Shown here: positions 1 through 64,000 of the stretch, piece after piece
Position numbering within the stretch: position 1 is the stretch's first letter
Layout: every line of letters begins with the position of its first letter
Assembly (NCBI GenBank): GCA_017403185.1
Contig: JAFQON010000007.1
Location: 1-64,000 of the forward strand
DNA length: 64,000 nt
Direction: 5' to 3'
Origin: Clostridia bacterium
GTDB taxonomy: Bacteria > Bacillota > Clostridia > Oscillospirales > Acutalibacteraceae
The notes under the pieces: model-generated
Database searches by the model: none
What the model saw: the letters and a program-made list of their open reading frames with translations, nothing else
What the model was told of the DNA's origin: nothing
Program-made: the position numbers and the translations under genes

Positions 1-99
1 GCCAAACCACTACTATTATACTTGGAGGTTTGATTATCTTTCAATCCTTTTGGGCTTGCTTTGAGCTCGCCCGTTTTGGCTTTACTGAAGTCTTTTTTG

Positions 100-118
100 C
101 CCCCGGCTGTACCGGGGG
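100..118 (+). terminator. Probable intrinsic terminator of an upstream gene
   Basis: A perfect 7-bp GC-rich stem, CCCCCGG and CCGGGGG around a 5-base loop, is followed by a short T-rich stretch. No complete gene precedes it inside the window, so it probably ends a transcript entering from the left. The 80 bases before it hold no gene I can recognise. Confidence 0.45.
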
Positions 119-145
119 TTGTCTTTTGCTTAAGCATTAACTCAG

Positions 146-172
146 AAGGCGACAGGGGATTCCTGTCGCCTT
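146..172. repeat. Perfect inverted repeat upstream of the HTH/HipA pair
   Basis: AAGGCGACAGG and CCTGTCGCCTT form an 11-bp perfect stem with a 5-base loop. It lies between the preceding terminator and the promoter at 193-221. There is no long T-run, so it may be a second terminator or a structural element. Confidence 0.4.
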
Positions 173-192
173 AAATGTTTGTGAAATGCATA

Positions 193-248
193 TTGACAAT
201 CTGGCTGGCACATAATATAATGAGTGTAAAGAAATGATTGTTTACACT
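193..248 (+). promoter_or_regulatory. Sigma-A promoter with palindromic operator
   Basis: TTGACA (193-198) and TATAAT (216-221) are both consensus and 17 bases apart. Directly downstream, AGTGTAAA (223-230) and TTTACACT (241-248) form a perfect inverted repeat that covers the expected transcription start. A dimeric repressor bound there would block initiation. By analogy with hipBA autoregulation, the likely ligand is the HTH protein encoded next, but this is inference. The ribosome binding site GAGGTGAG follows at 256-263. Confidence 0.75.
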
Positions 249-266
249 ATATTGTGAGGTGAGATT

Positions 267-827
267 ATGGCAACGGATTACCGCAAGCTTTGCATTGAAC
301 TTTTCGGAACAGATAATGTTGAAGAACTCAAAAAGATTGCAAACAAACAAAAAACAGGTCGGAAGAAAGCTTTGAATGATGCTGACATTCAGAAAATAAT
401 TGAAATGCAGCAGCAGGGAATAACAACGCAAGAGATTGCAGAAAGCTTCGGTGTCAGCCGTCAGACAATCTCAAAATATCTCAATGCATTCCCCAAGGGC
501 AACTACACGATGCGTATGAATTATATGTTCCGTCAGAAAGTCTGCACGGAAATCTACGTTGATTTCCTCAATGAAAAAATTTCAATCATCAACCGCACAA
601 ACGATATTCTCCGCCGTGCATTCGGTGTTATCGAAAATCCGACGTGGGAAGATTTTCAGTATTTCCTGCGTGAAAGATGTTTCCCCGAAGAGCGTGGCAA
701 CAAAAAAGAAATTCTGAAATATCTCGGCATTGACCATTTTGACCCGCTTCAGATTATTGAGGCTACCAAGGGCAGAATGGCAGAGGATAACCAATATATC
801 AACTTTGTCTATGAAAGCAGGTGTTGA
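267..827 (+). CDS. Helix-turn-helix DNA-binding protein, partner of HipA-like kinase
   Basis: This 186-residue protein carries a resolvase/Hin-type helix-turn-helix at about residues 38-73 (ITTQEIAESFGVSRQTISKY), preceded by a basic GRKKAL stretch. The C-terminal 110 residues match no family I can name and probably mediate dimerisation or kinase binding. The ATG at 267 follows GAGGTGAG at good distance. The stop is only three bases before the kinase start, so the two are translated together. The likely role is antitoxin/autorepressor of the pair, like HipB, although HipB has an XRE fold. It could instead be an ordinary regulator. The role is inferred; the HTH is clear. Confidence 0.7.
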   Translation: MATDYRKLCIELFGTDNVEELKKIANKQKTGRKKALNDADIQKIIEMQQQGITTQEIAESFGVSRQTISKYLNAFPKGNYTMRMNYMFRQKVCTEIYVDFLNEKISIINRTNDILRRAFGVIENPTWEDFQYFLRERCFPEERGNKKEILKYLGIDHFDPLQIIEATKGRMAEDNQYINFVYESRC

Positions 828-830
828 TTT

Positions 831-1643
831 ATGAACAACAAAACAATAACAACCAAACCTGTAAAAATGATTACGGATTCATCTTCAAAAGGCAATCAGC
901 CTAAATGGTACGGTGATGGCTTATGGTTCAAAGCTGACCATATGGGATATGAAGGCCTGAGTGAAATTGTTATCTCAAAGCTTCTTGCAAAAACAAATAT
1001 CCGTAATTTTGTAACTTATCTTCCGACCTTTATCGAATACGAAGGCAAAAAACTTGTCGGGTGTTACTCTGAGAATTTCAAGAAAGATAACGAAACAATT
1101 TACACACTCGAAAAGCTTTTCAGAGCATATACAGGTCAGTCTCTGGCAAAGGCATTGCTTGACTATCCCGAAGAGAAAGACAAAATAAAGTTCACCGTTG
1201 ATTTTATCGAAAAGCACACCAATCTTGAAAACGTTGGTGTATATTTGACGGCTATGCTTGAACTCGATGCGTTCTTCCTCAATGAGGACAGACACACAAA
1301 CAACATTGCTTTTATCAGAAACGATGACACCGAAGAATTCAGCTTATGCCCCTATTTTGATTTCGGATTTTCGCTTTTATCCGATACCAACGATTATCCG
1401 ATTGATGCGGATATTTATGAATGCATCTCAAAAGTAAAAGCAAAACCGTTTGATACAGATTTCGATTTGCAGATGGATTCAGCAGAAGAACTCTACGGAG
1501 TTCAGCTTGCAATCGGTTTTACAGAAAACGATATTGCCAATGCGGTTGATAAATGCAAAGAGTATTATGACGAAACAATCCGCAACCGTGTGAAAAACAT
1601 TCTTCGTGTAAGAAGAAATAAGTTTAAATATCTGATAAAATAA
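831..1643 (+). CDS. HipA/CtkA-like serine/threonine kinase
   Basis: This compact 270-residue protein has the motifs of HipA-fold kinases. A candidate ATP-binding lysine, Lys34, lies in WFKAD. The catalytic loop NEDRHTNN (151-158) contains Asp153 and Asn158. The metal-binding PYFDFGFSLL segment contains Asp177. It lacks the N-terminal subdomain of E. coli HipA (about 440 residues) and is closer in size to short CtkA-type kinases. Family members phosphorylate translation factors or tRNA synthetases; the target here is unknown. It starts three bases after the HTH gene and ends just before a hairpin terminator. A toxin role with the HTH protein as antitoxin is inferred from context. Confidence 0.75.
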   Translation: MNNKTITTKPVKMITDSSSKGNQPKWYGDGLWFKADHMGYEGLSEIVISKLLAKTNIRNFVTYLPTFIEYEGKKLVGCYSENFKKDNETIYTLEKLFRAYTGQSLAKALLDYPEEKDKIKFTVDFIEKHTNLENVGVYLTAMLELDAFFLNEDRHTNNIAFIRNDDTEEFSLCPYFDFGFSLLSDTNDYPIDADIYECISKVKAKPFDTDFDLQMDSAEELYGVQLAIGFTENDIANAVDKCKEYYDETIRNRVKNILRVRRNKFKYLIK

Positions 1644-1646
1644 TTA

Positions 1647-1678
1647 AAAGCCTTGCTCTTTTTGAGAGCAAGGCTTTT
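1647..1678. terminator. Bidirectional intrinsic terminator
   Basis: A long stem (AAAAGCCTTGCTC paired with GAGCAAGGCTTTT) has A- and T-rich flanks on both sides. It lies between the convergent HipA-like kinase and the GHKL ATPase gene and can end both transcripts. Confidence 0.85.
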
Positions 1679-1697
1679 ACTGTGTGAATAATTTAAG

Positions 1698-3698
1698 TCA
1701 GGACATTTCTTTTGGAGCTACTGCAGTATTTGTTTCTTGTGCACTTACAATTTCATTAGCTGTTTGTGCTTCGGTTTGTAGTTTGTCTCGCTCCATTTCT
1801 AAAATTTTTGTTAAATGGTTATATCTTAATTCGAAATCTGCAAACACTTCACTCCATGTTTTAACATAGATTTTATAATTATTCACCTTAAACACTAATG
1901 ATTTTTCTCCGTGATGTTCGTTGTTTTTCAGTTCGTTATCCATATAACCATTGCTGTTAAATTTGTTGCCGACAAGATAGAATTCCCACGTCATATTAGG
2001 TGCATTAAACTGATCAACGCTTAAGATAACATTCATATACTTTTTGATCTGGCTTAACTGAGTTTCACCTAAAGAAACTTTTGGGTGCTTTAATTCAACT
2101 ACAATGTTATTAATTTTTCCGTTGGTAAAATCTTGTCTAACAGCAAAAATGTCCATTTGCTTTAATTTGTCAGGGTGATCTACACCGTCTTCTTCATACT
2201 CTTTATGCAGGTGATGCACATATCGCCTGAGAGCTTCGGAAAAATTAGGTTCAGCAGCAGTAACTAAATTGTATTGTTCTCCAAATAACCAATAATGTTT
2301 TTCTATCATTTTTTGAATATGATCAACTTCATTGGCTGCGAGTTCTTCTTCAAAAACCAGTCGTTTCAAATCATTAACGGCCTTATATCTGTCAGATAAA
2401 AGTTTAATGGTTTTAGTTATATTGGACAGTCGTGTGTATTTTAACATATCAGAGAGATCTTCTCTTTCTGTTTCATTCATATCCAATATTTCTTGAAGAA
2501 TGTTGAACAATGAGTCTATTTCTCCTGTTTGAACAATTAAATCAAGCAATCTAATAAATGTTTTCTTTTGTTCTTTGTTCATTGTTGAAGAAAACATTTT
2601 TGGTTGTACAATATATAGACAACCTATCATTTCTTCTATTTGAGATTTTCTGAATTCATCAAGAGGATTTCCTTCTCTGAAGTTCGGAAATGCTTCTAAC
2701 ACTTCTAATGATTCCACAACTTTTGAAACATGTTGTTTTAAAAATGGTTTTCTGATATCTAAAAGAATTTTATTAACTTCTTTTAAGCAGTATCTGAACT
2801 CATCACTTTGCTTGGTTTTAAGTGTCGGTCCAACAAGTGTAACTTGTTCAGGAAGCTCAGAAAAGCTGAAATTATCAAATAGATTACTTTTAATAAAGAC
2901 ACTATGATAAAAGCTGTCACCTTTGTTGTTAAAAGTAGTGTTTTCTTTTGCTATTTCTTCTCCGCTCGTTTTCAAATAGTAATATTTTGAATATTCAGCA
3001 AGCTTACTACTCCAGCAAACAAATGATGCATCAAAAGAAAATGATGTGTTTTCTATTTCAAATTTATGATCTTTTCTTTCGATAACTAAGTGTTCATAAG
3101 AAAGAGCTTCTCCGTTAACAAATATTTTGTAACCGTCATTTTTGTGTAACTCTAAATACCAACAAAACTCTTTAGCTAAAGACTGTTTGATAGACTCTAT
3201 TGAAAGTTCAGGATCATTTACATTATAGAATGAAACTTTTGTTCCGGTAGTGGTGTCTACTTCTGTTTCTTCAGATGCTTCATACGTATCGAGACTATCA
3301 GACATGGCTGTAATTTTATATTGATAATTCTTTCCTTCTTTTTCGTAAACCGTAACCCATTCCGCCATTGTTGCAAAAGTAAAAAAAGTTAATCTGCCGA
3401 CACCGTTTTTACCATGGGTTGCAGAATGTTTGATTTCGGGATCATAAACTTTTTCTGACTGAAAGAAGGGTTTGAATTTAGCTTTTAACAAATGGTTTTC
3501 AATTCCGTGTCCGTTATCAGCAACTGAAATCTCATATATTTTTTCTAATTCATTTATTGATGCGCTAATATATACTTGGGTAGCTTTAGCATCAAAACCG
3601 TTCCATATATATTCTGAAATTGATTTTAAAGATTTATATTTTCTAAGTGAGTTTTTTATGCCATTGGAAGTTATTTGAATATTGTCATATAATTTCAC
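1698..3698 (-). CDS. GHKL ATPase with C-terminal PD-(D/E)XK-like domain
   Basis: This 666-residue protein starts with GTG after AAGGTG. The N-terminal Bergerat fold shows an N box around EYIWNGFDAKA (29-39), DNGHGI (61-66), GKNGVGR (96-102) and a GTKVSF motif near residue 150, as in MutL/Hsp90/MORC ATPases. A helical middle follows. The C-terminal 170 residues resemble a restriction-like nuclease: EKHYWLFG, then Asp516 (MDIF) and Glu535-x-Lys537 (ELK), the PD-(D/E)XK pattern, similar to Shedu/DUF4263-type domains. The gene stands alone with its own promoter in the AT-rich island. The likely role is ATP-gated DNA cleavage in phage defence, which is inference. The ATPase fold is certain; the nuclease call is moderate. 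Confidence 0.75.
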   Translation of the reverse strand: MKLYDNIQITSNGIKNSLRKYKSLKSISEYIWNGFDAKATQVYISASINELEKIYEISVADNGHGIENHLLKAKFKPFFQSEKVYDPEIKHSATHGKNGVGRLTFFTFATMAEWVTVYEKEGKNYQYKITAMSDSLDTYEASEETEVDTTTGTKVSFYNVNDPELSIESIKQSLAKEFCWYLELHKNDGYKIFVNGEALSYEHLVIERKDHKFEIENTSFSFDASFVCWSSKLAEYSKYYYLKTSGEEIAKENTTFNNKGDSFYHSVFIKSNLFDNFSFSELPEQVTLVGPTLKTKQSDEFRYCLKEVNKILLDIRKPFLKQHVSKVVESLEVLEAFPNFREGNPLDEFRKSQIEEMIGCLYIVQPKMFSSTMNKEQKKTFIRLLDLIVQTGEIDSLFNILQEILDMNETEREDLSDMLKYTRLSNITKTIKLLSDRYKAVNDLKRLVFEEELAANEVDHIQKMIEKHYWLFGEQYNLVTAAEPNFSEALRRYVHHLHKEYEEDGVDHPDKLKQMDIFAVRQDFTNGKINNIVVELKHPKVSLGETQLSQIKKYMNVILSVDQFNAPNMTWEFYLVGNKFNSNGYMDNELKNNEHHGEKSLVFKVNNYKIYVKTWSEVFADFELRYNHLTKILEMERDKLQTEAQTANEIVSAQETNTAVAPKEMS

Positions 3699-3738
3699 CA
3701 GAACACCTTCTCAAATATTAATATAATTTAGTTTAATT

Positions 3739-3767
3739 ATTATATCACAAAACAAAACTTGTTTCAA
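3739..3767 (-). promoter_or_regulatory. Promoter of the GHKL ATPase gene
   Basis: Read on the minus strand, TTGAAA (3767-3762) and TATAAT (3744-3739) are separated by 17 bases and lie about 40 bases before the GTG start at 3698. Confidence 0.65.
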
Positions 3768-3844
3768 CATAAAGGATAATTGTAAAAATCAATCTCATAA
3801 AAAAATTTGAGCGAGAATTATAATGTTTATCGGATAAAACAATT

Positions 3845-3881
3845 AAAAGCTTTGTTCCTAAAATAAAAGAACAAAGCTTTT
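3845..3881. terminator. Terminator of the toxin-antitoxin-chaperone operon
   Basis: AAAAGCTTTGTTC pairs with GAACAAAGCTTTT as a perfect 13-bp stem. It lies 22 bases beyond the stop of the SecB-like gene and separates this operon from the GHKL gene. Confidence 0.8.
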
Positions 3882-3902
3882 GATTATGTAAAGATTTAGC
3901 AA

Positions 3903-4319
3903 TTAAACTTCGTCGAGTTTTTCCAACATTTTCACGATATTTACTGTTGGTAAAACAAGGGGTGTCTTATTAGCGTTTAAAGTCAACATAGAAATTGTAG
4001 AACGAAGATAAGGAAAAAGAATTGCAACTGAGTTTTTGTTTACAAGTGTATCATAATTCGAATCGGAACATTCGACTTCAAAATTGCCTGTTATAATTAC
4101 CTCCAAAGAAAACGGAAAAGGATTTTCTTCTGTTGGTTCAATTTTACATCCCAAAACAACACTGAATTTTTTATCGTCTTCAAATTTTATTTCACTCATT
4201 AATTCAGGCATAACATTATATGAATTGTTTGTGGATTCTTTATTTTCAAAAAACAAATGGTTAACAGTATAACCTTTAAACTGCAGACTTGAATTCATAT
4301 TGACGTTGTTGTTCTTCAT
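3903..4319 (-). CDS. SecB-like chaperone of a toxin-antitoxin-chaperone module
   Basis: I chose the ATG at 4319 over a longer frame because GGAGG (4332-4328) lies eight bases upstream. This gives 138 residues, the usual SecB size. The C-terminal half carries the SecB signature LFPYLRSTIS (101-110) followed by PLVLPTVNI (120-128). The gene overlaps the end of the antitoxin gene by 44 bases, so translation is coupled. Clostridia normally lack the export chaperone SecB. Together with the upstream MqsR/MqsA-like pair this indicates a TAC chaperone that folds and stabilises the antitoxin. The family assignment is strong; the antitoxin dependence is by analogy with studied TAC systems. Confidence 0.82.
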   Translation of the reverse strand: MKNNNVNMNSSLQFKGYTVNHLFFENKESTNNSYNVMPELMSEIKFEDDKKFSVVLGCKIEPTEENPFPFSLEVIITGNFEVECSDSNYDTLVNKNSVAILFPYLRSTISMLTLNANKTPLVLPTVNIVKMLEKLDEV

Positions 4320-4845
4320 ATGTGAATCCTCCAAAAAATAAATCTTTAATTCCATATGCTGTTGCATTTTGGTTGTTAAATAATAATTTTACTTCTCGTC
4401 CTGAAAGAATTTCCTCGATTTTTGCAATTTCCTCTGGTCTTAAAATGCTTTTCTGTTTTTCAAACAAAACTTTAAAATTATTAATGTTTTTTGCAAGAAG
4501 TATCAAATTGTTTTGAGCTGTATCTTGAATTGAACCATTTTCATATCTTGTAATTGTTTTTTCGCCAAGACCAAGAATTCTTGAAAAGGTGGATTGAGAA
4601 ATATTATAGTTTTCACGGATGAACTTGATATCACTTGATGTTAACAAGCCATGATTTTTCTTGTAAAGCTCATATGCTTTTATTAGATTGTTATTGTCCA
4701 ATTCTTCATTCCAAACTTTGGCATTGCAATTTTTGCAATAAGTTACCTCAGATTCAATTTCAATATCTTCTCCTCTGACAACAATTGTTTCGTGTTCTTT
4801 TTTTGTTTCAAAGTTGGTGTCATTATAGCAGTTTAGACAAATCAT
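4276..4845 (-). CDS. MqsA-like antitoxin, zinc finger plus XRE domain
   Basis: This 189-residue protein has the MqsA architecture. An N-terminal zinc-binding domain has Cys3-x2-Cys6 and Cys37-x2-Cys40. A central XRE helix-turn-helix at about 72-110 contains NISQSTFSRILGLGEKTITRY. The C-terminal extension of some 75 residues is longer than E. coli MqsA (131 residues). It could be the chaperone-addiction segment seen in TAC antitoxins, which makes folding depend on the SecB-like partner. The start at 4845 follows GGAGGG. It lies 18 bases after the toxin stop and overlaps the chaperone gene. It probably binds the toxin through the N domain and the operator palindrome at 5221-5234 through the HTH. 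Confidence 0.85.
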   Translation of the reverse strand: MICLNCYNDTNFETKKEHETIVVRGEDIEIESEVTYCKNCNAKVWNEELDNNNLIKAYELYKKNHGLLTSSDIKFIRENYNISQSTFSRILGLGEKTITRYENGSIQDTAQNNLILLAKNINNFKVLFEKQKSILRPEEIAKIEEILSGREVKLLFNNQNATAYGIKDLFFGGFTYEEQQRQYEFKSAV

Positions 4846-4863
4846 AAAATCCCTCCTTAAAAA

Positions 4864-5196
4864 TTATGGTTCATCAATATGAAAACTAAGTACCAAAAGG
4901 CTTTTGTTATTTTGATATAAAATTTTAAGTTTTATGTATATGGTTTCACCCATCATCCCTTTTTTAAATACCCAAAGATGATCATGTTGAGGAAAATCAC
5001 GATCGATTTCAGGGCCCTTAATATAGTTTGAAAACGATAATTCGTTAATCTCGTCAATAGCATCTTTCCATGTTATTCCAAGCTGTGCTAAAGTGTTAAG
5101 GTTTTTATCGCGATCAATAGGCGTATAATTTTTCTGCCTTATTGCATTTTTTACATCGCTTAAAAAAAGATCCACATCCCGTTTTGCACTCCTCAT
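4864..5196 (-). CDS. MqsR-like mRNA interferase toxin
   Basis: This 110-residue protein aligns by eye with MqsR-type RelE-fold toxins. It has an N-terminal helix with basic residues, the LGITWKDAIDEINELS segment, a GPEIDRDFP loop, HLWVFKK, an IYIKLKI strand and a C-terminal LLVLSFHIDEP. MqsR cleaves mRNA at GC-containing sites without ribosomes in E. coli; the specificity here is unknown. It is first in the operon toxin-antitoxin-chaperone, the order used by mqsRA and unlike most type II modules. The ribosome binding site is weak (GGGTGGG, six bases before ATG), which may keep toxin output below antitoxin output. Confidence 0.78.
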   Translation of the reverse strand: MRSAKRDVDLFLSDVKNAIRQKNYTPIDRDKNLNTLAQLGITWKDAIDEINELSFSNYIKGPEIDRDFPQHDHLWVFKKGMMGETIYIKLKILYQNNKSLLVLSFHIDEP

Positions 5197-5220
5197 ATAA
5201 TCCCACCCTTCAAATGATAG

Positions 5221-5261
5221 GTATCATATGATACTTTAGCAACTTTTTTCGATTTTGTCAA
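5221..5261 (-). promoter_or_regulatory. TAC operon promoter with 14-bp palindromic operator
   Basis: On the minus strand, TTGACA (5261-5256) and TAAAGT (5238-5233) are 17 bases apart. The perfect palindrome GTATCATATGATAC (5221-5234) touches the -10 box and the start site. This is where an MqsA-type repressor would act. The palindrome sequence differs from that of E. coli mqsRA. Confidence 0.7.
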
Positions 5262-5307
5262 GTAGGTAAACATATTATTGCACCTCTTTGTTTAAATAAT
5301 TCAAGCT

Positions 5308-7431
5308 TTAAACATTATTCTTTTTTGAAAGCCATTCAGAAAAAAGTTTATATATTTTATCAAGTTGTAAAATGTTAGAAGTAATTAAACCACCCCAACT
5401 TATTCCAAGAGCACTCATTTTATCTATATTAACCTTATATAAATGTGCTTCTCTAAATACAACTTCGTTTTCTTTTAAAAATTCAAAAATATTATTTTTA
5501 AGATAATCATCTCCGACGACAACAAAATCAATTTTTTCAGCATCTCTTGCAGGCATATCTTTTCCGTGTGTTCTAAAGCTGGACATGATTTTCCTTAAAG
5601 AATGAATAAAAATGTAAATATCGATTTTTGATGTGTCATTCGAATTATATTTAAAACGATTAAATTTCGGAAATTCATAAATGTTGGGGACATCAATTTT
5701 TATTTCGCCAGAATTGTTAAATGAGATGTTTAATGGAGGTGATTTTAAGGCTTTTATACTTGAAGAGCATTGTATGGTAGTGATACTTGGAGAAAAAGCG
5801 TTAATTAATAAATTTTTTGAATTAATAAGAAGATTGTTGCAAGCGATTGAAGAATCCGTAATTTGTGTGTTACCTTTTCCTCCAATTTTAATATCATTAT
5901 CAATGTTTATTGACATATTATTAATAGAATCAAAAATAAACATATTATCTATTACACTTACATTCATACAAACTGTATCGATAAGGTCCTTCCCTTTAAA
6001 CATTCTAAATGTGGCAACAGTTTCGTTTGAATCTTGACTAATGTCTATGTAAATTTGATGACCAGAACTGATTTTTGATTTGTATGCTTCTAATAAATAA
6101 GAAAAATGCTTACTTTTTATTGTTTTATTGTTTAGATCTATGTAATGATTCCAGAAAAGTTGAGAAGGGAAATGAGATGTTGAGCTTTCTGATTGGTAAT
6201 ATAATTCTGCGCTGTCTTCATATTCATCATCAAGAATTATTCTTGCCAAACAGTAATCCCTAAACGCTGGTCCTGCAAAATCTATATTAGTCTCCGTTTC
6301 GTTAGTACAAAACATTTGTACAAAAGGATGCTGTGGAATAAATAGAGCAATTGTTTCCTCATAGTCATCGACTAAATAATCCGGCAAAGAAGCCAACTGA
6401 TAGTCTTTATATGAAATTTCTCCTAAAATGATATAGTTTATTATTCTGACTAATTGCTCCTTAGCACTATAAATCTCTGACCACTTATTTATTTTGTTTT
6501 TATCACTATTAATTCTTTCTTTAAACGCAGAAACAAATTTATTCTGTTCTCGTTCAAGAAGATTTTCCATTATTGTTTTAATTAAAGAAATTTCGTCAGA
6601 TTTTTCTTGCAAATTGCTTATAAGGCGTGCAGTATTAGAGATTTCGGTAATGTGTGTTGCAATTGCCTCCAAAACAGGTGCATAGCCCAAGAACTTATTT
6701 AATGTTTCTTTGTCACTAATTAATGCTTTTACTTGCATAAAATATCCATCAACGCAATCCACGATAGCTTTAGTTAATTCTTTTCTTTTTTCAGCAGTTC
6801 TTAAAACAAAATCTCTTGCGTTGGTTTCAGGAAAGTAGTCGATTTCTAAATGCTTAAACGGAATTTCATTTGCAGTAAAAAATGTTGCTATGTTCTGTGC
6901 GGTTTCTGTTCTTGAAAGTAGAACAATAGAGCAACAGATTGAATCTTCTAAAAACTCATTTGCTTCGTAAAGAAAAGTCTCAATATTTTTTCTACCTGAA
7001 ATTATTTCCGCCTCGTCAAAAGCATCAATTATTAAAGTTGATTTACCAAGTTTTAGTTTTTGGGCATACTCCGAAATTTTTGATGCACCTAAAGCTTTGT
7101 AAAGTGTTCCTTGGAACGTTCCATCTCCTATGTGTAAATCAGCTAAATTCCAGTAAAGTGCTTTTTTGATATATGCCAAATACTTTCCGAATGCGCTTTT
7201 GCCTGTTGCTCCGGGAGCAGAAACAATAACAAATTTAGGGTTAAGTTTTATATCGATTTGTTTAAAATTTGTACCAATATAAAACGGAGCTTCGTTAATC
7301 TGTTTTACAGACTTGTGAGCTGAATCCAAAAGTTTTACAGGAGAATCTCCTTTTATGTCAGTTAACACTCTTTCTAATGTCATAAAAACAATCCTTTTCT
7401 TTTCTAATAAATAATTGTGAATATTGTACAT
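5308..7431 (-). CDS. STAND/NACHT-like P-loop NTPase
   Basis: This 707-residue protein starts at 7431, seven bases after GGAGG. Walker A is GATGKS (74-79) and Walker B is LIIDAFDEAE (133-142), followed by VLLSRTE, a sensor-like segment near 175. The DAFDEAE form and a later FAGPAFRDYCLARI segment resemble NACHT/STAND NTPases, where a winged-helix follows the ATPase. The C-terminal 250 residues lack recognisable LRR, WD40 or TPR units. A beta-rich stretch with repeated Asn/Ser/Ile may be a sensor. It is the last gene after the MurF-like ligase and the two-TM protein, 116 bases downstream. STAND proteins in such islands often sense phage proteins; that role is inferred. Confidence 0.7.
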   Translation of the reverse strand: MYNIHNYLLEKKRIVFMTLERVLTDIKGDSPVKLLDSAHKSVKQINEAPFYIGTNFKQIDIKLNPKFVIVSAPGATGKSAFGKYLAYIKKALYWNLADLHIGDGTFQGTLYKALGASKISEYAQKLKLGKSTLIIDAFDEAEIISGRKNIETFLYEANEFLEDSICCSIVLLSRTETAQNIATFFTANEIPFKHLEIDYFPETNARDFVLRTAEKRKELTKAIVDCVDGYFMQVKALISDKETLNKFLGYAPVLEAIATHITEISNTARLISNLQEKSDEISLIKTIMENLLEREQNKFVSAFKERINSDKNKINKWSEIYSAKEQLVRIINYIILGEISYKDYQLASLPDYLVDDYEETIALFIPQHPFVQMFCTNETETNIDFAGPAFRDYCLARIILDDEYEDSAELYYQSESSTSHFPSQLFWNHYIDLNNKTIKSKHFSYLLEAYKSKISSGHQIYIDISQDSNETVATFRMFKGKDLIDTVCMNVSVIDNMFIFDSINNMSINIDNDIKIGGKGNTQITDSSIACNNLLINSKNLLINAFSPSITTIQCSSSIKALKSPPLNISFNNSGEIKIDVPNIYEFPKFNRFKYNSNDTSKIDIYIFIHSLRKIMSSFRTHGKDMPARDAEKIDFVVVGDDYLKNNIFEFLKENEVVFREAHLYKVNIDKMSALGISWGGLITSNILQLDKIYKLFSEWLSKKNNV

Positions 7432-7547
7432 TTGTATTCCTCCAGTAAATTCTATAATCTGATTTAATAATACTATACATTATTTGCAGATATAGACGAA
7501 AACTGAAAGGATATGTTATATCAATGTTGTGTGCAGGAACTGTGAAT

Positions 7548-8495
7548 CTAATCTTCGCTATTTGTAATAATTTTCACATAGTATATTTTGTTTTGTTCTG
7601 ATAATGCTTTCTCAAAAATAAAAGCTTGAGAATCATTATCATACTCAAATTTACCATCAACAAAATGTTCGTTTGTTTTTGGGTTAAGTGAATTTAATGA
7701 TACTACCGAGTTTTTAGTTAAAATTTGTCCATCTGTACGAACAATAATATTTAATTTTTGTATGTTTTCAGCAAAATTTTTGGGGTCAATTAACAAAAAG
7801 TCAAAAGTAGGATTAAAACACTGGGGCCAACAGTATTTAAGTTTTATTTTAAATTCATTGTTTGGCGATATGGGCGTTGTAAATTCCATTTTTAAAAGAT
7901 GAAAAGTAGCAGAACTAAACTTTGGTACATCTTCAACGTTCATTTTGTTTCTGTCAGCACAAAGTTTATTTATTGCAAGATCGCATTTTTTGAGATTTTC
8001 ACAACAAGAGTTGTTTTCTTTACAAGAGAAAGCTTCGATTTTTAAGTGTTTAAAATCGGTACTACTGTCTCCTCCAATTCGTTGATATATTTTGTCTAAA
8101 TTTTCATTGGAAATATTTATACCTTCATGTATCCACAAAACCTCTAAATCATTATGTCTTTTTTTCTTAATCTCATTAATAAGACGTATATCTAAGGTTA
8201 ATCTATTTAGTTTGCATTTATTGTTTTTATATTCATCCGGTATATCTTTTGAAATATAGTTCACTATTCCATACAAAGGATAGTTTGAATTAAGTGTTGC
8301 TTTATAAAATTTCAGTTCTGAATTTGTTTTTTTATACTTTAATCTAAAGTAGACAACAAAAGAGACCAACAGTGCTATCACAAAAATAGCTAAAATATGT
8401 ATCGTTTTACCATTTATATAGGAAAATATACTTAATAATATAGCTAAAGTCCAGTCAATAATATGATATATAAAATCTATGCTTTTATTGTTCAT
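7548..8495 (-). CDS. Two-TM membrane protein of unknown function
   Basis: I do not recognise this 315-residue protein. Two hydrophobic segments near residues 13-47 (around WTLAILLSIFSY and ILAIFVIALLVSF) form a membrane hairpin. A soluble domain of about 260 residues follows. It contains a cysteine-rich stretch near 158-176 (Cys-x5-Cys-Cys-x4-Cys) and a beta-rich C-terminus. The gene lies nine bases after the MurF-like gene and upstream of the STAND NTPase on the same strand, so it belongs to that operon. A membrane-anchored effector or scaffold would fit, but only the topology is visible. Confidence 0.6.
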   Translation of the reverse strand: MNNKSIDFIYHIIDWTLAILLSIFSYINGKTIHILAIFVIALLVSFVVYFRLKYKKTNSELKFYKATLNSNYPLYGIVNYISKDIPDEYKNNKCKLNRLTLDIRLINEIKKKRHNDLEVLWIHEGINISNENLDKIYQRIGGDSSTDFKHLKIEAFSCKENNSCCENLKKCDLAINKLCADRNKMNVEDVPKFSSATFHLLKMEFTTPISPNNEFKIKLKYCWPQCFNPTFDFLLIDPKNFAENIQKLNIIVRTDGQILTKNSVVSLNSLNPKTNEHFVDGKFEYDNDSQAFIFEKALSEQNKIYYVKIITNSED

Positions 8496-8504
8496 ATTTT
8501 CACC

Positions 8505-9992
8505 TCAAAAAATCTTTTCACTTAAAATATGGGGAGCGATTAGTTCCATGCGCATTGCTCCCGAACCTTTAATGTAAATTGCGGTGTTTTCATCGACACC
8601 TATTTCAAATAAGGTTTCCAATATATCTTCGTATTCATAAAAAGAATGGATATTTTGGGGAATAACATTATGTACATTTGTTGCAATATAAAAAGCAGCT
8701 TCGCCTAATGTTATCAAGTGGGAAATATCACAATTAGTAGAAATGTATTCTCCAACTCGTTTGTGTTCGCTTTCAGTATGAACGCCAAGTTCCATCATAG
8801 AGCCTAAAATTACGATCTTTTTTTTGTGGCTTAATGAGGAAAAATATTCTAACCCGTTTTTAATAGAAGAGTAGTTGGCGTTATAAGAGTCTAATAATAT
8901 AAACGAATTGTTAATCCCTTTAAAACCTTGAAATCTACCAAGAGGTGATTTGATTTTTGAAATTCCTTTTAGAATATCATCATATTCATAATTACATTCT
9001 TTAGCGAAGTAAAGTGAGAAAAGCAGTGCATATATTGTGCCTTTGCTTGGAGAGCTTATTGTGAAATTTCCATAATCTTTTTTTGAGATATTTAGATTGA
9101 AATTTAATAAATTATAATCGCCAACAGCAGAAATGTTACTAACGACTATATCTGACCAATTATAATTAATTCCAATCGAATAGATTTTGTCATTGTTTAT
9201 GCTTCTGCTCCAATTGATCAAATTTTCGTCGTCCCCATTAATTATGCACTTTCCGTTTTTATTCATAAAATCGTATATTTGAGTTTTTTCTTTTATAATT
9301 GATTCTGTACTGTTGAATCTACTGTAATGCGATAGATTTATTGCTGTTATTATTGAGTAGTCTGGCTGTGCTATATTGCAGAAGTTTTTTATCTGGTTTT
9401 CTGCATCTAATTGCATTTCTACAATTAAAAAATCGTCATCTATGCAAAGGTTTTGAATAATGTCTATACACATACCTAAAACAGAATTTCTTATTCGATG
9501 TATTCTTTTCACTCGGTACTTTACTGACAAAAAGTTATATAAAGCTATTGTGGTAGTTGTTTTTCCTGTGCTTCCTGTTATGGCGATTACTTTTGCTTTT
9601 GATTTACTTAAATATTTTTTGGTAATATCAATAATTAATTGAAGGCAGTCATCGACTAAAATGAAACGAGTAGATTGGTTTTGGCGTATGTGTTTTATGT
9701 CATCGACAATAATTATTGAAGCATTGTTTTTAATGGCTAAATCAATCTTATCCATAGTATTGATGTTTCCGCCCAATCCAAAAACGCTGTCTTCATTGTT
9801 TGTAAAACCTAACCCTCCATCGGTTTTTGAATATTTTGTGCTATCAATAGAAATAAAGACAGATCCATTATTTACTCTTTCAGCAAAAATACAAAAACGG
9901 AGTTCGTTCATATTTAATAACCATTGATATTGTTTTTTGTTTGTGCTCAAAAGATCATACAGTTCTAATCCAGAAATAAATATTCTATTCAC
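8505..9992 (-). CDS. MurF-like Mur ligase
   Basis: The start is the GTG at 9992, eight bases after AAGGAGG; a longer TTG frame has no such site. The 495 residues follow the MurF plan. They show P-loop GSTGKTTT (140-147), SRFNSTESIIKEKTQIY (224-240), INGDDENL, GRFQGFKG (352-359), DSYNANYSS (368-376) and GSMMELG (397-403). MurF joins D-Ala-D-Ala to UDP-MurNAc-tripeptide. Here the loop that usually carries His/Asn before the third region reads SKGTIYALL, so it has diverged. Its operon contains no other wall gene but a two-TM protein and a STAND NTPase. It may add a peptide to another acceptor, or be an altered wall enzyme. The ligase family is sure, the substrate is not. Confidence 0.8.
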   Translation of the reverse strand: MNRIFISGLELYDLLSTNKKQYQWLLNMNELRFCIFAERVNNGSVFISIDSTKYSKTDGGLGFTNNEDSVFGLGGNINTMDKIDLAIKNNASIIIVDDIKHIRQNQSTRFILVDDCLQLIIDITKKYLSKSKAKVIAITGSTGKTTTTIALYNFLSVKYRVKRIHRIRNSVLGMCIDIIQNLCIDDDFLIVEMQLDAENQIKNFCNIAQPDYSIITAINLSHYSRFNSTESIIKEKTQIYDFMNKNGKCIINGDDENLINWSRSINNDKIYSIGINYNWSDIVVSNISAVGDYNLLNFNLNISKKDYGNFTISSPSKGTIYALLFSLYFAKECNYEYDDILKGISKIKSPLGRFQGFKGINNSFILLDSYNANYSSIKNGLEYFSSLSHKKKIVILGSMMELGVHTESEHKRVGEYISTNCDISHLITLGEAAFYIATNVHNVIPQNIHSFYEYEDILETLFEIGVDENTAIYIKGSGAMRMELIAPHILSEKIF

Positions 9993-10150
9993 ATTTTTAA
10001 CCTCCTTAAAAATTAATCTATATATATATGACAAAAATCGCGAAATGTTACGCAAAAATTTTTAGAAAATTGCTTGTTTTCTTTAGTTTCTCTGTTTTAG
10101 ACAAAATTCGACATTACAATTTGTACACAATCACAATGAATTAAACGCAG

Positions 10151-10187
10151 AAAAGCACCGCCGTACGCAATTATACGGTGGTGCTTT
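10151..10187 (-). terminator. Terminator of the 11264-10204 operon
   Basis: A long imperfect stem (AAAGCACC...TACGG with one G-T mismatch) lies 17 bases beyond the stop of the 10204 gene. It ends the transcript before the MurF-like operon. The 150 bases between it and the ligase start hold no gene; the ligase promoter must lie there, but I cannot assign boxes with confidence. Confidence 0.7.
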
Positions 10188-10203
10188 ATTATTACCTGTT
10201 ATT

Positions 10204-10776
10204 TTATTCGTATATATACCCCTCAATAGGATGAATGGTAATTACATCGCCGGTATTTATATCTTTAAAAACTTTGGCAATGGCAAACGAACGACGGTCT
10301 AATTGTTTTTCTATCAGCAAAGCCACTTCATAAACCAAAAGACATTCATCAAGTTTTTCAAACTCACGGATGCCATCAGTCATCTCATAACCGCATTCGC
10401 AGCAATCGCTTTTTTCTATATATCCGAAAGCATATTTCTGATAAACGAGATTGAACTCAAACGACAAGATTATATCTTTGTATGTTTCAAGAAAGCATAT
10501 AGATTCATCAACATCGAAAGTTCTGTCGAGAGCAACGAATACGGAGTTTACGGTTGCATTTTCATCGGGTTTCTGTATAGTTTTATATACCTGGATATGA
10601 CCCCAATAAGCTTTTAAATCATCCTTAAACTGTTCGGGGCAACCGTCTGCCGTGTATTCAATCTGAATGCCAATGGTCATATTTTCAGTATTCGTATTAT
10701 CCATAAGCTGTTTTAAATCTTTTAATTTATCTATAAAGAAACTCCGTGTGTCAGAATCTTGTTTTGCCTTGCTCAT
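10204..10776 (-). CDS. Hypothetical protein, coupled to upstream gene
   Basis: The ATG at 10776 follows GGGGAGG, giving 190 residues. I do not recognise the family. The sequence is acidic, with no signal peptide or membrane segment. It contains a CCECGYE cysteine cluster that might bind metal. The start codon overlaps the stop of the preceding gene in ATGA, so the two proteins are made in fixed ratio and may interact. A strong terminator follows. Confidence 0.6.
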   Translation of the reverse strand: MSKAKQDSDTRSFFIDKLKDLKQLMDNTNTENMTIGIQIEYTADGCPEQFKDDLKAYWGHIQVYKTIQKPDENATVNSVFVALDRTFDVDESICFLETYKDIILSFEFNLVYQKYAFGYIEKSDCCECGYEMTDGIREFEKLDECLLVYEVALLIEKQLDRRSFAIAKVFKDINTGDVITIHPIEGYIYE

Positions 10777-11264
10777 CTTACCAACCCTCCCCAGAGGCGA
10801 GAACAAACGGGAATGGATTTATCTTTGATTGAATTATCGTAAAGAACCAAGATAAGATCTATGTTTCTGTTTTCTTTTTGCGTTGAAGATAATTTCTTTA
10901 AAGCCGCTTCAGCTTTCTTTTCAGAATCATATTCACCGATAATGTTTTCGTATTTGAAGAGTATTTCGTTTTCATTTCCTTCGGGGTTTTCGGTATAAGC
11001 GATTATGTATTTTCCGACAAGATTTATTTTAGCGGAAAGGTAACATCCGTTTGAGAATGTTAAGTTATGGATAAAAGCAAATTCTTCTTCGCTGAAATAA
11101 CGGATATATAATGTGTAGGGTTTTCTTTCAACAGGCAGATCGGAAATCAAATCCCGATCCATTTCGTAAAACTCAAAGTTATTTGTTTTGAAAAACTCCA
11201 CGAGTAATTTATATTTTTCTTCATCGAGTGTTGCTGCAACGGCAAAGGTATCTTTTAAAAGCAT
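10773..11264 (-). CDS. Hypothetical cytoplasmic protein
   Basis: I chose the ATG at 11264, preceded by GAAAGGA, over a longer frame that runs into a palindromic region. The 163 residues contain no motif I can name: an N-terminal helical MLLKDTFAVAATLDEEKY, then mixed alpha/beta with aromatic residues. It is the first gene of a two-gene operon with 10204-10776. No signal peptide or TM segment is seen. Confidence 0.55.
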   Translation of the reverse strand: MLLKDTFAVAATLDEEKYKLLVEFFKTNNFEFYEMDRDLISDLPVERKPYTLYIRYFSEEEFAFIHNLTFSNGCYLSAKINLVGKYIIAYTENPEGNENEILFKYENIIGEYDSEKKAEAALKKLSSTQKENRNIDLILVLYDNSIKDKSIPVCSRLWGGLVR

Positions 11265-11304
11265 ATTTTTTATTCCTTTCTGTTCGGTAGTTTTTTTGCA
11301 CAAA

Positions 11305-11335
11305 GAGCGCAGCCGTTGGGATAACGGTTGCGCTC
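11305..11335. repeat. Palindromic hairpin upstream of the hypothetical operon
   Basis: GAGCGCAGCCGTT pairs with AACGGTTGCGCTC (one G-T pair) around a five-base loop. There is no T-run on either strand, so it is not a normal terminator. It lies in the 210-base gap between the secreted protein and the hypothetical operon. Confidence 0.5.
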
Positions 11336-11393
11336 TGAGCACAAGGAGAAAAATGCAATTGTTTGTATTGACAACCCTTTTGAGTGAGGGGTC

Positions 11394-11420
11394 GGGCATC
11401 TCTATGTCCGAAAGATGCCC
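11394..11420. repeat. Second inverted repeat in the same gap
   Basis: GGGCATCT and AGATGCCC form an 8-bp stem with an 11-base loop, 54 bases past the stop of the secreted protein. It could protect the end of that mRNA or be part of a small repeat element together with the hairpin at 11305. Confidence 0.4.
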
Positions 11421-11473
11421 GTTGAGCCTCATAATCAAATGGAGGGTTGAAAAAGTTTATTGTTGCGTGCAGC

Positions 11474-13228
11474 TTATGCTGCAAAAGCGCCTGTGATGAA
11501 AGCTGCTATTTTAGCAAACCAAGAGCAAATCACATCAAATATGTATTTGATGAAAAGCGAGAAATTGAATTTATAGGTTGCTTCAAGTTCAATATCATTG
11601 TCGGGCATAATTGTGCTGATTGATTCAGCGGAGCGCTGTTCATCGGAGAGGGTTATACCTGATTCATTTACCCAGCCTGTAAACTCATAATAAGGCTTTT
11701 CGTGAGCGGGAGCGTTGATTGTAACGGTATCACCATACTTATATGTAACGGGTTCCAGACCAACAACTTTAACATTATGCTGAAGCTTAATGTCATCAGC
11801 AACAGCGGTAACCTTTGTTACTTTATAGGGATCGTTTTCAGCTTCGTTATAAACGATTTCGTAGGTGTAAACGCCGCTCTTATCCTGTTTTACTGCAAAT
11901 GTTTCATTGAACTTAACGCCTTCAATTGTGCCGGATTCTTTACCATCAATGAAGTATTTAACATCAAAATCGCCGTTAAGATGATATGTGTCGCCGCCTT
12001 CGATATAAATCTGCTTGCCGCCTACAACATCTTTTACTTTGAGTTCGAGTTCAAGCTGATTAACAATAACTTTGAATTTGAGTGTTCCGCCTTCAAAGTT
12101 TGAATTATTAACTGATACTTTCACTTCATATTCATGTGAGCCGGGAGTGATGAGCTTGCCATAATCTTCTGTGTCTGAGTAATTGAAAGATGCTGAAACA
12201 TTAAGATATTCCTTGAGATAACCGTTAAGGTCATCGCCAACTTTGTAACCGTAGGGAAGAGTGATTTCGGGAACGATTTCTTCGCCGGATTCATCAACAA
12301 ACTTTACTGTGCCTTTGTTAACTGTTACGGGAATTGTAAATGAATACGGAAGAGCTGCTTCGGGGTCTGCTGGTGTGAAAACTATAGGAAGGTTATGATT
12401 ACCTACTGTAGGAGTAATATCCTTATATACTTCGTCTACGGCAAATGTGCCTTCAACCTCTGTGCCTTCAACTGCTAAAACAGCTTTTCCACCTATAATT
12501 TTTACATCTTTCCATGTAAGTTTGGAATTATATGAAAAATTGGCTATTGTAGGTGTTTCTACAATTGTTGTTTCGGGAATTTCGCCTGCTATACGCACAT
12601 AAACCTGTGCCGTTGTAACTGTATAACCAACAGGTATAAACTTAGCTTCATAATATCCGCTTTCGTTAACAATAGTGTCTGGTTTTGACCACTCCCATGT
12701 TCGTGCTAAAATGTTAGGTTCTTCAGCATTGTATGGGTTTATCATTGTTCCGCCAGTAAGAGTTGAAGTTCTGAGAGTTGCACCAGCTTCAACTTCTGTA
12801 GCAACAATAGGATCGTTTACTTCATCAGCAAAAACAGGTGTTGTTTCAATTACTGTGTAAACGATAACACTTCTCGATTTATTAAAACCAGCATATGTAT
12901 TTTCATCGTCAGGAACAAATTTTATTGTTGCTTTAATATTGCTACCAACAGTAGGAATACCGGCAGGATTTTTGAATTCAAAGTGTCCTGCAACTTGGTT
13001 TCCACTTGCATCTAAAACGATTTCATCGTCATTAATTGTAATAGCTTCTTCAAATGTCTGACCGTAGAAAACTGATTCTTGATTATTGTTATACACATAT
13101 GTTGGCCATTGGGTAACATTAGTGGCTGTAAGCGCAACAGGTTCAGTAGCAAAAACAAGTGGTGCTGAAACAGCAAGCATTAAAACAGCAAGGATAACTG
13201 ACAAGGCTCTGCTAAAAGTTTTTTTCAT
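11474..13228 (-). CDS. Large secreted surface protein with InlB-type C-terminal repeat
   Basis: The 584-residue protein begins with a clear signal peptide (MKKTFSRALSV, a hydrophobic core, cleavage near VFA-TEP). Several Ig-like beta modules of 80-90 residues follow, with recurring forms such as VGSNIKATIKFVPDDENTY and VGNHNLPIVFTPADPEA. Near residue 500 it has a bacterial-repeat/InlB-B type segment (YKYGDTVTINAP, EFTGWVNE). It ends with a hydrophobic tail (IKYIFDVICSWFAKIAAF) that may anchor it or take part in assembly; no LPxTG is present. GAAAGGAATG precedes the ATG. A motif 280 bases upstream matches one before the adjacent ECF sigma gene. An extracellular or adhesive role is inferred. 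Confidence 0.75.
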   Translation of the reverse strand: MKKTFSRALSVILAVLMLAVSAPLVFATEPVALTATNVTQWPTYVYNNNQESVFYGQTFEEAITINDDEIVLDASGNQVAGHFEFKNPAGIPTVGSNIKATIKFVPDDENTYAGFNKSRSVIVYTVIETTPVFADEVNDPIVATEVEAGATLRTSTLTGGTMINPYNAEEPNILARTWEWSKPDTIVNESGYYEAKFIPVGYTVTTAQVYVRIAGEIPETTIVETPTIANFSYNSKLTWKDVKIIGGKAVLAVEGTEVEGTFAVDEVYKDITPTVGNHNLPIVFTPADPEAALPYSFTIPVTVNKGTVKFVDESGEEIVPEITLPYGYKVGDDLNGYLKEYLNVSASFNYSDTEDYGKLITPGSHEYEVKVSVNNSNFEGGTLKFKVIVNQLELELKVKDVVGGKQIYIEGGDTYHLNGDFDVKYFIDGKESGTIEGVKFNETFAVKQDKSGVYTYEIVYNEAENDPYKVTKVTAVADDIKLQHNVKVVGLEPVTYKYGDTVTINAPAHEKPYYEFTGWVNESGITLSDEQRSAESISTIMPDNDIELEATYKFNFSLFIKYIFDVICSWFAKIAAFITGAFAA

Positions 13229-13504
13229 AAAATATCATTCCTTTCGTATTTTCAAAATTCACAAATAAATTTTATTTTATGTTCAGCTAAGGGTCATCGG
13301 GGACTATTTTTCGCGGTTTTGTTTTGGGTGTCATTGCTTTTCTCCTTTTCTTTATTAAGTGCCTTTATGAGTGCAGAATGATGAGTGCAGAACGCAGAAC
13401 GAAAAGTCTCTTTTGCGTGATTTATTATCACGCAATGCATTGGTTAAAGATGAATTCGTCATATAAAAAGCCTTATATTATTAATCTAAGATTCCGACAA
13501 AAAA

Positions 13505-13512
13505 GGTTACAT
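13505..13512 (-). promoter_or_regulatory. Candidate ECF -35 motif upstream of the secreted protein
   Basis: The minus strand reads ATGTAACC inside an A/T-tract context. It is identical over 18 bases to the motif at 15013-15020 before the sigma gene. TGTAAC is a typical ECF -35 element. The distance of about 280 bases to the gene start implies a long 5' untranslated region. Confidence 0.4.
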
Positions 13513-13522
13513 AAAAAAAACA

Positions 13523-13571
13523 AAAAATCCGCACTCTTTTCCTGATTTGGGAACAGATAATGCGGATTTTT
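13523..13571 (-). terminator. Terminator of the sigma/anti-sigma operon
   Basis: AAAAATCCGCA and TGCGGATTTTT form an 11-bp stem 66 bases beyond the anti-sigma stop, with a long loop. The rest of the 13,229-13,637 gap holds the ribosome binding site and candidate promoter of the secreted protein and no gene. Confidence 0.7.
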
Positions 13572-13637
13572 ATATTTAGTGATGTTTTTTAAAGTTCTTT
13601 TGCGAAACAAAAAGACCAAATGAATTTAACTCTGCAC

Positions 13638-14399
13638 TTATTCTTCATATTCTTTCATGTTTGAAACAATGGTTACAATGTCATCGTAGGTTGGGGCTAA
13701 TATTTTATATAATGAATTATCCCAAGTAAAATAACACATTATTTCAGATTCAGGATTAGATATGTAACATTGATAATCACCTATGCTTTGAACAGAAAAA
13801 TCTTTATGTTTTAGAAAGAATTTGTCAGATTCAGGATTTGTATCTACTAAAATTGAATAATTATCTTGATTGTTTGAAACAAAGCTGATTACATTATAGT
13901 TTTCTAAAACATTATATTTTTCATCATATGAATTCATTATCACAATTTTATTGATTTGTATTTTATCAGGCATTTCAGCAGGATACAAAATTTCAAAATC
14001 CGTATTTTCAAAGAAAGATTTGATGTCGATGTATTGCTTATATTCTCCAGTCTTTACTATTGTGTGTCCGTTAAACTCCGTTTTCTCCCCCTCAAACATT
14101 TCGATTATCCTATCGCCAAATTCTTTCAGAATTGCAAGTGAATCATATCCCATTGCCATAGCTACAAAGTTTGCTGCAAGAAGAAGCGATACAGAAATAA
14201 CGGCGGCAATCAAAAGCTTTCTGATTTTGGGAATACGCTTAATCTTTTTATGCCCGGTCTTTTCAGGCTCGGTTGTAACATCATCTTCCTCATTGTCCCA
14301 TTCGGAAAAGATTTTTCTGATTTCGTCAATGTCGGCGGCTTCCATAATGAAATCATCCTTTATATCGCCCATAGCCTCCATAAAAAGTCTGCCGTTCAT
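13638..14399 (-). CDS. Membrane-bound anti-sigma factor
   Basis: This 253-residue protein has an acidic cytoplasmic N-terminus with a DEIRKIFSEWDNEED segment that could bind sigma. A single TM helix (about 62-84, LLIAAVISVSLLLAANFVAMAM) follows. The extracytoplasmic domain of about 165 residues resembles DUF4367/DUF4179-type anti-sigma sensor domains. It overlaps the sigma gene in ATGA, so the two are coupled. It most likely sequesters the sigma factor at the membrane and releases it on an envelope signal. There is no HxxxCxxC zinc motif, so it is not a ZAS-type anti-sigma factor. Confidence 0.75.
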   Translation of the reverse strand: MNGRLFMEAMGDIKDDFIMEAADIDEIRKIFSEWDNEEDDVTTEPEKTGHKKIKRIPKIRKLLIAAVISVSLLLAANFVAMAMGYDSLAILKEFGDRIIEMFEGEKTEFNGHTIVKTGEYKQYIDIKSFFENTDFEILYPAEMPDKIQINKIVIMNSYDEKYNVLENYNVISFVSNNQDNYSILVDTNPESDKFFLKHKDFSVQSIGDYQCYISNPESEIMCYFTWDNSLYKILAPTYDDIVTIVSNMKEYEE

Positions 14400-14956
14400 A
14401 TCTCCACCCCTTTCGTGCCGAGAAATTCCTTGAGTTCATTGCGGATTCGCATAACTCGCACTTTGAGTGCACCCGTTTTGATGCCCGTCATTTCGGAAAT
14501 TTCTTCGTATGTATCCATAAACCAATATCTTCTGATAAAAAGAATGCGGTTTGCCTTGCTGATTGATTCAAGAAATTCGTTGATATAAACCGTCAGCTGC
14601 TTCATTTCAAAGCTTGTTTCGGGCGTTTCGTCTGCTTCAATTTTATAGCCGATTTCGTCAAGACAGACGGCATAGTTACCCGCTCTTTTCTTCGCCGAGT
14701 TATAATCAAAGCGATTGAGCGCACAGTTACGCACAAGTCTGAGAATATAGGACATCAAGGGGTTGGGCTTCTTGGGCGGAATGCTGTTCCACGCTCCGAG
14801 ATATGAATCGTTGACACATTCCTCCGAATCCTCATAGTTGTTGAGAATATTGAACGCCACCTTGAAACACGCCTTGCCGTATTTCTCCGCAACCGCTTCA
14901 ATCGCTTTTTCAGAGCGGGCAAAAAATAATTCGATAATTTTGCTGTCTTCCAACAT
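14396..14956 (-). CDS. ECF RNA polymerase sigma factor
   Basis: The ATG at 14956 lies after GGAGGTG. The 186 residues show region 2 (NNYEDSEECVNDSYLGAWNSIPP, about 43-65) and region 4 (RRYWFMDTYEEISEMTGIKTGALKVRVMRIRNELKEFL). The order sigma then anti-sigma with ATGA overlap is typical. A 5'-ATGTAACC motif 57 bases upstream, shared with the secreted protein gene, suggests autoregulation. The trigger and the wider regulon cannot be read from the sequence. Confidence 0.88.
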   Translation of the reverse strand: MLEDSKIIELFFARSEKAIEAVAEKYGKACFKVAFNILNNYEDSEECVNDSYLGAWNSIPPKKPNPLMSYILRLVRNCALNRFDYNSAKKRAGNYAVCLDEIGYKIEADETPETSFEMKQLTVYINEFLESISKANRILFIRRYWFMDTYEEISEMTGIKTGALKVRVMRIRNELKEFLGTKGVEI

Positions 14957-15012
14957 ATTTACACCTCCGCATATTTTATGCTTTAAATATATACAAAGCA
15001 AAAAAATAAAAA

Positions 15013-15020
15013 GGTTACAT
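15013..15020 (-). promoter_or_regulatory. Candidate ECF -35 motif before the sigma gene
   Basis: ATGTAACC on the minus strand with the same A/T flanks as the copy at 13505-13512. It is 57 bases from the sigma start codon, a normal promoter distance, which supports an autoregulated ECF promoter. Confidence 0.5.
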
Positions 15021-15107
15021 AAAAATTGAAAATTTTTTATTTAATTATATTTCATTGGGTTTGGTAACGTCAAGGTGGAGAAAATGGAAAGATACCGACC
15101 AACTGAA

Positions 15108-15120
15108 TCTTACATACTTT
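15108..15120 (+). repeat. Iteron-like repeat, copy 1
   Basis: TCTTACATACTTT followed by GTATGAAAC. This is the first copy of an element-specific repeat with consensus TTACATACTTT, three bases, TGAAA. It is about 560 bases upstream of the relaxase gene. Confidence 0.7.
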
Positions 15121-15131
15121 GTATGAAACTT

Positions 15132-15174
15132 AGCTACGACTGGAGACGCAGATATCCAAGTCGTAGCTTTTTTC
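15132..15174 (+). terminator. Hairpin with T-run after repeat copy 1
   Basis: AGCTACGACT and AGTCGTAGCT form a perfect 10-bp stem followed by TTTTTTC, the form of an intrinsic terminator. No convincing gene precedes it, so a small RNA or attenuator starting near 15060 is possible. Confidence 0.55.
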
Positions 15175-15214
15175 TATTCTGAACCTCCATTACTTTTTCA
15201 TTCTTGACTCCTAT

Positions 15215-15227
15215 TCTTACATACTTT
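15215..15227 (+). repeat. Iteron-like repeat, copy 2
   Basis: TCTTACATACTTT followed by TATTGAAAA, 107 bases after copy 1. A weaker CGCTTG/CAAGCG hairpin (15245-15267) follows, so the order repeat-then-hairpin occurs twice. Confidence 0.7.
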
Positions 15228-15447
15228 TATTGAAAAAGAAGCTACGCTTGGAGAAATGATTCAAGCGTGTTTCTTATAGCGTTTCAGACATCTTGAATCT
15301 GCGGCAATCTGCAGCCGCAACTAAATTTAAGGAGGAGATTAACCCCATTAATGTGTCAACCTGACAACAGCCCAATACGCCTCTTATATCACCGTCTTAT
15401 AATTCACTTTTTGTTGTCAGCAAAATCATTTAAAGGAGATATGTGTA

Positions 15448-15474
15448 ATGCAAGAAACGCCGCCCCCTCCATGA
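15448..15474 (+). CDS. Eight-residue leader peptide MQETPPPP
   Basis: AAAGGAG (15432-15438) is well placed before ATG CAA GAA ACG and four proline codons, then TGA. Consecutive prolines slow ribosomes, so this looks like a leader that senses translation and controls the structured region and relaxase downstream. The function is inferred; the SD-ATG-Pro4-stop arrangement is plain in the sequence. Confidence 0.5.
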   Translation: MQETPPPP

Positions 15475-15495
15475 CGAATGATCATGGAAAAAAGT

Positions 15496-15625
15496 GCAGG
15501 GAACAGAAATGCTGTTCCCTGTGCTTTCAGTCAAGCAGACAGATATTTTTTAGTCTGCGAATATGTAAATTAACCCTCGCCTCTCAGGGAGCCCGTCCAT
15601 TTTCAGAGAAAATGGTATAACGGGC
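15496..15625 (+). other. Structured leader and candidate oriT before the relaxase
   Basis: Three hairpins occur in 130 bases: GCAGGGAACAG with its complement (15496-15521), GCAGAC/GTCTGC (about 15536-15558), and a two-part stem GCCCGT-CCATTTTC with GAAAATGG-ACGGGC (15591-15625). MobV relaxases usually nick at an inverted repeat just upstream of their own gene. The last stem, 60 bases before the relaxase start, is the best oriT candidate. The hairpins may instead belong to an attenuator driven by the leader peptide. Confidence 0.45.
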
Positions 15626-15685
15626 TACACCAAATTTCGCGAGGCGATAAAACCGTATACAGAAATTTTGAAGAAAGGAGAAATT

Positions 15686-16840
15686 ATGCACGTAGAAAAG
15701 TTTCATAAGAATGTTGCAGGAGTTATGCTTGACCACATCGGCAGAAGCGATTCCAAAAGGAATTGTAAAAGAAGCAACGAAAACATTGACCCCGAACGCA
15801 CACATCTCAACTATAATATTGCAGCCGAAATTCAGCCTCTTCCGCAAACAGTTTTTCTGAAGAAGCGTCTTGGAGAAATCAAAGTTCACGGTAACGCAAG
15901 CGTCCATTTTTTCAGTTGGGTAGTTACTGCTCCGAAAAATCTGCCCGAAAGTGAACACGAAGAATTTTTCAAGGCTTGCTTTGATAAATTTTGTAATACA
16001 TACGGAAAAGAGAATATTATTTCATGCTTCGTACATCGCGATGAAACATCAGAACATTTTCATTGTGCAATAATTCCGGCAAAAAGAACAGACAAAGGCG
16101 AAAAGCTTTGTGCAAAGGAAGTTATTACAAGAAATCATCTTCAGAAAGCACATGAGGAAATGGAAGAATATGTTTCTGCACGGCTTGGACATCATGTTGA
16201 TATTCTCAACGGAGCGACAAAAGAGGGTAACAAATCTCTTGCCGATTTCAAAAGAGGCAAAGCAAAAGAAGATATAGAAAATGCAAAAACACAAGCCGAT
16301 AAAATCGTATCAGAAGCTAAAAACGAAGCCAAACAGATTAAAGCCGAACAAAATGCAGGTTTGCTTGAATATGAAGCGAAAATGGGTTTTGTCAATAAGT
16401 TAACCGATGAGATAAACGGATTTGATTTAAGCCGTGTCAGAGAGCATCAGCCAACCATTTCCGATCCCGAACACTATTACAAAGTTCCGCCCGATGTTTT
16501 GCGCACGCAGTTTGTTTCAAAATCCGTTTTAAACGGGTTTAAAGAGATAAACGAAACTTATGTTGAAAGTATTGAAAAAACGGCTGAAATCGAGAAAGAG
16601 AACAAGAAATTAAAGAGAGAAAATATACAACTGCGTGAAAGAAAGAAGTTTCTTGAAGATGCTTTGGAAAAAGCCAGAAGATATATAGAGAGAATAAATA
16701 AGGTTTTGAATATACTTAATGAAAAAATCCCCAACCTGCGGGAGCTGTTCACAAAAGCCGTTTCGCAGGTGAAAAGAGAAGAAAATTATGAGGATATACC
16801 CACAAGTTCATTTGCAGAAGATTATCCCGAAAGGGATTGA
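15686..16840 (+). CDS. mobV: MobV/Pre family relaxase
   Basis: The ATG at 15686 follows AAAGGAG, giving 384 residues. Motif I is NENIDPERTHLNY (31-43). The metal-binding histidine motif is HRDETSEHFH (117-126) with His117, His124 and His126, then CAIIPA. From about residue 210 the protein is a long charged coiled coil, as in Pre/Mob proteins. It should nick oriT and pilot the single strand during mobilisation by a helper conjugation system; no mating-pore genes are present. The last 12 codons are duplicated at 17598-17640, beyond the RelBE cassette. Confidence 0.9.
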   Translation: MHVEKFHKNVAGVMLDHIGRSDSKRNCKRSNENIDPERTHLNYNIAAEIQPLPQTVFLKKRLGEIKVHGNASVHFFSWVVTAPKNLPESEHEEFFKACFDKFCNTYGKENIISCFVHRDETSEHFHCAIIPAKRTDKGEKLCAKEVITRNHLQKAHEEMEEYVSARLGHHVDILNGATKEGNKSLADFKRGKAKEDIENAKTQADKIVSEAKNEAKQIKAEQNAGLLEYEAKMGFVNKLTDEINGFDLSRVREHQPTISDPEHYYKVPPDVLRTQFVSKSVLNGFKEINETYVESIEKTAEIEKENKKLKRENIQLRERKKFLEDALEKARRYIERINKVLNILNEKIPNLRELFTKAVSQVKREENYEDIPTSSFAEDYPERD

Positions 16841-16846
16841 AGATAG
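16804..16846 (+). repeat. 43-bp direct repeat, left copy
   Basis: This is the 3' end of the relaxase gene (encoding SSFAEDYPERD and stop). It matches 17598-17640 with 36 identical bases, one mismatch, then six more identical bases. The two copies bracket the RelBE cassette. Confidence 0.9.
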
Positions 16847-16851
16847 AACAA

Positions 16852-16877
16852 ACCCCGCCGCAATTAAGCGACGGGGT
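16852..16877. terminator. Convergent terminator between relaxase and toxin
   Basis: ACCCCG-CG pairs with CG-CGGGGT around AATTAAG, followed by CATTT. It lies between the relaxase and the convergent RelE gene. Confidence 0.65.
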
Positions 16878-16884
16878 CATTTAA

Positions 16885-17193
16885 TCAGTTTGAAAATATG
16901 GTTCTCATATAGTCTGTTCTTAAATCAAGAATTCTGATAACTTCAATTTTATCATTATCGGGAATATAAAACACACCGTAATTACCGCTGAACAGACAAC
17001 GGTAATCTGTAGCTCTGCCTGTTTTTTCAGCAACATCAATGCCGAGATGAGGCTGCTCAGAAAGTAAATGTGTACTTTTGATTATTTTATCTGTTACATT
17101 TTTGGCTGCTGAAGGGTTCTTCAAGACCTGTGTGATATAATCCCGGATTTCTCTTAAATCATCCCTTGCCTGCGGTGAATAAATAATTTTCAT
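16885..17193 (-). CDS. RelE/ParE family toxin
   Basis: The 102 residues have the RelE/ParE fold: MKIIYSPQARDDLREIRDYI, a LLSEQPHLGID loop, DYRCLFSGNYGVFY and a C-terminal VIRILDLRTDYMRTIF. RelE toxins cut ribosome-bound mRNA, ParE toxins poison gyrase; the YRxL...NYxVFY...IL form is nearer ParE/RelE hybrids and does not settle the target. The start overlaps the antitoxin stop in ATGA. It probably stabilises the mobile element. Confidence 0.88.
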   Translation of the reverse strand: MKIIYSPQARDDLREIRDYITQVLKNPSAAKNVTDKIIKSTHLLSEQPHLGIDVAEKTGRATDYRCLFSGNYGVFYIPDNDKIEVIRILDLRTDYMRTIFSN

Positions 17194-17513
17194 ACATTAA
17201 CACCGAATTCGGATAAAATATCCTCTTCCGAAACCCAATCTGCATTAGTTTTAATTGAATCTTCGCCCTTTTTCAATTCACTCATAAGAATTGCAACTGC
17301 CTGCTCTTTGAGAGCCTCCTTGCTGTTCTGAGTAACAATAAGAGGCATACCTTCAACATTTATCGACTGCTGTATAAAAACATTTATAGCATCTGTTAAT
17401 GTCATTCCGCAGCGTGCGTAAATGCTTTCAACATATTCCTTAACTTCGGGATTTATTCTCATCTGAAAAGTTGATGTTTTGGGTGAATTTGCAACTGAAA
17501 TAAATTCTGACAT
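17190..17513 (-). CDS. RelB/DinJ family antitoxin
   Basis: The 107-residue protein has the ribbon-helix-helix start FQMRINPEVKEYVESIYARCGMTLTDAINVFI, typical of DinJ/RelB. A C-terminal acidic segment probably wraps the toxin. It begins with ATG after GGAGATG and is first in the operon. It should repress the promoter at 17537-17565 alone and with toxin. Confidence 0.88.
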   Translation of the reverse strand: MSEFISVANSPKTSTFQMRINPEVKEYVESIYARCGMTLTDAINVFIQQSINVEGMPLIVTQNSKEALKEQAVAILMSELKKGEDSIKTNADWVSEEDILSEFGVNV

Positions 17514-17536
17514 AACATATCATCTCCTTCATCAAT

Positions 17537-17565
17537 AGTATAACCTAAAATATGTTTAATGTCAA
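17537..17565 (-). promoter_or_regulatory. Promoter of the RelBE-type cassette
   Basis: On the minus strand, TTGACA (17565-17560), 17 bases, TATACT (17542-17537), 24 bases before the antitoxin start. GACATTG/CAATGTC-like symmetry around the -35 may be the antitoxin operator. Confidence 0.75.
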
Positions 17566-17597
17566 TACAATGTCATTACATAATATTTCTGCTCAGA

Positions 17598-17640
17598 AAG
17601 TTCATTTGCAGAAGATTATCCCGAAAGGGATTGGAGATAG
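17598..17640 (+). repeat. 43-bp direct repeat, right copy (relaxase scar)
   Basis: A copy of the relaxase 3' end, 794 bases from the original, without the rest of the gene. It marks where the segment carrying the TA cassette was inserted or duplicated. Confidence 0.9.
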
Positions 17641-17664
17641 ATAAGGATAAAAACAATATCCGTG

Positions 17665-17684
17665 AAATATACTTTGTGTGAAAC
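17665..17684 (+). repeat. Degenerate iteron-like repeat
   Basis: ATACTTT, three bases, TGAAAC matches the 3' part of the repeat and is closest to copy 1. It lies just upstream of the DUF6512-like gene. Confidence 0.45.
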
Positions 17685-17703
17685 TGTTTTAGGAGGAGTA
17701 TGC

Positions 17704-18231
17704 TTGAAAAGGTCATTGAAATTATGGCAGCTTTGCGGTTTTATCTTCACGGGAATTGCAGGAGTTTTGCTGCACTTTCTTTTTGATTGGACTAATCAAA
17801 GCATTATTGTTGCACCGTTTTCAGCGGTAAATGAGTCGATATGGGAACACATAAAGCTGCTGTTCTTCCCGATGTTTGTATTTGCTTTGGTTGAATATCG
17901 GGCTTTGGGAAAGAATTACGAAAACTTCTGGTGTTCAAAGCTTGCAGGAACAGCGGCAGGCTTGCTGTTGATACCGATGCTTTACTATACCTACACAGGT
18001 GCATTGGGAGTAACTGCGGATTGGTTTAATATTGTCATATTTTTCGTATCAGCAGGAGCGGCGTATTGTTTGGAAACAAAACTTCTGAATAAAAAAATCA
18101 ATTTTTGCAAATCACCAATAACTGCATTTGTTATTCTGTGTTTGATTGCTTTGTTGTTTGTTGTGTTAACTTTTGTGCAACCGCAAATCCCGCTATTTCA
18201 AGACCCGACAACAGGTAATTACGGTATATAA
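17704..18231 (+). CDS. DUF6512-like integral membrane protein
   Basis: The TTG at 17704 is seven bases after AGGAGG and was preferred over an upstream ATG with no such site. The 175 residues contain five or six membrane helices. A conserved-looking FDWTNQSIIVAPFSAVNESIWEH loop follows helix 1, which I associate with the DUF6512 family. No function is known to me. It lies between the relaxase scar and a strong terminator, as a single cargo gene of the element. Confidence 0.65.
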   Translation: MKRSLKLWQLCGFIFTGIAGVLLHFLFDWTNQSIIVAPFSAVNESIWEHIKLLFFPMFVFALVEYRALGKNYENFWCSKLAGTAAGLLLIPMLYYTYTGALGVTADWFNIVIFFVSAGAAYCLETKLLNKKINFCKSPITAFVILCLIALLFVVLTFVQPQIPLFQDPTTGNYGI

Positions 18232-18260
18232 ATAACAACTTATCATGACAGACTGAAAAT

Positions 18261-18299
18261 GCCCGGAGGAAAGCAAAATCCTCCGGGCGTATTTTTTTC
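18261..18299 (+). terminator. Terminator of the DUF6512-like gene
   Basis: GCCCGGAGGA and TCCTCCGGGC form a perfect 10-bp stem followed by a T-rich tract (GTATTTTTTTC). Confidence 0.85.
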
Positions 18300-18327
18300 T
18301 GCTCAGAAACAAGAGTTGAAAAAACTT

Positions 18328-18340
18328 TCTTACATACTTT
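18328..18340 (+). repeat. Iteron-like repeat, copy 3
   Basis: TCTTACATACTTT followed by CAGTGCAAA. It lies 36 bases upstream of the gene at 18377, a position suited to an operator. Confidence 0.7.
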
Positions 18341-18376
18341 CAGTGCAAATCAAAACTGTGAAAGGAGAACACGGCA

Positions 18377-18799
18377 ATGGCTGTTGAAATAATTCCCATC
18401 ATTTCAAAAAATAATGAATATACGGTTGAAGCCAACCCCGACGGCTCCGGTATCCGCTTTATGCAGAAATTCCCGAACGGATACACTCGGTGGGCGGCAA
18501 CAATCATTGATAACGGCGATGAATTCGTATTTGCCAAGCTGCTTATGACAGGTGTGGAAATACAGTCGTTCAGTCCTACGATGGAAATGCAACTGAAAAA
18601 CGGCAAAATGCCTCCTGTTGAAGTTGACAATCAGGTAGAAGCCAACACTCCTTATGCAAAGAAAATGTTTGCACGTTATCTTTATGCCGATGAAAAACCG
18701 TCAGGTGTAATTATCGGCTATTCAGACGGTTCAAAGCTATGGTCAGTAGCGTTATGCACCGAAAAGGACGATTCGCTCCTGTTCAGCTTTTCACGGTAA
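18377..18799 (+). CDS. Hypothetical element protein
   Basis: The 140-residue protein starts after AAAGGAG and has no family I recognise. It is soluble, with a beta-rich N-terminal half (GSGIRFMQKFPNGYTRWAATI) and a GVIIGYSDGSKLWSVAL segment near the end. Preceded by repeat copy 3 and followed by a hairpin, it forms its own transcription unit in the mobile element. Confidence 0.6.
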   Translation: MAVEIIPIISKNNEYTVEANPDGSGIRFMQKFPNGYTRWAATIIDNGDEFVFAKLLMTGVEIQSFSPTMEMQLKNGKMPPVEVDNQVEANTPYAKKMFARYLYADEKPSGVIIGYSDGSKLWSVALCTEKDDSLLFSFSR

Positions 18800-18837
18800 A
18801 GATTTGTGTCCTTTCATTTCCTTCTTTTTCATGAGTG

Positions 18838-18864
18838 AACTCCGATTCGTTATGAGTCGGAGTT
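18838..18864 (+). repeat. Hairpin after the hypothetical element gene
   Basis: AACTCCGA and TCGGAGTT form an 8-bp stem 39 bases after the stop; the T-run is weak. It may end this transcript. Confidence 0.5.
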
Positions 18865-19293
18865 TGCTTATATTTGCAAAGTGCTTGCCCTGAGTATCAA
18901 TACGTCAGTATTCCGATTAGTGTGGCGAGCATATTCGCAAGTGTAAAGTAAAGGCAATAAGGAAGGGGCAAACAATATTAATGTATTTATATTTTTAGTC
19001 TGTTGTTTGCTGCCAAGTGTAATGAGCTGCCTGATGTTACGGCGAATGTAACCGATTACTCTTGTTGTGTTTGTCCTTTGCTTGCCTGCAGACGCTCTTA
19101 AGCTGAAGAAAATCCATAACTTGTAATGATATGTCTCACAGCTTGTCTGTGATGCTGTAAAACACTTTTGCTCAATGTTTGTAATGAAACTGCTCATTGA
19201 TTGTCGTGAACTGCTTAAAACGGCATTGGAGCGTTAAATACAAAACACGCTTTAAATGCCGTTTCAATATTTGCGTTCGGTGTCCAAATTAAA

Positions 19294-19334
19294 CTGTCAA
19301 TTATGTCCTCTCTTCTTGAGAGAGACATTGACAG
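19294..19334. repeat. Imperfect inverted repeat in the origin-like region
   Basis: CTGTCAATTATGTCCTCTC faces GAGAGAGACATTGACAG, an imperfect 15-bp stem. It could be a single-strand origin, a second oriT candidate, or a protein site. Confidence 0.45.
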
Positions 19335-19413
19335 GTAATTTTGACACCTTGGTTTTGCCTTGAGATTGTCTGAAGGGTGCATAATGCTTGCTTAATTGTT
19401 TTTGCAATATCAT

Positions 19414-19426
19414 TCTTACATACTTT
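19414..19426 (+). repeat. Iteron-like repeat, copy 4
   Basis: TCTTACATACTTT preceded by TTTTGCAATATCAT and followed by ATCTGTAAG. Confidence 0.7.
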
Positions 19427-19511
19427 ATCTGTAAGGCTTTTGGCAATATATTTTGTAATTTCAGGCAAGTGTTTTACATTTTCAGTTGTTTGAGAGAATT
19501 TTTGCAATCAA

Positions 19512-19524
19512 TCTTACATACTTT
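19512..19524 (+). repeat. Iteron-like repeat, copy 5
   Basis: TCTTACATACTTT preceded by TTTTTGCAATCAA and followed by CTCTGAAAGC. It is 98 bases after copy 4. Confidence 0.7.
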
Positions 19525-19587
19525 CTCTGAAAGCATTTTCAAAGCAGAAAAGGCAGTGAATCATTTTGCAAGCTTTTTGCAATCGAG

Positions 19588-19600
19588 TCTTACATACTGT
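19588..19600 (+). repeat. Iteron-like repeat, copy 6 (variant)
   Basis: TCTTACATACTGT, one base different from the others, preceded by TTTTTGCAATCGAG. It is 76 bases after copy 5. Confidence 0.65.
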
Positions 19601-19717
19601 TATGTGTACGGTTCTGTCAGCATAATGCAAACCGTCTTGCAATTTAGGTTAAATGTTGGCACAGGTTACTGTAATTTTGATGCAAAACGCAAAAAAACTC
19701 ATCAAAATTCAACTCAA

Positions 19718-19730
19718 CCTTACATACTTT
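19718..19730 (+). repeat. Iteron-like repeat, copy 7
   Basis: CCTTACATACTTT followed by CCTTGAAAGC; the last copy, 95 bases before the ssDNA-binding gene start. Confidence 0.7.
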
Positions 19731-19824
19731 CCTTGAAAGCTGTGTAAAACAAACTGTTTCGCATCCCATACTGCAAACAGGAATTTTGCTTTCAAATTTT
19801 AATATGAAAGGAATGATAAACTTA

Positions 19825-20322
19825 ATGGATAATCAAAACATACCATTTGAAGTAACCGATGATTTAGAAGACCGTCAAGAATGGCTGGCAATCATCGACC
19901 CCCAACTACGCAGCGAACCTGAATGCCCAAACGAGATTGCGAGTAAGAATGCCTTTGAACAAATCATCAAACCCGTAGGCAAGTTATACTTACTCAGACC
20001 AGGCTATTACAAGTTTAAGGTTGTTAACTGCAAACGCGAGATACTGCCCGAAACCGCAACAAAACCTGCACGCCCCATTATCAGACTTCGCCTTATAATT
20101 GAGAACGAAGAAGCTAACGTTGTAATTAATCATGTTATTTTCATTAATGAATACAACAATAAAGAGATTCATGCATTTTTCTCCTCGATCGGTCTTGCGG
20201 AAGACCGCGATTATGTAACCAATTGGGATGTTGTAGGTAGAACCGGTGGGTGCCATCTCATCGTAAAAAATCTCGATTTTAAGGCGGTCAATGCGATTGA
20301 TCGCTTCGTACCTCAAAATTAA
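19825..20322 (+). CDS. Putative ssDNA-binding (DUF669-like) protein
   Basis: The ATG at 19825 gives 165 residues; AAAGGA lies 12 bases upstream and two earlier in-frame ATGs are possible. The middle (GYYKFKVVNCKREI, then PIIRLRLIIENEEANVVINH and IHAFFSSIGL) looks like an OB-fold domain of the kind in phage DUF669 proteins, which bind single-stranded DNA. It is directly upstream of the RepA-like helicase with 14 bases between. A role in element replication is likely by context; the fold assignment is by pattern only. Confidence 0.5.
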   Translation: MDNQNIPFEVTDDLEDRQEWLAIIDPQLRSEPECPNEIASKNAFEQIIKPVGKLYLLRPGYYKFKVVNCKREILPETATKPARPIIRLRLIIENEEANVVINHVIFINEYNNKEIHAFFSSIGLAEDRDYVTNWDVVGRTGGCHLIVKNLDFKAVNAIDRFVPQN

Positions 20323-20336
20323 AGAAAGGAAATGTT

Positions 20337-21362
20337 ATGAAAGAACCAATACCAAAAGATGTTTCTGATTTCACCTTTGAAACAGACGATTTTACTCTTT
20401 CGTGCATCACGAACATGCCAAAGCAAGAAGAGATGCCGCCGATACTGATAGAAAATATTCTTTACAAAAATCATTCTATGCTTTTTTACGGGCCGTCAAA
20501 ATCTTGCAAGTCTTTTTTACTACTCATGTTAACAGTAGCAATTATCTCAGGCGGAGAATGGCTCGGATTTAAATGCTCTTGCGGCAATGTTCTTATAATT
20601 GAGTTCGAAAACGGACAGGCAATGACTTATGAACGCATTAAAGCAATAATAAAAGAGAACAACATTGATGAAAAATATCTTTCAAGAGTATCGGTAATCA
20701 CTCTGAAAAAGCGTGCAGATATCAACACTTTGGTTGACGGACTTATAAAGAACATACCGCCTGAAAAGTATTCCGCAATAATAATTGACCCCGTATACAA
20801 ATTGCTTTCGGGCGGTGAGAGCCAGGCAGAAATCGTTGATGCTGTATTGTCAAAGATAGAAGAGCTTTCAAAGAAACTCAAAACTTCTGTTATTCTTTGT
20901 CATCACACGAAAAAAGAGGGGCAAACCTATCAAAATATCATTGACAGAATTTCGGGCTCGGGATTAATTGGCAGAGATATGGCGGCGCTTATCGGCATAT
21001 CTTCAGTTTCAAAAAAAGATGATTACAAAAGAGAACGTATTGAAATGGAGCTCAGACACTTCCCGCAACAACCGCCATTTTATATCAATATCAGCGGCAG
21101 TTCATGTTTTGTTGAAAAGAACAAAGACAGCTCAAAAACAAACACTGCCTCAACATCAGCAAAAGACGATTGCTCAGAAAAATCAAAAGATTTAATCCGT
21201 TTCTATAACTTTCTGAACAATATGAACGGAACGGTAAAAATCAGTCAGCTTGAAGAACTGATGCAATTAAGTAAAAACACAATCAAGACCTATATAGACA
21301 ACACTCCCGGTTTTACGAGAGATAACAAGGGCGTTGTTACATATACAGAGCCCGAAAAATAA
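20337..21362 (+). CDS. RepA-type AAA_25 helicase
   Basis: This 341-residue RecA-fold ATPase has Walker A GPSKSCKS (52-59), NVLIIEFENGQ (84-94), Walker B AIIIDPVYKLL (147-157) with Asp151, and the VILCHHTKK motif, as in RSF1010 RepA and AAA_25 proteins. The C-terminal 60 residues form a winged-helix (ISQLEELMQLSKNTIKTYI). RepA-type enzymes are hexameric 5'-3' helicases that open the origin. The glycine usual before Walker A Lys is Cys57 here (SKSCKS), a modest variation. It is co-directional with the putative ssDNA-binding gene and downstream of the iterons. Confidence 0.8.
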   Translation: MKEPIPKDVSDFTFETDDFTLSCITNMPKQEEMPPILIENILYKNHSMLFYGPSKSCKSFLLLMLTVAIISGGEWLGFKCSCGNVLIIEFENGQAMTYERIKAIIKENNIDEKYLSRVSVITLKKRADINTLVDGLIKNIPPEKYSAIIIDPVYKLLSGGESQAEIVDAVLSKIEELSKKLKTSVILCHHTKKEGQTYQNIIDRISGSGLIGRDMAALIGISSVSKKDDYKRERIEMELRHFPQQPPFYINISGSSCFVEKNKDSSKTNTASTSAKDDCSEKSKDLIRFYNFLNNMNGTVKISQLEELMQLSKNTIKTYIDNTPGFTRDNKGVVTYTEPEK

Positions 21363-21374
21363 CTTTATTATCCG

Positions 21375-21394
21375 CATCCGTTAATATTCGGATG
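21375..21394. repeat. Small hairpin after the helicase gene
   Basis: CATCCG and CGGATG around an 8-base A/T loop, 13 bases after the stop. It lacks a T-run. The following 160 bases before the Xis gene contain no further gene I can support. Confidence 0.4.
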
Positions 21395-21556
21395 TTGATA
21401 TATATGATGAAATTCAGAAATGATTTCATCAATCTGAGGATACGGGAACGATTTGATTCGCCCGTTACTAATTGTAAATGAAGAATGAAAACGAAAATAA
21501 CTCTCTTCGGAGTTCAGAATATCAATCCTCGAAAAATACTTACGGAGGTATAGATC

Positions 21557-21727
21557 ATGTATGACGGAAAAGAATTCCTCTCTGTGAAAGAATTCTGTGA
21601 ATACTTCGGTTTTGAAAGACACGCAATTTACAGATATATCAGAGACAAGAAAATCTTTGCTATCAAAATAGGTACAAAATATTTTATACCTATTAGCAAA
21701 CTCTATGATTTGGAATACAAAGGTTAA
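21557..21727 (+). CDS. xis: Tn916-Xis-like excisionase (HTH_17)
   Basis: A 56-residue ORF starts at ATG 21557, eight bases after GGAGG. It begins MYDGKEFLSVKEF and continues with YFGFERHAIYRYIRDKKIF and a GTKYFIPISKLYDLE end. This is the winged-helix MerR-like fold of Tn916 Xis and other HTH_17 excisionases. It probably bends attachment-site DNA and steers the serine recombinase to excision. It is between the replication genes and the recombinase, where such genes are commonly found. Base composition fits the rest of the element. Confidence 0.78.
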   Translation: MYDGKEFLSVKEFCEYFGFERHAIYRYIRDKKIFAIKIGTKYFIPISKLYDLEYKG

Positions 21728-21865
21728 TATTCCAATGTTTACAAAAAGTTCGCAATTCGGCCTCGACAAGAGGTCGGGTTGCGCGCTAAAATCGGAGTGC
21801 AACTCCAAAACTGCGGCGAAGGGAACAGAGTTTTGAGCACCGTTTCCGCAGGAGGAAAATAAATT

Positions 21866-21892
21866 GTGAAGCGGCTGTATGCCATGTTTTAA
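21866..21892 (+). CDS. Eight-residue leader peptide MKRLYAMF
   Basis: GGAGG (21851-21855) precedes a GTG codon at proper distance. The frame reads MKRLYAMF then TAA, 38 bases before the small gene at 21931. The 120 bases before it can fold into several stems (for example CGGCCTCG with a following GAGGTCGGG). It looks like a leader for attenuation of the downstream operon. Expression is unproven. Confidence 0.4.
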   Translation: MKRLYAMF

Positions 21893-21930
21893 CCCGCAAA
21901 CAAATATATCCGAAAGGTTCCGCCTTCGCA

Positions 21931-22152
21931 ATGACTAAAACCGAAAGTGCTGCAAAAAATAGCCATGAAAGTTCTGTCGAAAGAGGGTTTCTGTTGAATA
22001 ACAGCAGTGCTAAAAAGGCTATTTCACAAGAGCTTTGGTTTAACTACTTTACCGATACTCTTTATTCCAAAGGGTTAATTAAAGCAGAGCACAAAGCCAA
22101 ACTCAACAATCAAATTGCAGCCAAAAACAGCAACAAGTTTTTAAACAACTGA
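21931..22152 (+). CDS. Small element protein, SHOCT-like
   Basis: The 73 residues end with ELWFNYFTDTLYSKGLIKAEHKAKLNNQI, which resembles SHOCT-type short helical domains (a Gly-Leu/Ile turn followed by Glu-rich helix). The ribosome binding site is weak (GAAAGG, 13 bases upstream). Similar small proteins often precede serine recombinases in clostridial elements, where they may modulate excision. Assignment is tentative. Confidence 0.5.
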   Translation: MTKTESAAKNSHESSVERGFLLNNSSAKKAISQELWFNYFTDTLYSKGLIKAEHKAKLNNQIAAKNSNKFLNN

Positions 22153-22270
22153 TAATGTATGAGTGCAGGGTGCTTATATGCCCTGCACCCGTTACCAGCA
22201 TTTACATATCGCAATCACAGATGATTGCGATTATAATTAAACCATACAAATATTTTTTAGGAGTGATAAT

Positions 22271-24004
22271 TTGAATATTTTTGAAGTTCAAAAACTTCTT
22301 ATTAAGGGCATAAGAATACAGGATATTCCTATGAGAGTTACATTCTATGCCCGTGTTTCAAGTGAAAAAGATGAACAGTTGAATTCTCTTGAAAACCAGG
22401 TTTCATATTATGAAAATCTTATTAAATCGAACCCGAAATGGAAATATGTAGAAGGATACATCGATGAGGGCATTTCGGGTAAAAGTACGAAGAAAAGAGT
22501 AAGCTTTAACAAGATGATATCCGATGGCAAAAACGGTCTGTTTGATTTCGTTATTACTAAAGAAATATCCCGTTTTGCCCGTAATACGGTTGACAGTCTT
22601 AATTACACAAGAGACCTTCTTGAATGTGGAGTAGGTATTTATTTTGAGAGTAACAACATCAACACCTTTGACCAAAGCTCGGAATTTGTGTTAAGCCTTA
22701 TGTCGTCAATCGCCCAGAATGAACTCAGAGTTCTTTCCGAAAGAGTAAAATTCGGTCACGCACAAGCTATTGAAAAAGGTGTTGTTCTCGGCAACAGCAG
22801 AATATTCGGCTATGACAAGCTTAAAAAACGTCTTGTTATCAATCCTGATGAAGCTCCGATGGTTGTTGAACTTTACGAGCTTTATGCGACAGGCGATTAC
22901 AGCATGAAACAGATTGAGAATATCTTTTGGACCAAAGGGTATCGCAACAGAAACGGCAATAAAATCGCACACAGCACATTGGCAAATATAATCGCAAACC
23001 CCAAATACAAGGGTTATTATGTTGGAGGTAAGGTAAAAAATCTTGACTTGTTCAGCGAAAAAAGAGAGTTTGTTCCCGAAGAGGAATGGACCATGTATAA
23101 AGACGAAACAGGTGAAATCGTTCCTGCCATTGTTGACGAAGAACTTTGGGAAAGGGCTAATTTCATTCTGAAAAAACGCAGCAATGATGTGAAAAACCGT
23201 CAGGGCATCTGCAATCACGCAAATCTTCTGACCGGTAAAATTGTATGCAAAAACTGCGGTTCACCTTATTACAGAAAAGACAGCGTTGACAAAAGCGGCA
23301 ACAAGAATTCAAAATGGATTTGCAGCGGCAAAATAAAAAACGGCAAAGAATACTGTAATTCCTTTGCAATCTATGAAAGCGAAATTAAAAAGGTGCTTTA
23401 CGAAACATTTAAAGACACAACTGAAGACATCGAAAGAATCATCGACGAGTACACGCAGATGCTTTGGGAGATTATGAAGGACGACGGTCTCGAAAAAGCC
23501 CTTGAAAGAGCAGAAGAGCAAAAAGACAAGCTCTACAAGAAAAAAGCAAAGCTTCTTGATCTTTATGTTGACGAAGCCTATACCGAAGCTGAATTCAAAA
23601 AATTGAACGCAAGCAACTCAAAAGAGATTGAAAAGGTTGAGGCTGAAATTGAAGATTTAAAGAAACAGCTTGAATCCGACGCAGGTTTCAAGGACAGCAT
23701 TGAAGAAATTAAATCTTCGCTTGTTAGTGCGGCAAAGGTCGCATCCGAAGGCTTGATTACGAAGAATTTTATCGACAAATATGTTGATAAGATATTTGTG
23801 AGCGTCGAGAATGACTCTCACGCAAAAATCGAAATCAAGCTTGTAACGGGCGAAACAACCGAAAAATATCTGCTTAAACTCAAGGCAAGACAAAGGGCTG
23901 AAATCGTTGATATTACTGCGATTCAGGGCTCTGAAACCTGTAACTGTCGTACGGGTCATACATCTAAGAAGATGATCGAGGCTTATGAAAACGGCATGAA
24001 ATAA
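22271..24004 (+). CDS. Large serine recombinase (integrase)
   Basis: The TTG at 22271 is preceded by AGGAG; an ATG at 22331 is an alternative. The 577 residues carry the resolvase domain with catalytic Ser30 in FYARVSSEKDEQ, the conserved ITKEISRFARN segment, and the recombinase domain (GDYSMKQIENIFWTKGY). A zinc ribbon (CKNCG ... WICSG ... YCNS) and a long coiled coil (about 400-480) follow. Such enzymes integrate and excise elements at short att sites without cofactors and use Xis-like factors for excision. It sits next to the right end, as usual. It ends before a strong hairpin. Confidence 0.93.
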   Translation: MNIFEVQKLLIKGIRIQDIPMRVTFYARVSSEKDEQLNSLENQVSYYENLIKSNPKWKYVEGYIDEGISGKSTKKRVSFNKMISDGKNGLFDFVITKEISRFARNTVDSLNYTRDLLECGVGIYFESNNINTFDQSSEFVLSLMSSIAQNELRVLSERVKFGHAQAIEKGVVLGNSRIFGYDKLKKRLVINPDEAPMVVELYELYATGDYSMKQIENIFWTKGYRNRNGNKIAHSTLANIIANPKYKGYYVGGKVKNLDLFSEKREFVPEEEWTMYKDETGEIVPAIVDEELWERANFILKKRSNDVKNRQGICNHANLLTGKIVCKNCGSPYYRKDSVDKSGNKNSKWICSGKIKNGKEYCNSFAIYESEIKKVLYETFKDTTEDIERIIDEYTQMLWEIMKDDGLEKALERAEEQKDKLYKKKAKLLDLYVDEAYTEAEFKKLNASNSKEIEKVEAEIEDLKKQLESDAGFKDSIEEIKSSLVSAAKVASEGLITKNFIDKYVDKIFVSVENDSHAKIEIKLVTGETTEKYLLKLKARQRAEIVDITAIQGSETCNCRTGHTSKKMIEAYENGMK

Positions 24005-24021
24005 GTGAATCAACGGGATTC

Positions 24022-24055
24022 GGGGCTGCCGCAGGTTTCTGTGGCGGCTCTTTTT
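24022..24055 (+). terminator. Terminator after the recombinase
   Basis: GGGGCTGCCGCAG and CTGTGGCGGCTC form a stem followed by TTTTTA. The element's right boundary probably lies near here, since lon's own promoter starts 57 bases later. Confidence 0.8.
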
Positions 24056-24111
24056 ATGCGGTTGTTCATATATTGTTTGCAAACCGATAAACTTTTATAT
24101 GATTATTACTG

Positions 24112-24140
24112 TTGACTGATTTTAATTATTATTATATAAT
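24112..24140 (+). promoter_or_regulatory. Sigma-A promoter of lon
   Basis: TTGACT (24112-24117), 17 bases, TATAAT (24135-24140), about 80 bases before the lon start. No CIRCE inverted repeat is seen. Confidence 0.8.
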
Positions 24141-24218
24141 ACTATGTTAAGAAAGTGTTTTTTAAGGATACTTTACATCGTTTTATCCGCTTTTCAGGCG
24201 GCAAAAGGAGTTACATAT

Positions 24219-26630
24219 ATGATGAAAGAAGAAAACATAAGAATGATGCCCACGGTTGCTCTCAGGGGGCTTGTCGTTTTTCCGAATATGTTCATACATT
24301 TCGATGTCGGCAGAGAAAAATCAATTAATGCGCTCAAAAAAGCAATGGATACCGACCAGGAAATTTTTCTTGTTACGCAAAAGGATATTTCCGTTGATGA
24401 CCCTGATTACAGTGAGCTTTATGAAATCGGCGTTGTCGCAAGTGTCAAGCAGGTGCTCAAGCTGCCCGGTAAAAGCGGCAATGTGCGTGTTGCGGTTGAA
24501 GGGTTGTACCGTGCAAGGCTTATCGAAGGTCTTGCTGTCGGCAAGGGCAATTATCTCAAAACAATGATATTCCCGATTGACGAGCCTGCAATCCGTGCCG
24601 ATAAGGTGGATTATGCAAAGGCACTTGTGCGTCACACAAAGGATGTTTTTGCCGAGTATTCGGACTGTGCGCCGCAGATGCCTGCCGATATTGTGACGGG
24701 CATTATGCAGAAAACCGAGCCGGGTGACCTTGCGGACTATATTGCGGGCAACATTATGCTTGAATATGAGGACAGACAGCACATTCTCTCAACGGTTAAT
24801 CCGATAAAACGCCTTGAAGAGATGTGCATTCTGCTTGCAAATGAGGGCAATCTGCTTTCGATTGAAGCCGAAATCGGCGACAAGGTGCAGGAGCAGATTG
24901 ACAAAAATCAGCGTGAATATTATCTGCGTGAGCAGATGAAGGTTATCTCGACCGAGCTTGGCGGCGGAGTTTCTCAGGAAGAGGAGCTTGATTATTTCAG
25001 AGAAACAATATTTAACATGAAGGCCTCGGATGAGGTTAAAGAAAAGCTTTTCAAGGAATGTGACAGGCTTGAGAAATATTCGCCGAATTCTCCCGAAGCG
25101 GCGGTGAGCAGGAATTATATCGAAACCTGCATTGCCCTTCCGTGGGATAACATGAGCGAAGAAAACACGGATATTGCCAAATCAAGGAAGATACTTGAAA
25201 ACGACCACTACGGTCTTGATAAGATAAAGCAGAGAATTCTCGAATACCTTGCGGTGCGTGTTATGGCGCCCGATATCAAGGGTCAGATTATCTGCCTTGT
25301 AGGCCCTCCGGGTGTCGGCAAAACATCGGTTGCGCGCTCGGTTGCGTCTGCAACGGGCAGGGAATATGTCAGAATTTCTCTCGGCGGCGTCAAGGATGAG
25401 GCTGAAATCAGAGGCCACAGAAAAACCTATATCGGCTCAATGCCCGGCAGAATAATTGATGCAATGAAGCGTGCGGGCACAAGCAATCCGCTTGTTCTTC
25501 TTGACGAGGTGGATAAGCTTTCATCGGATTACAAGGGCGACCCGACATCGGCGCTGCTTGAAGTGCTTGACCCCGAGCAGAATAACGAATTCAGGGATCA
25601 TTATATCGAGCTTCCGTTTGATCTGAGCAGGGTTATGTTTATCACAACCGCCAATGTTGAGGCGAATATTCCCGACCCGCTGCGTGACAGAATGGAGATT
25701 ATAGAGCTCGGCAGCTACACGAGTGAGGAAAAATTCAATATTGCAAAAAAGCATCTTATTCCCAAGCAGATGAAGCGTCACGGTCTGACCTCGGCTAAAT
25801 TCAGAATAACGGATAAGGCGATAAGGCTTGTTATCGAAGGCTATACCCGTGAAGCGGGCGTGAGAGCGCTTGAGCAGAAGATAGCGGCAATATGCAGAAA
25901 AGCCGTTATGGAGCTTGTTGAGGGCAAGACGGAAAAGATTTCCGTTAAGCCCGAAAACATTGAAGAATTGCTCGGTGCGCGCAAATTCAGGGCGGATAAT
26001 CTTATCCGCGAAAACGAAATCGGCGTTGTGAACGGTCTTGCATGGACTTCGGTTGGCGGCGATATGCTTGAAATTGAAGCGGCGGTGCTTAAGGGCACGG
26101 GCAAGCTTGAGCTTACGGGCTCGCTCGGCGATGTTATGCAGGAGAGCGCAAAGGCGGCGGTGAGCTATATCCGCTCAAAGTCGGATGAGCTTCCGCTTAA
26201 CGGCAATTTCTATAAAGAATGCGATATCCATATTCATGTTCCCGAGGGCGCAACCCCCAAGGACGGCCCCTCTGCGGGCGTGACGATTGCAACCTCTCTT
26301 GTTTCCGCGCTGACGGGCAGAAGGGTGCGCAAGGATGTTGCGATGACGGGTGAAATCACCCTCAGGGGAAGAGTGCTCCCCATCGGCGGGCTCAAAGAAA
26401 AATCAATGGCGGCTTACAGAGCGGGAATAAAAACCGTTGTTATTCCTTACGATAACATTGCAGACCTTGACGAGGTTGACCCCAAGGTGAGGGAAGCGAT
26501 TAATTTTGAACCCGTAAAAACCGTTGAAGCGGTTTGGGAAATTGCTCTTGAAAAGGAAGAAACCGCGGCGCAGAAGAAGTCAAAGCCTGTTGAAATCGGC
26601 AAAGGCTCCCGTGCGGCAATAACACAGTAA
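24219..26630 (+). CDS. lon: ATP-dependent protease Lon
   Basis: Start at ATG 24219 after AAAGGAG gives 803 residues, the normal LonA length. An N-terminal LON substrate domain ([15 protein letters not shown]) is followed by the AAA+ module with Walker A GPPGVGKT (about 361-368) and Walker [11 protein letters not shown]. The protease domain has catalytic Ser685 in PKDGPSAG and Lys728 in GGLKEK. It degrades misfolded and regulatory proteins in the cytoplasm, and in other bacteria it degrades antitoxins, which is relevant to the TA modules nearby. The next gene ysxC begins 12 bases downstream, a common Firmicutes arrangement. Confidence 0.97.
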
Positions 26631-26642
26631 CAGAGGTTTGAA

Positions 26643-27224
26643 ATGAGATTTGATAAAATAGAATTTAATGCGGCTTACGGCACATCGAAGCAGCTCCCGC
26701 CGTCAAAAGAAGCCGAAATCGTGTTCTCGGGTCGCTCAAATGTGGGCAAATCTTCTCTTATAAACAAGGTTTTTAACCGTAAAAATCTTGCAAGAGTGAG
26801 CTCAATGCCGGGCAAAACCATAACCGTAAATTTCTTTAAGGGCGACGGCGTTTATTTTGTTGACCTTCCCGGCTACGGCTACGCAAAGCGTGAGCAGAGC
26901 GAAAAGAAAAGATGGGCGGAGCTTATGGAGGGCTATTTCCACTCGGGCAGAAATATCGCAATGGTAATTCAGCTTGTGGATATGCGTCATGCACCGTCTG
27001 CGGATGATATGATGATGCTTAACTTCCTTCGTGAATGTGAAATTCCGTTTATGATTGCGCTCACAAAATGCGATAAGCTTAACAAGACCGAAACCGAAAA
27101 GCGCAGGGCAGAGCTTGCCGAAGAGCTTCGGGATTATTCGGATATAAAAACAGTTGAGTTCTCTGCGGTCAAGGGAACAGGTGTTGAAGAGATGAAGGCG
27201 GCAATTATTGCTGCTTTGAAATAG
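26643..27224 (+). CDS. ysxC: Ribosome biogenesis GTP-binding protein YsxC/EngB
   Basis: The 193-residue TRAFAC GTPase shows G1 GRSNVGKSS (about 30-38), G3 DLPGYGYA and G4 TKCDKLN with the family's AKREQSEKKRW stretch. It acts in assembly of the 50S subunit and is usually essential. It sits directly after lon, as in B. subtilis, in the same transcript. Confidence 0.96.
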   Translation: MRFDKIEFNAAYGTSKQLPPSKEAEIVFSGRSNVGKSSLINKVFNRKNLARVSSMPGKTITVNFFKGDGVYFVDLPGYGYAKREQSEKKRWAELMEGYFHSGRNIAMVIQLVDMRHAPSADDMMMLNFLRECEIPFMIALTKCDKLNKTETEKRRAELAEELRDYSDIKTVEFSAVKGTGVEEMKAAIIAALK

Positions 27225-27237
27225 GAGAAAATAATTT

Positions 27238-28536
27238 ATGTATGTTTCGGATTGTATTTCAATAAACGGTAGCGGCAACCTGACAATCGGCGGTGCGGAT
27301 ACCGTTGAAATAGCGAAGGAATACGGCACGCCCGTTTATGTTTTTGATGAAAATGAAATAAGAAAGAATCTTGCGGCGTTCAGGGATTCGATGAATGAAT
27401 ATTACGGCGGCAACGGGCTTGCGGTTTATGCGAGCAAGGCATTCTGCTGCAAGGAAATGTGCCGCATCTGTATGCAGGAGGGCACGGGAATTGATGTTGT
27501 GTCGGGCGGCGAGCTTTATACCGCTCTTTCCGTCGGCTTCCCTGCGGATAAAATTGTTTTTCACGGCAACAACAAAACCTTTGACGAGCTTTCGGCTGCG
27601 GTTGAAAACGGAGTGGGAAGAATTGTTGTTGACAACATAACGGAGCTTGAAACGCTGAGCAGAATTGCCGCTGAAAAAGGCAGAACCGCAGGCATTATGT
27701 TCAGAATCAAGCCGGGCATCGATGCACATACACACGATTTCATAAAGACGGGTCAGATTGATTCAAAATTCGGCTTTGCGCTTGAAACGGGCGAAGCAAT
27801 GGAGGCTGTCAGGAAGGCTCTCACGATGCCGGATGTGAAGCTCCGCGGCCTGCATTGCCATATCGGTTCGCAGATTTTTGATATCGACCCGTTTGAGCTT
27901 GCGGCGGAGGTTATGCTTAATCTCTATAAGCAAATCAAGGATGAAACGGGCTATGAGTTTGACGAGCTCAATCTCGGCGGCGGCTTCGGAATAAAATATC
28001 TTGAAAGCGAGCAGCCCAAGCCCTATGCGGAATATATGAAGAATGTTTCCGCTGTGGTCAGAGCGCGCTGCGAAGAGCTCGGCCTGAAAATGCCGTTTGT
28101 TCTCATTGAGCCGGGCCGCTCGGTTGTGGGCGCAGCGGGAATCACTCTTTACACCGTCGGCGCGGTCAAGGATATCCCCGATATCCGCACCTATGTTTCA
28201 ATTGACGGCGGTATGGCGGATAACCCCAGATACGCGCTCTACAACGCAGATTACGAGGTTGTCTGCGCCAACAAAGCAGCCGAAGAAAGAAGCGAAACGG
28301 TTACCGTTGCGGGCAAATGCTGCGAAAGCGGCGACCTTATTCAGGAGAATACGAAGCTCCAGAAGGTTGAGCCCGGCGATATTCTTGCCGTTCTTTCAAC
28401 GGGTGCGTATAACTACTCAATGGCGTCAAATTATAACCGCATACCCCGTCCTCCCGTTGTGATGGTGAAAGACGGCGTATCAAGAGTGGTTGTAAAAAGA
28501 GAAACTTACGAAAAAATCACGGAAAACGACATATAA
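27238..28536 (+). CDS. lysA: Diaminopimelate decarboxylase
   Basis: This 432-residue fold III PLP enzyme has the PLP lysine in VYASKAFCC, HGNNK, a glycine loop LNLGGGFGIKY, a substrate-binding EPGRS and a CCESGD motif. It converts meso-diaminopimelate to L-lysine, the last step of lysine synthesis. The gene starts after GGAG, 13 bases downstream of ysxC, so it probably shares the lon transcript. Confidence 0.96.
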   Translation: MYVSDCISINGSGNLTIGGADTVEIAKEYGTPVYVFDENEIRKNLAAFRDSMNEYYGGNGLAVYASKAFCCKEMCRICMQEGTGIDVVSGGELYTALSVGFPADKIVFHGNNKTFDELSAAVENGVGRIVVDNITELETLSRIAAEKGRTAGIMFRIKPGIDAHTHDFIKTGQIDSKFGFALETGEAMEAVRKALTMPDVKLRGLHCHIGSQIFDIDPFELAAEVMLNLYKQIKDETGYEFDELNLGGGFGIKYLESEQPKPYAEYMKNVSAVVRARCEELGLKMPFVLIEPGRSVVGAAGITLYTVGAVKDIPDIRTYVSIDGGMADNPRYALYNADYEVVCANKAAEERSETVTVAGKCCESGDLIQENTKLQKVEPGDILAVLSTGAYNYSMASNYNRIPRPPVVMVKDGVSRVVVKRETYEKITENDI

Positions 28537-28566
28537 TAAATAAAAACATTTTAAGGAAGTGACACA

Positions 28567-29838
28567 ATGCCTCAGGTCAGAATGTTAGCCGACAGAGTGC
28601 GCCTCGTTTCTGAGCAGACAGACAGATTCAAAACAGGACGCATTTCGGTATCCATAGCCTTGCCCATGAATGACATGGCGGCGGCAAATTCACTGCTCAT
28701 ATATCTTCTCAAGCGTTCATGCAAGGAATACCCCGATTTTTCGCTGCTTAACGGAAAGCTTGATGAGCTTTACGGCGCGGCGGTTTCGGCGGGAGTTACG
28801 AAAATCGGTGAAGCGCAGGTGCTCACCCTTTCGATGACCTGCCTTGATGACCGTTTTGCGCTGACCGATGAGAGCATTGCCGAGCAGTGCGCGCAGCTTC
28901 TTGCAAGCATGATTTTCAAGCCCAACTGCAAATGCGGCAGCTTCGGCGCAGATAATCTTGCAACCGAAAAGAGGCTTCTTATTCAGAGAATCGAAGAAGA
29001 GCTTAATGACAAACGCACCTATGCGTTTAATAAATGTATTGAATATATGTGTGCTAAAGAAGCATACGGCAGGGATAAATACGGCACAATTGAAGAAATC
29101 AATGCCGTTAAAATGGCGGATGTATACGCTGCGTGGAAAAACCTTCTTTCAACGGCGATTTTTCAGATTACCGTTACGGGCAGTGCCGATGCTGAGAAAA
29201 TTGCCGGTATCTTTGAAATGCAATTCAAAAAAATCGAGAGAAATCCCATTGTGCCCGAAACGGTGTTTATCCTCAGGGGTGGTCATTTCAACAGGTATGA
29301 AGAAACCTTCCCCGTCAATCAGGGCAAGCTTGTTATCGGCTTTAGGGCCGGTATGCAGCACAGCCGTGACAACATCCACGCCGTAACGGTTATGAATGAT
29401 ATCTTCGGAATGGGCACCTATTCCAAGCTCTTTATGAATGTGCGTGAAAAGCTCAGCCTTGCATATTATTGCTGGTCAAGGCTTGTTGCAAGCAAGGGAA
29501 TCGTGCTTGTTGAAGGCGGCATAGATACCGATAAAGAGAAAAAGGCTTCGGCAGAAATCCTCAGCCAGCTTTCTGATCTGAGAAACGGCAAAACAGACCC
29601 TGAGGTGCTTGAGTCATCAAAGCGTTCGCTTAAAGAGAGATACACCTTCACAACCCCCGAGGGTATTTGCTCGTGGTATGCTTCACAGCTTCTTCAGGAT
29701 GAAATAATCACTCCTGAGGATATGGTGAGCGGCGTTGAAACCGTAACTATGGAGCAGGTTTGTGAGGCTGCAAAGAAGCTTTCGATAGACACCATATATA
29801 TGCTTAAAGCACAGGAGGCTGCCGCAGATGAAAATTAA
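28567..29838 (+). CDS. yfmF: M16-family protein lacking the zinc motif (YfmF-like)
   Basis: The 423 residues have the two-domain insulinase fold (SIALPMNDMAAANSLLIYLLKRS start, VREKLSLAYYCWSR later). The HxxEH zinc motif is absent, so it is the inactive subunit of a heterodimer with the following gene. In B. subtilis the homologous pair is linked to the 5-aminopentanol modification of elongation factor P; that role is by family name. It overlaps the next gene by 11 bases. Confidence 0.85.
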   Translation: MPQVRMLADRVRLVSEQTDRFKTGRISVSIALPMNDMAAANSLLIYLLKRSCKEYPDFSLLNGKLDELYGAAVSAGVTKIGEAQVLTLSMTCLDDRFALTDESIAEQCAQLLASMIFKPNCKCGSFGADNLATEKRLLIQRIEEELNDKRTYAFNKCIEYMCAKEAYGRDKYGTIEEINAVKMADVYAAWKNLLSTAIFQITVTGSADAEKIAGIFEMQFKKIERNPIVPETVFILRGGHFNRYEETFPVNQGKLVIGFRAGMQHSRDNIHAVTVMNDIFGMGTYSKLFMNVREKLSLAYYCWSRLVASKGIVLVEGGIDTDKEKKASAEILSQLSDLRNGKTDPEVLESSKRSLKERYTFTTPEGICSWYASQLLQDEIITPEDMVSGVETVTMEQVCEAAKKLSIDTIYMLKAQEAAADEN

Positions 29839-31099
29839 ACAGATAACCAACGAAAAGCTCGGCGAAACCGTGTTTTGCGCAAAGCATTCTTCGGGGCTTG
29901 AAATCAGAGTAATGCCCAAAGCGGGCTACAGCTCGGCATATGCCGTTTTCGGTGTTAAATACGGCTCGATTGACACTGCTGTCAAAAATGACAAAGGCAA
30001 CTTTGAAACGATTCCCGAGGGCACTGCTCATTTTCTTGAGCACAAGCTGTTTGAAAGTGAAGACCTGAATGCGTTTGAGCGCTTCGCAAAAACGGGCGCA
30101 AGTGCAAATGCCTACACAAGCTTTGAAAAAACAGCATATCTTTTCAAAGGCTCCGAGAATATAGGGGAATCCCTCGAAATCCTTCTCGATTTTGTTCAGA
30201 ATCCTTATTTCACTCAGCAGACTGTTGAAAAAGAACAGGGGATTATCGGGCAGGAAATCAGGATGTATCAGGATTTGCCCGATTGGCAGGTAATGTTCAA
30301 TCTTCTCAGGGCGCTTTACAGTGACCACCCCGTGAGAATTGATATTGCAGGCACTCAGGACTCAATCGCAAAGATAGATGCCGACCTGCTTTACAGGCTT
30401 TACAAAGAATTTTACAACCCTTCAAACATGGTTCTCAGCGTTGTCGGCGCAATTGAGCCTCAGGAAGTGTTTGATATTGTTGACAGATGTATAAAAAGCT
30501 TTGAGGGCAAGGCTGCTGAAAGAAAATTCGTCAAAGAAAGCCCGCAGCCCGTTCAGAGTTATATTGAAGAAAAGCTTTCCGTTGCTCAGAAGCAGTTCCT
30601 TCTCGGCTTCAAGGAAAATCTCAGCGAGCCTCTGCTCAGCCTTGAGGATGAGATTGCATCGCAGATGATGCTTGAAGCAATCGCAGGCAAATCCTCACCG
30701 CTTTTCAAGAAGCTGCTTGATGAAGAGCTTATAGACATGGGCTTCGGCGGCGAGCTTTTCAACGGCTTCGGCTTCTCGTGCGTGATGCTCGGTGGCACAA
30801 GCAAGGATCCCGAAAAGGCGTGCTCAATAATCAGAGATGAGTTTAGCCGCTGCAAGGCAGAGGGCATTGACTCTGTCGCTTTTGAAAGAGCAAAGCGCAA
30901 GTTCTACGGCAGATATGTTATGAGCTATAATGATATTGATGACACTGCAAACCTTATGATGAACCTGCATTTTAACGGCTATGAGCCGTTTGCTGAGCTT
31001 GAAGCGTGCAAGGGCATTACACTTGAAAAAGCGCAGAAAAGGCTTGAAGAAATCAAAGATGAAGCATCGGCGCTGTCGGTTATTATCCCTATAGAGTAA
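29828..31099 (+). CDS. yfmH: M16-family zinc peptidase (YfmH-like)
   Basis: The 423-residue active partner carries HFLEH (His68, Glu71, His72) and a downstream glutamate-rich helix (EKEQGIIGQEIRMYQD) that completes the zinc site. It has the C-terminal YSDHPVRIDIAGT and RFYGRY-like segments of the family. It should form a complex with the preceding inactive subunit, which it overlaps. Substrate is unknown; the genomic link is with elongation factor P modification. Confidence 0.9.
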   Translation: MKIKQITNEKLGETVFCAKHSSGLEIRVMPKAGYSSAYAVFGVKYGSIDTAVKNDKGNFETIPEGTAHFLEHKLFESEDLNAFERFAKTGASANAYTSFEKTAYLFKGSENIGESLEILLDFVQNPYFTQQTVEKEQGIIGQEIRMYQDLPDWQVMFNLLRALYSDHPVRIDIAGTQDSIAKIDADLLYRLYKEFYNPSNMVLSVVGAIEPQEVFDIVDRCIKSFEGKAAERKFVKESPQPVQSYIEEKLSVAQKQFLLGFKENLSEPLLSLEDEIASQMMLEAIAGKSSPLFKKLLDEELIDMGFGGELFNGFGFSCVMLGGTSKDPEKACSIIRDEFSRCKAEGIDSVAFERAKRKFYGRYVMSYNDIDDTANLMMNLHFNGYEPFAELEACKGITLEKAQKRLEEIKDEASALSVIIPIE

Positions 31100-31120
31100 A
31101 ATGGGAGGAATTTAAAAAAG

Positions 31121-32239
31121 ATGTCAGATTATACGGTTGTTTATTTCAGCGGAATCGAAAGAGGCTTCAGCATTCCGAGCATTCTTGCCGACTTTTCGAT
31201 TTTCGGAATTGATGTTCAGATAAGATTTTACGGCGCAATTATTGCGTTCGGTTTTCTGCTTGCCGTGCTTTTCGGCGGCAGAATGGCTTATAAGTGGAAA
31301 ATGAGCCTTGATAAGATGATTGATGTTCTTATTTACGGCACAATTGCCGCCATCATCGGAGCAAGACTCTATTATGTTTTTTCAAAATGGGATTATTACA
31401 GCGCAAACCCTGCTGAGATTTTTCAGATATGGGAGGGCGGACTTGCCATCTACGGCGGAATAATCGGCGGAGTTATCGCAGCGTTTTTTGTGTGCAGAAT
31501 AAGAAAAATGAATTTCTGGAATCTGCTTGATATCGCATCCATGAGCCTTCTTATAGGTCAGGGCATCGGCAGATGGGGCAACTTCACAAATCAGGAGGCT
31601 TTCGGCGTTAACACCGATAAGCCGTGGGGTATGTGGAGCGAAAAAATTGCCGAGGATGTTATCAGAAATCAGGCGGAATATGCCGAAAAGGGCTTTTCGG
31701 TTGACCCGTCTTTGCCCGTGCATCCCACCTTCCTGTATGAATCGATATGGTGCCTTCTCGGCGTGCTTGTGCTCTATATAATCTGCCGCAAGTTCAGAAA
31801 ATTCAGCGGTCAGGTTGCTCTTTGCTACGGCATATGGTACGGCGCAGAGAGAACCTTTGTTGAAGGCCTCAGAACAGACAGCCTTTATATCGCAGGCACA
31901 AATATCCGCACTTCTCAGGTGCTTTCGGCAGCGATAGTTGTTGTGTGTGCAGTTCTTCTTGTTATGCTTCTTATAAAATACACAAAGAACCCTCAGCCGA
32001 TTGACGGTGTGGATTTCTTCCTTGAAGAGGAGCTCAAGAAGCAGGCTGAGGAAGCAAAGCGGGAGGCTGCTGAGCCTGAAAAAGAAGAATCCGAAACGGC
32101 AGAAGATGAAGCCGAAAAAGAAAGCTCTGCAGAGGAACAGCCCGAAGAAGCAGAAGAAACAAAAGAAGAACCCGATACAACCGAAGAAAAGGTTGAGGAA
32201 ACCGAAGAAGGAGAGGCAGAAAATGGCGAAGATAATTGA
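31121..32239 (+). CDS. lgt: Prolipoprotein diacylglyceryl transferase with acidic tail
   Basis: The first 285 residues are a typical Lgt with seven membrane helices. They include IRFYGAIIAFGFL, ARLYYVFSKWDYY, the signature GIGRWGNFTNQE, HPTFLYE and GAERTFVEGLRTDSL. It attaches diacylglycerol to the lipobox cysteine of prelipoproteins. A C-terminal extension of about 75 residues, nearly all Glu, Ala, Lys and Thr, is disordered and cytoplasmic and not part of the usual enzyme. The folD start lies inside its last 17 bases. Confidence 0.95.
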   Translation: MSDYTVVYFSGIERGFSIPSILADFSIFGIDVQIRFYGAIIAFGFLLAVLFGGRMAYKWKMSLDKMIDVLIYGTIAAIIGARLYYVFSKWDYYSANPAEIFQIWEGGLAIYGGIIGGVIAAFFVCRIRKMNFWNLLDIASMSLLIGQGIGRWGNFTNQEAFGVNTDKPWGMWSEKIAEDVIRNQAEYAEKGFSVDPSLPVHPTFLYESIWCLLGVLVLYIICRKFRKFSGQVALCYGIWYGAERTFVEGLRTDSLYIAGTNIRTSQVLSAAIVVVCAVLLVMLLIKYTKNPQPIDGVDFFLEEELKKQAEEAKREAAEPEKEESETAEDEAEKESSAEEQPEEAEETKEEPDTTEEKVEETEEGEAENGEDN

Positions 32240-33077
32240 CGGCAAAGCAATACGAGAATTCAATCTTGATAAAATATCCGAGCAGGTTGCAGAGCTCAAG
32301 GAGCAGGGGATTCTCCCCACTCTTGCGGTTATAATTGTCGGCAGCGACCCTGCATCGAGAATTTATGTTAACAACAAAAAAGCCGCCTGCGAAAGAACGG
32401 GTATGCGCTCGCTTGAATTTGCTCTCCCCGAAGAAACAACAACCGAGGAGCTTCTTGAGCTTATTGACAAGCTGAATGCCGATAAAACAGTCAACGGCAT
32501 TCTCTGCCAGCTTCCCGTGCCCAAACACATCAATAAAAACGAAGTGCTTGAAAGAATCCTGCCCGAAAAGGATGTTGACTGCTTCCACCCCGAAAATGTG
32601 GGCAAGCTCTGCATCGGCAACGGCGGCCTCGTACCCTGCACACCGATGGGCATGGTCAAAATGCTTGAATATGAAGGCATTGACCCCACGGGCAAGCACT
32701 GTGTAATCATCGGCAGAAGCGATATCGTTGGTAAGCCCATGGCAATGCTCATGCTTGCAAGGAATGCAACTGTGACGGTGTGTCACTCAAAGACGGTTAA
32801 CCTTGCCGAAATCACAAAGCAGGCGGATATCCTTGTTGCGGCGGTTGGTATTGCAAAATTCGTGAAAGCCGATATGGTCAAAGACGGTGCAATCGTGCTT
32901 GATGTAGGTATGGACAGGGATGAAAACGGCAAGCTCTGCGGTGATGTTGACTATGATGAGGTCAAAGAAAAGGCATCAATGATAACTCCCGTGCCCGGCG
33001 GCGTCGGCCCGATGACAATTGCAATGCTGATGAGAAACACTCTCACAGCCGCAAAAATGCAGAATAATATAGAATAA
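32223..33077 (+). CDS. folD: Methylenetetrahydrofolate dehydrogenase/cyclohydrolase
   Basis: Start is ATG 32223, nine bases after AAGGAG; the longer frame upstream is only the shadow of the lgt tail. The 284 residues show SRIYVNNKKAACERTGM with the catalytic Lys in NNKKA, QLPVPKH, the NADP site GRSDIVGKPMAMLM and PGGVGPMTIAML. It interconverts 5,10-methylene- and 10-formyl-tetrahydrofolate for purine and formyl-Met synthesis. Translation is coupled to lgt. Confidence 0.96.
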   Translation: MAKIIDGKAIREFNLDKISEQVAELKEQGILPTLAVIIVGSDPASRIYVNNKKAACERTGMRSLEFALPEETTTEELLELIDKLNADKTVNGILCQLPVPKHINKNEVLERILPEKDVDCFHPENVGKLCIGNGGLVPCTPMGMVKMLEYEGIDPTGKHCVIIGRSDIVGKPMAMLMLARNATVTVCHSKTVNLAEITKQADILVAAVGIAKFVKADMVKDGAIVLDVGMDRDENGKLCGDVDYDEVKEKASMITPVPGGVGPMTIAMLMRNTLTAAKMQNNIE

Positions 33078-33091
33078 TTATAAAAAAACAT

Positions 33092-33120
33092 TTGACAACA
33101 GTTGACTGTTGTGCTATAAT
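33092..33120 (+). promoter_or_regulatory. Consensus promoter of the rplU operon
   Basis: TTGACA (33092-33097), exactly 17 bases, TATAAT (33115-33120): a perfect housekeeping promoter, as expected for ribosomal protein genes. Confidence 0.9.
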
Positions 33121-33243
33121 CTTTCATGCCGCATATTCGGGGCGGGTGAGTTATGCCCAAAAACAGATATTTTCTGTGCCTCAGGTAACCCAGTTATAAG
33201 TGTTACAAGAATAGCGAGTCTTAAAGAAAAGGATGATATTCCG
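33121..33243 (+). ncRNA. Ribosomal protein L21 leader RNA
   Basis: The 120-base leader between promoter and rplU contains short stems and a conserved-looking GGCGGGTGAG and CCTCAGGTAACCC. Firmicutes rplU operons carry an L21 leader that binds the protein for autogenous control. I assign it by position and composition; a covariance model search would settle it. Confidence 0.55.
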
Positions 33244-33555
33244 ATGTACGCAATTATCGAAACAGGCGGCAAGCAGTACAAGGTTCAGGCCGGCGATGTA
33301 GTATTCATCGAAAAGCTTGACGCTGAAGAAGCAAGCGAGTACACCTTTGACAAGGTTATCGCAGTTGGAACCGACGACGGTATCACCGTTGGCGCTCCCT
33401 ATGTTGACGGAGCAAGCGTTTCCGCAAAGATTGTCAAGAACGGCAAGGCAAAGAAGATTACCGTTATGACCTACAAGCCCAAGAAGAACGCAAAGAGAAA
33501 GATGGGCCACAGACAGCCTTACACCAAGGTTGAAATCTCTGCTATCAACGCATAA
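33244..33555 (+). CDS. rplU: 50S ribosomal protein L21
   Basis: ATG at 33244 after AAAGGATG gives 103 residues beginning [18 protein letters not shown], typical of L21, ending with [19 protein letters not shown]. It binds 23S rRNA domain II. It heads the rplU-prp-rpmA operon. Confidence 0.97.
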
Positions 33556-33566
33556 AAAGCTTCCCC

Positions 33567-33890
33567 ATGATAAGGGTTAAGTTTTTATTCGGTAACAAAC
33601 AACTACATGGCTTTGAAATAAGAGGTCACGCAAACTTCGCCGAAATCGGCAAAGATGTTGTCTGCGCTTCGGTTTCATCAGCGGCATATATGGCGGCAAA
33701 CACAATAACGGATGTTATCTGTGCGAATGCCGATGCGGTTGACGGCGACGGCGCAATGCGTTTAACTCTTAATCAGCCCGATGAGCAGGCTCAGGCAGTG
33801 CTCAGAGGTCTGGAGCTTCACTTAACAGAGCTTTCAAAGCAATATCCCGAAAACATCAAAATAATCTACGGAGGTGTAAAGAATGCTTAA
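33567..33890 (+). CDS. prp: Ribosomal-processing cysteine protease Prp
   Basis: The 107-residue protein has the family's catalytic pair His21 in IRGHA and Cys33 in [10 protein letters not shown]. It removes the N-terminal extension of L27, here encoded next and carrying the cleavage motif. It overlaps rpmA by eight bases, so enzyme and substrate are made together. Confidence 0.94.
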
Positions 33891-34167
33891 GATAAATGTA
33901 CAGCTTTTCGCTCATAAAAAAGGTATGGGTTCAACCCGTAACGGTCGTGATTCAGAGTCAAAGAGACTTGGCGCAAAGAGAGCAGACGGTCAGTTCGTTC
34001 TCGCAGGCAACATTCTCGTTAGACAGAGAGGCACACACATCCATCCCGGCAACAATGTTGGCAAGGGTTCAGATGACACTCTCTTCGCTCTCATCGACGG
34101 CACAGTAAAGTTCGAGCGTATGGGCAAGGACCGCAAGAAGGTCAGTGTTTACGCTGTTGAGCAGTAA
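33883..34167 (+). CDS. rpmA: 50S ribosomal protein L27 with cleavable extension
   Basis: The 94 residues begin [14 protein letters not shown]. The VQLFA block is the Prp cleavage site; cutting before Ala10 exposes the N-terminus that reaches the peptidyl-transferase centre. The rest ([22 protein letters not shown]) is canonical L27. A strong terminator follows. Confidence 0.97.
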
Positions 34168-34182
34168 TTTACAGTAAAAATT

Positions 34183-34214
34183 AAGGGCACAGTCAGTCGG
34201 CTGTGCCCTTTTTT
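34183..34214 (+). terminator. Terminator of the rplU operon
   Basis: AAGGGCACAG pairs with CTGTGCCCTT, followed by six T residues. Confidence 0.93.
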
Positions 34215-34222
34215 CTGTGTAG

Positions 34223-34242
34223 GGGCGATTCACGAATCGCCC
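34223..34242. repeat. Short palindromic repeat
   Basis: GGGCGATT and AATCGCCC around CACG form a perfect 8-bp stem, a form of small dispersed repeat I associate with clostridial intergenic regions. Only one copy is in the window. Confidence 0.5.
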
Positions 34243-34260
34243 GTTTTGCTTTTTAATAGG

Positions 34261-34644
34261 CTAAGTTTTATCTGCCCATATATCTATTTTTATTATGCCG
34301 CAGTTTTTGCATAATTCAAAGGACTTTGAGAACAGAGCAGCCTGAATCATATTGCCGTAGTTTTCGTGCCACGAACACTCTGAAATATTTTTATTTTTTT
34401 CGTTGATGCGGTATGAAACATCAAGATGGAGCTGCATAAGTTCATCACCGTCGCAGCTGAACTGTCTGACAATCGAAAATAAAAAGATTTTCTCACTGTT
34501 ACGCACTTGTGCTCCCGATTCGAACAGAAACATTTCGTCCTTGCAATCAGCATCGGTTCTGCACATACGCCCGAATGTGTCAATTATTGAGAGCAAGGAC
34601 ATATTCGGGTTAATGTTTGCATTCAGAAATTTCAGAGTTTTCAT
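34261..34644 (-). CDS. Hypothetical protein
   Basis: The 127-residue frame starts after AAGGTG. I do not recognise it. It is soluble, with a CKNCG near the C-terminus and an N-terminal MKTLKFLNANINPNMSLL. It precedes no partner closely (21 bases after the GNAT gene stop) and may be part of a small minus-strand operon with it. Confidence 0.45.
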   Translation of the reverse strand: MKTLKFLNANINPNMSLLSIIDTFGRMCRTDADCKDEMFLFESGAQVRNSEKIFLFSIVRQFSCDGDELMQLHLDVSYRINEKNKNISECSWHENYGNMIQAALFSKSFELCKNCGIIKIDIWADKT

Positions 34645-34665
34645 TTTATCACCTTAAAACGGCAT

Positions 34666-35226
34666 TTATTTAAGAAGCACAAAATAATCTGTGTATTCCG
34701 TGCCGTCATGTCCTATGAGTTTTTTATCGGACAAAGAGAAGCCGAGACTTTTCAGTGCATCAATCCTTTCCGAAGCTTCGGGAATTGATTTGGTTGCTAT
34801 TTTATCACATCGAAACAGTTTGAAAGTCGGCTGAAGAACAGGAGAGAGAATGCTTATGATTTTGTCTTTCGTTTCGTAATCGCTTCTTAAATCAAGTCTT
34901 AATAAACCGCATTTTGTGAAATAATCAGTTGCTTTTCTGTGAAACAGTTCGATTGTGCCTATCGCTTCGTTGCTTGATTTATCGACAATTGACCAACGGA
35001 CAAAGCCCTTTCTGTTGTATTCGAAGAACCAATACTCAATGGCTTCTTTCATTCTTTCCTTTGTGGTGTAATAAAAATCATCACCATAGCAGTTGTCACT
35101 GTTGAAGAAAGGAACAGATTTTTTATCTGAATAAACCTTTAATAAGTCCGAACAGTCCTCAATTTGAACATGACGCAATAAAAAGCGATCATTTTCAAAT
35201 AAGGGACAAATCTTATAAACATCCAT
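34666..35226 (-). CDS. GNAT family N-acetyltransferase
   Basis: ATG 35226 follows AAGGAG; a GTG six codons earlier lacks its own site. The 186 residues match RimJ/RimL-type GNAT enzymes: FENDRFLLRHVQIEDCSDLLKVY, a WSIVDKSSNEAIGTIEL beta strand, and a C-terminal ALKSLGFSL. It transfers an acetyl group to an amine of unknown identity. The P-loop (Q/RxxGxG/A) region is poorly conserved, so activity is not certain. Confidence 0.7.
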   Translation of the reverse strand: MDVYKICPLFENDRFLLRHVQIEDCSDLLKVYSDKKSVPFFNSDNCYGDDFYYTTKERMKEAIEYWFFEYNRKGFVRWSIVDKSSNEAIGTIELFHRKATDYFTKCGLLRLDLRSDYETKDKIISILSPVLQPTFKLFRCDKIATKSIPEASERIDALKSLGFSLSDKKLIGHDGTEYTDYFVLLK

Positions 35227-35240
35227 ATTTTTCTCCTTTT

Positions 35241-35654
35241 TCACACCTCATCCGTCACTGCGGTGACACCTTCTCCTCGAGGAGAAGGCAAGGGAAGAGC
35301 ACTACGCAAGACAAGATTGTTAAATATATCCTGACAAACACTTTCAAACGAAGTGTTTATTTCGTAATTCGAATATCTCAACACAGTTAATCCTAAAGAA
35401 GACAGATAACTATCTCTTTCTTTGTCTTTTTCAATTCCTTCATCGAGGAAATGTTGCGTGCCGTCAAGTTCAATAACAATTTTTGCGCTTGCACAATAAA
35501 AGTCAACTATATAATTGTTGATTACTTTTTGTCTGTGAAATGTAACGGGCAGCTCTTTGAGAAAATCATACCACAAATGCCGTTCTTCTTTAGTCATATT
35601 TTTTCTCAGCTTTTGAGAGTTGTGGGTTAATTTTTTGTTGCAAGTTGTATTCAT
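35241..35654 (-). CDS. DUF559 endonuclease-domain protein in a repeat cassette
   Basis: The 137-residue protein is a Vsr/DUF559-type restriction-like fold: MTKEERHLWYDFLKELP, then FHRQKVINNYIVDFYC, VIELDGTQH with the Asp/Glu active-site candidates, and RDSYLSSLGLTVLRYSN. Its last 20 residues (from RSALPLPSPRGEG) are translated from the inverted repeat at 35242-35288, so that tail is not domain. It is probably a small mobile or addiction-like endonuclease; no function is proven for the family. The cassette is inserted between uvrA and the GNAT gene. Confidence 0.8.
   Translation of the reverse strand: MNTTCNKKLTHNSQKLRKNMTKEERHLWYDFLKELPVTFHRQKVINNYIVDFYCASAKIVIELDGTQHFLDEGIEKDKERDSYLSSLGLTVLRYSNYEINTSFESVCQDIFNNLVLRSALPLPSPRGEGVTAVTDEV
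35242..35288. repeat. Left inverted repeat of the DUF559 cassette
   Basis: CACACCTCAT...CTTCTCCTC-GAGGAGAAGG. It matches the reverse complement of 35674-35721 with several differences and contains an inner palindrome CTTCTCCTCGAGGAGAAG. Confidence 0.7.
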
Positions 35655-35673
35655 GTAATCAATCCTTATGTTA

Positions 35674-35721
35674 AGGCTTCTCCTTGAGGAGAAGCTCCGC
35701 CATAGGCGGTGATGAGGTGTG
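35674..35721. repeat. Right inverted repeat of the DUF559 cassette
   Basis: It reads GGCTTCTCCTTGAGGAGAAG...GATGAGGTGTG. It ends two bases from the uvrA stop codon, so the element lies tightly against the uvrA 3' end. Confidence 0.7.
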
Positions 35722-35723
35722 TG

Positions 35724-38546
35724 TCAAAGAACATCTTTCAGATACATACCCGTATAGGATTTTTTGCATTTTGCAACCTCTTCGGGGGTTCCCTGAGCAA
35801 CGATTTTTCCGCCGCCGCTGCCGCCCTCGGGTCCAAGGTCGATTATATGGTCGGCAACCTTGATAACATCAAGATTATGCTCAATAACAATAACCGTGTT
35901 GCCCTTGTCAACGAATTTCTGCAGCACATCAATCAGCCTGTGAACATCGGCAGTATGCAGACCCGTTGTAGGCTCGTCAAGAATATAAACCGTTTTGCCC
36001 GTTGCAACTCTTGCGAGCTCTGTTGCAAGCTTCACTCTTTGCGCTTCGCCGCCCGAAAGAGTTGTTGCGGGCTGACCGATTTTGATATATCCCAAACCGA
36101 CATCATAGAGGGTCTTTATCTTGCGGTGGATTTTGGGGATGCTTTCAAAGAAATTCATTCCCTCTTCAACCGTCATATCAAGAATATCATGGATGTTTTT
36201 GCCCTTGTAACGCACTTCAAGAGTTTCACGGTTATATCGCTGACCCTTGCACACTTCGCAAGGCACATAGATATCGCTCATGAAGTGCATCTCGATTTTA
36301 ACTATGCCGTCGCCCTGGCAGGCTTCGCATCTGCCGCCCTTCACATTGAACGAAAAACGGCTTGATTTATAGCCCTTTTTCTTTGAATCAACGGTTGATG
36401 CGAAAAGCTCTCTGATATCGTTGAAAACGCCCGTATAGGTTGCAGGGTTTGAACGGGGAGTTCTGCCGATGGGGGACTGGTCAATATCAATAACCTTGTC
36501 AAGATACTCCGTGCCCGTGATTTTATCGTGGCTTCCCGCAACCTTCTTTGCGCCGTTAAGCTCGGTCACAAGATGCTTTTTGAGGATTTCGTTGACGAGC
36601 GACGATTTGCCCGAGCCCGAAACGCCCGATACGCAGATGAACTTACCGAGAGGGAACTCAACATCTATGTTGCAAAGATTGTTTTCCTTTGCGCCGTAGA
36701 CGGTGAGGGCTTTGCCGCTGCCTTCCCTTCTCTTTTCGGGGACGGGAATGTATTTTTTGCCGCTGAGATACTGACCCGTAACCGATTTTTCGCAGTTCAT
36801 AATGTCGTCAACGCTGCCGCAACAAACGATTTCGCCGCCGTGAATGCCCGCACCCGGGCCCACATCGACAATGTAATCCGCGGCGTGCATTGTTTCTTCA
36901 TCGTGTTCAACAACAATCAGAGTGTTGCCCAGATCGCGAAGATTCTGAAGGGTTTTAAGAAGCTTTGCGTTGTCGCGCTGATGCAGACCGATGCTCGGCT
37001 CGTCAAGAATATAAAGAACACCCATAAGGGATGAGCCGATCTGCGTTGCAAGGCGGATTCTCTGCGCCTCGCCGCCCGAAAGGGTTGCAGACGGGCGCGC
37101 AAGCGTAAGATAATTGAGGCCTACGCTTGAAAGGAAATCAAGCCTGCTCCTGATTTCTTTTATGATCTGCTGAGCAATCATGCTGTCGCGTTCGCTGAGC
37201 TGAATGTTATCGAGAAATTCGATTTCTTTATCGATGGATTTATTTGTGAATTCGTCAATGTTGATGCCGCCAACGGTTACGCCGAGCGATTCCTTTCTCA
37301 GCCTTGCACCGCCGCATTCGGGGCACTTGACGCTCGACATATAGGTTTCGATTTCTGCTCTTGAATACTCGCTTGTTGTTTCATGGTATCTTCTTTCAAG
37401 GTTGTTTATAATGCCTTCAAAATCGGTCATATATGTGCCGCTGCCGTATTCGCTGCGGCGTTCGAGCTTTATTTTTTTGCCTCCGGTGCCGTAGAAAATA
37501 ACATCCTTAGCCTTTTTTGAAAGGTCTTTGAACGGAGTATCAAGCGAGAAATCATAGGCATTTGCAAGCCCTTCATAATACATCTGTGCTATTGTGCCGC
37601 CGTCTGCATTTCCCCAGCCGCTTGCCTGAATTGCGCCCTCTTTAATTGAAAGATTCGGGTTGGGAATAACAAGCTTCGGGTCGATTTTCATAAATACGCT
37701 CAGACCTGAGCATTTGGGGCAGGCGCCGAAGGGGTTGTTGAATGAGAATGAGCGCGGCTCAAGCTCCTCAATGCTGACGCCGTGCTCGGGGCAGGCGTAG
37801 TTGAGCGAATAGAGCTGCTCTTCGCCGCCGACAACATCAATCAGCAGAAGCCCTTCCGTAAGATTCGTTGCGGTTTCAATTGAATCGGCAAGTCTTGAAC
37901 GGATGCCGTCTTTTATAACAAGTCGGTCAACAATGACCTCAATATTGTGCTTTATATTCTTTTCAAGCTTGATTTCTTCCGAAAGGTCATAGATGATGCC
38001 GTCAATCCTGACCCTTGCAAAGCCGCTTTTGCGGATATGGTCAAGCTCCTTCACATATTCGCCCTTTTTGCCTCTTGCGATGGGCGCCATAACCTGAATT
38101 TTTGTTCCTTCTTCAAGCGAAAGCACCTGAGTTGTGATATCGTCAACGGTCTGCCTGCTGATTTCTCTGCCGCATTCGGGGCAGTGTGGGATGCCGATTC
38201 TTGCATAAAGCAGACGCAGATAGTCATAAATCTCCGTTACCGTGCCGACGGTTGAACGGGGATTTTTTGATGTTGTTTTCTGGTCAATAGATATAGCGGG
38301 GGATAGCCCTTCAATGCTCTCGATGTTGGGCTTTTCCATCTGACCGAGAAACTGCCTTGCGTATGATGAAAGAGATTCAACATATCTTCGCTGACCCTCG
38401 GCGTATATCGTGTCAAAGGCAAGGGATGATTTGCCCGAGCCCGAAAGACCCGTGAAAACAACGAGCTTGTCGCGTGGGATTGATATATCAACATTTTTTA
38501 GATTGTGCTCTTTCGCACCCTTGACTGTAAGATATTTAACTGCCAT
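35724..38546 (-). CDS. uvrA: Excinuclease ABC subunit A
   Basis: The 940-residue ABC-type ATPase has Walker [10 protein letters not shown] near residue 33 and GVSGSGKSS in the second half, two LSGGEAQR signatures, and zinc fingers CPECG near 120 and [14 protein letters not shown] near 740. It recognises DNA damage with UvrB. The start codon abuts the uvrB stop, so the pair is an operon driven from the LexA-boxed promoter. Confidence 0.98.
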
Positions 38547-40505
38547 TTATTTACCTCTTCTGAGTTTTTCGATTTTATCGCGAAGATAAGCGGCGTGTTC
38601 AAATTCAAGTATCTTTGCCGCCGATTTCATCTCAGCCGTGAGCCTGATAATCATTGCTTCGCGCTCCTTCTTGCTCATCTTTGAGATTGATTTTTCTTCG
38701 TCGCCCTTAGCGGAAATTTCAATTATTTCGTGAACATCCTTAACGATTGTCTGCGGCACAATGCCGTTTTCTTCGTTGTATTTCATCTGTTTTTGCCTGC
38801 GGCGCTCGGTTTCGGTTATCGCTCTTTCCATTGACGGAGTGACGCAGTCGGCATACATTATAACCGTTCCCTGAGCGTTTCTTGCGGCTCTGCCTATGGT
38901 CTGAACAAGCGATGTTTCTGAGCGCAGGAAGCCTTCTTTATCCGCGTCAAGAATTGCAACGAGCGAAACCTCGGGAATATCAAGACCTTCGCGCAGAAGG
39001 TTGATGCCGATAAGCACATCGAATTCACCGAGCCTCAGGTCGCGGATAATCTCCATTCGCTCTATCGTGTCAATATCGTGGTGCATATAGCGGACCTTGA
39101 TATCAAGATTTTCAAGGTAATCCGTCAGATCCTCCGCCATGCGCTTTGTGAGGGTTGTCACGAGCACTCTTTCGTCTTTTGCGGTGCGGATGTTGATTTC
39201 GCTCACAAGGTCGTCAATCTGCCCTTCAATCGGTCTTACGGAAATTTCGGGGTCAAGCAGGCCTGTCGGTCTGATAACCTGCTCCGCAATGTGTGCACTC
39301 TTCTCTTTTTCAAGCTCGCCGGGAGTTGCGCTGACGAATATTTTCTGACCCGTTCTTTCGTAAAATTCATCAAAGGTAAGAGGTCTGTTGTCATAGGCGG
39401 AGGGCAGACGGAAGCCGAAGTTGATAAGGCTCTCTTTTCTTGCTCTGTCGCCGCCGTACATTGCCCTTACCTGCGGCAGGGTAACATGGGATTCGTCAAC
39501 AAACAGCAGGAAATCATCGGGGAAATAATTGAGAAGTGTAAACGGTGCTGAGCCTGCAGGCCTGCCTGACATGACTCTTGAATAGTTTTCAATGCCCTTG
39601 CAAAAGCCCGTTTCACGCAGCATTTCAATATCATATTCTGTTCTCTGCCTGATACGCTGAGCCTCAAGAAGCTTTCCGTTTTCCTGAAAATATTTTTCCC
39701 TTTCAAGCATTTCTTCAAAAATATTTTTTATTGAACGCTCCATTTTATCCGGAGCGATAACATAATGCGATGCAGGGTAGATTGCGGCGTGTGACAGCAC
39801 GCTTTTCACCTGACCCGTCAGCGCATTTATTTCGCTTATGCGGTCAATTTCATCGCCGAAAAATTCAACCCTGATGCCGTTTTCGTTTGAATAAACGGGG
39901 AAGATTTCAACCACATCGCCCCTGACCCTGAATTTGTTACGGCTGAAGTCAATATCGTTTCTTTCATACTGAATGGAAACAAGCTTTTCTATCAGTTCAT
40001 CGCGGCTTTTCTCCATGCCCGTGCGCAGGGAAATAACCATGCTGCGGTAGTCAATGGGGTCGCCGAGAGTGTATATGCACGAAACGCTGGCAACAATGAT
40101 AACATCGCGCCTTTCGGAGAGCGCAGAGGTTGCGGAGTGGCGGAGCTTATCGATTTCATCGTTGACCGCGGAGTCTTTTTCAATATAAGTATCGGTTGTG
40201 GGAATATACGCCTCGGGCTGATAATAGTCATAGTATGAGACGAAATATTCAACCGCGTTTTCGGGGAAGAATTCACGGAATTCCGAGCAAAGCTGAGCGG
40301 CAAGGGTTTTGTTGTGCGCAAGCACAAGGGTGGGTCTGTTGGCTTTTTCAATGATGTTTGCCATTGTGAAAGTTTTTCCCGAGCCCGTAACGCCAAGCAG
40401 GGTCTGCTCAGCATAGCCTTTGTTGAGCCCGTCAACAAGCTCTGCAATAGCCTGAGGCTGGTCGCCGGTGGGCTTATATTTTGAATGGAGCACAAACTTA
40501 TCCAT
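38547..40505 (-). CDS. uvrB: Excinuclease ABC subunit B
   Basis: The 652 residues show helicase motif [13 protein letters not shown], the beta-hairpin [12 protein letters not shown], the DESH-type [11 protein letters not shown], motif [16 protein letters not shown] and a C-terminal UVR domain. It verifies lesions and loads UvrC. GGGAGG precedes the ATG. It is first in the operon with uvrA. Confidence 0.98.
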
Positions 40506-40528
40506 GACTTTCCTCCCGATAAAACTAT

Positions 40529-40552
40529 GAACAAATGTTCTTGAATATTATA
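40529..40552 (-). promoter_or_regulatory. LexA (SOS) box and -10 of uvrBA
   Basis: GAACAAATGTTC (40529-40540) fits the Gram-positive LexA/DinR box GAAC-N4-GTTC. On the minus strand TATAAT (40552-40547) sits just upstream, so LexA would cover the start site. uvrBA is therefore SOS-induced. Confidence 0.85.
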
Positions 40553-40655
40553 TCACATTAAATTTTAAATGTAAACTGTTTCTTTTAATTTATTTCAATT
40601 TTATTTCGAAAGTCAACATATTTCATAAAGGGATATCGAAATATGGCAATGTTTG

Positions 40656-40684
40656 TTGACATTTTCTACAAATAGTGATATTAT
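40656..40684 (+). promoter_or_regulatory. Promoter of rfbA-rfbC
   Basis: TTGACA (40656-40661), 17 bases, TATTAT (40679-40684), 60 bases before the rfbA start. Confidence 0.75.
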
Positions 40685-40743
40685 AACTGTAATAAATTTT
40701 GTTTTGCGGCAAATCAACTTCATTCTGAAACGGAGTGTTTTGT

Positions 40744-41688
40744 TTGAAAGGAATTATTCTTGCGGGTGGTTCAGGCACAAGGCTTTATCCCCTGACAATG
40801 GTCACAAGTAAGCAGCTTCTGCCCGTTTATGATAAACCTATGATATATTATCCCCTCTCAACGCTTATGCTTGCAGGCATCAGAGAGATTCTGATTATTT
40901 CCACTCCCACCGATACGCCCAAATTCGAAGAACTTCTCGGCAACGGCAGGCAGTTTGGTTTGAGCCTGTCATATGCTGTGCAGGAGAAGCCTGAGGGTCT
41001 TGCCCAGGCATTTATCATCGGCGAAAAATTTATCGGTGACGACGATGTTGCAATGGTTCTGGGTGATAATATTTTCTATGGCAACGGCTTGGGTCATATG
41101 CTCAGGCAGGCTGCAAAAAATAAAAACAGAGCCACGATTTTCGGCTATTATGTTGATAATCCGCAGGCCTTCGGTGTTGTTGAATTTAATGAAAACGGAG
41201 TGCCTGTTTCGATTGAAGAGAAGCCCGAGGTGCCCAAATCAAACTATGCGGTAACGGGTCTGTATTTCTATGATAACAGAGTTGTGGAATATGCAAAATC
41301 CCTCAAGCCCTCAAAAAGAGGTGAGCTTGAGATAACGGATATCAACCAGATGTATCTGCAAAACGGTGACCTTGATATCAAGCTTATGGGCAGAGGCTTC
41401 GCGTGGCTTGATACAGGAACGGTTGAAAATCTTATGGATGCGGCAAACTTCATCAAAACCGTTGAAAAGCTTCAGGGAATCAAGATTTCAGCCCCCGAAG
41501 AGATTGCGTACAATATGCGTTGGATAAGCCGTGAGGCTTTGCTTCGTTCTGCAGAAAAATACGGAAAATCATCCTACGGTCAGCATCTGCGTTCGGTTGC
41601 CGAAGGCAAAATTCTCTATACGGGCGGCAAGCCCGGCGAAAGACCGTGCTGGGGTGTGGAAGGTAACTTGGATTATGAAACTGAATGA
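40744..41688 (+). CDS. rfbA: Glucose-1-phosphate thymidylyltransferase
   Basis: The start is TTG 40744 (MKGIILAGG), eight bases after GGAG. The 314 residues show [29 protein letters not shown], the metal site GDNIFYG and [20 protein letters not shown] of RmlA. It makes dTDP-glucose, the first step to dTDP-L-rhamnose. rfbC overlaps its end by 14 bases; rfbB and rfbD are not in the window. Confidence 0.95.
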
Positions 41689-42226
41689 AACGGCGGTCAG
41701 CGGCGTTTTTGAAATAGAACCTCAGGTTTTTGGTGATAACCGCGGCTGGTTCTGCGAAACATATTCAAAAAGAGAGCTTGAAAAGTTCGGTATAAAGGCA
41801 GATTTTGTTCAGGATAACCGCTCTTTTTCGGCTCAGAAGGGCACTCTCAGGGGCCTGCACTGCCAGACCGACCCCAAGTCGCAGGCAAAGCTTGTGAGCT
41901 GCACAAGGGGAAAAATTCTTGATGTTGCGGTTGATATCAGAGAGGGCTCACCCACATATATGAAATGGATTGCCGTTGAGCTGAGTGAAGAGAACAAAAA
42001 AATGCTCTATATTCCTAAAGGCTGCCTTCACGGTTTTGTTACATTAACTGATAATGTTGAGCTTTCATATAAGGTTGATGAATTCTATTCACCCGAGAAT
42101 GACAGAAGCATCTGTTGGAATGATGCGGATATCGGCGTTGAATGGGGCGTTGATGACCCTGTGCTTTCGGAAAAGGATAAAAAAGCACCTTTGCTTAAAG
42201 ACAGCGATGTAAAGTTTGAATTTTAA
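41675..42226 (+). CDS. rfbC: dTDP-4-dehydrorhamnose 3,5-epimerase
   Basis: ATG 41675 gives 183 residues. The cupin enzyme has [31 protein letters not shown] with the catalytic His, [18 protein letters not shown] and the [10 protein letters not shown] segment. It epimerises C3 and C5 of dTDP-4-keto-6-deoxyglucose. Rhamnose is likely used in wall polymers; the window also encodes two GH78 rhamnosidases. Confidence 0.95.
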
Positions 42227-42338
42227 AAAAATTTGCAAACAATAACAGATGTTGTTGTTTGCATTTTTTATTTTTACGAATATCTTAAGCAAAATCTGCT
42301 CATACTATGCGTGAAAAGCAAGTAAGGAGTTGAGACGA

Positions 42339-42566
42339 ATGCTTGATAAAATTTCACTGGCTCTTATTATTGTCGGTGCACTTAACTGGGGCAGCATCGG
42401 TCTGTTTCAGTTTGACCTTGTGGCATGGATTTTTGGCGGACAGGGAGCAATTCTCAGCAGGATTGTTTACACTGTTATTGCCCTTGCGGGTATCTGGTGC
42501 ATTTCTCTGCTTTTCAGAGAATCCGAAACCGCAATCACAGCCGCAGATTCGGACGATATACAGTAA
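42339..42566 (+). CDS. DUF378 small membrane protein
   Basis: ATG 42339 follows AAGGAG with nine bases. The 75 residues hold two TM helices with ALNWGSIGLFQFD between, the signature of the DUF378 family. Function is unknown. It is separated from rfbC by about 110 bases and ends at a shared terminator. Confidence 0.85.
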   Translation: MLDKISLALIIVGALNWGSIGLFQFDLVAWIFGGQGAILSRIVYTVIALAGIWCISLLFRESETAITAADSDDIQ

Positions 42567-42572
42567 AAAAAG

Positions 42573-42613
42573 AAAACCGCTGAGAGAATCAAACGATTTT
42601 ATCAGCGGTTTTT
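42573..42613. terminator. Bidirectional terminator
   Basis: AAAACCGCTGA and TCAGCGGTTTTT form an 11-bp stem between convergent genes. Confidence 0.85.
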
Positions 42614-42624
42614 ATTTGTAATTG

Positions 42625-43704
42625 TTAAATCCATCCAAGAAGCGTGAATGCGTTGAGCATAAGCATCATAAGCCTTGATTTTAAAAATACTTTTATGCTT
42701 TCGCCAAAGAAAAACTTAACCTTTGCACCGAAGGTTTCGGTATCACGGGCTTCGGATTTTTCTCTGTTGTCGTCAATAGTAAGAGGATTAAGCCAGGATA
42801 TTGCAGAGGAATTGTCAATTTCTTTTCCGTTACCGTCAATTGTTTTCATATCGGGATAGGCGGGGTCGTTAGTAATCATATCGCTTGCAAGGTTATTCCA
42901 CAGATTATGATTGAAGATAAACGGTATCCATTCAAGCAAGGGCACATCGGGTGCACTGCTGTAGGATGTGAGCCTCACATCGCTTTTTCTGTTGCTGACC
43001 TCACAAAGCCGGTTGTATGATTTGAGAATGCAGTTTTTGTAGCTTGAGTATGTATCCGTTTCTGAACCCATGAACCAGACGGGCATATTTTTGAGTGCCT
43101 GAGCCTCGTTTTCGTTTATGGCTCTGTCAGGGCACATAATGGTTGCAGATGCAAATTCATTCGGATAGGTGGTTGCAAGGTTTATCGCACCGTTGCCGCC
43201 GAGGCACCAGCCTATTATATGAATTCTGTCTGTATCAACATTAGGGTTCTGCGTGCAGAAGCCGTCAATTGCCGCTTTAAGGCTCGGGGTCAGCTTTGAA
43301 TAATCCCAATAAAGCCAGTCCTCTTCAGGTGCACGGGCAATGAAAAGGAATGCGTTGCCGTTTTCAAAGCGTGACTGATACTCTGCGGTTGTCCATTTGG
43401 GCATTACATTTGCTATAAGCTCAAAGCCCTCCTGAAGCCCTTCAAGTGCACCTGCCATGATGATTATAAGAGGATATTTTTTATCTGTTGAAGCACCGTT
43501 TTCAATGGGTGAGTAATAGCTGTAGTCAATATCTATTCCGTTTATTTCGGGGCCGACATTTCTTGACCATGTTGCTCTCACATCATCAATGCGATAATCT
43601 ATGCTGCTCGGTATTCTGAGCAAAGAAACATTTGATAAAACCAAAAGTGCGCAAAGGAGAATTGCAAAAAAAGCAATCAAAATTTTCTTAACTGTTTTTT
43701 TCAT
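42625..43704 (-). CDS. Membrane-anchored alpha/beta hydrolase, Cys nucleophile
   Basis: ATG 43704 follows GAGGTGG. The 359 residues start with a signal-anchor (VKKILIAFFAILLCALLVLSN). The alpha/beta hydrolase core has YPLIIIMAGALEG (oxyanion region) and the nucleophile elbow GWCLGGNG, where Cys167 takes the place of the usual Ser, as in dienelactone hydrolases. Asp-His partners are plausible further on (FMGSETDTY, IFNHNLW). It probably works outside the membrane on an ester or thioester; substrate unknown. It may be an inactive or altered-specificity form. Confidence 0.7.
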   Translation of the reverse strand: MKKTVKKILIAFFAILLCALLVLSNVSLLRIPSSIDYRIDDVRATWSRNVGPEINGIDIDYSYYSPIENGASTDKKYPLIIIMAGALEGLQEGFELIANVMPKWTTAEYQSRFENGNAFLFIARAPEEDWLYWDYSKLTPSLKAAIDGFCTQNPNVDTDRIHIIGWCLGGNGAINLATTYPNEFASATIMCPDRAINENEAQALKNMPVWFMGSETDTYSSYKNCILKSYNRLCEVSNRKSDVRLTSYSSAPDVPLLEWIPFIFNHNLWNNLASDMITNDPAYPDMKTIDGNGKEIDNSSAISWLNPLTIDDNREKSEARDTETFGAKVKFFFGESIKVFLKSRLMMLMLNAFTLLGWI

Positions 43705-43960
43705 ATATACAACCACCTCTTTTATATATTATTATACAAATAACAGTGCATATTGTCAAATGACAAATATATAAAAATATTCGATTAACAAATATTTTGA
43801 CATTATAAAGCCGTGCCGCCTGAATAAATAACTCAGACGGCACGGTTTTTACCGGCTTTTGCAGCCAGCTTCCGCTTTCAAAAAGCTTGGCTGTTGAATA
43901 AATTTCAAGATGCGATTCTCTCTCTGCTTCACGGATTGATTTAAGGGTTTCGGTATTCAT
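43688..43960 (-). pseudogene. N-terminal remnant of a SAM-dependent methyltransferase
   Basis: The frame starts in an ATGA overlap with the rqcH stop. Its first 40 residues (SIREAERESHLEIYS, SGSWLQKPVKTV) look like the start of class I methyltransferases of clostridia. After KPVKTV the frame runs into the hairpin at 43808-43850 and hydrophobic nonsense. No glycine-rich SAM motif exists. It is a truncated gene, probably translated as a short tail. Confidence 0.55.
43808..43850. terminator. Terminator hairpin inside the remnant
   Basis: CCGTGCCGCCTGA and TCAGACGGCACGG form a strong stem with a single mismatch, followed on the plus strand by five T. It ends the rqcH operon or isolates the hydrolase gene. 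Confidence 0.75.
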
Positions 43961-45711
43961 TTCTTTTTTAACCTTTCACACAGTTCTCTGTCGGGTGTTA
44001 CCCACATTGTGTTATATGTGTGGTAAATAACCTTGCCCGGCTTTGCACCCGTCGGCTTTTTGAGTGAACGCACTTCCGTATAGTCAACCGCAACCTGAGA
44101 GGACTCTCTGCCGCCACTGTGGTATGCCGCCAGAATTGCCGCCTGCCTGCAGGTGAGCTCGGGGATTATATCGCCGTTGCCGATAACAACAACATGGGAG
44201 CCGGGGATTTTCTGAGTGTGAAACCACGAATCATCCTTAGCAGCAGTTTTGAAGGTGAGTAAATCATTCTGAACATTGTTTCTGCCCACAAGGATTGTGT
44301 AGCCGTCATCCGATACATATTCAAGCGGCGGAAGAGGCTTCGGCTTCTTTGATTTATCATTTTTGGCACGCTTTAAATATCCCTGCTCATAAAGCTCGTT
44401 GCGGATTTCGGCAAGCTCTGTGTAGCCGTCTGCACGGTTTACCGAGTCAATGACCGATTCGAGATAGGCAAGCTCTTGCTCGCTTTGCTCAATCAACTCA
44501 CCGAGCATGCTTTCGGCGGTTTTTGCCTTGCGGTATTCCTTGAAATATTTCTGAGCATTTGCCGAGGGTGAAAGTGCAGGGGCGGCGGGAATGCGCACAA
44601 CATTGTTATTGTCATAGAAATTTTCAAGGTCATAGAATAACGAGCCCTTCTCAAGCCTGTATTGATTTGCGAGAATCAGCTCAGCGTTGATGCGAAGAGT
44701 ATCTCGGTCTGCGCAGGCATCAAGCTCCGCCTGCCTGCTCTGCAGCTTTCTTGCCGCTCTTGATGCAGCGTTTGTGAGAAGCTTTAGCAGTGATTGACTG
44801 CGCTGACGGGTTCTTTCAAAACGGTCTTTTTCGTAATAAAAGCTGTCAAGAAGCTCGGAGAAACTTTCATATTGCTTTGGCGTTACTGTGAAACCGTATT
44901 GCATAATATCCGTAAATGTAAAGTCGTATGGCTTTACGCCCTCACGGATAAGCATGGTTGGATTTCCGCCGCCTTCAAGAAGCATATTTTTTATTTCCGT
45001 CAGCTTGCTTTCAAGCCTTTGCTCATTTATTTCATTCATTTCACTTGCTGCAATATCTCCGCCGCAGGCGAATGATGCAATTTCACGGCTTATCAAGGGA
45101 GAAACGCCCTCAAGGGATTCAAGAATTGCTCCCGAAAGCCGCTTCCCCGTGCAGCTTTTAATTGTTTTCACAGCTGCTTCGGGTTCGGTTTCAGTCAAAT
45201 TCAGCTTGCCCTGACGGGGCGGATATTCATACCTGAATGTGGGTAATATCTGACGCACGGATGATTGTGTAAAGTCAACTCGCTTTACAGCATCGACAAT
45301 AACACCGTCTGAATTGATAAGCACAATGTTGCTGTGTTTTGCCATAATTTCAACGCAGAGCGTGAAGGTTACGGCGTCACCGATTTCGTTCGTGCCCGCA
45401 AGGTCAATAAAAACAACTCTGTCAAGCCCGAGCTGGCGTATATCCGTTATAACGCAGCCCGTGAGATGCTTCCTGAAAAGCATACAGAGCATCGGCGGCG
45501 TTGCAGGGTTTTCGGGGGCATTGGCCGTGAGATGAAGCCTCGGGCTGTTGGCCGAAGCCGAAACAAGAAGGCGGTATGCACCTTCTCTTGAACGCAGGTG
45601 AAACACCAGCTCATCCTTTGAAGGCTGGTGTATTTTTTCTATTCTGCTTCCGATTATATATTGCGAAAGCTCGCTTTTGAGTAAATTTAATGTGATTCCG
45701 TCAAGGGGCAT
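43957..45711 (-). CDS. rqcH: Rqc2 homolog RqcH (NFACT, fibronectin-binding like)
   Basis: ATG 45711 follows AGGAAA and gives 584 residues. NFACT-N (MPLDGITLNLLKSEL, GSRIEKIHQPSKDELVFHLR) is followed by coiled coils and the NFACT-R domain GYTILVGRNNVQNDLLTFKTA with SHVVV and HTYNTMWVTP. RqcH adds C-terminal alanine tails to nascent chains on stalled 50S subunits. It follows the nif3-like gene by ten bases. It is the gene older annotations call fibronectin-binding protein A. Confidence 0.92.
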   Translation of the reverse strand: MPLDGITLNLLKSELSQYIIGSRIEKIHQPSKDELVFHLRSREGAYRLLVSASANSPRLHLTANAPENPATPPMLCMLFRKHLTGCVITDIRQLGLDRVVFIDLAGTNEIGDAVTFTLCVEIMAKHSNIVLINSDGVIVDAVKRVDFTQSSVRQILPTFRYEYPPRQGKLNLTETEPEAAVKTIKSCTGKRLSGAILESLEGVSPLISREIASFACGGDIAASEMNEINEQRLESKLTEIKNMLLEGGGNPTMLIREGVKPYDFTFTDIMQYGFTVTPKQYESFSELLDSFYYEKDRFERTRQRSQSLLKLLTNAASRAARKLQSRQAELDACADRDTLRINAELILANQYRLEKGSLFYDLENFYDNNNVVRIPAAPALSPSANAQKYFKEYRKAKTAESMLGELIEQSEQELAYLESVIDSVNRADGYTELAEIRNELYEQGYLKRAKNDKSKKPKPLPPLEYVSDDGYTILVGRNNVQNDLLTFKTAAKDDSWFHTQKIPGSHVVVIGNGDIIPELTCRQAAILAAYHSGGRESSQVAVDYTEVRSLKKPTGAKPGKVIYHTYNTMWVTPDRELCERLKKK

Positions 45712-45721
45712 AAATGTTTCC

Positions 45722-46477
45722 TCATCTGTAGTATTTAACCGGTGATTTCTGTGGGATGATTTCAACTTCGCAGCCGAAATTATTTTTTAGTTTTTTCGCA
45801 AGAACTGCAACAACGGGATTTTCTGTTTCGAAGTGCCCTGCGGCAATAAGAGTTATTCCGACTTCGGCGGCTTTGAAAAATTCGTGGTGCTTCACTTCGC
45901 CCGTGATGTAAGCATCACAGCCCGCAATTTCAAAGAAATCCGATCCTGCACCGCCGCATAATGCAACTTTTTTGATTTCTTTTCCGCCGTCGGCAACGGC
46001 AACGCAGGTTGAAAGCTTATCTGCAACAAGCTCGGCAAGCTCATCTGCGGTTGTCGGCTTTATTTCTGCAACTCTTACCATTGCTTCTTCTCCGCTTTCG
46101 GTGAGGGGGGATGCGTTTTCAAAGCCGAGTGCCGCCGCAAGCGCATCGTTGACACCGCCCTTTGCAATGTCAAGCGAGGTGTGGGCACATATTGCGGAAA
46201 TTCCGTTTTTTGCAAGCAAAAAAGCAGGGTCATCGGCATAAAAATTTTTTACCGCTCTGAAGATAACGGGATGGTGGCTCACGATAAGGTCAATTCCGTT
46301 TTGGGCGGCGTATTTCACTGCATCGCAGGTGATATCAAGCACAACGCCGATTTTATTGACCTGAGCATTGAAGCTGCCCACAATCAGACCGCTGTTATCC
46401 CAATCGCACTGTGCTTCAAAAGGCGCAATACTGTCAATGTAATCAAAAATATCTTTAACCGTCGGCCTGCATTCCAT
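45722..46477 (-). CDS. Nif3-like dinuclear metal centre protein
   Basis: The 251-residue protein has CDWDNSGLIVG, the metal ligands SHHPVIF, AHTSLDIAKGGVND and TGEVKHHEFF-GHFETE of the Nif3/YqfO family. It binds two metals; its activity is unsettled, possibly linked to GTP cyclohydrolase-type chemistry. It overlaps trmK by 23 bases, a common Firmicutes arrangement. Confidence 0.92.
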   Translation of the reverse strand: MECRPTVKDIFDYIDSIAPFEAQCDWDNSGLIVGSFNAQVNKIGVVLDITCDAVKYAAQNGIDLIVSHHPVIFRAVKNFYADDPAFLLAKNGISAICAHTSLDIAKGGVNDALAAALGFENASPLTESGEEAMVRVAEIKPTTADELAELVADKLSTCVAVADGGKEIKKVALCGGAGSDFFEIAGCDAYITGEVKHHEFFKAAEVGITLIAAGHFETENPVVAVLAKKLKNNFGCEVEIIPQKSPVKYYR

Positions 46478-47147
46478 TTATGATTTCCTCCGTTTTGAGA
46501 GTGATTTTTTCGAGGTAACAGGCAACCTCTGCCGAGCCGTGAATTTTTTCGGCTTCAAGCTTCTTTTTGAGCTGAGCGTTGATTTTTTCAAGGTAAAGCT
46601 TTGCTTCGGGTTTGGCGCATTTTGAAAGCTCACCCGTGTATATGTAAGATATCGGCTTTTCTTTTATTTCGCCCGTGTATTCGGCAGCCATTGCGCAGTA
46701 AAGCTTGCCGCTGTCGATGCAGGCATCTTCACAAAGGATTTCAAAGCCGTTTTCAACAAAGAATCTGCGGATATCCTCGGCGTGGGATTGGGGCTGCACA
46801 ATAATTCTTTTTGACTTATCCTTCAGCCAGTATGCTCTTGAAGCGAGCTGCTCCATAAGCGTACCGCCCATGCCGCACATAATAAAATCATCTGCCTCAA
46901 AGGGCTCGATATCGTCAAAACCGTCGGAGAGGCGGAGGGTTATTTTATCCTTCAGACCGTAGTGTTCAACGGTTTTTCGGGCATTTTCAAGCGGACTCTT
47001 GCGAATATCGCACGCAAGAGCCTTTGATGCAATGCCGTTTAAAACGAGCCAGGCGGCAAGATAGGCGTGGTCGGTGCCGATATCGGCAACTGCATTACCC
47101 TTACGCACCATCTTTGCCGCCATAAGCATTCTTTCGGAAAGATTCAT
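46455..47147 (-). CDS. trmK: tRNA (adenine(22)-N1)-methyltransferase TrmK
   Basis: The 230 residues begin MNLSERMLMAAKMVRKGNAVADIGTDHAYLA with the SAM motif DIGTDHAYLAAWLV, followed by ADDFIMCGMGG, and end with the helical extension of TrmK. It methylates A22 of tRNA. It starts immediately after the DUF1858 gene. Confidence 0.93.
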   Translation of the reverse strand: MNLSERMLMAAKMVRKGNAVADIGTDHAYLAAWLVLNGIASKALACDIRKSPLENARKTVEHYGLKDKITLRLSDGFDDIEPFEADDFIMCGMGGTLMEQLASRAYWLKDKSKRIIVQPQSHAEDIRRFFVENGFEILCEDACIDSGKLYCAMAAEYTGEIKEKPISYIYTGELSKCAKPEAKLYLEKINAQLKKKLEAEKIHGSAEVACYLEKITLKTEEIINGMQADG

Positions 47148-47348
47148 TTATTTTGCGAGGAATGCGTTGATTTTAGCGATGAGCTCATCAGCGTTAACGC
47201 CGTGCACCATGCAAGCCTGAGCAACCGATTCGTTTCTTGCCGAGGGGCAGCCGAGGCAGTGCATACCCATCTCAAGGAAGAAGGGAGCAACTTCACGGTT
47301 AGCGTCAAGAATTTCGCCGATTTTCATATCTTTTGTGATTTCTGTCAT
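47148..47348 (-). CDS. DUF1858 redox-disulfide domain protein
   Basis: ATG 47348 gives 66 residues with [14 protein letters not shown], the CxxC-type motif of the DUF1858 hybrid-cluster-associated family. It may carry redox or sulfur chemistry. It stands at the head of the trmK-nif3-rqcH operon and is divergent from ileS. Confidence 0.85.
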
Positions 47349-47466
47349 TGTAAAAACATCCTTTCTTTGCGAAGATACAGTTATTATATCATAATTATAA
47401 ATTAATATCAATCCTTACAGAATAATTAAAATATTCATGTGTTTATACTTATATATTATTGTATAG

Positions 47467-47495
47467 TTGACAATGCTGCAACGGTGTGCTATACT
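47467..47495 (+). promoter_or_regulatory. Promoter of ileS
   Basis: TTGACA (47467-47472), 17 bases, TATACT (47490-47495), at the start of the T-box leader. Confidence 0.85.
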
Positions 47496-47519
47496 TTACC
47501 ATAACTGAGAATTTAATAA

Positions 47520-47772
47520 TTGACCTTTTAAAGATTATGACGGAGACAGTAGCTTGTGCAAGTGCAATCCAAGTGAGGCGGGGATAGTGTGAACCTGCCG
47601 ATTGCCGCAAAAGTGAATATCACTCCCGAATCGCAAACCGAAAAGCAAATTAATAAATTGCTGAGTAGGCTTTGACGGAATCCCTCCGTTACGGGGAAGC
47701 ATAAAGATCGGGTTATGCAGGTGTTTTTTGTTGTTCCTTGTCCCGATTAGGGTCAGGGATTATTTTTTTGGT
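47520..47772 (+). ncRNA. T-box leader controlling ileS
   Basis: The leader begins with GACGGAGACAGTAGC, then CCAAGTGAGGCGGGGATAG, GTGTGAACCTGCC, and the specifier segment GTGAATATCACTCCCGAA with AUC, an isoleucine codon. GAGTAGGCTTTGACGG and CCGTTACGG follow. The end has a hairpin (TCCTTGTCCC with GGGTCAGGGA) and T-rich run. tRNA-Ile lacking isoleucine would favour read-through. The usual GGGTGGTACCGCG antiterminator motif is not obvious, so its 3' half is unusual. Confidence 0.85.
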
Positions 47773-47808
47773 AGAGAATTTTCAAAAATATATCGGAGGA
47801 ATGAAAAA

Positions 47809-50800
47809 ATGTACGAAAAGGTTTCGTCGAATTTCGATTTCGTCGCCAGAGAAAAGGCAGTGCTTGATTTCTGGAAGGAAAATCAGATTTTCGAAAAGAG
47901 CATTGAAGAGAGAAAGGGCTGCCCCACCTATACTTTCTATGACGGCCCTCCCACCGCTAACGGCAAGCCCCATATCGGCCATGTTCTTACCCGTGTTATC
48001 AAGGATATGATTCCCAGATACAGAACAATGAAGGGCTATATGGTGCCCAGAAAAGCGGGTTGGGATACTCACGGCCTTCCCGTTGAGCTTGAAATTGAGA
48101 AGGAGCTCGGCATCAACGGCAAGGAACAGATTGAAAGCTACGGCCTTGAACCCTTCATCGGCAGATGCAAGGAAAGCGTTTGGAAATACAAGGGAATGTG
48201 GGAGGACTTCTCAGGAACTGTCGGCTTCTGGGCTGATATGGATGACCCCTATGTTACCTATCACAACAGCTATATCGAATCAATCTGGTGGTCACTCAAG
48301 GAAATCTGGAACAAAGGTCTCCTTTATAAGGGCTTCAAGATTGTTCCCTATTGCCCCCGCTGCGGCACACCTCTTTCATCCCATGAGGTTGCTCAGGGCT
48401 ATAAGGCAGTAAAAGAGCGCTCGGCAGTTGTTCGCTTCAAGGTTATCGGCGAGGATGCTTATTTCCTTGCATGGACAACAACTCCCTGGACTCTGCCCTC
48501 AAACTGCGCCCTCTGCGTTAACCCCACAGAGACCTATTGCAAGGTAAAGGCAGCAGACGGCTACACTTATTATATGGCAAAGGCTCTTCTTGATACCGTT
48601 CTCGGCTCACTTGCCGATAAGGAAAGCGGCACTCCCGCTTATGAAATCCTTGAAACCTATGCAGGTACAGACCTTGAGGGCAAGGAATACGAGCCCCTCT
48701 TTGAATGCGCAGGCAAGGTTGCCGAAAAGCAGGGCAAAAAGGCTCATTTCGTAACGGTTGACAACTATGTAACCATGTCAGACGGTACGGGTATCGTTCA
48801 TATCGCACCCGCATTCGGTGAGGATGACGCCAAGGTCGGCAGAGCATATGACCTTCCCTTCATTCAGTTTGTTGACGGCAAGGGCAATATGACCGAGGAA
48901 ACTCCCTATGCAGGAATGTTCGTCAAGGATGCAGACCCCAAAATCCTTGTTGACCTTGATAAGGAAGGCAAGCTCTTCTCGGCCCCCAAGTTTGAGCATG
49001 ACTATCCCTTCTGCTGGAGATGCGACACTCCGCTTATCTATTACGCAAGAGAATCATGGTTTATCAAAATGACAGCCGTTAAGGATAACCTTGTCAAGAA
49101 TAACAACACCGTTAACTGGATTCCCGAAAGCATCGGCAAGGGCCGCTTCGGCGACTGGCTTGAAAATATTCAGGATTGGGGCATCAGCCGTAACCGTTAT
49201 TGGGGCACACCCCTCAACATCTGGGAATGCGAATGCGGTCACAGACATTCAATCGGCTCAATTGAAGAGCTCAAGTCAATGAGCAGCAATTGCCCCGATG
49301 ATATTGAGCTTCACAGACCGTTCATCGACGATGTCACAATCAAGTGCGAAAAGTGCGGCGGCGAAATGAAGAGAGTGCCTGAGGTTATCGACTGCTGGTA
49401 CGATTCAGGTGCAATGCCCTTCGCTCAGCATCACTATCCGTTTGAAAATAAAGACCTCTTTGAGCAGCAGTTCCCCGCAGAGTTCATCTCTGAGGCTGTT
49501 GACCAGACAAGAGGCTGGTTCTATTCACTCATGGCAATTTCAACCCTTCTCTTTGACAAGTCACCCTATAAGAATGTTATCGTTCTCGGTCTTGTTCAGG
49601 ATGAAAACGGTCAGAAGATGTCAAAATCAAAGGGCAACGCTGTTGACCCCTTCGATGCACTTGCAAAGCACGGCGCAGACGCTATCCGCTGGTATTTCTA
49701 TACTAACTCCGCACCCTGGCTTCCCAACCGCTTCCACGACAACGCTGTTGTTGAGGGCAAGCGTAAGTTTATGGGTACACTCTGGAACACATACGCATTC
49801 TATGTGCTCTATGCAAATATCGATAAGTTCAACCCCACAGAGCATACTCTTGATTATGACAAGCTTTCCATCATGGATAAGTGGCTTCTTTCAAGGCTCA
49901 ACACTCTTATCGACACCGTTGACGGCTATCTTGACAGCTACGCTATCCCCGAAGCTGCAAAGGCGCTTCAGAGCTTTGTTGACGATATGAGTAACTGGTA
50001 TGTCCGCAGAGGCAGAGAGCGCTATTGGGCACAGGGCCTTGAGCAGGATAAGATCAACGCTTATATGACTCTTTACACTGCTCTTGTAACCGTTGTCAAG
50101 CTTGCTGCGCCCATGATTCCCTTCATGGCAGAGGATATCTACCGCAACCTTGTATGCAGCGTTGATAAGAATGCGCCCATCAGCGTTCATCTTTGCGATT
50201 ATCCCGTTTCGGATGCTGCTTTTGTTGTTAAGGACCTTGAAGCATCAATGGACGAGATTCTCAACATTGTTGTTCTCGGCAGAGCTGCAAGAAACACCGC
50301 AAACATCAAGAACAGACAGCCCCTCGGCAAGATTTTCGTGAGCGCAGAGAAGGTTCTCGGCAAGGAATTCTGCGAAATCATTGAGGATGAGCTTAATGTC
50401 AAGGCTCTTGAATTTGTTAACGATTCATCGGGCTATGTTTCATATAACTTCAAGCCCCAGCTCAAGACACTCGGCCCCAAGTACGGCAAGCTGCTCGGCG
50501 CAATCAGAGAATATCTCGCATCGCTTGACGGCTCGGCAGCAAAGGCAGAGCTTGATGCAAAGGGTGCTCTCACCTTCACCGCAGGCGATACCGAAATTTC
50601 GCTCGCAGTTGAAGACCTTCTTATTGAAACCGTTCAGAAGGAAGGCTTCCGTGCCGAAAGCGGCAACGGCGTTACCGTTGTGCTTGACACAAACCTCACC
50701 GATGAACTCATTGAAGAAGGCTTCGTAAGAGAGCTTATCTCAAAGATTCAGACCATGCGTAAGGACGCAGGCTTTGAGGTTATGGATACCATTAAAATTT

Positions 50801-50964
50801 ATGTGAGCGGCAACGAAAAGATTGAAGCAATCTTCGCTTCAAACAAAGAAACCGTTATGCACGATGTTCTTGCAACCGATATCATCGCAGCTGCAGGCGG
50901 CTCCTTCGCCAAGGATTGGGATATCAACGGCGAAAAGGTAACTCTCGGTGTTGAGAAGAACTGA
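47809..50964 (+). CDS. ileS: Isoleucyl-tRNA synthetase
   Basis: ATG 47809 after CGGAGGA; the ATG eight bases earlier is out of frame. The 1051 residues carry the HIGH motif as PHIGHVLTR, the editing domain TTPWTLPSNCAL and DGTGIVHIAPAFGEDD, the KMSKS motif (GQKMSKSKGNAVDP), and a C-terminal anticodon-binding part. It attaches isoleucine to tRNA-Ile and edits valine. Length and eukaryote-like insertions fit the IleS type 2 form, which often gives mupirocin resistance. Confidence 0.96.
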   Translation: MYEKVSSNFDFVAREKAVLDFWKENQIFEKSIEERKGCPTYTFYDGPPTANGKPHIGHVLTRVIKDMIPRYRTMKGYMVPRKAGWDTHGLPVELEIEKELGINGKEQIESYGLEPFIGRCKESVWKYKGMWEDFSGTVGFWADMDDPYVTYHNSYIESIWWSLKEIWNKGLLYKGFKIVPYCPRCGTPLSSHEVAQGYKAVKERSAVVRFKVIGEDAYFLAWTTTPWTLPSNCALCVNPTETYCKVKAADGYTYYMAKALLDTVLGSLADKESGTPAYEILETYAGTDLEGKEYEPLFECAGKVAEKQGKKAHFVTVDNYVTMSDGTGIVHIAPAFGEDDAKVGRAYDLPFIQFVDGKGNMTEETPYAGMFVKDADPKILVDLDKEGKLFSAPKFEHDYPFCWRCDTPLIYYARESWFIKMTAVKDNLVKNNNTVNWIPESIGKGRFGDWLENIQDWGISRNRYWGTPLNIWECECGHRHSIGSIEELKSMSSNCPDDIELHRPFIDDVTIKCEKCGGEMKRVPEVIDCWYDSGAMPFAQHHYPFENKDLFEQQFPAEFISEAVDQTRGWFYSLMAISTLLFDKSPYKNVIVLGLVQDENGQKMSKSKGNAVDPFDALAKHGADAIRWYFYTNSAPWLPNRFHDNAVVEGKRKFMGTLWNTYAFYVLYANIDKFNPTEHTLDYDKLSIMDKWLLSRLNTLIDTVDGYLDSYAIPEAAKALQSFVDDMSNWYVRRGRERYWAQGLEQDKINAYMTLYTALVTVVKLAAPMIPFMAEDIYRNLVCSVDKNAPISVHLCDYPVSDAAFVVKDLEASMDEILNIVVLGRAARNTANIKNRQPLGKIFVSAEKVLGKEFCEIIEDELNVKALEFVNDSSGYVSYNFKPQLKTLGPKYGKLLGAIREYLASLDGSAAKAELDAKGALTFTAGDTEISLAVEDLLIETVQKEGFRAESGNGVTVVLDTNLTDELIEEGFVRELISKIQTMRKDAGFEVMDTIKIYVSGNEKIEAIFASNKETVMHDVLATDIIAAAGGSFAKDWDINGEKVTLGVEKN

Positions 50965-50974
50965 ATAAAATGAT

Positions 50975-51010
50975 TAACGCCCCGTGACACACCGTCACGG
51001 GGCGTTGTTT
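50975..51010 (+). terminator. Terminator of ileS
   Basis: AACGCCCCGTGAC and GTCACGGGGCGTT form a perfect 13-bp stem followed by GTTTGTT. Confidence 0.9.
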
Positions 51011-51030
51011 GTTGCCGGAATTTGATGATA

Positions 51031-51702
51031 TTATTCCTTCACGGGCTGAAAGGGCTTTGTGAAGTTGAGCATAAAAATGATTATGTAGGCAACCCACATG
51101 GGGATGCTTTCAATTCCGCCGCTTTTGCCGAAGATGAGCAGAAGCACAACCATAAGAATGAGAGTGAGTGCAAGAGTTACAAGCATAATGATGTGCTTCA
51201 CGCTCTTCTGCATGGATTTGTGGAGCAGGAAGGCTATTATTGCCGCCGCAAAAAACGCCGCAAAGAGCAGGGCAGTTGACCAGTGAGCCGCCATCTGAAG
51301 GGGTTTGCCGTCTTCAGGCTCAACCGAGGGGATATGCACGCACGCAAAGATGCAGAAGAAGCCGAGAATTGTGCATACATTGCCGAATTTTGCAAGCTTT
51401 TCTGTTTTGAAGGAGTTGAGCTTGTAAAGATAATGAATGTTAAGATAAAGCGATACGCCTGAGAATACTGCCCACCAGATGAAAAGGCGGGGATGGGTTT
51501 TGCCTATAACGCTTGCGGTTTTTGCAAGGTCGGGGTTATCAATGAAGCCGTAGACCGTGAAGAAAATGAAGCCCGCAATAAGCCACGCCATGCAGAAATT
51601 CCTGTTATCGGTCATTGCGTCGATAAAGTTTAAAAATGCCTGCTTCACGGTCGGCTTTTGTGCAAGCTCAGCTTGCTTTCTGAGTTTTGATGCTTTTGAC
51701 AT
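51031..51702 (-). CDS. Six-TM membrane protein, function unknown
   Basis: The 223 residues start with a basic helix (SKASKLRKQAELAQKPTVKQ). Six hydrophobic segments follow (for example CMAWLIAGFIFFTVYGF, PRLFIWWAVFSGVSLYL and HIIMLVTLALTLILMVVLLL). I do not recognise the family. The start follows GGAGTG. It is a single gene between two terminators. Confidence 0.6.
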   Translation of the reverse strand: MSKASKLRKQAELAQKPTVKQAFLNFIDAMTDNRNFCMAWLIAGFIFFTVYGFIDNPDLAKTASVIGKTHPRLFIWWAVFSGVSLYLNIHYLYKLNSFKTEKLAKFGNVCTILGFFCIFACVHIPSVEPEDGKPLQMAAHWSTALLFAAFFAAAIIAFLLHKSMQKSVKHIIMLVTLALTLILMVVLLLIFGKSGGIESIPMWVAYIIIFMLNFTKPFQPVKE

Positions 51703-51844
51703 AAAAACACTCCTTTTATCATTTTATGGTTATATTCTACAATGTACGGAATACTTTTTCAATATCCATTTGCAAAATATAACTGCTTGCATTATAAAAA
51801 AATATATGGTATATTTATACTATATTTTTTAAAGAGGTGCAAAA

Positions 51845-53554
51845 ATGAAAAAAGTATTGAGCGTTTTACTCTCCACCGTGATTATCATTTCATCGCTTGC
51901 AATCGGTTTTACCGCCTTTGCGGCAGAGGATGAAACCAAGTTCTTTGTTGCATCAGATTTGCATTACAACATCCCATCGGAAGAACTTGTGCCCATAATT
52001 GAAGGCGACGATATTTATTGGTATGCAAACCGCAGAGCTGCTATGGAAGAAGAAAGCAGCTTTATAATTGATGAATTCCTCAGGCAGTGCGCCGAATCGG
52101 ATGACTGCGAATTCGTTCTTCTCTCGGGTGACCTTGTTGACAACGGCAAGGCAATCCATCAGGAGCATATTGACATGGCTGCAAAGCTTGAAAAGTTTGA
52201 GAAGGAATCGGGCAAGCCTGTTTATGTTATCCCCGGCAACCACGATTACGGCGTTGACTGCGAAACAAACCTTGACGATTTTGTAAGAGTATATAATCAT
52301 TTCGGCTTTGATGAAGCGCTTACCACACTTGAAGGCACAGCTTCATACACTGCAGACCTCAACGATGATTACAGACTTATTGCTCTTGACAGTAACGACC
52401 CCACAAAGTCAACAGAAGACGGTATGTCAGCCGAAAAGCTTTCATGGGTAAAAGAGCAGGCAGACAAAGCCAAGGCAGACGGCAAATATCCCATTCTCAT
52501 GATGCACCACAACCTTCTCGACCATCTTCCTCTTCAGAGAATTCTCAGCAGAAACTTCATCGTAAGATTCCACTATACAACCGCAACTCTTTTTGCCGAT
52601 TGGGGCATCAAGCTTGTTTTCACAGGTCATGAGCATTGCAGCGATGCCGCAACCTACACATCCCCCTCGGGCAATGTTATCTATGATTTTGCAACAACCT
52701 CTCTTACGATGTATCCTCTTGAGTACAGAGCCATGACTCTTACCGATGATGAAATCAAGTATGAGGCAAGAAGCATTGATTCAATCGACACCGATGCGCT
52801 CTCTGCAACCGTTGCAGGCTACACTCAGGAGCAGCTTGACCTTATGAACGCAGGTCTTAACGACTACGCAAAGGGCTTCCTCAAAGCGGGCGTTCAGTAC
52901 CGCCTCGGCAAGGGCTTCAGAATGGAAGAAATGGGCATTGATGAAGACGCTTTCTACTATGACCTTGTTGCAACTGCAGTGGGCGGCCTTGTAAAGATTC
53001 TTGAAGATCCCCTCTACGGTGAGGGCGGCATTCAGGAGCTTGCCGCAGAGTATAACCTTGATATCCCCGACAGCGAATACAAAAACGGTTGGGATATCGT
53101 AACGGAGCTTGTATCGTGGCATTATGCGGGCAGCGAGCCCTATGACCTCTACAGCAGAGATATCACAATTTTCCTTCGCCTTGTTGCGCTTCTTCTTAAG
53201 GATGACCTTGCAACAGTGAGCGATGAGGTGTTCTTTAAAGCGGCAAATGAGCTTTTCTCATTCCTCGGCACGGATTCAATCGTGAGGGATATCACAAAGC
53301 TCGGCACATCAATCTTCGGCGGTGTAACATCTGCTGAGTATTTCCTTCTGGCTCTTGTTTCACCTCTTATCAGCGCATTTATTGCCGATGATGACGGTGT
53401 TGACGATAACAACGGCACAATCCCCGGCTACGGCACGGTTAACGCACAGAGCAGAATAAGCAACGTGCTTGAGAATATAATCACTATATTCAAGGATGTT
53501 CTTGCAGCACTTGTTGATATGGTAACAATTCTCTCGAAAATCTTTATAGCATAA
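51845..53554 (+). CDS. Secreted metallophosphoesterase
   Basis: A signal peptide (MKKVLSVLLSTVIIISSLAI, cut near AFA-AED) precedes a calcineurin-like domain. Its metal motifs are ASDLHYN, LSGDLVDNG, IPGNHDYG, LMMHHNLLDH and FTGHEHCSD. All metal-binding residues are present, so activity is likely. The C-terminal 200 residues have no motif I know. It may hydrolyse phosphoesters or nucleotides outside the cell. Confidence 0.88.
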   Translation: MKKVLSVLLSTVIIISSLAIGFTAFAAEDETKFFVASDLHYNIPSEELVPIIEGDDIYWYANRRAAMEEESSFIIDEFLRQCAESDDCEFVLLSGDLVDNGKAIHQEHIDMAAKLEKFEKESGKPVYVIPGNHDYGVDCETNLDDFVRVYNHFGFDEALTTLEGTASYTADLNDDYRLIALDSNDPTKSTEDGMSAEKLSWVKEQADKAKADGKYPILMMHHNLLDHLPLQRILSRNFIVRFHYTTATLFADWGIKLVFTGHEHCSDAATYTSPSGNVIYDFATTSLTMYPLEYRAMTLTDDEIKYEARSIDSIDTDALSATVAGYTQEQLDLMNAGLNDYAKGFLKAGVQYRLGKGFRMEEMGIDEDAFYYDLVATAVGGLVKILEDPLYGEGGIQELAAEYNLDIPDSEYKNGWDIVTELVSWHYAGSEPYDLYSRDITIFLRLVALLLKDDLATVSDEVFFKAANELFSFLGTDSIVRDITKLGTSIFGGVTSAEYFLLALVSPLISAFIADDDGVDDNNGTIPGYGTVNAQSRISNVLENIITIFKDVLAALVDMVTILSKIFIA

Positions 53555-53555
53555 A

Positions 53556-53590
53556 AATTGGGGCTGTAAAAAAACAGCCCCAAAATTTTT
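53556..53590 (+). terminator. Terminator of the phosphoesterase
   Basis: GGGGCTGT pairs with ACAGCCCC around an A-run, then AAAATTTTT. Confidence 0.85.
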
Positions 53591-53630
53591 GCATGGATAT
53601 TTTATTAAATAAAGCTCGGTAATAAATTTT

Positions 53631-53773
53631 GCCTCCCTCTGATGAGGGAGGTGGATTTTGCGAAGCAAAAGACGGTGGGAGAGAATTACGCAAAGCATTA
53701 TTCATCAACGATTCTTCGCAAAATCAATCTCTCCTTCAGTCGCTATGCGACAGCTTCCTCGTCAGAGGAAGCC
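53631..53773. mobile_element. MITE-like element with terminal inverted repeats
   Basis: About 143 bases begin GCCTCCCTCTGATGAGGGAG and end with the inverse form of CTTCCTCTGACGAGGAAGC; both ends contain an inner palindrome. Fold-back TIRs, short length and no gene fit a miniature inverted-repeat element. A short A/T segment lies in the middle. It sits in the 300-base gap between convergent genes. Confidence 0.65.
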
Positions 53774-53824
53774 TAATCAGTAAATTTCATTTGTTGTTTA
53801 TTAATTTCAATAACCCAACAGACG

Positions 53825-53844
53825 GGGGCTTTTTTTACAGCCCC
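53825..53844. terminator. Hairpin after the XRE gene
   Basis: GGGGCT and AGCCCC around a T-run. On the minus strand it resembles the terminator at 53556 in inverted orientation, as if the MITE split or joined two related terminators. Confidence 0.45.
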
Positions 53845-53851
53845 TTATTTT

Positions 53852-54943
53852 TTATCCGAGAATTTCAAGAATATTTTTAAACTCCTCAGATGCTTTGAAT
53901 TCATCCGAAAGGGGATAGTTTACCGTGAAATGGTGCTTCATTCGCTCGCACATTGTTTTTCCTCTTACAGCCTTTTCAAACACCTTTCCTTCAAAAAGAA
54001 GTGAGCCGTGCGTTGTTTCTTGCGGCATTTCATCGTATTTTTTTGAAAGTTCGGCGCACTTTCTGAGATATTCAAGAGCCTTGGCGTTTTTGCCCATCTG
54101 ATGATACCACAGCCCGATGTAGCCGTGGTTATACACCGTGGTGTGCCAGCTTTCGCCGTAATTTCCGTCTGTATATATTGTGTTGGTAACGGCAAGCATT
54201 GTTTCGGCAGCCTTGATTTTGCTTTCAGGCGTGAAATCATCGTTGAAATAGCAATAATTGGTTGTTGCGCAGTCAAGAAGATATACAAGCTCCTCAATGG
54301 CTTTGCGGCAGGCTGCATTGTGCTTTTCGCCGGGCAGATACATATGGGTTGCGGTGAAATCCCTGCTGTCACGCATAACGGGCAAATCCTTGTTTATCTC
54401 TTCCATTTTCTCAATGTATGAGTCGTCTTTTTCGGTGCAGCTCAGGGTTTTGTAATAAGTGCCCATGAGGCGTTTTGCCTTTATTCTGATGCTGTCAGAA
54501 ACGCAGTGATTCTGAATGGTTTCGTTGATTGTATACATCTCATCAAATATTTTTTTGGGCTCACCGTTCAGCTTGCCTTTTTCTGATAAAAGAGCAGCCA
54601 TATAGCGGATAAGAAGCCTGAATTCGCCCGGGAATTCTTTGACGGCGGTTTTTATCATTTCAAGCGCTGCAGGAAGGTCTTTGAGGCAAAGTGTTTCATA
54701 CTCTTCAATATATTGTTCGATTTTTTCTTCATGCTTTGATTTATCTGTGCCGAAAAGTTCGTCGATTGTAACCCCGAAAAAAGAGGCGATAGAAGGAATC
54801 AGTGTAACATCGGGGAAGCTTTCGCCCCTCTCCCATTTGCTGATGCTCTGGTATGATACGCCGAGGAAGCTTGCAAGGTTTTCCTGAGTGAGTTCTCTTT
54901 CTTTGCGAAGTTTTTTAATTGTTTCACCTAAATAAATTGACAT
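53852..54943 (-). CDS. XRE-family regulator with TPR-like C-terminus
   Basis: ATG 54943 follows GGAGGTAAT; the longer frame has no site. The 363 residues begin with an XRE HTH (IKKLRKERELTQENLASFL, VSYQSISKWERGE). Some 250 residues of helical repeats follow, like TPRs of Rgg/PlcR-type sensors. It probably binds a peptide or protein ligand. Targets are unknown; no nearby operon is obvious. Confidence 0.78.
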   Translation of the reverse strand: MSIYLGETIKKLRKERELTQENLASFLGVSYQSISKWERGESFPDVTLIPSIASFFGVTIDELFGTDKSKHEEKIEQYIEEYETLCLKDLPAALEMIKTAVKEFPGEFRLLIRYMAALLSEKGKLNGEPKKIFDEMYTINETIQNHCVSDSIRIKAKRLMGTYYKTLSCTEKDDSYIEKMEEINKDLPVMRDSRDFTATHMYLPGEKHNAACRKAIEELVYLLDCATTNYCYFNDDFTPESKIKAAETMLAVTNTIYTDGNYGESWHTTVYNHGYIGLWYHQMGKNAKALEYLRKCAELSKKYDEMPQETTHGSLLFEGKVFEKAVRGKTMCERMKHHFTVNYPLSDEFKASEEFKNILEILG

Positions 54944-55090
54944 AATAATGATTACCTCCGATTGTTTTCTACAGCGCTGTTTACAACCCAATAATAACCG
55001 ATAAATCAAAATAAAACAATAACGCATTTCTTGAACACAGTTCAACCAAACGGAGAAATTTTCATCAGAACAGATGTGTTTTGAGTTATA

Positions 55091-55128
55091 AAAACTGCCA
55101 TTCAGAGCATATGCAAAGAATGGCAGTT
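55091..55128 (-). terminator. Terminator of the manA to Gfo operon
   Basis: AACTGCCATTC pairs with GAATGGCAGTT, an 11-bp stem four bases beyond the gene stop. The gap to the XRE gene holds nothing else. Confidence 0.8.
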
Positions 55129-55131
55129 CTT

Positions 55132-56103
55132 CTAATTGAATTTTATTCCCGAAATCTCCCGTATCTCCTTCATAACTTTGCTCACTTGAAGAGCTCTTTC
55201 CTTAACCGTTTCATAATACGGGTCGTTGGGGTCGGCAATGAATTTTTCAAAAGCCTGAGCTTCATAGCCCATAATTTTTTCCTTAGCCACATCGCCGATG
55301 ATTTCAGTCACATTGCCCTTGCTGTCAACCAGCTTCATATTGATAAGCTTTGAGATTGATTCAATCGTTATTGTGCCCTCATCGCCGAAAATCTGCGAGC
55401 CGAGCCTGTCCTGCCCGAGCTTTGAATAAGTCAGATTCACAAGCTTATCATTATACAGCAAGCCTGTATTTCCGCTGCCGTCGGCGCCGCTTTCCATAAA
55501 GTGAGCGCAGACGGTTATTTTTTGCGGCAGACCGAAAAGGTCAAGGGCGGGGTAAACGCAGTAAATGCCCAAATCCATAAGGCAGCCCGTTGCGAGAGCG
55601 GGGTTAAAAATATTGGGCAGCTCACCTCTGAGATATGCGGGATACTTTGATGAGAGCTGAGAAAAATCAAAATGTACGCTTGTTACCCTGCCGATTTTTT
55701 GAATTGCATCTTTCAGCAAATCCTTTGCAGGGTTAAACATATACATAATCGCTTCAATATAAATCAGCCCTTTTTCTTTCGCAAGAGCCTGCAATTCCTC
55801 AAGCTCTTCGGGCTCAACCGTTATCGGCTTTTCGCAGATAATGTGTTTGCCGTTTTCAAGCATCAGCTTTGACTGCTCAAAGTGCAGTCGGTTGGGGCTT
55901 GCGATATAGACCGCATCAAAGTCACCTTTTGCAAACTCGTTGATGTCGGTGTATACCTTTTCGATTCCGTTTTCTGCGGCAAATTTGCAGCCGCTTTCTT
56001 CTGTTCTGGAATAAATTGCCGAAAACTCCGGGCTGCAAAGCATTCTTGCTCCTTCAATAAAGGATTTTGCAATCCAGCCTGTGCCTATAACTCCGTAACG
56101 CAT
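55132..56103 (-). CDS. Gfo/Idh/MocA family oxidoreductase
   Basis: The 323 residues begin MRYGVIGTGWIAKSF with the NAD(P) GxGxxA motif, and have the EKPITVE motif (catalytic Lys) typical of sugar dehydrogenases. Its start lies inside the GNAT 3' end after AAAGGAG. It is the last gene of the manA operon. Substrate unknown; sugar dehydrogenase or trans-dihydrodiol-type enzyme. Confidence 0.88.
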   Translation of the reverse strand: MRYGVIGTGWIAKSFIEGARMLCSPEFSAIYSRTEESGCKFAAENGIEKVYTDINEFAKGDFDAVYIASPNRLHFEQSKLMLENGKHIICEKPITVEPEELEELQALAKEKGLIYIEAIMYMFNPAKDLLKDAIQKIGRVTSVHFDFSQLSSKYPAYLRGELPNIFNPALATGCLMDLGIYCVYPALDLFGLPQKITVCAHFMESGADGSGNTGLLYNDKLVNLTYSKLGQDRLGSQIFGDEGTITIESISKLINMKLVDSKGNVTEIIGDVAKEKIMGYEAQAFEKFIADPNDPYYETVKERALQVSKVMKEIREISGIKFN

Positions 56104-56104
56104 A

Positions 56105-56665
56105 TCAAAGCTCCTTTGCCATAACAGTTCCGCTGTTTTTTAAGCTTGCTTTAATTTTAAAGCCGTTTTTCTTGTAAAAGTTTATGCCCCTTGTGTTGCT
56201 TGTGCCCACAATGAGCATAATCGCCCTTGAACCGTTTTCTTTCATGTGCTGTGTGAGCGTTGAAATCATTTTTGAGCCGTTGCCGTTACCTCTGAAGGGT
56301 TCGTTGATATCAATGTGAAGGTGTGAGGGATATCTGAGCGAGAAAACGGCGTGAGCAAGGATTTCAGCCGATACATCAAGGTAGTATTTTGCGCCGAGCT
56401 TGCGCACAGCCTTCAGGTACGGCTTGAAATCCCTGAAATATTTTCTGAAATTCAGTGCGCCGAAAACATAGCCCTGCGCAGTGTCGTTTTCGTCAACAAG
56501 CACAAACACATTTTCGGGCTCCTGCTCAATGTAATAGTTGCAGAAGGTGCAGAGAATGAAGTCACGCATAACGGGGTCTGTCAGTGCCGTGTCGGGGCCT
56601 GTGTTAAGGCACACCTGCTGAACATCCTCACGGTATTTGGGCTCATAGCTTTTGATTATCACCAT
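56105..56665 (-). CDS. GNAT family N-acetyltransferase
   Basis: The 186 residues fit GNAT: FVLVDENDTAQGYVFGAL and, late, HLHIDINEPFRGNGNGSKMI with the acetyl-CoA loop RGNGNGS, then RGINFYKKNGFKI. It is in the five-gene operon between the rhamnosidase and the oxidoreductase. The acceptor, perhaps an amino sugar, is unknown. Confidence 0.88.
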   Translation of the reverse strand: MVIIKSYEPKYREDVQQVCLNTGPDTALTDPVMRDFILCTFCNYYIEQEPENVFVLVDENDTAQGYVFGALNFRKYFRDFKPYLKAVRKLGAKYYLDVSAEILAHAVFSLRYPSHLHIDINEPFRGNGNGSKMISTLTQHMKENGSRAIMLIVGTSNTRGINFYKKNGFKIKASLKNSGTVMAKEL

Positions 56666-56668
56666 AAG

Positions 56669-58825
56669 TTAACCTCCGATTTCAACGGTGAATTCTCTTT
56701 CACCGCTGAACGGAATTTTTTCGCCGTTGTATTCAAAAACGGAGTCGATTTTCGGGTCGGCAAACGCCTTGACAGTGGCTTTGCCGCCACACTTTTCGTA
56801 TTCAACGCTGATTTTACCGTTTACTGTTGTAATGTGACCCTTCGCACGGTTCATGCCTTCAACAAATCGGGGCGAAACAACAACCTTTTCATAGCCTGCG
56901 CTGTCATCGGGCTGACGGATGCCGAGAAGATACATGAAAAGATACTTTGTAACTGCACCGAACATGGGATGATTGCGTGAATCCCTGCCGTTCCAGTTTT
57001 CCCAAAGAGTGGTTGCACCGTTGTTTTTCATATATGCAAACGAAACCTCTTTGTCATTTGACAGCAGGTCATATGCAAGCTGATTTTCGTTTATTTCAAA
57101 CAGACAGCCTATAAGAGCTTCGGTTGCAAAAATGCCTGTGTCAAACATTCCGAGATGTTTGTAGTGATCAACCATACGCTCATTAACCTGCTTGCTGCCG
57201 AGCCCTGCGCTGAATGCAAGAGCAGATGCGCCCTGAACACCCATGCAGTAGTGATGGCACCAGGGGTTATAATATGCAACCTTAAGAGAATTCTGTGATT
57301 TTTCGATTCTTTCGCTCAGGTGAGCAACCTCACACTGCCTGCCGAGCACCTCAGCCGCTTCAATCGTCTGCTTCATAAATTTGATATAAAGTGCCGTGTT
57401 CACAAAGGTTTCGGGCAGCACTACTCCGTTCGGTGCGCACCAGTCGCCGAGGCACCAGCCGTTATCCTCTTCACGCCACACAAGGCCGTTTTCGCTTCTG
57501 CTTTCAAGATAATCGAGGAAGCTGAGCATCTTCGGGAAAAACTCGTTGAGCAGTTCTTTATCGCCATACATTTTATAGAATTTTACCGGCACTTCAATCA
57601 TTGCGCCGCCCCAGCCTGCAGGACCGCCGCCGCCGCCCATAAGGGGTGCGGTGTGGGGAACATGGCCCGTTTTTTTGCACTGGCTGTCCGCAATGTCATA
57701 GAGCCATTTGCGGTAGAATTCACGGCTGTCAAGCATCATCATTGCAGCTTCGGCGCAAAGCTGACCGTCGCCCGTGTAGCCGAGTCTTTCTCTGTGAGGG
57801 CAGTCTGAGGGCACGCCGCAGTGCATATTGCAAAGCTGAGTTCTGATATATGCCTCATAGAGCCAGTTCAGGTTTTCGTTGTCACTTTCAAACGAAGATG
57901 TAACGGGGCAGTCGGAGTGAACAACATCAACCCTTACGGGCTCTGCATCGCCCTGAATTTTGAAATATCTGAAGCCGTGCCAGGTGAAATGGGGGATGTA
58001 TTCACGGTCTGAGCCGTCGGTTATGAAAACATCGGTCTGATAGCCCTCTTCAAACTTCATGCCGTACCATTCACGGGTGTCGTGAATTTCTTCGGCGTAG
58101 CTTACGATGATTTTTTTGCCCTTTTCGGGGCACTTTATAACCGCATAGCCAACCGTGTTTTCTCCCACGTCGTAAAGCTTTGTTTTGCCGTCATCCTCAA
58201 TGAGCACGGGCTCAAGAGTGCGGCTTACCTTATCTGCAGGTGAAAATTGAATAAAGAATTCACTTTCGGGTGCGGGGATAACGGTGCTTTCTGCAAAATC
58301 ACCGTCTGCGGGGAGAAGATTATAGTCATGCGTTTCGCCGTAGTAGAGGTTGTTATCGGTGATAAAGCCTTTGTATGAAAGGGTATTTTCGTCGCAGATA
58401 ACCTCACCGCTTGCCTTTTCTATTATGTAGCAAAGCTTGGGCGTGCCGAAAACAACATTGCCCTCCGCCATACGCTTATTCTGATTATAGTAGCCGTTGC
58501 CGACTATGACGGCAAGGGTGTTTTCGCCGTCTGCAAGGTAATCGGTGATATCATATTTCATGCAGTAAATGCGGTGCGATGAATCGTCAAGAATGGGGAA
58601 TACCAATGAGGCGGTGTCCCTTGCGCTGTAGTCTGTTGCGTTTGGCGCAAGCAGGTCGCCGCTTACTTTTTTGCCGTTGATGAACAGCTTGAAACAGCCA
58701 AGACCGCATATGGTGATTTCGGCTTTTTCGCCTTTAACGGCAGTGAATGTTTTTTTGAAAACAGGGGCATCACTGCCCGTGCATTCTATCCATTTTGCAT
58801 TCTTAAAAATCTGCTGATTTGTCAT
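56669..58825 (-). CDS. GH78 alpha-L-rhamnosidase
   Basis: ATG 58825 after GGAGATG overlaps the ABC-F stop in ATGA. The 718 residues lack a signal peptide. N-terminal beta domains (CGLGCFKLFINGKKV; GNGYYNQNKR) precede the (alpha/alpha)6 catalytic part with SDCPHRERLGYTGDGQ (Asp/Arg/Glu of the family), WLYDIADSQ and WENWNGRDSRNHPM. It removes terminal rhamnose from plant glycosides or glycans inside the cell. Confidence 0.9.
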   Translation of the reverse strand: MTNQQIFKNAKWIECTGSDAPVFKKTFTAVKGEKAEITICGLGCFKLFINGKKVSGDLLAPNATDYSARDTASLVFPILDDSSHRIYCMKYDITDYLADGENTLAVIVGNGYYNQNKRMAEGNVVFGTPKLCYIIEKASGEVICDENTLSYKGFITDNNLYYGETHDYNLLPADGDFAESTVIPAPESEFFIQFSPADKVSRTLEPVLIEDDGKTKLYDVGENTVGYAVIKCPEKGKKIIVSYAEEIHDTREWYGMKFEEGYQTDVFITDGSDREYIPHFTWHGFRYFKIQGDAEPVRVDVVHSDCPVTSSFESDNENLNWLYEAYIRTQLCNMHCGVPSDCPHRERLGYTGDGQLCAEAAMMMLDSREFYRKWLYDIADSQCKKTGHVPHTAPLMGGGGGPAGWGGAMIEVPVKFYKMYGDKELLNEFFPKMLSFLDYLESRSENGLVWREEDNGWCLGDWCAPNGVVLPETFVNTALYIKFMKQTIEAAEVLGRQCEVAHLSERIEKSQNSLKVAYYNPWCHHYCMGVQGASALAFSAGLGSKQVNERMVDHYKHLGMFDTGIFATEALIGCLFEINENQLAYDLLSNDKEVSFAYMKNNGATTLWENWNGRDSRNHPMFGAVTKYLFMYLLGIRQPDDSAGYEKVVVSPRFVEGMNRAKGHITTVNGKISVEYEKCGGKATVKAFADPKIDSVFEYNGEKIPFSGEREFTVEIGG

Positions 58826-60738
58826 ATTTCCATCTCCGTTAATTCTGTAAGTCTTGCACTCATCTGCTCCCATTCGTCCATAACGGTGAGTTGGGAATCC
58901 GTCAGCTCTTCAAGCTGATTTGTGAAGCTTATTACTTTTTCGTAGTCTGCCGATACCTCGGGGGTTGAGAGCATACCGTTAAGCTCTGCGATTTCATTAT
59001 CAAGGCGTTCAATCTCTTCTTCCGCACGCCTGATTTTGCCCTTAAGGCGGTTTATTTCGCTGTCACGCTCCTTGCGGAGCTTATATAAATTAACTTTTTG
59101 TTCGGATTTTTTAGGCTTTTCCTTAGCCTGAGCAAGGGCAATTCCCGTGTAGGCGTCATAATCACCGTCAAACTTCTCAAAGCCGTTTTCACTCATTCGG
59201 TAAATGCGTGTTGCAAGTTTGTTGATAAAATATCTGTCATGCGAAACTGCAATTATTGTGCCGTCAAAGTCGCTCAGGGCTGCTTCAAGCACCTCTCTTG
59301 ACGGGATGTCAAGATGATTTGTAGGCTCGTCGAGCAACAGCACATTTGCGCCCGAGAGCATGAGCTTCAAAAGGCAGAGCTTAGCTTTCTCACCGCCGCT
59401 GAGGGTGTCAACACTTTTGAACACATCGTCGCCCCTGAAAAGAAAAAGAGCAAGGTAGCTTCTGACGGTTTTCTCGGTAAACAGCCTGTGCTCATCCCAT
59501 ATTTCGTCAATAACAGTTTTGCCGCCCCTTAGGCTTTCAAGGCTCTGGTCAAAATAACCGATTTTAACATTTGAGCCGAATGTGAAGCTGCCGTCATCGG
59601 CGGATTGCTGACGGGTGAGAATGCGCAGAAGCGTTGTTTTGCCGCAGCCGTTTGTGCCGAGCACGAACACTCTGTCGTTTTTATACACTTCCATATCCGC
59701 ATTGCGGAAAAGGCTCTTTGTGCCGAAGGCTTTTGAAAGACCGCTCACATTGAGCACATCGTTGCCCGTTTCGCAAACGGGTGTAAACTTCATTCGCATT
59801 GATGAAAGAGGAGGGTCGGGCACGACAAGCTCCGCCTTTTTCTTTTCAAGCATTTTTCGCTTGCTTTCGGCGGTTATGAAGTTGCGTTCTCTTGCAAATG
59901 AACGCTGTTGCTCGATTATTCCTTCAATGCGCTTTATCTCGGCAATCTGATTTTCGTATTGCCTTCTTTCGCTTTCAAGGCGTTCCTCCTTAAGCTTTAA
60001 ATAGGTGGAATAATTGCCCTTTGAGCAGTGGCTTTTGCCGTGGGAAATTTCAACGGTTTTGTTTGTAACACGGTCAAGGAAATAACGGTCATGCGAAATG
60101 ACGATTATTGTGCCTCTGAAGGTTGAAAGGTAATTTTCAAGCCATTCCGTGCCCGCAATGTCAAGGTGGTTTGTGGGCTCGTCAAGCAGCAGCAAATCCG
60201 AGCCGCTCAGAAGCAGCTTGCACATACTCAGCTTTGACCGCTGACCGCCGCTGAGCTTGTCGCAGGTGAGGGTGAAATCATCCTCACTGAAGCCCAGACC
60301 GATGAGTGCGGAGCGTGTGCGGCTTTTATAGGTTAAACCGTCCTGCTCCTGGAACTGCTCGCTCAGGCGGTTCTGCATTTCAATAAGCTCATCCCTGCCG
60401 CCTTCGTCGGCATCAATTGCTGCGGCGATATCCTCAAGCTCACGCTCAATCTGCATAAGCGGCTCAAAAACGCTGAGAGCTTCGTTATAAACCGTTTTGA
60501 CCGAGCCGTGGCAGGCGTGTTGCTCAAGGTAGCCGACCTTAACATTCCTGCCGACGAATGCGCCGCCCTCAGTGGGCTCAATTTCGCCTGTTATAATCTT
60601 AAAAAGCGTGGTTTTACCGGTTCCGTTTGCACCTATAAGACCGACGAAATCGCCCGCATTAACATCAAACGAAACATTTTCAAACAGCACCTTGCCGCCA
60701 AAATCAACTTTTAAATTCTGAACACTGACTATAGCCAT
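58822..60738 (-). CDS. ABC-F family ATPase (Uup/YdiF type)
   Basis: The 638 residues have two ABC domains: Walker A GANGTGKTT and GTNGCGKTT, signatures LSGGQRSKLSM and LSGGEKAKLCL, and LLLDEPTNHLDI twice. The inter-domain linker has the P-site tRNA interaction motif region, and a C-terminal coiled coil is present. It is a ribosome-associated translation factor, not a transporter. It is second in the manA operon, nine bases after manA. Confidence 0.95.
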   Translation of the reverse strand: MAIVSVQNLKVDFGGKVLFENVSFDVNAGDFVGLIGANGTGKTTLFKIITGEIEPTEGGAFVGRNVKVGYLEQHACHGSVKTVYNEALSVFEPLMQIERELEDIAAAIDADEGGRDELIEMQNRLSEQFQEQDGLTYKSRTRSALIGLGFSEDDFTLTCDKLSGGQRSKLSMCKLLLSGSDLLLLDEPTNHLDIAGTEWLENYLSTFRGTIIVISHDRYFLDRVTNKTVEISHGKSHCSKGNYSTYLKLKEERLESERRQYENQIAEIKRIEGIIEQQRSFARERNFITAESKRKMLEKKKAELVVPDPPLSSMRMKFTPVCETGNDVLNVSGLSKAFGTKSLFRNADMEVYKNDRVFVLGTNGCGKTTLLRILTRQQSADDGSFTFGSNVKIGYFDQSLESLRGGKTVIDEIWDEHRLFTEKTVRSYLALFLFRGDDVFKSVDTLSGGEKAKLCLLKLMLSGANVLLLDEPTNHLDIPSREVLEAALSDFDGTIIAVSHDRYFINKLATRIYRMSENGFEKFDGDYDAYTGIALAQAKEKPKKSEQKVNLYKLRKERDSEINRLKGKIRRAEEEIERLDNEIAELNGMLSTPEVSADYEKVISFTNQLEELTDSQLTVMDEWEQMSARLTELTEMEI

Positions 60739-60747
60739 TTTATATCC

Positions 60748-61704
60748 TTAAATTCTTGTTTCTATAATTTCAAATTCGCCGTTGAGCATATATTTGCCTG
60801 CGTTTGCGGGGAGGAATATGCTGTCGCCCTTTTTGATGTCAAGGGTTTCGCCGCAGCATTCAAGAGAGCCCTCGCCCGCCATTATGAGAAGTGATACAAA
60901 CGAATCATCGCCTGCATTGCCCGTAAATCCGCTCTTTGTTTCAAGCTTCCACACCTTGAACAGAGGACAGTCTGCAAGGAGTTTGCGCTCATCGGTATCA
61001 GATGCGGGATTTGAGAAATCGGGCTGTGTGTATTTTTCAAGCTTTGTGACTGCCGCACCGTCTTCAACATGGAGCTCACGGGGCTTGCCGTCTGCGCCCT
61101 TGCGGTTGTAATCGTAAATTCTGTAGGTGGTGTTGGAGCTTTCCTGCACCTCGGCAAGTAAAATGCCTTTACAGATAGCGTGGAGCGTGCCCGAATCAAT
61201 AAAGAAGAAATCGCCCTTTTTAACCTTCACATTCTCAACATAGTCGGTGAGAGTGTTGTTTTCAATAGCAGCCTTGAATTCTTCGGGAGTGATTTTATCC
61301 TTAAAGCCGAGAATAAGGCTTGCATCCTCTTCGCAGTCTATGATGTACCAGCATTCGGTTTTGCTCTGACCCTTACCCGTGAGTGCACAGTATTCCTTCG
61401 TGGGGTGAACCTGCACCGAAAGATTATCCATCGCATCAATGAATTTTATGAGAATGGGGAAGTCCTCAAATTTTTCTGCGTTCTTGCCGCAAAGAGCAGG
61501 ATTCTCTTTCACAACATCCGCAAAGGATTTGCCTGCAAATTCGCCGTTTTCAACGCTGCTTGAGCCCGCCTCGTGGCAGGAGAGCATCCAACCCTCGGCG
61601 GCATTGTTCTTTTCGGTTTTAACGCCGTATTCTTCAATAAGCTTTTTGCCGCCCCAGATTGTTTCGGAAACATAGGGGATAAGCTTTATGGGATATAATT
61701 TCAT
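60748..61704 (-). CDS. manA: Class I mannose-6-phosphate isomerase
   Basis: ATG 61704 follows GGAGGA. The 318-residue cupin has ETIWGGKKL, the zinc motif LSVQVHPTKEYC, KTECWYIIDC and GTLHAICKGILLAE. It converts fructose-6-P and mannose-6-P. It heads a five-gene operon with ABC-F, rhamnosidase, GNAT and oxidoreductase. Confidence 0.93.
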   Translation of the reverse strand: MKLYPIKLIPYVSETIWGGKKLIEEYGVKTEKNNAAEGWMLSCHEAGSSSVENGEFAGKSFADVVKENPALCGKNAEKFEDFPILIKFIDAMDNLSVQVHPTKEYCALTGKGQSKTECWYIIDCEEDASLILGFKDKITPEEFKAAIENNTLTDYVENVKVKKGDFFFIDSGTLHAICKGILLAEVQESSNTTYRIYDYNRKGADGKPRELHVEDGAAVTKLEKYTQPDFSNPASDTDERKLLADCPLFKVWKLETKSGFTGNAGDDSFVSLLIMAGEGSLECCGETLDIKKGDSIFLPANAGKYMLNGEFEIIETRI

Positions 61705-61792
61705 TGTTTTTTCCTCCGCAAGTAATTTACCGTTTAATTCTATCATATTTGTCCAACAATTTCTATAGAATATTTACAGGAGGACAGAAAAT

Positions 61793-62074
61793 ATGGAAAA
61801 AAATTTGAATTCAGCAAAGATTTTTTACTATGAAGTGATAAGAAAGCCCGTGAAGCCCGTGCAGGACAGCATTTTGCTGCAGATAAGAGATACCTCGCAG
61901 CGGCTTGAGAGTGCCTACAGCAGGTTTGAGAATGAGTGCAACGAGGATTTGCTTGACTCGATCATATATGAAATCAAATCTCTCAAAGCCCTCTACAGAT
62001 ACCTGCTCAAGCTTGCGAAGGAGAAGGGGATAGAGTGCGGCGATATTGCTGTGTTCAGCAGGGAGGTAATATGA
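61793..62074 (+). CDS. yaaL: YaaL-like DUF2508 protein
   Basis: The 93 residues end with NEDLLDSIIYEIKSLKALYRYLLKLAKEKG, the helical pattern of DUF2508/YaaL. It is directly coupled by ATGA overlap to bofA, as in B. subtilis. Function is unknown. Confidence 0.75.
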   Translation: MEKNLNSAKIFYYEVIRKPVKPVQDSILLQIRDTSQRLESAYSRFENECNEDLLDSIIYEIKSLKALYRYLLKLAKEKGIECGDIAVFSREVI

Positions 62075-62328
62075 ACGGGTTTTTCATAACGGCGGCGATA
62101 GTTGCCGTAATCTGCGTTATATGGTGGACAGTGAAAAGCGAGAAGGGAGCAACAAGCTTTGCACTGTCCGCCCTGCAGGGCATAGCCGCAATGTGTGCGG
62201 TGAATCTTACGGGGCTTGTTACGGGCGTAACCCTTGCGGTAAATTGGTACACAATAGCCACTTTTATTGTGCTCGGTTTGCCGGGAGTAATCGGAGCGCT
62301 TGTGTTAAAATTCATAATGGCTGTATGA
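62071..62328 (+). CDS. bofA: Pro-sigmaK processing inhibitor BofA
   Basis: ATG 62071 after GGGAGG gives 85 residues with two TM helices and TGVTLAVNWYTIATFIVLG-like conserved end with GLPGVIGALVL. In Bacillus, BofA holds the SpoIVFB protease inactive in the forespore outer membrane. This points to a spore-forming lineage. Confidence 0.82.
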   Translation: MNGFFITAAIVAVICVIWWTVKSEKGATSFALSALQGIAAMCAVNLTGLVTGVTLAVNWYTIATFIVLGLPGVIGALVLKFIMAV

Positions 62329-62336
62329 ACATAAAA

Positions 62337-62366
62337 AAGGGAGTCACAAAGACTCCCTTAATTTTT
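62337..62366. terminator. Terminator of yaaL-bofA
   Basis: AAGGGAGTC and GACTCCCTT around ACAAA, followed by AATTTTTA. It lies between bofA and the convergent rhamnosidase. Confidence 0.88.
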
Positions 62367-64000
62367 ATACATTATATATCTTTATACCGCCGCTTTGGGT
62401 TGTGCGGATATTGCCGAGGACAATATCCGCAGCAGCACCCTCCGGAATTTCGATTTCAACCTCATAGCCGCTTTCGGCTTTCTTCCATTCGCATCTGAGC
62501 AGACCGAGAGGGGTTTTAACCGATGTTTTTGCAAATTCAAGCCCGCAGTCAAGCATGGGTTCAACAGTAAACGAACGGTAGCCGTCGCTTACATTGCGTA
62601 TGCCCGCTATGTGGGTATAGAAAAACTCGTCATAGGTTGCGAGAAAATAGTGGTTTTTGGAGCGTGTTGTTTTCTCCCAACTTTCCCAGGCGGAATCCGT
62701 GCCGTTTTGGAGCCAATGACCCCAGCTCGGGTAGGTTTTCTGCATAAGCACCTTAAAGGCGATATCGGAATATCCGTTATCAGCTAAAACGGGGAGCACA
62801 AACCGTGTGCCCGTGCAGCCCGTGTCAAGGTGATAATCACGGCTTATAAAATCCTTTGCAAGGTTTTCGGCAACGGCTTTTTTGTGCTCCTCGGGTACAA
62901 GCCCGAAGGCGAGGGGCAGAAGGTTTGAAGTCTGCCTGTATTTTGTGCGTGTTCCCTTCTGATTCCATACGCTTGTTTCATATATTTTCAAATCGTGGTT
63001 AAAGAATTTTTCGTTAAACACACGGCAGATTTGGCTCATTGCAGACTTGTATTCGGCAATGTCATCCGCTTCGCCGAGCTTTTCGGCAATATAAACCATT
63101 GATTTGAGCATTGCGTAAATGAAGGCGGTGCAGCAGATTTCAGCCCCCTCTGATGGGTCAGGCTCAACCTCTGCGTTTTCATCGCCTATGGGAGCAACCC
63201 AATCGGCAAGAGCTCTTGTGCCCCAAGCCCATCCGAGGTCTTTCAATTCTTCAATATTTTTTTGTGCATACTCCTTCAAATCAGGGTAAAGCTTTTGCGC
63301 ATATTCATTTTCACCGCAGTAATCCATAAGTGCCTGCACGGCGAAAACAAAAACAGAATTCCACACAGGCGAATTCTCTATGCTCCAGCTTGCGCTCGGA
63401 ACTATTACGGGCACGCTGCCGTATTCGTGCAGGCAGTCCGCCATGATATCAACAAAGCTTTCAAGATAGGTGCTCATGTCAAAATTCATCATCATTATCG
63501 GCAGAGCGCAGTTTGCATCGCCCAACCAGCCGTTTTTCTCCCACACGGGTGTATCGGTGGGCTTGCCCTGAAAATTGTTGAGCAGGGTGTTGCGCATTAT
63601 GCGGTGCAGCTTGTTGAGCATTTCGTCAGAACAGCTGAAATCAGAGATAATCTCAACATCATTTGCAATGCGATATATTGTGATATCATCTGAAGTCAGG
63701 GCTTCAACACCGTCGATCTGAATGTATTTGAAGCCCTTATAGCTGAATTTGGGTTCGTATTCAAACACATCACCGTTACTGATAAAGCAGTCCCGCTGAA
63801 TGTAGCTTTCGGGCCACCATTCGCCGCCGTGCCCCTCGTATTTGCCGATTTTCTGAACGGCACCGCTGTCGGTAAGCTTTTCGCCGTAGGTGATATAAAC
63901 CTCCGTGCCTTCAGCTGCCGAAATTCTGATTTTCGCCCAGCCTGTTACCATTTCAGGCACGGTCACAATAAAGCTGCCGCTTGAAAGCTTTGAGATGCTC
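62365..64000 (-). CDS. GH78 family rhamnosidase (N-terminus beyond window)
   Basis: The frame stays open to the window end, so it is partial. 545 or so residues are visible. Typical marks are MVTGWAKIRISA, a CFISNGDVFEYEPKFSYKGFKY domain, WEKNGWLGDANCALPIMMM, and WGHWLQNGTDSAWESWEKTTRSKNH, and a C-terminal PLGLLRCEWKK beta domain. It is a second rhamnosidase near the manA operon, consistent with plant-glycan use. Confidence 0.88.
   Translation of the reverse strand, partial: SISKLSSGSFIVTVPEMVTGWAKIRISAAEGTEVYITYGEKLTDSGAVQKIGKYEGHGGEWWPESYIQRDCFISNGDVFEYEPKFSYKGFKYIQIDGVEALTSDDITIYRIANDVEIISDFSCSDEMLNKLHRIMRNTLLNNFQGKPTDTPVWEKNGWLGDANCALPIMMMNFDMSTYLESFVDIMADCLHEYGSVPVIVPSASWSIENSPVWNSVFVFAVQALMDYCGENEYAQKLYPDLKEYAQKNIEELKDLGWAWGTRALADWVAPIGDENAEVEPDPSEGAEICCTAFIYAMLKSMVYIAEKLGEADDIAEYKSAMSQICRVFNEKFFNHDLKIYETSVWNQKGTRTKYRQTSNLLPLAFGLVPEEHKKAVAENLAKDFISRDYHLDTGCTGTRFVLPVLADNGYSDIAFKVLMQKTYPSWGHWLQNGTDSAWESWEKTTRSKNHYFLATYDEFFYTHIAGIRNVSDGYRSFTVEPMLDCGLEFAKTSVKTPLGLLRCEWKKAESGYEVEIEIPEGAAADIVLGNIRTTQSGGIKIYNV

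Follow-up and report, generated by a model that had tools for sequence, protein, structure and literature searches.

A STAND NTPase and an adjacent Mur ligase gene pair as two probable modules of a defence cassette in a Clostridia bacterium

Three neighbouring genes of a Clostridia bacterium, coding for a divergent MurF-like ligase, a cysteine-rich protein with two transmembrane (TM) segments and a STAND NTPase, are probably two separate modules carried side by side in the defence cassette of a mobile element. One would be a solo STAND anti-phage protein and the other a pair formed by the ligase and the two-TM protein. The window, by which we mean the whole stretch of DNA that was analysed, comprises 64,000 nucleotides (positions 1 to 64,000 of contig JAFQON010000007.1). 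The original prediction had joined the three genes into a single immune operon, a proposal that is not supported by a survey of related STAND loci.

Gene layout and genomic setting

The three genes are arranged as follows:

8505..9992, minus strand: divergent MurF-like Mur ligase (495 aa, GTG start; Pfam and NCBIfam matches)
7548..8495, minus strand: two-TM protein (315 aa; from hydrophobicity and Cys positions, no family over cut-off)
5308..7431, minus strand: STAND (NACHT/nSTAND3-like) NTPase (707 aa; Walker A/B and GYAPVL residues invariant across 31 members)

The open reading frames (ORFs) agree with the layout first described, in which 9 bp separate the ligase gene from the two-TM gene and 116 bp separate the latter from the STAND gene. 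The GTG start of the ligase gene is preceded by AAGGAGG (the mechanical ORF extends to 10055, giving 516 aa), and GAGGTG lies upstream of the two-TM gene. The 116-bp gap holds no promoter-like or terminator-like site, although the promoter scan yielded no more sites than shuffled sequence (36 compared with 40.4). The ligase and two-TM genes look like a pair separate from the STAND gene.

Genes in the vicinity, and those of the carrying element, are:

4864..5196, minus strand: MqsR-like toxin (Pfam MqsR_toxin 4e-07, over cut-off)
4276..4845, minus strand: MqsA-like antitoxin with HTH (Pfam MqsA_antitoxin 7.8e-10 and TIGR03830 1.3e-27, both over cut-off)
3903..4367, minus strand: SecB-like chaperone of a toxin-antitoxin-chaperone module (Pfam SecB 2e-10, over cut-off; PADLOC PD-T4-9_C 3.6e-19)
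1698..3698, minus strand: GHKL ATPase, possible defence gene (HATPase_c_3 4.7e-16, over cut-off)
831..1643, plus strand: HipA-like protein (HipA_C 0.0018, below cut-off; PADLOC PDC-M03A 2.8e-9)
267..827, plus strand: resolvase-type HTH protein, adjoining the HipA-like gene (HTH_7 1.8e-12)
15668..16840, plus strand: probable relaxase/mobilisation protein (relatives in two congeners)
22271..24004, plus strand: probable serine recombinase, next to lon at 24144-26630 (25% identity with a recombinase-like ORF of genome G008)

The expected toxin-antitoxin-chaperone, HipA-like and GHKL-nuclease neighbours were recovered in part. MqsR, MqsA and the SecB-like protein lie side by side as a complete MqsRAC module, all over their Pfam cut-offs, and the GHKL ATPase is equally secure, whereas the HipA assignment and the nuclease part of the GHKL protein (HSDR_N_2, 4.6e-4) fall below cut-off. 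A BbrUII/HgiDII-type match to the GHKL protein is far below cut-off as well; over nearly its full length this protein matches the phage family phrog_6203 (1.5e-70). The three genes under study and the MqsRAC module occupy an 8.3-kb, low-GC, one-strand block. GC content is 27-32% in the seven genes from 1698 to 9992 and 37-41% in the two genes on either side, and it is similar across the STAND gene and the ligase pair, such that the two modules are not separated by GC.

We take the gene at 15668-16840 to code for the relaxase of the carrying element and that at 22271-24004 for a serine recombinase, which would be the putative right end of the element. Relatives of the relaxase occur in three of 119 genomes, that of the window included, and the stretches of G008 and G002 around such relatives hold no cassette gene at E<=1e-5. 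Overall, the genes sit in a mobile cassette rich in defence functions. Published work reports that MqsRAC protected Escherichia coli from T2 and CmdTAC from T4 (PMC9519451). Genes 3903-5196 hold the MqsR, MqsA and SecB-like parts of such a system, but this module is an adjacent one to which none of the three studied genes belongs.

The STAND NTPase family occurs apart from the ligase and the two-TM protein

The description of the third protein as a NACHT-like NTPase is upheld by its family, for which Walker A residues G77 and K78 and Walker B residues D136, D139 and E140 are invariant in 31 members, with G74 kept in at least 90%. Matches of these members at E<=0.05 are mostly weak, and comprise NPHP3_N (16), AAA (10), nSTAND3 (7; best 2.6e-6) and NACHT (3), whereas for the window protein this threshold leaves no match in Pfam, NCBIfam or PADLOC, and one weak match in PHROG (0.0058). 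None of the libraries searched has a name for the family.

A two-pattern scan of 84,980 species genomes located the family at 49 loci, which is a lower bound. Three plasmid matches were obtained, two of which were examined (H3 was left out), and viral contigs yielded none with a single-protein scan and three with an alignment scan. Both the ligase and the two-TM protein are absent from all 54 loci examined (49 genome, 2 plasmid and 3 viral), even though 37 of the 49 genome loci offer room for both genes upstream (at least 2.6 kb), the other 12 being too short. Thus, the proposed three-gene immune operon, which should have brought the genes together in related genomes, is not supported when co-occurrence is judged from the STAND side, no close ligase relative and no two-TM relative having been found.

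Among the 12 nearest relatives in genomes (L047-L058; 29-39% identity), 11 have either no same-strand ORF upstream or one more than 100 bp distant; the exception is L053, where an HTH protein is encoded at a distance of 15 bp. By our reading of the ORFs, the STAND gene stands single among phage genes at L100 and L101. At L008 it is located directly behind a multiubiquitin/E1/DUF6527 operon, the only such ubiquitin-type partner among 95 loci searched with the three proteins of that operon. Given that the gene is found singly in phage surroundings and, in one case, following a multiubiquitin/E1 operon, it most likely codes for a self-contained defence protein, of a STAND type that is carried by phages and plasmids also. 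Elsewhere it overlaps or nearly touches a pair of genes for an AAA protein and a protein of about 202 aa (L064, L072), genes for proteins of about 330 aa (L077, L078) and other genes (L073, L091). These contacts, together with that at L008, indicate that the family can take partners, and the ligase pair of the window could be another such set.

Bacterial NACHT/STAND defence proteins, Avs among them, have a NACHT-like NTPase core and are often encoded by solo genes on mobile DNA. They differ from the present family in their PADLOC models, which are absent for the window protein and scattered and weak for its relatives. As an example for comparison we used bNACHT25, a bacterial NACHT defence protein (PMC12169576).

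A divergent MurF-like ligase

Scanned as the 516-aa ORF, the ligase matches Pfam Mur_ligase_M (3e-19) and Mur_ligase_C (3.8e-13). Its match to the NCBIfam murF model (TIGR01143; 2e-69) scores 234.6 bits, below the curated cut-off of 288.6 bits. It keeps K144, T145, E192, H222, K236, R353 and D368, which correspond to the catalytic P-loop Lys and Thr, Glu, His, Lys, Arg and Asp of Mur ligases. The protein had been described as a Mur ligase with full MurF-type motifs, of which the first part stands and the second does not: 42 of the 69 columns conserved in at least 90% of canonical MurFs are kept and 27 are changed. In the 34 canonical rows of this alignment (35 loci were tried, and L039 yielded no row), the N-domain D/R pair (36/38) is always present, and the ligase has F and E there. 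Similarly, the GxHN..N block has G in 34, H in 31 and the two N in 30 and 29 of the canonical rows, where the ligase reads S, G, T and A.

The resemblance to MurF (UDP-MurNAc-tripeptide:D-Ala-D-Ala ligase; e.g. PDB 1gg4 and 3zm5) therefore extends over the sequence family, the P-loop, the Glu/His/Lys/Arg/Asp set, the YNA and MxELG motifs and the KGS end motif. However, the N-domain is divergent and carries an insert, SKGT..A takes the place of GxHN..N and KGSG that of KGSR, and the gene lies outside any dcw cluster. Because the Mur ATP and acyl-phosphate residues and a MurF-like C-domain are kept, the enzyme probably couples a carboxylate with either an amino acid or a dipeptide. Loss of the N-domain D(S/T)R motif, which we presume to be on the UDP side of MurF, argues that the acceptor is not UDP-MurNAc-tripeptide.

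At least 340 of 398 phylum genomes match the ligase at E<=1e-20, the best beyond the window having 33% identity among the matches listed; three of these loci, viewed with wider flanks (L122-L124), were each recognisable as a dcw cluster. With the N-domain, 15 of 391 class genomes, window included, match at E<=0.01, and plasmids give no match. By our reading, the two strongest (L118, L119) are murFs of dcw clusters, and the weaker L120 and L121 have nothing relevant at either locus. Three Mur matches viewed in a phage collection (L125-L127) lie among ordinary chromosomal genes, by reading of their neighbours. Pattern scans of viral contigs, which reach close relatives only, revealed none with the protein, with its alignment to staphylococcal ligases or with a fragment.

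The staphylococcal proteins in question are annotated as ‘Mur ligase family protein’ on plasmids (pWBG759 and others). Of 73 columns conserved in canonical MurF, 22 are changed both in one such plasmid ligase and in the window ligase, eight of them to an identical residue (S224, F226, S316, G318, S326 and N379 among them). The grouping with the staphylococcal ligases carries a long-branch warning. Both kinds of ligase also lack the D/R pair and reside on mobile DNA. In contrast to the window ligase, the plasmid proteins are of about 680 aa with a C-terminal extension, are 28-30% identical to it, are without Arg353 and other residues that it keeps, and adjoin a 538-aa protein rather than a two-TM protein. 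On the two plasmids viewed (L004, L005), the ligase gene follows the gene for this 538-aa protein, which has no Pfam family, and before that gene lies an SdrD-like surface gene (L005) or an ORF read as a surface protein (L004).

The two-TM protein

The predicted cysteine-rich two-TM protein was confirmed in its main features: hydrophobicity peaks in two segments (windows covering residues 6-27 and 25-55), and the 315 aa include eight Cys, five of them within residues 158-179. The large C-terminal part that bears this five-Cys cluster is presumably cytosolic. In Pfam, NCBIfam, PADLOC and PHROG, no family exceeds its cut-off and no ligand-binding domain is recognised. Among 198 related genomes only the window itself was retrieved; viral contigs gave no pattern match, plasmids none, and phages none at E<=1. 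A search of 398 phylum genomes returned the window and four matches at 18-21 bits that we took for noise, one of which (L096) has no plausible relative at its locus.

Alternative explanations

We regard it as improbable that the three genes form one defence system, wherein the STAND protein would sense infection and switch on the ligase, which would tag a wall precursor or a protein at the membrane with the help of the two-TM protein. The common strand, the short gaps without a terminator- or promoter-like site between the two-TM and STAND genes, and the uniformly low GC would suit such a system, and the E1/multiubiquitin conjugation operon at L008 may represent an analogous ATP-dependent partner, but neither protein accompanies any of the 54 related STAND genes examined, and of the 12 nearest genome relatives all but one lack close linkage to a gene upstream. 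It is very unlikely that the ligase and the two-TM protein act as an immune signalling pair, in which the ligase, on infection, would turn a carboxylate of the cell into an aminoacyl- or peptidyl-conjugated small molecule, and the two-TM protein would bind it via its Cys-rich part and disturb the membrane, with the STAND protein as a second layer or as the sensor. We know of no Mur ligase that has been described as an immune enzyme, and none of the matches listed from one literature collection concerned a dedicated phage-defence system with a Mur ligase. The analogy is to Thoeris with a TM-macro effector, where the gene beside that of the enzyme likewise codes for a membrane protein, part of which is presumed to be cytosolic; however, no TIR or macro domain and no sign of a nucleotide signal were found here (Pfam, NCBIfam, PADLOC). 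For the TM-macro ThsA, nucleotide-driven clustering is proposed (PMC11204291).

An alternative with somewhat greater merit, albeit one we still consider unlikely, is that the ligase and two-TM pair is an envelope-modifying cassette that has no role in phage immunity and lies beside defence genes by chance. The MurF-like C-domain and the surface-type genes that accompany the nearest non-canonical ligase relatives on the two staphylococcal plasmids speak for this explanation, as does a nearby ORF (11474-13228) that we take to code for a secreted surface protein. Yet the pair sits within a block otherwise composed of defence-type genes, and a standard wall precursor is an unlikely substrate with the N-domain motif lost. 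Scarcely credible is the proposal that the ligase is the murF of the host, relocated into the element. This assembly contains no second murF over cut-off, but its completeness is 80.3% and a murE over cut-off is missing too. A murF match is present in each of the 18 congeners searched, exceeding the cut-off in 17 and being a fragment in the other. Compared with six murFs from its genus and order, the ligase shows 24-28% identity, in addition to the 27 changed columns. Judged by sequence, it is not the host’s murF, in line with the original prediction. Equally, that no other Mur ligase resides in the window was borne out by searches with murF, murE and Mur_ligase_M, which found only this one on its contig (C38); other wall genes were scanned for among ten ORFs.

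Proposed functions and significance

The explanation that we favour, and consider probable, is that of two neighbouring modules in the defence cassette of a mobile element. In the first, the solo STAND NTPase would detect either a phage product or the disturbance of a host process, probably via its C-terminal half, oligomerise in an ATP-dependent manner and then stop the infected cell. In the second, the ligase and the two-TM protein would be translated as a pair; the ligase would attach an amino acid or a dipeptide to an acceptor that offers a carboxylate and is probably not UDP-MurNAc-tripeptide, and the two-TM protein would act at the membrane, either keeping the reaction there or responding to what it makes. 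The likeliest outcome would be an altered envelope precursor or surface polymer, and this pair may be a defence module as well. A published study reports that a mutation in MurT, a homologue of Mur ligases, is a contributor to the resistance of pneumococci against phage SOCP (PMC4652380), an envelope precedent that we count in favour of the two-module explanation.

Setting the scattered STAND family apart from a neighbour with no necessary tie to it yields a simple, single-gene defence candidate. The ligase, for its part, marks a branch of Mur ligases that travels on mobile DNA, and if the ligase pair does protect against phage, a cell-wall enzyme fold would have been put to a new use.

A probably acquired block of low GC content

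The MurF-like ligase, two-TM and STAND genes lie as the original prediction had them, on the minus strand and nine and 116 bases apart, and each is preceded by a stretch resembling a ribosome-binding site:

9992-8505, minus strand: MurF-like ligase gene, with a GTG start and AAGGAGG upstream
8495-7548, minus strand: two-TM gene
7431-5308, minus strand: STAND gene

Downstream of the STAND gene, on the same strand, are genes for MqsR, MqsA, a SecB-like chaperone and a GHKL protein. The seven genes from the ligase to the GHKL protein (1698-9992) look like a single acquired block of 8.3 kb because their GC content (27-32%) is below that of the HTH/HipA-like pair flanking them on one side (37-41%) and of the two genes at 10204-11438 on the other (37%); farther from the block, GC is low again (32.5%) in the gene at 13638-14399. 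The GHKL protein (1698-3698) matches an unnamed phage family, phrog_6203, over nearly its full length (1.5e-70). Upstream of the ligase, on the minus strand, lie two further ORFs (10204-11438) with no match in PHROGs; a Pfam scan of the first gave a weak, below-cut-off match to DUF6853.

Our reading of the ORFs suggests that an integrative mobilisable element carries the block: one gene resembles a relaxase (15668-16840) and another, adjoining lon, a serine recombinase (22271-24004). The element's left end falls outside the contig (C38), at base 1 of which the window begins. Relatives of the relaxase are present in two congeners, and the block genes are absent from the stretches fetched from these genomes.

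A divergent MurF paralogue and an orphan neighbour

Family models and PDB matches place the ligase with MurF. Of 69 columns that are at least 90% conserved across 34 canonical MurF rows, it keeps 42; in a second alignment, of 30 distinct rows, it keeps 43 of 73 conserved columns. The full set of MurF-type motifs first ascribed to it is only partly present: the P-loop, Glu192, His222, Lys236, Arg353, Asp368, the YNA motif and MxELG are kept. The losses are the N-domain D/R pair, which belongs to a motif of the UDP-side site, and the nucleotide-contacting G-x-H-N-x-x-N block.

No further murF and no murE was found over cut-off in this assembly, which is 80.3% complete. A murF match at E<=1e-40 was obtained in 29 of the 30 genomes searched, the window's own included (over cut-off in 25), and in all 18 congeners (17 over cut-off, one a fragment). 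This distribution, together with the 24-28% identity of the ligase to six murFs of the genus and order, indicates that the ligase is a divergent, probably acquired paralogue and that a gap in the assembly most likely accounts for the missing host gene.

The nearest non-canonical relatives are Mur ligases of ~680 aa, extended at the C-terminus, on staphylococcal plasmids (L003-L005). Relative to canonical MurF, 37 of the 73 conserved columns are changed in these ligases and 30 in the window ligase, with 22 in common (hypergeometric P 0.0012, an optimistic value as columns are not independent). The residue is the same at eight of these 22, one of the eight not being found in every staphylococcal copy. 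A tree joins the two within the MurF rows (97/91), subject to a long-branch warning; with either removed, the branch of the other is the longest and its position is unstable.

The predicted cysteine-rich two-TM protein has two hydrophobic stretches and then a remainder of ~260 residues that has five Cys at positions 158-179. It matched no family over cut-off in Pfam, NCBIfam, PADLOC or PHROGs and has no convincing PDB relative. Searches of 198 relatives, 398 phylum genomes, plasmids, phages and viral contigs found no homologue, four matches of ~20 bits in the phylum genomes (one of them opened) being judged noise. By these searches, the protein is an orphan within the collections covered.

Relatives of the STAND gene occur apart from the ligase pair

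The window STAND protein alone matched no Pfam, NCBIfam or PADLOC model. A search of 391 genomes of the class gave two, that of the window and one with a relative at 39% identity (L047), whose surroundings we read as a defence-type region. A four-sequence alignment recovered 49 genome loci in one genome_contigs scan, L047 again among them, and three viral contigs; the relatives on L100 and L101 (viral; 37% and 30% identical) have neighbours that we take, from their ORFs, to be phage genes. A plasmid tblastn search gave three distant hits, of which two were opened: a gene on an Alistipes plasmid, and the fourth gene of an Acidithiobacillus plasmid operon (L008:3762-7959), directly after multiubiquitin, DUF6791-ThiF E1 and DUF6527. 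Across 31 aligned members there is no variation in the Walker residues or in two short stretches, GYAPVL and HPF; the members match known families weakly (NPHP3_N 16/31, AAA 10/31, nSTAND3 7/31, NACHT 3/31; PADLOC matches scattered and weak).

The three genes had been proposed to form one undescribed defence operon, an association that the related loci do not bear out. A tblastn search (E<=0.01) detected neither the ligase nor the two-TM protein at any of the 49 genome STAND loci, and neither was found at the five loci from plasmids (two) and viral contigs (three), giving 0 of 54 with either partner; L093 and L094 carry a partial STAND gene only, and upstream room at the genome loci is at least 2.6 kb in 37 of 49 and at least 1.1 kb in 41. 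A purely solitary STAND gene is disfavoured by the L008 operon and by upstream ORFs that overlap the STAND relative by 4-8 bp in six loci (L064, L072, L073, L077, L078 and L091). In two loci from Bacteroidota MAGs (L064:4402-8734 and L072:3735-7772), an AAA-type ATPase (AAA_21 in L064) precedes a ~202-aa protein that overlaps the STAND relative by 4 bp, and in two actinobacterial loci (L077:6818-9953 and L078:7018-10073) a ~330-aa protein with no Pfam match overlaps its start. The favoured reading of the window's STAND gene is that it serves defence independently. MqsRAC, in the same block, is a module of a type shown to defend E. coli against phage T2 (PMC9519451).

Possible role of the ligase pair

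The ligase and two-TM genes are best read as a pair of their own. Among the papers listed, none connected Mur ligases with a system dedicated to defence. In L004 and L005, the staphylococcal ligase gene comes after a 538-aa gene with no Pfam family, one copy of which is annotated as a glucosyltransferase; before the 538-aa gene is an SdrD-like surface gene in L005 and an ORF that we read as a surface protein in L004, and neither gene is among those listed for L003. These surroundings weakly favour the envelope over immunity. We consider a signalling role for the window pair very improbable. An envelope-directed action is consistent with the enzyme family and with the precedent of MurT, a mutation in which contributes to pneumococcal resistance against phage SOCP (PMC4652380).
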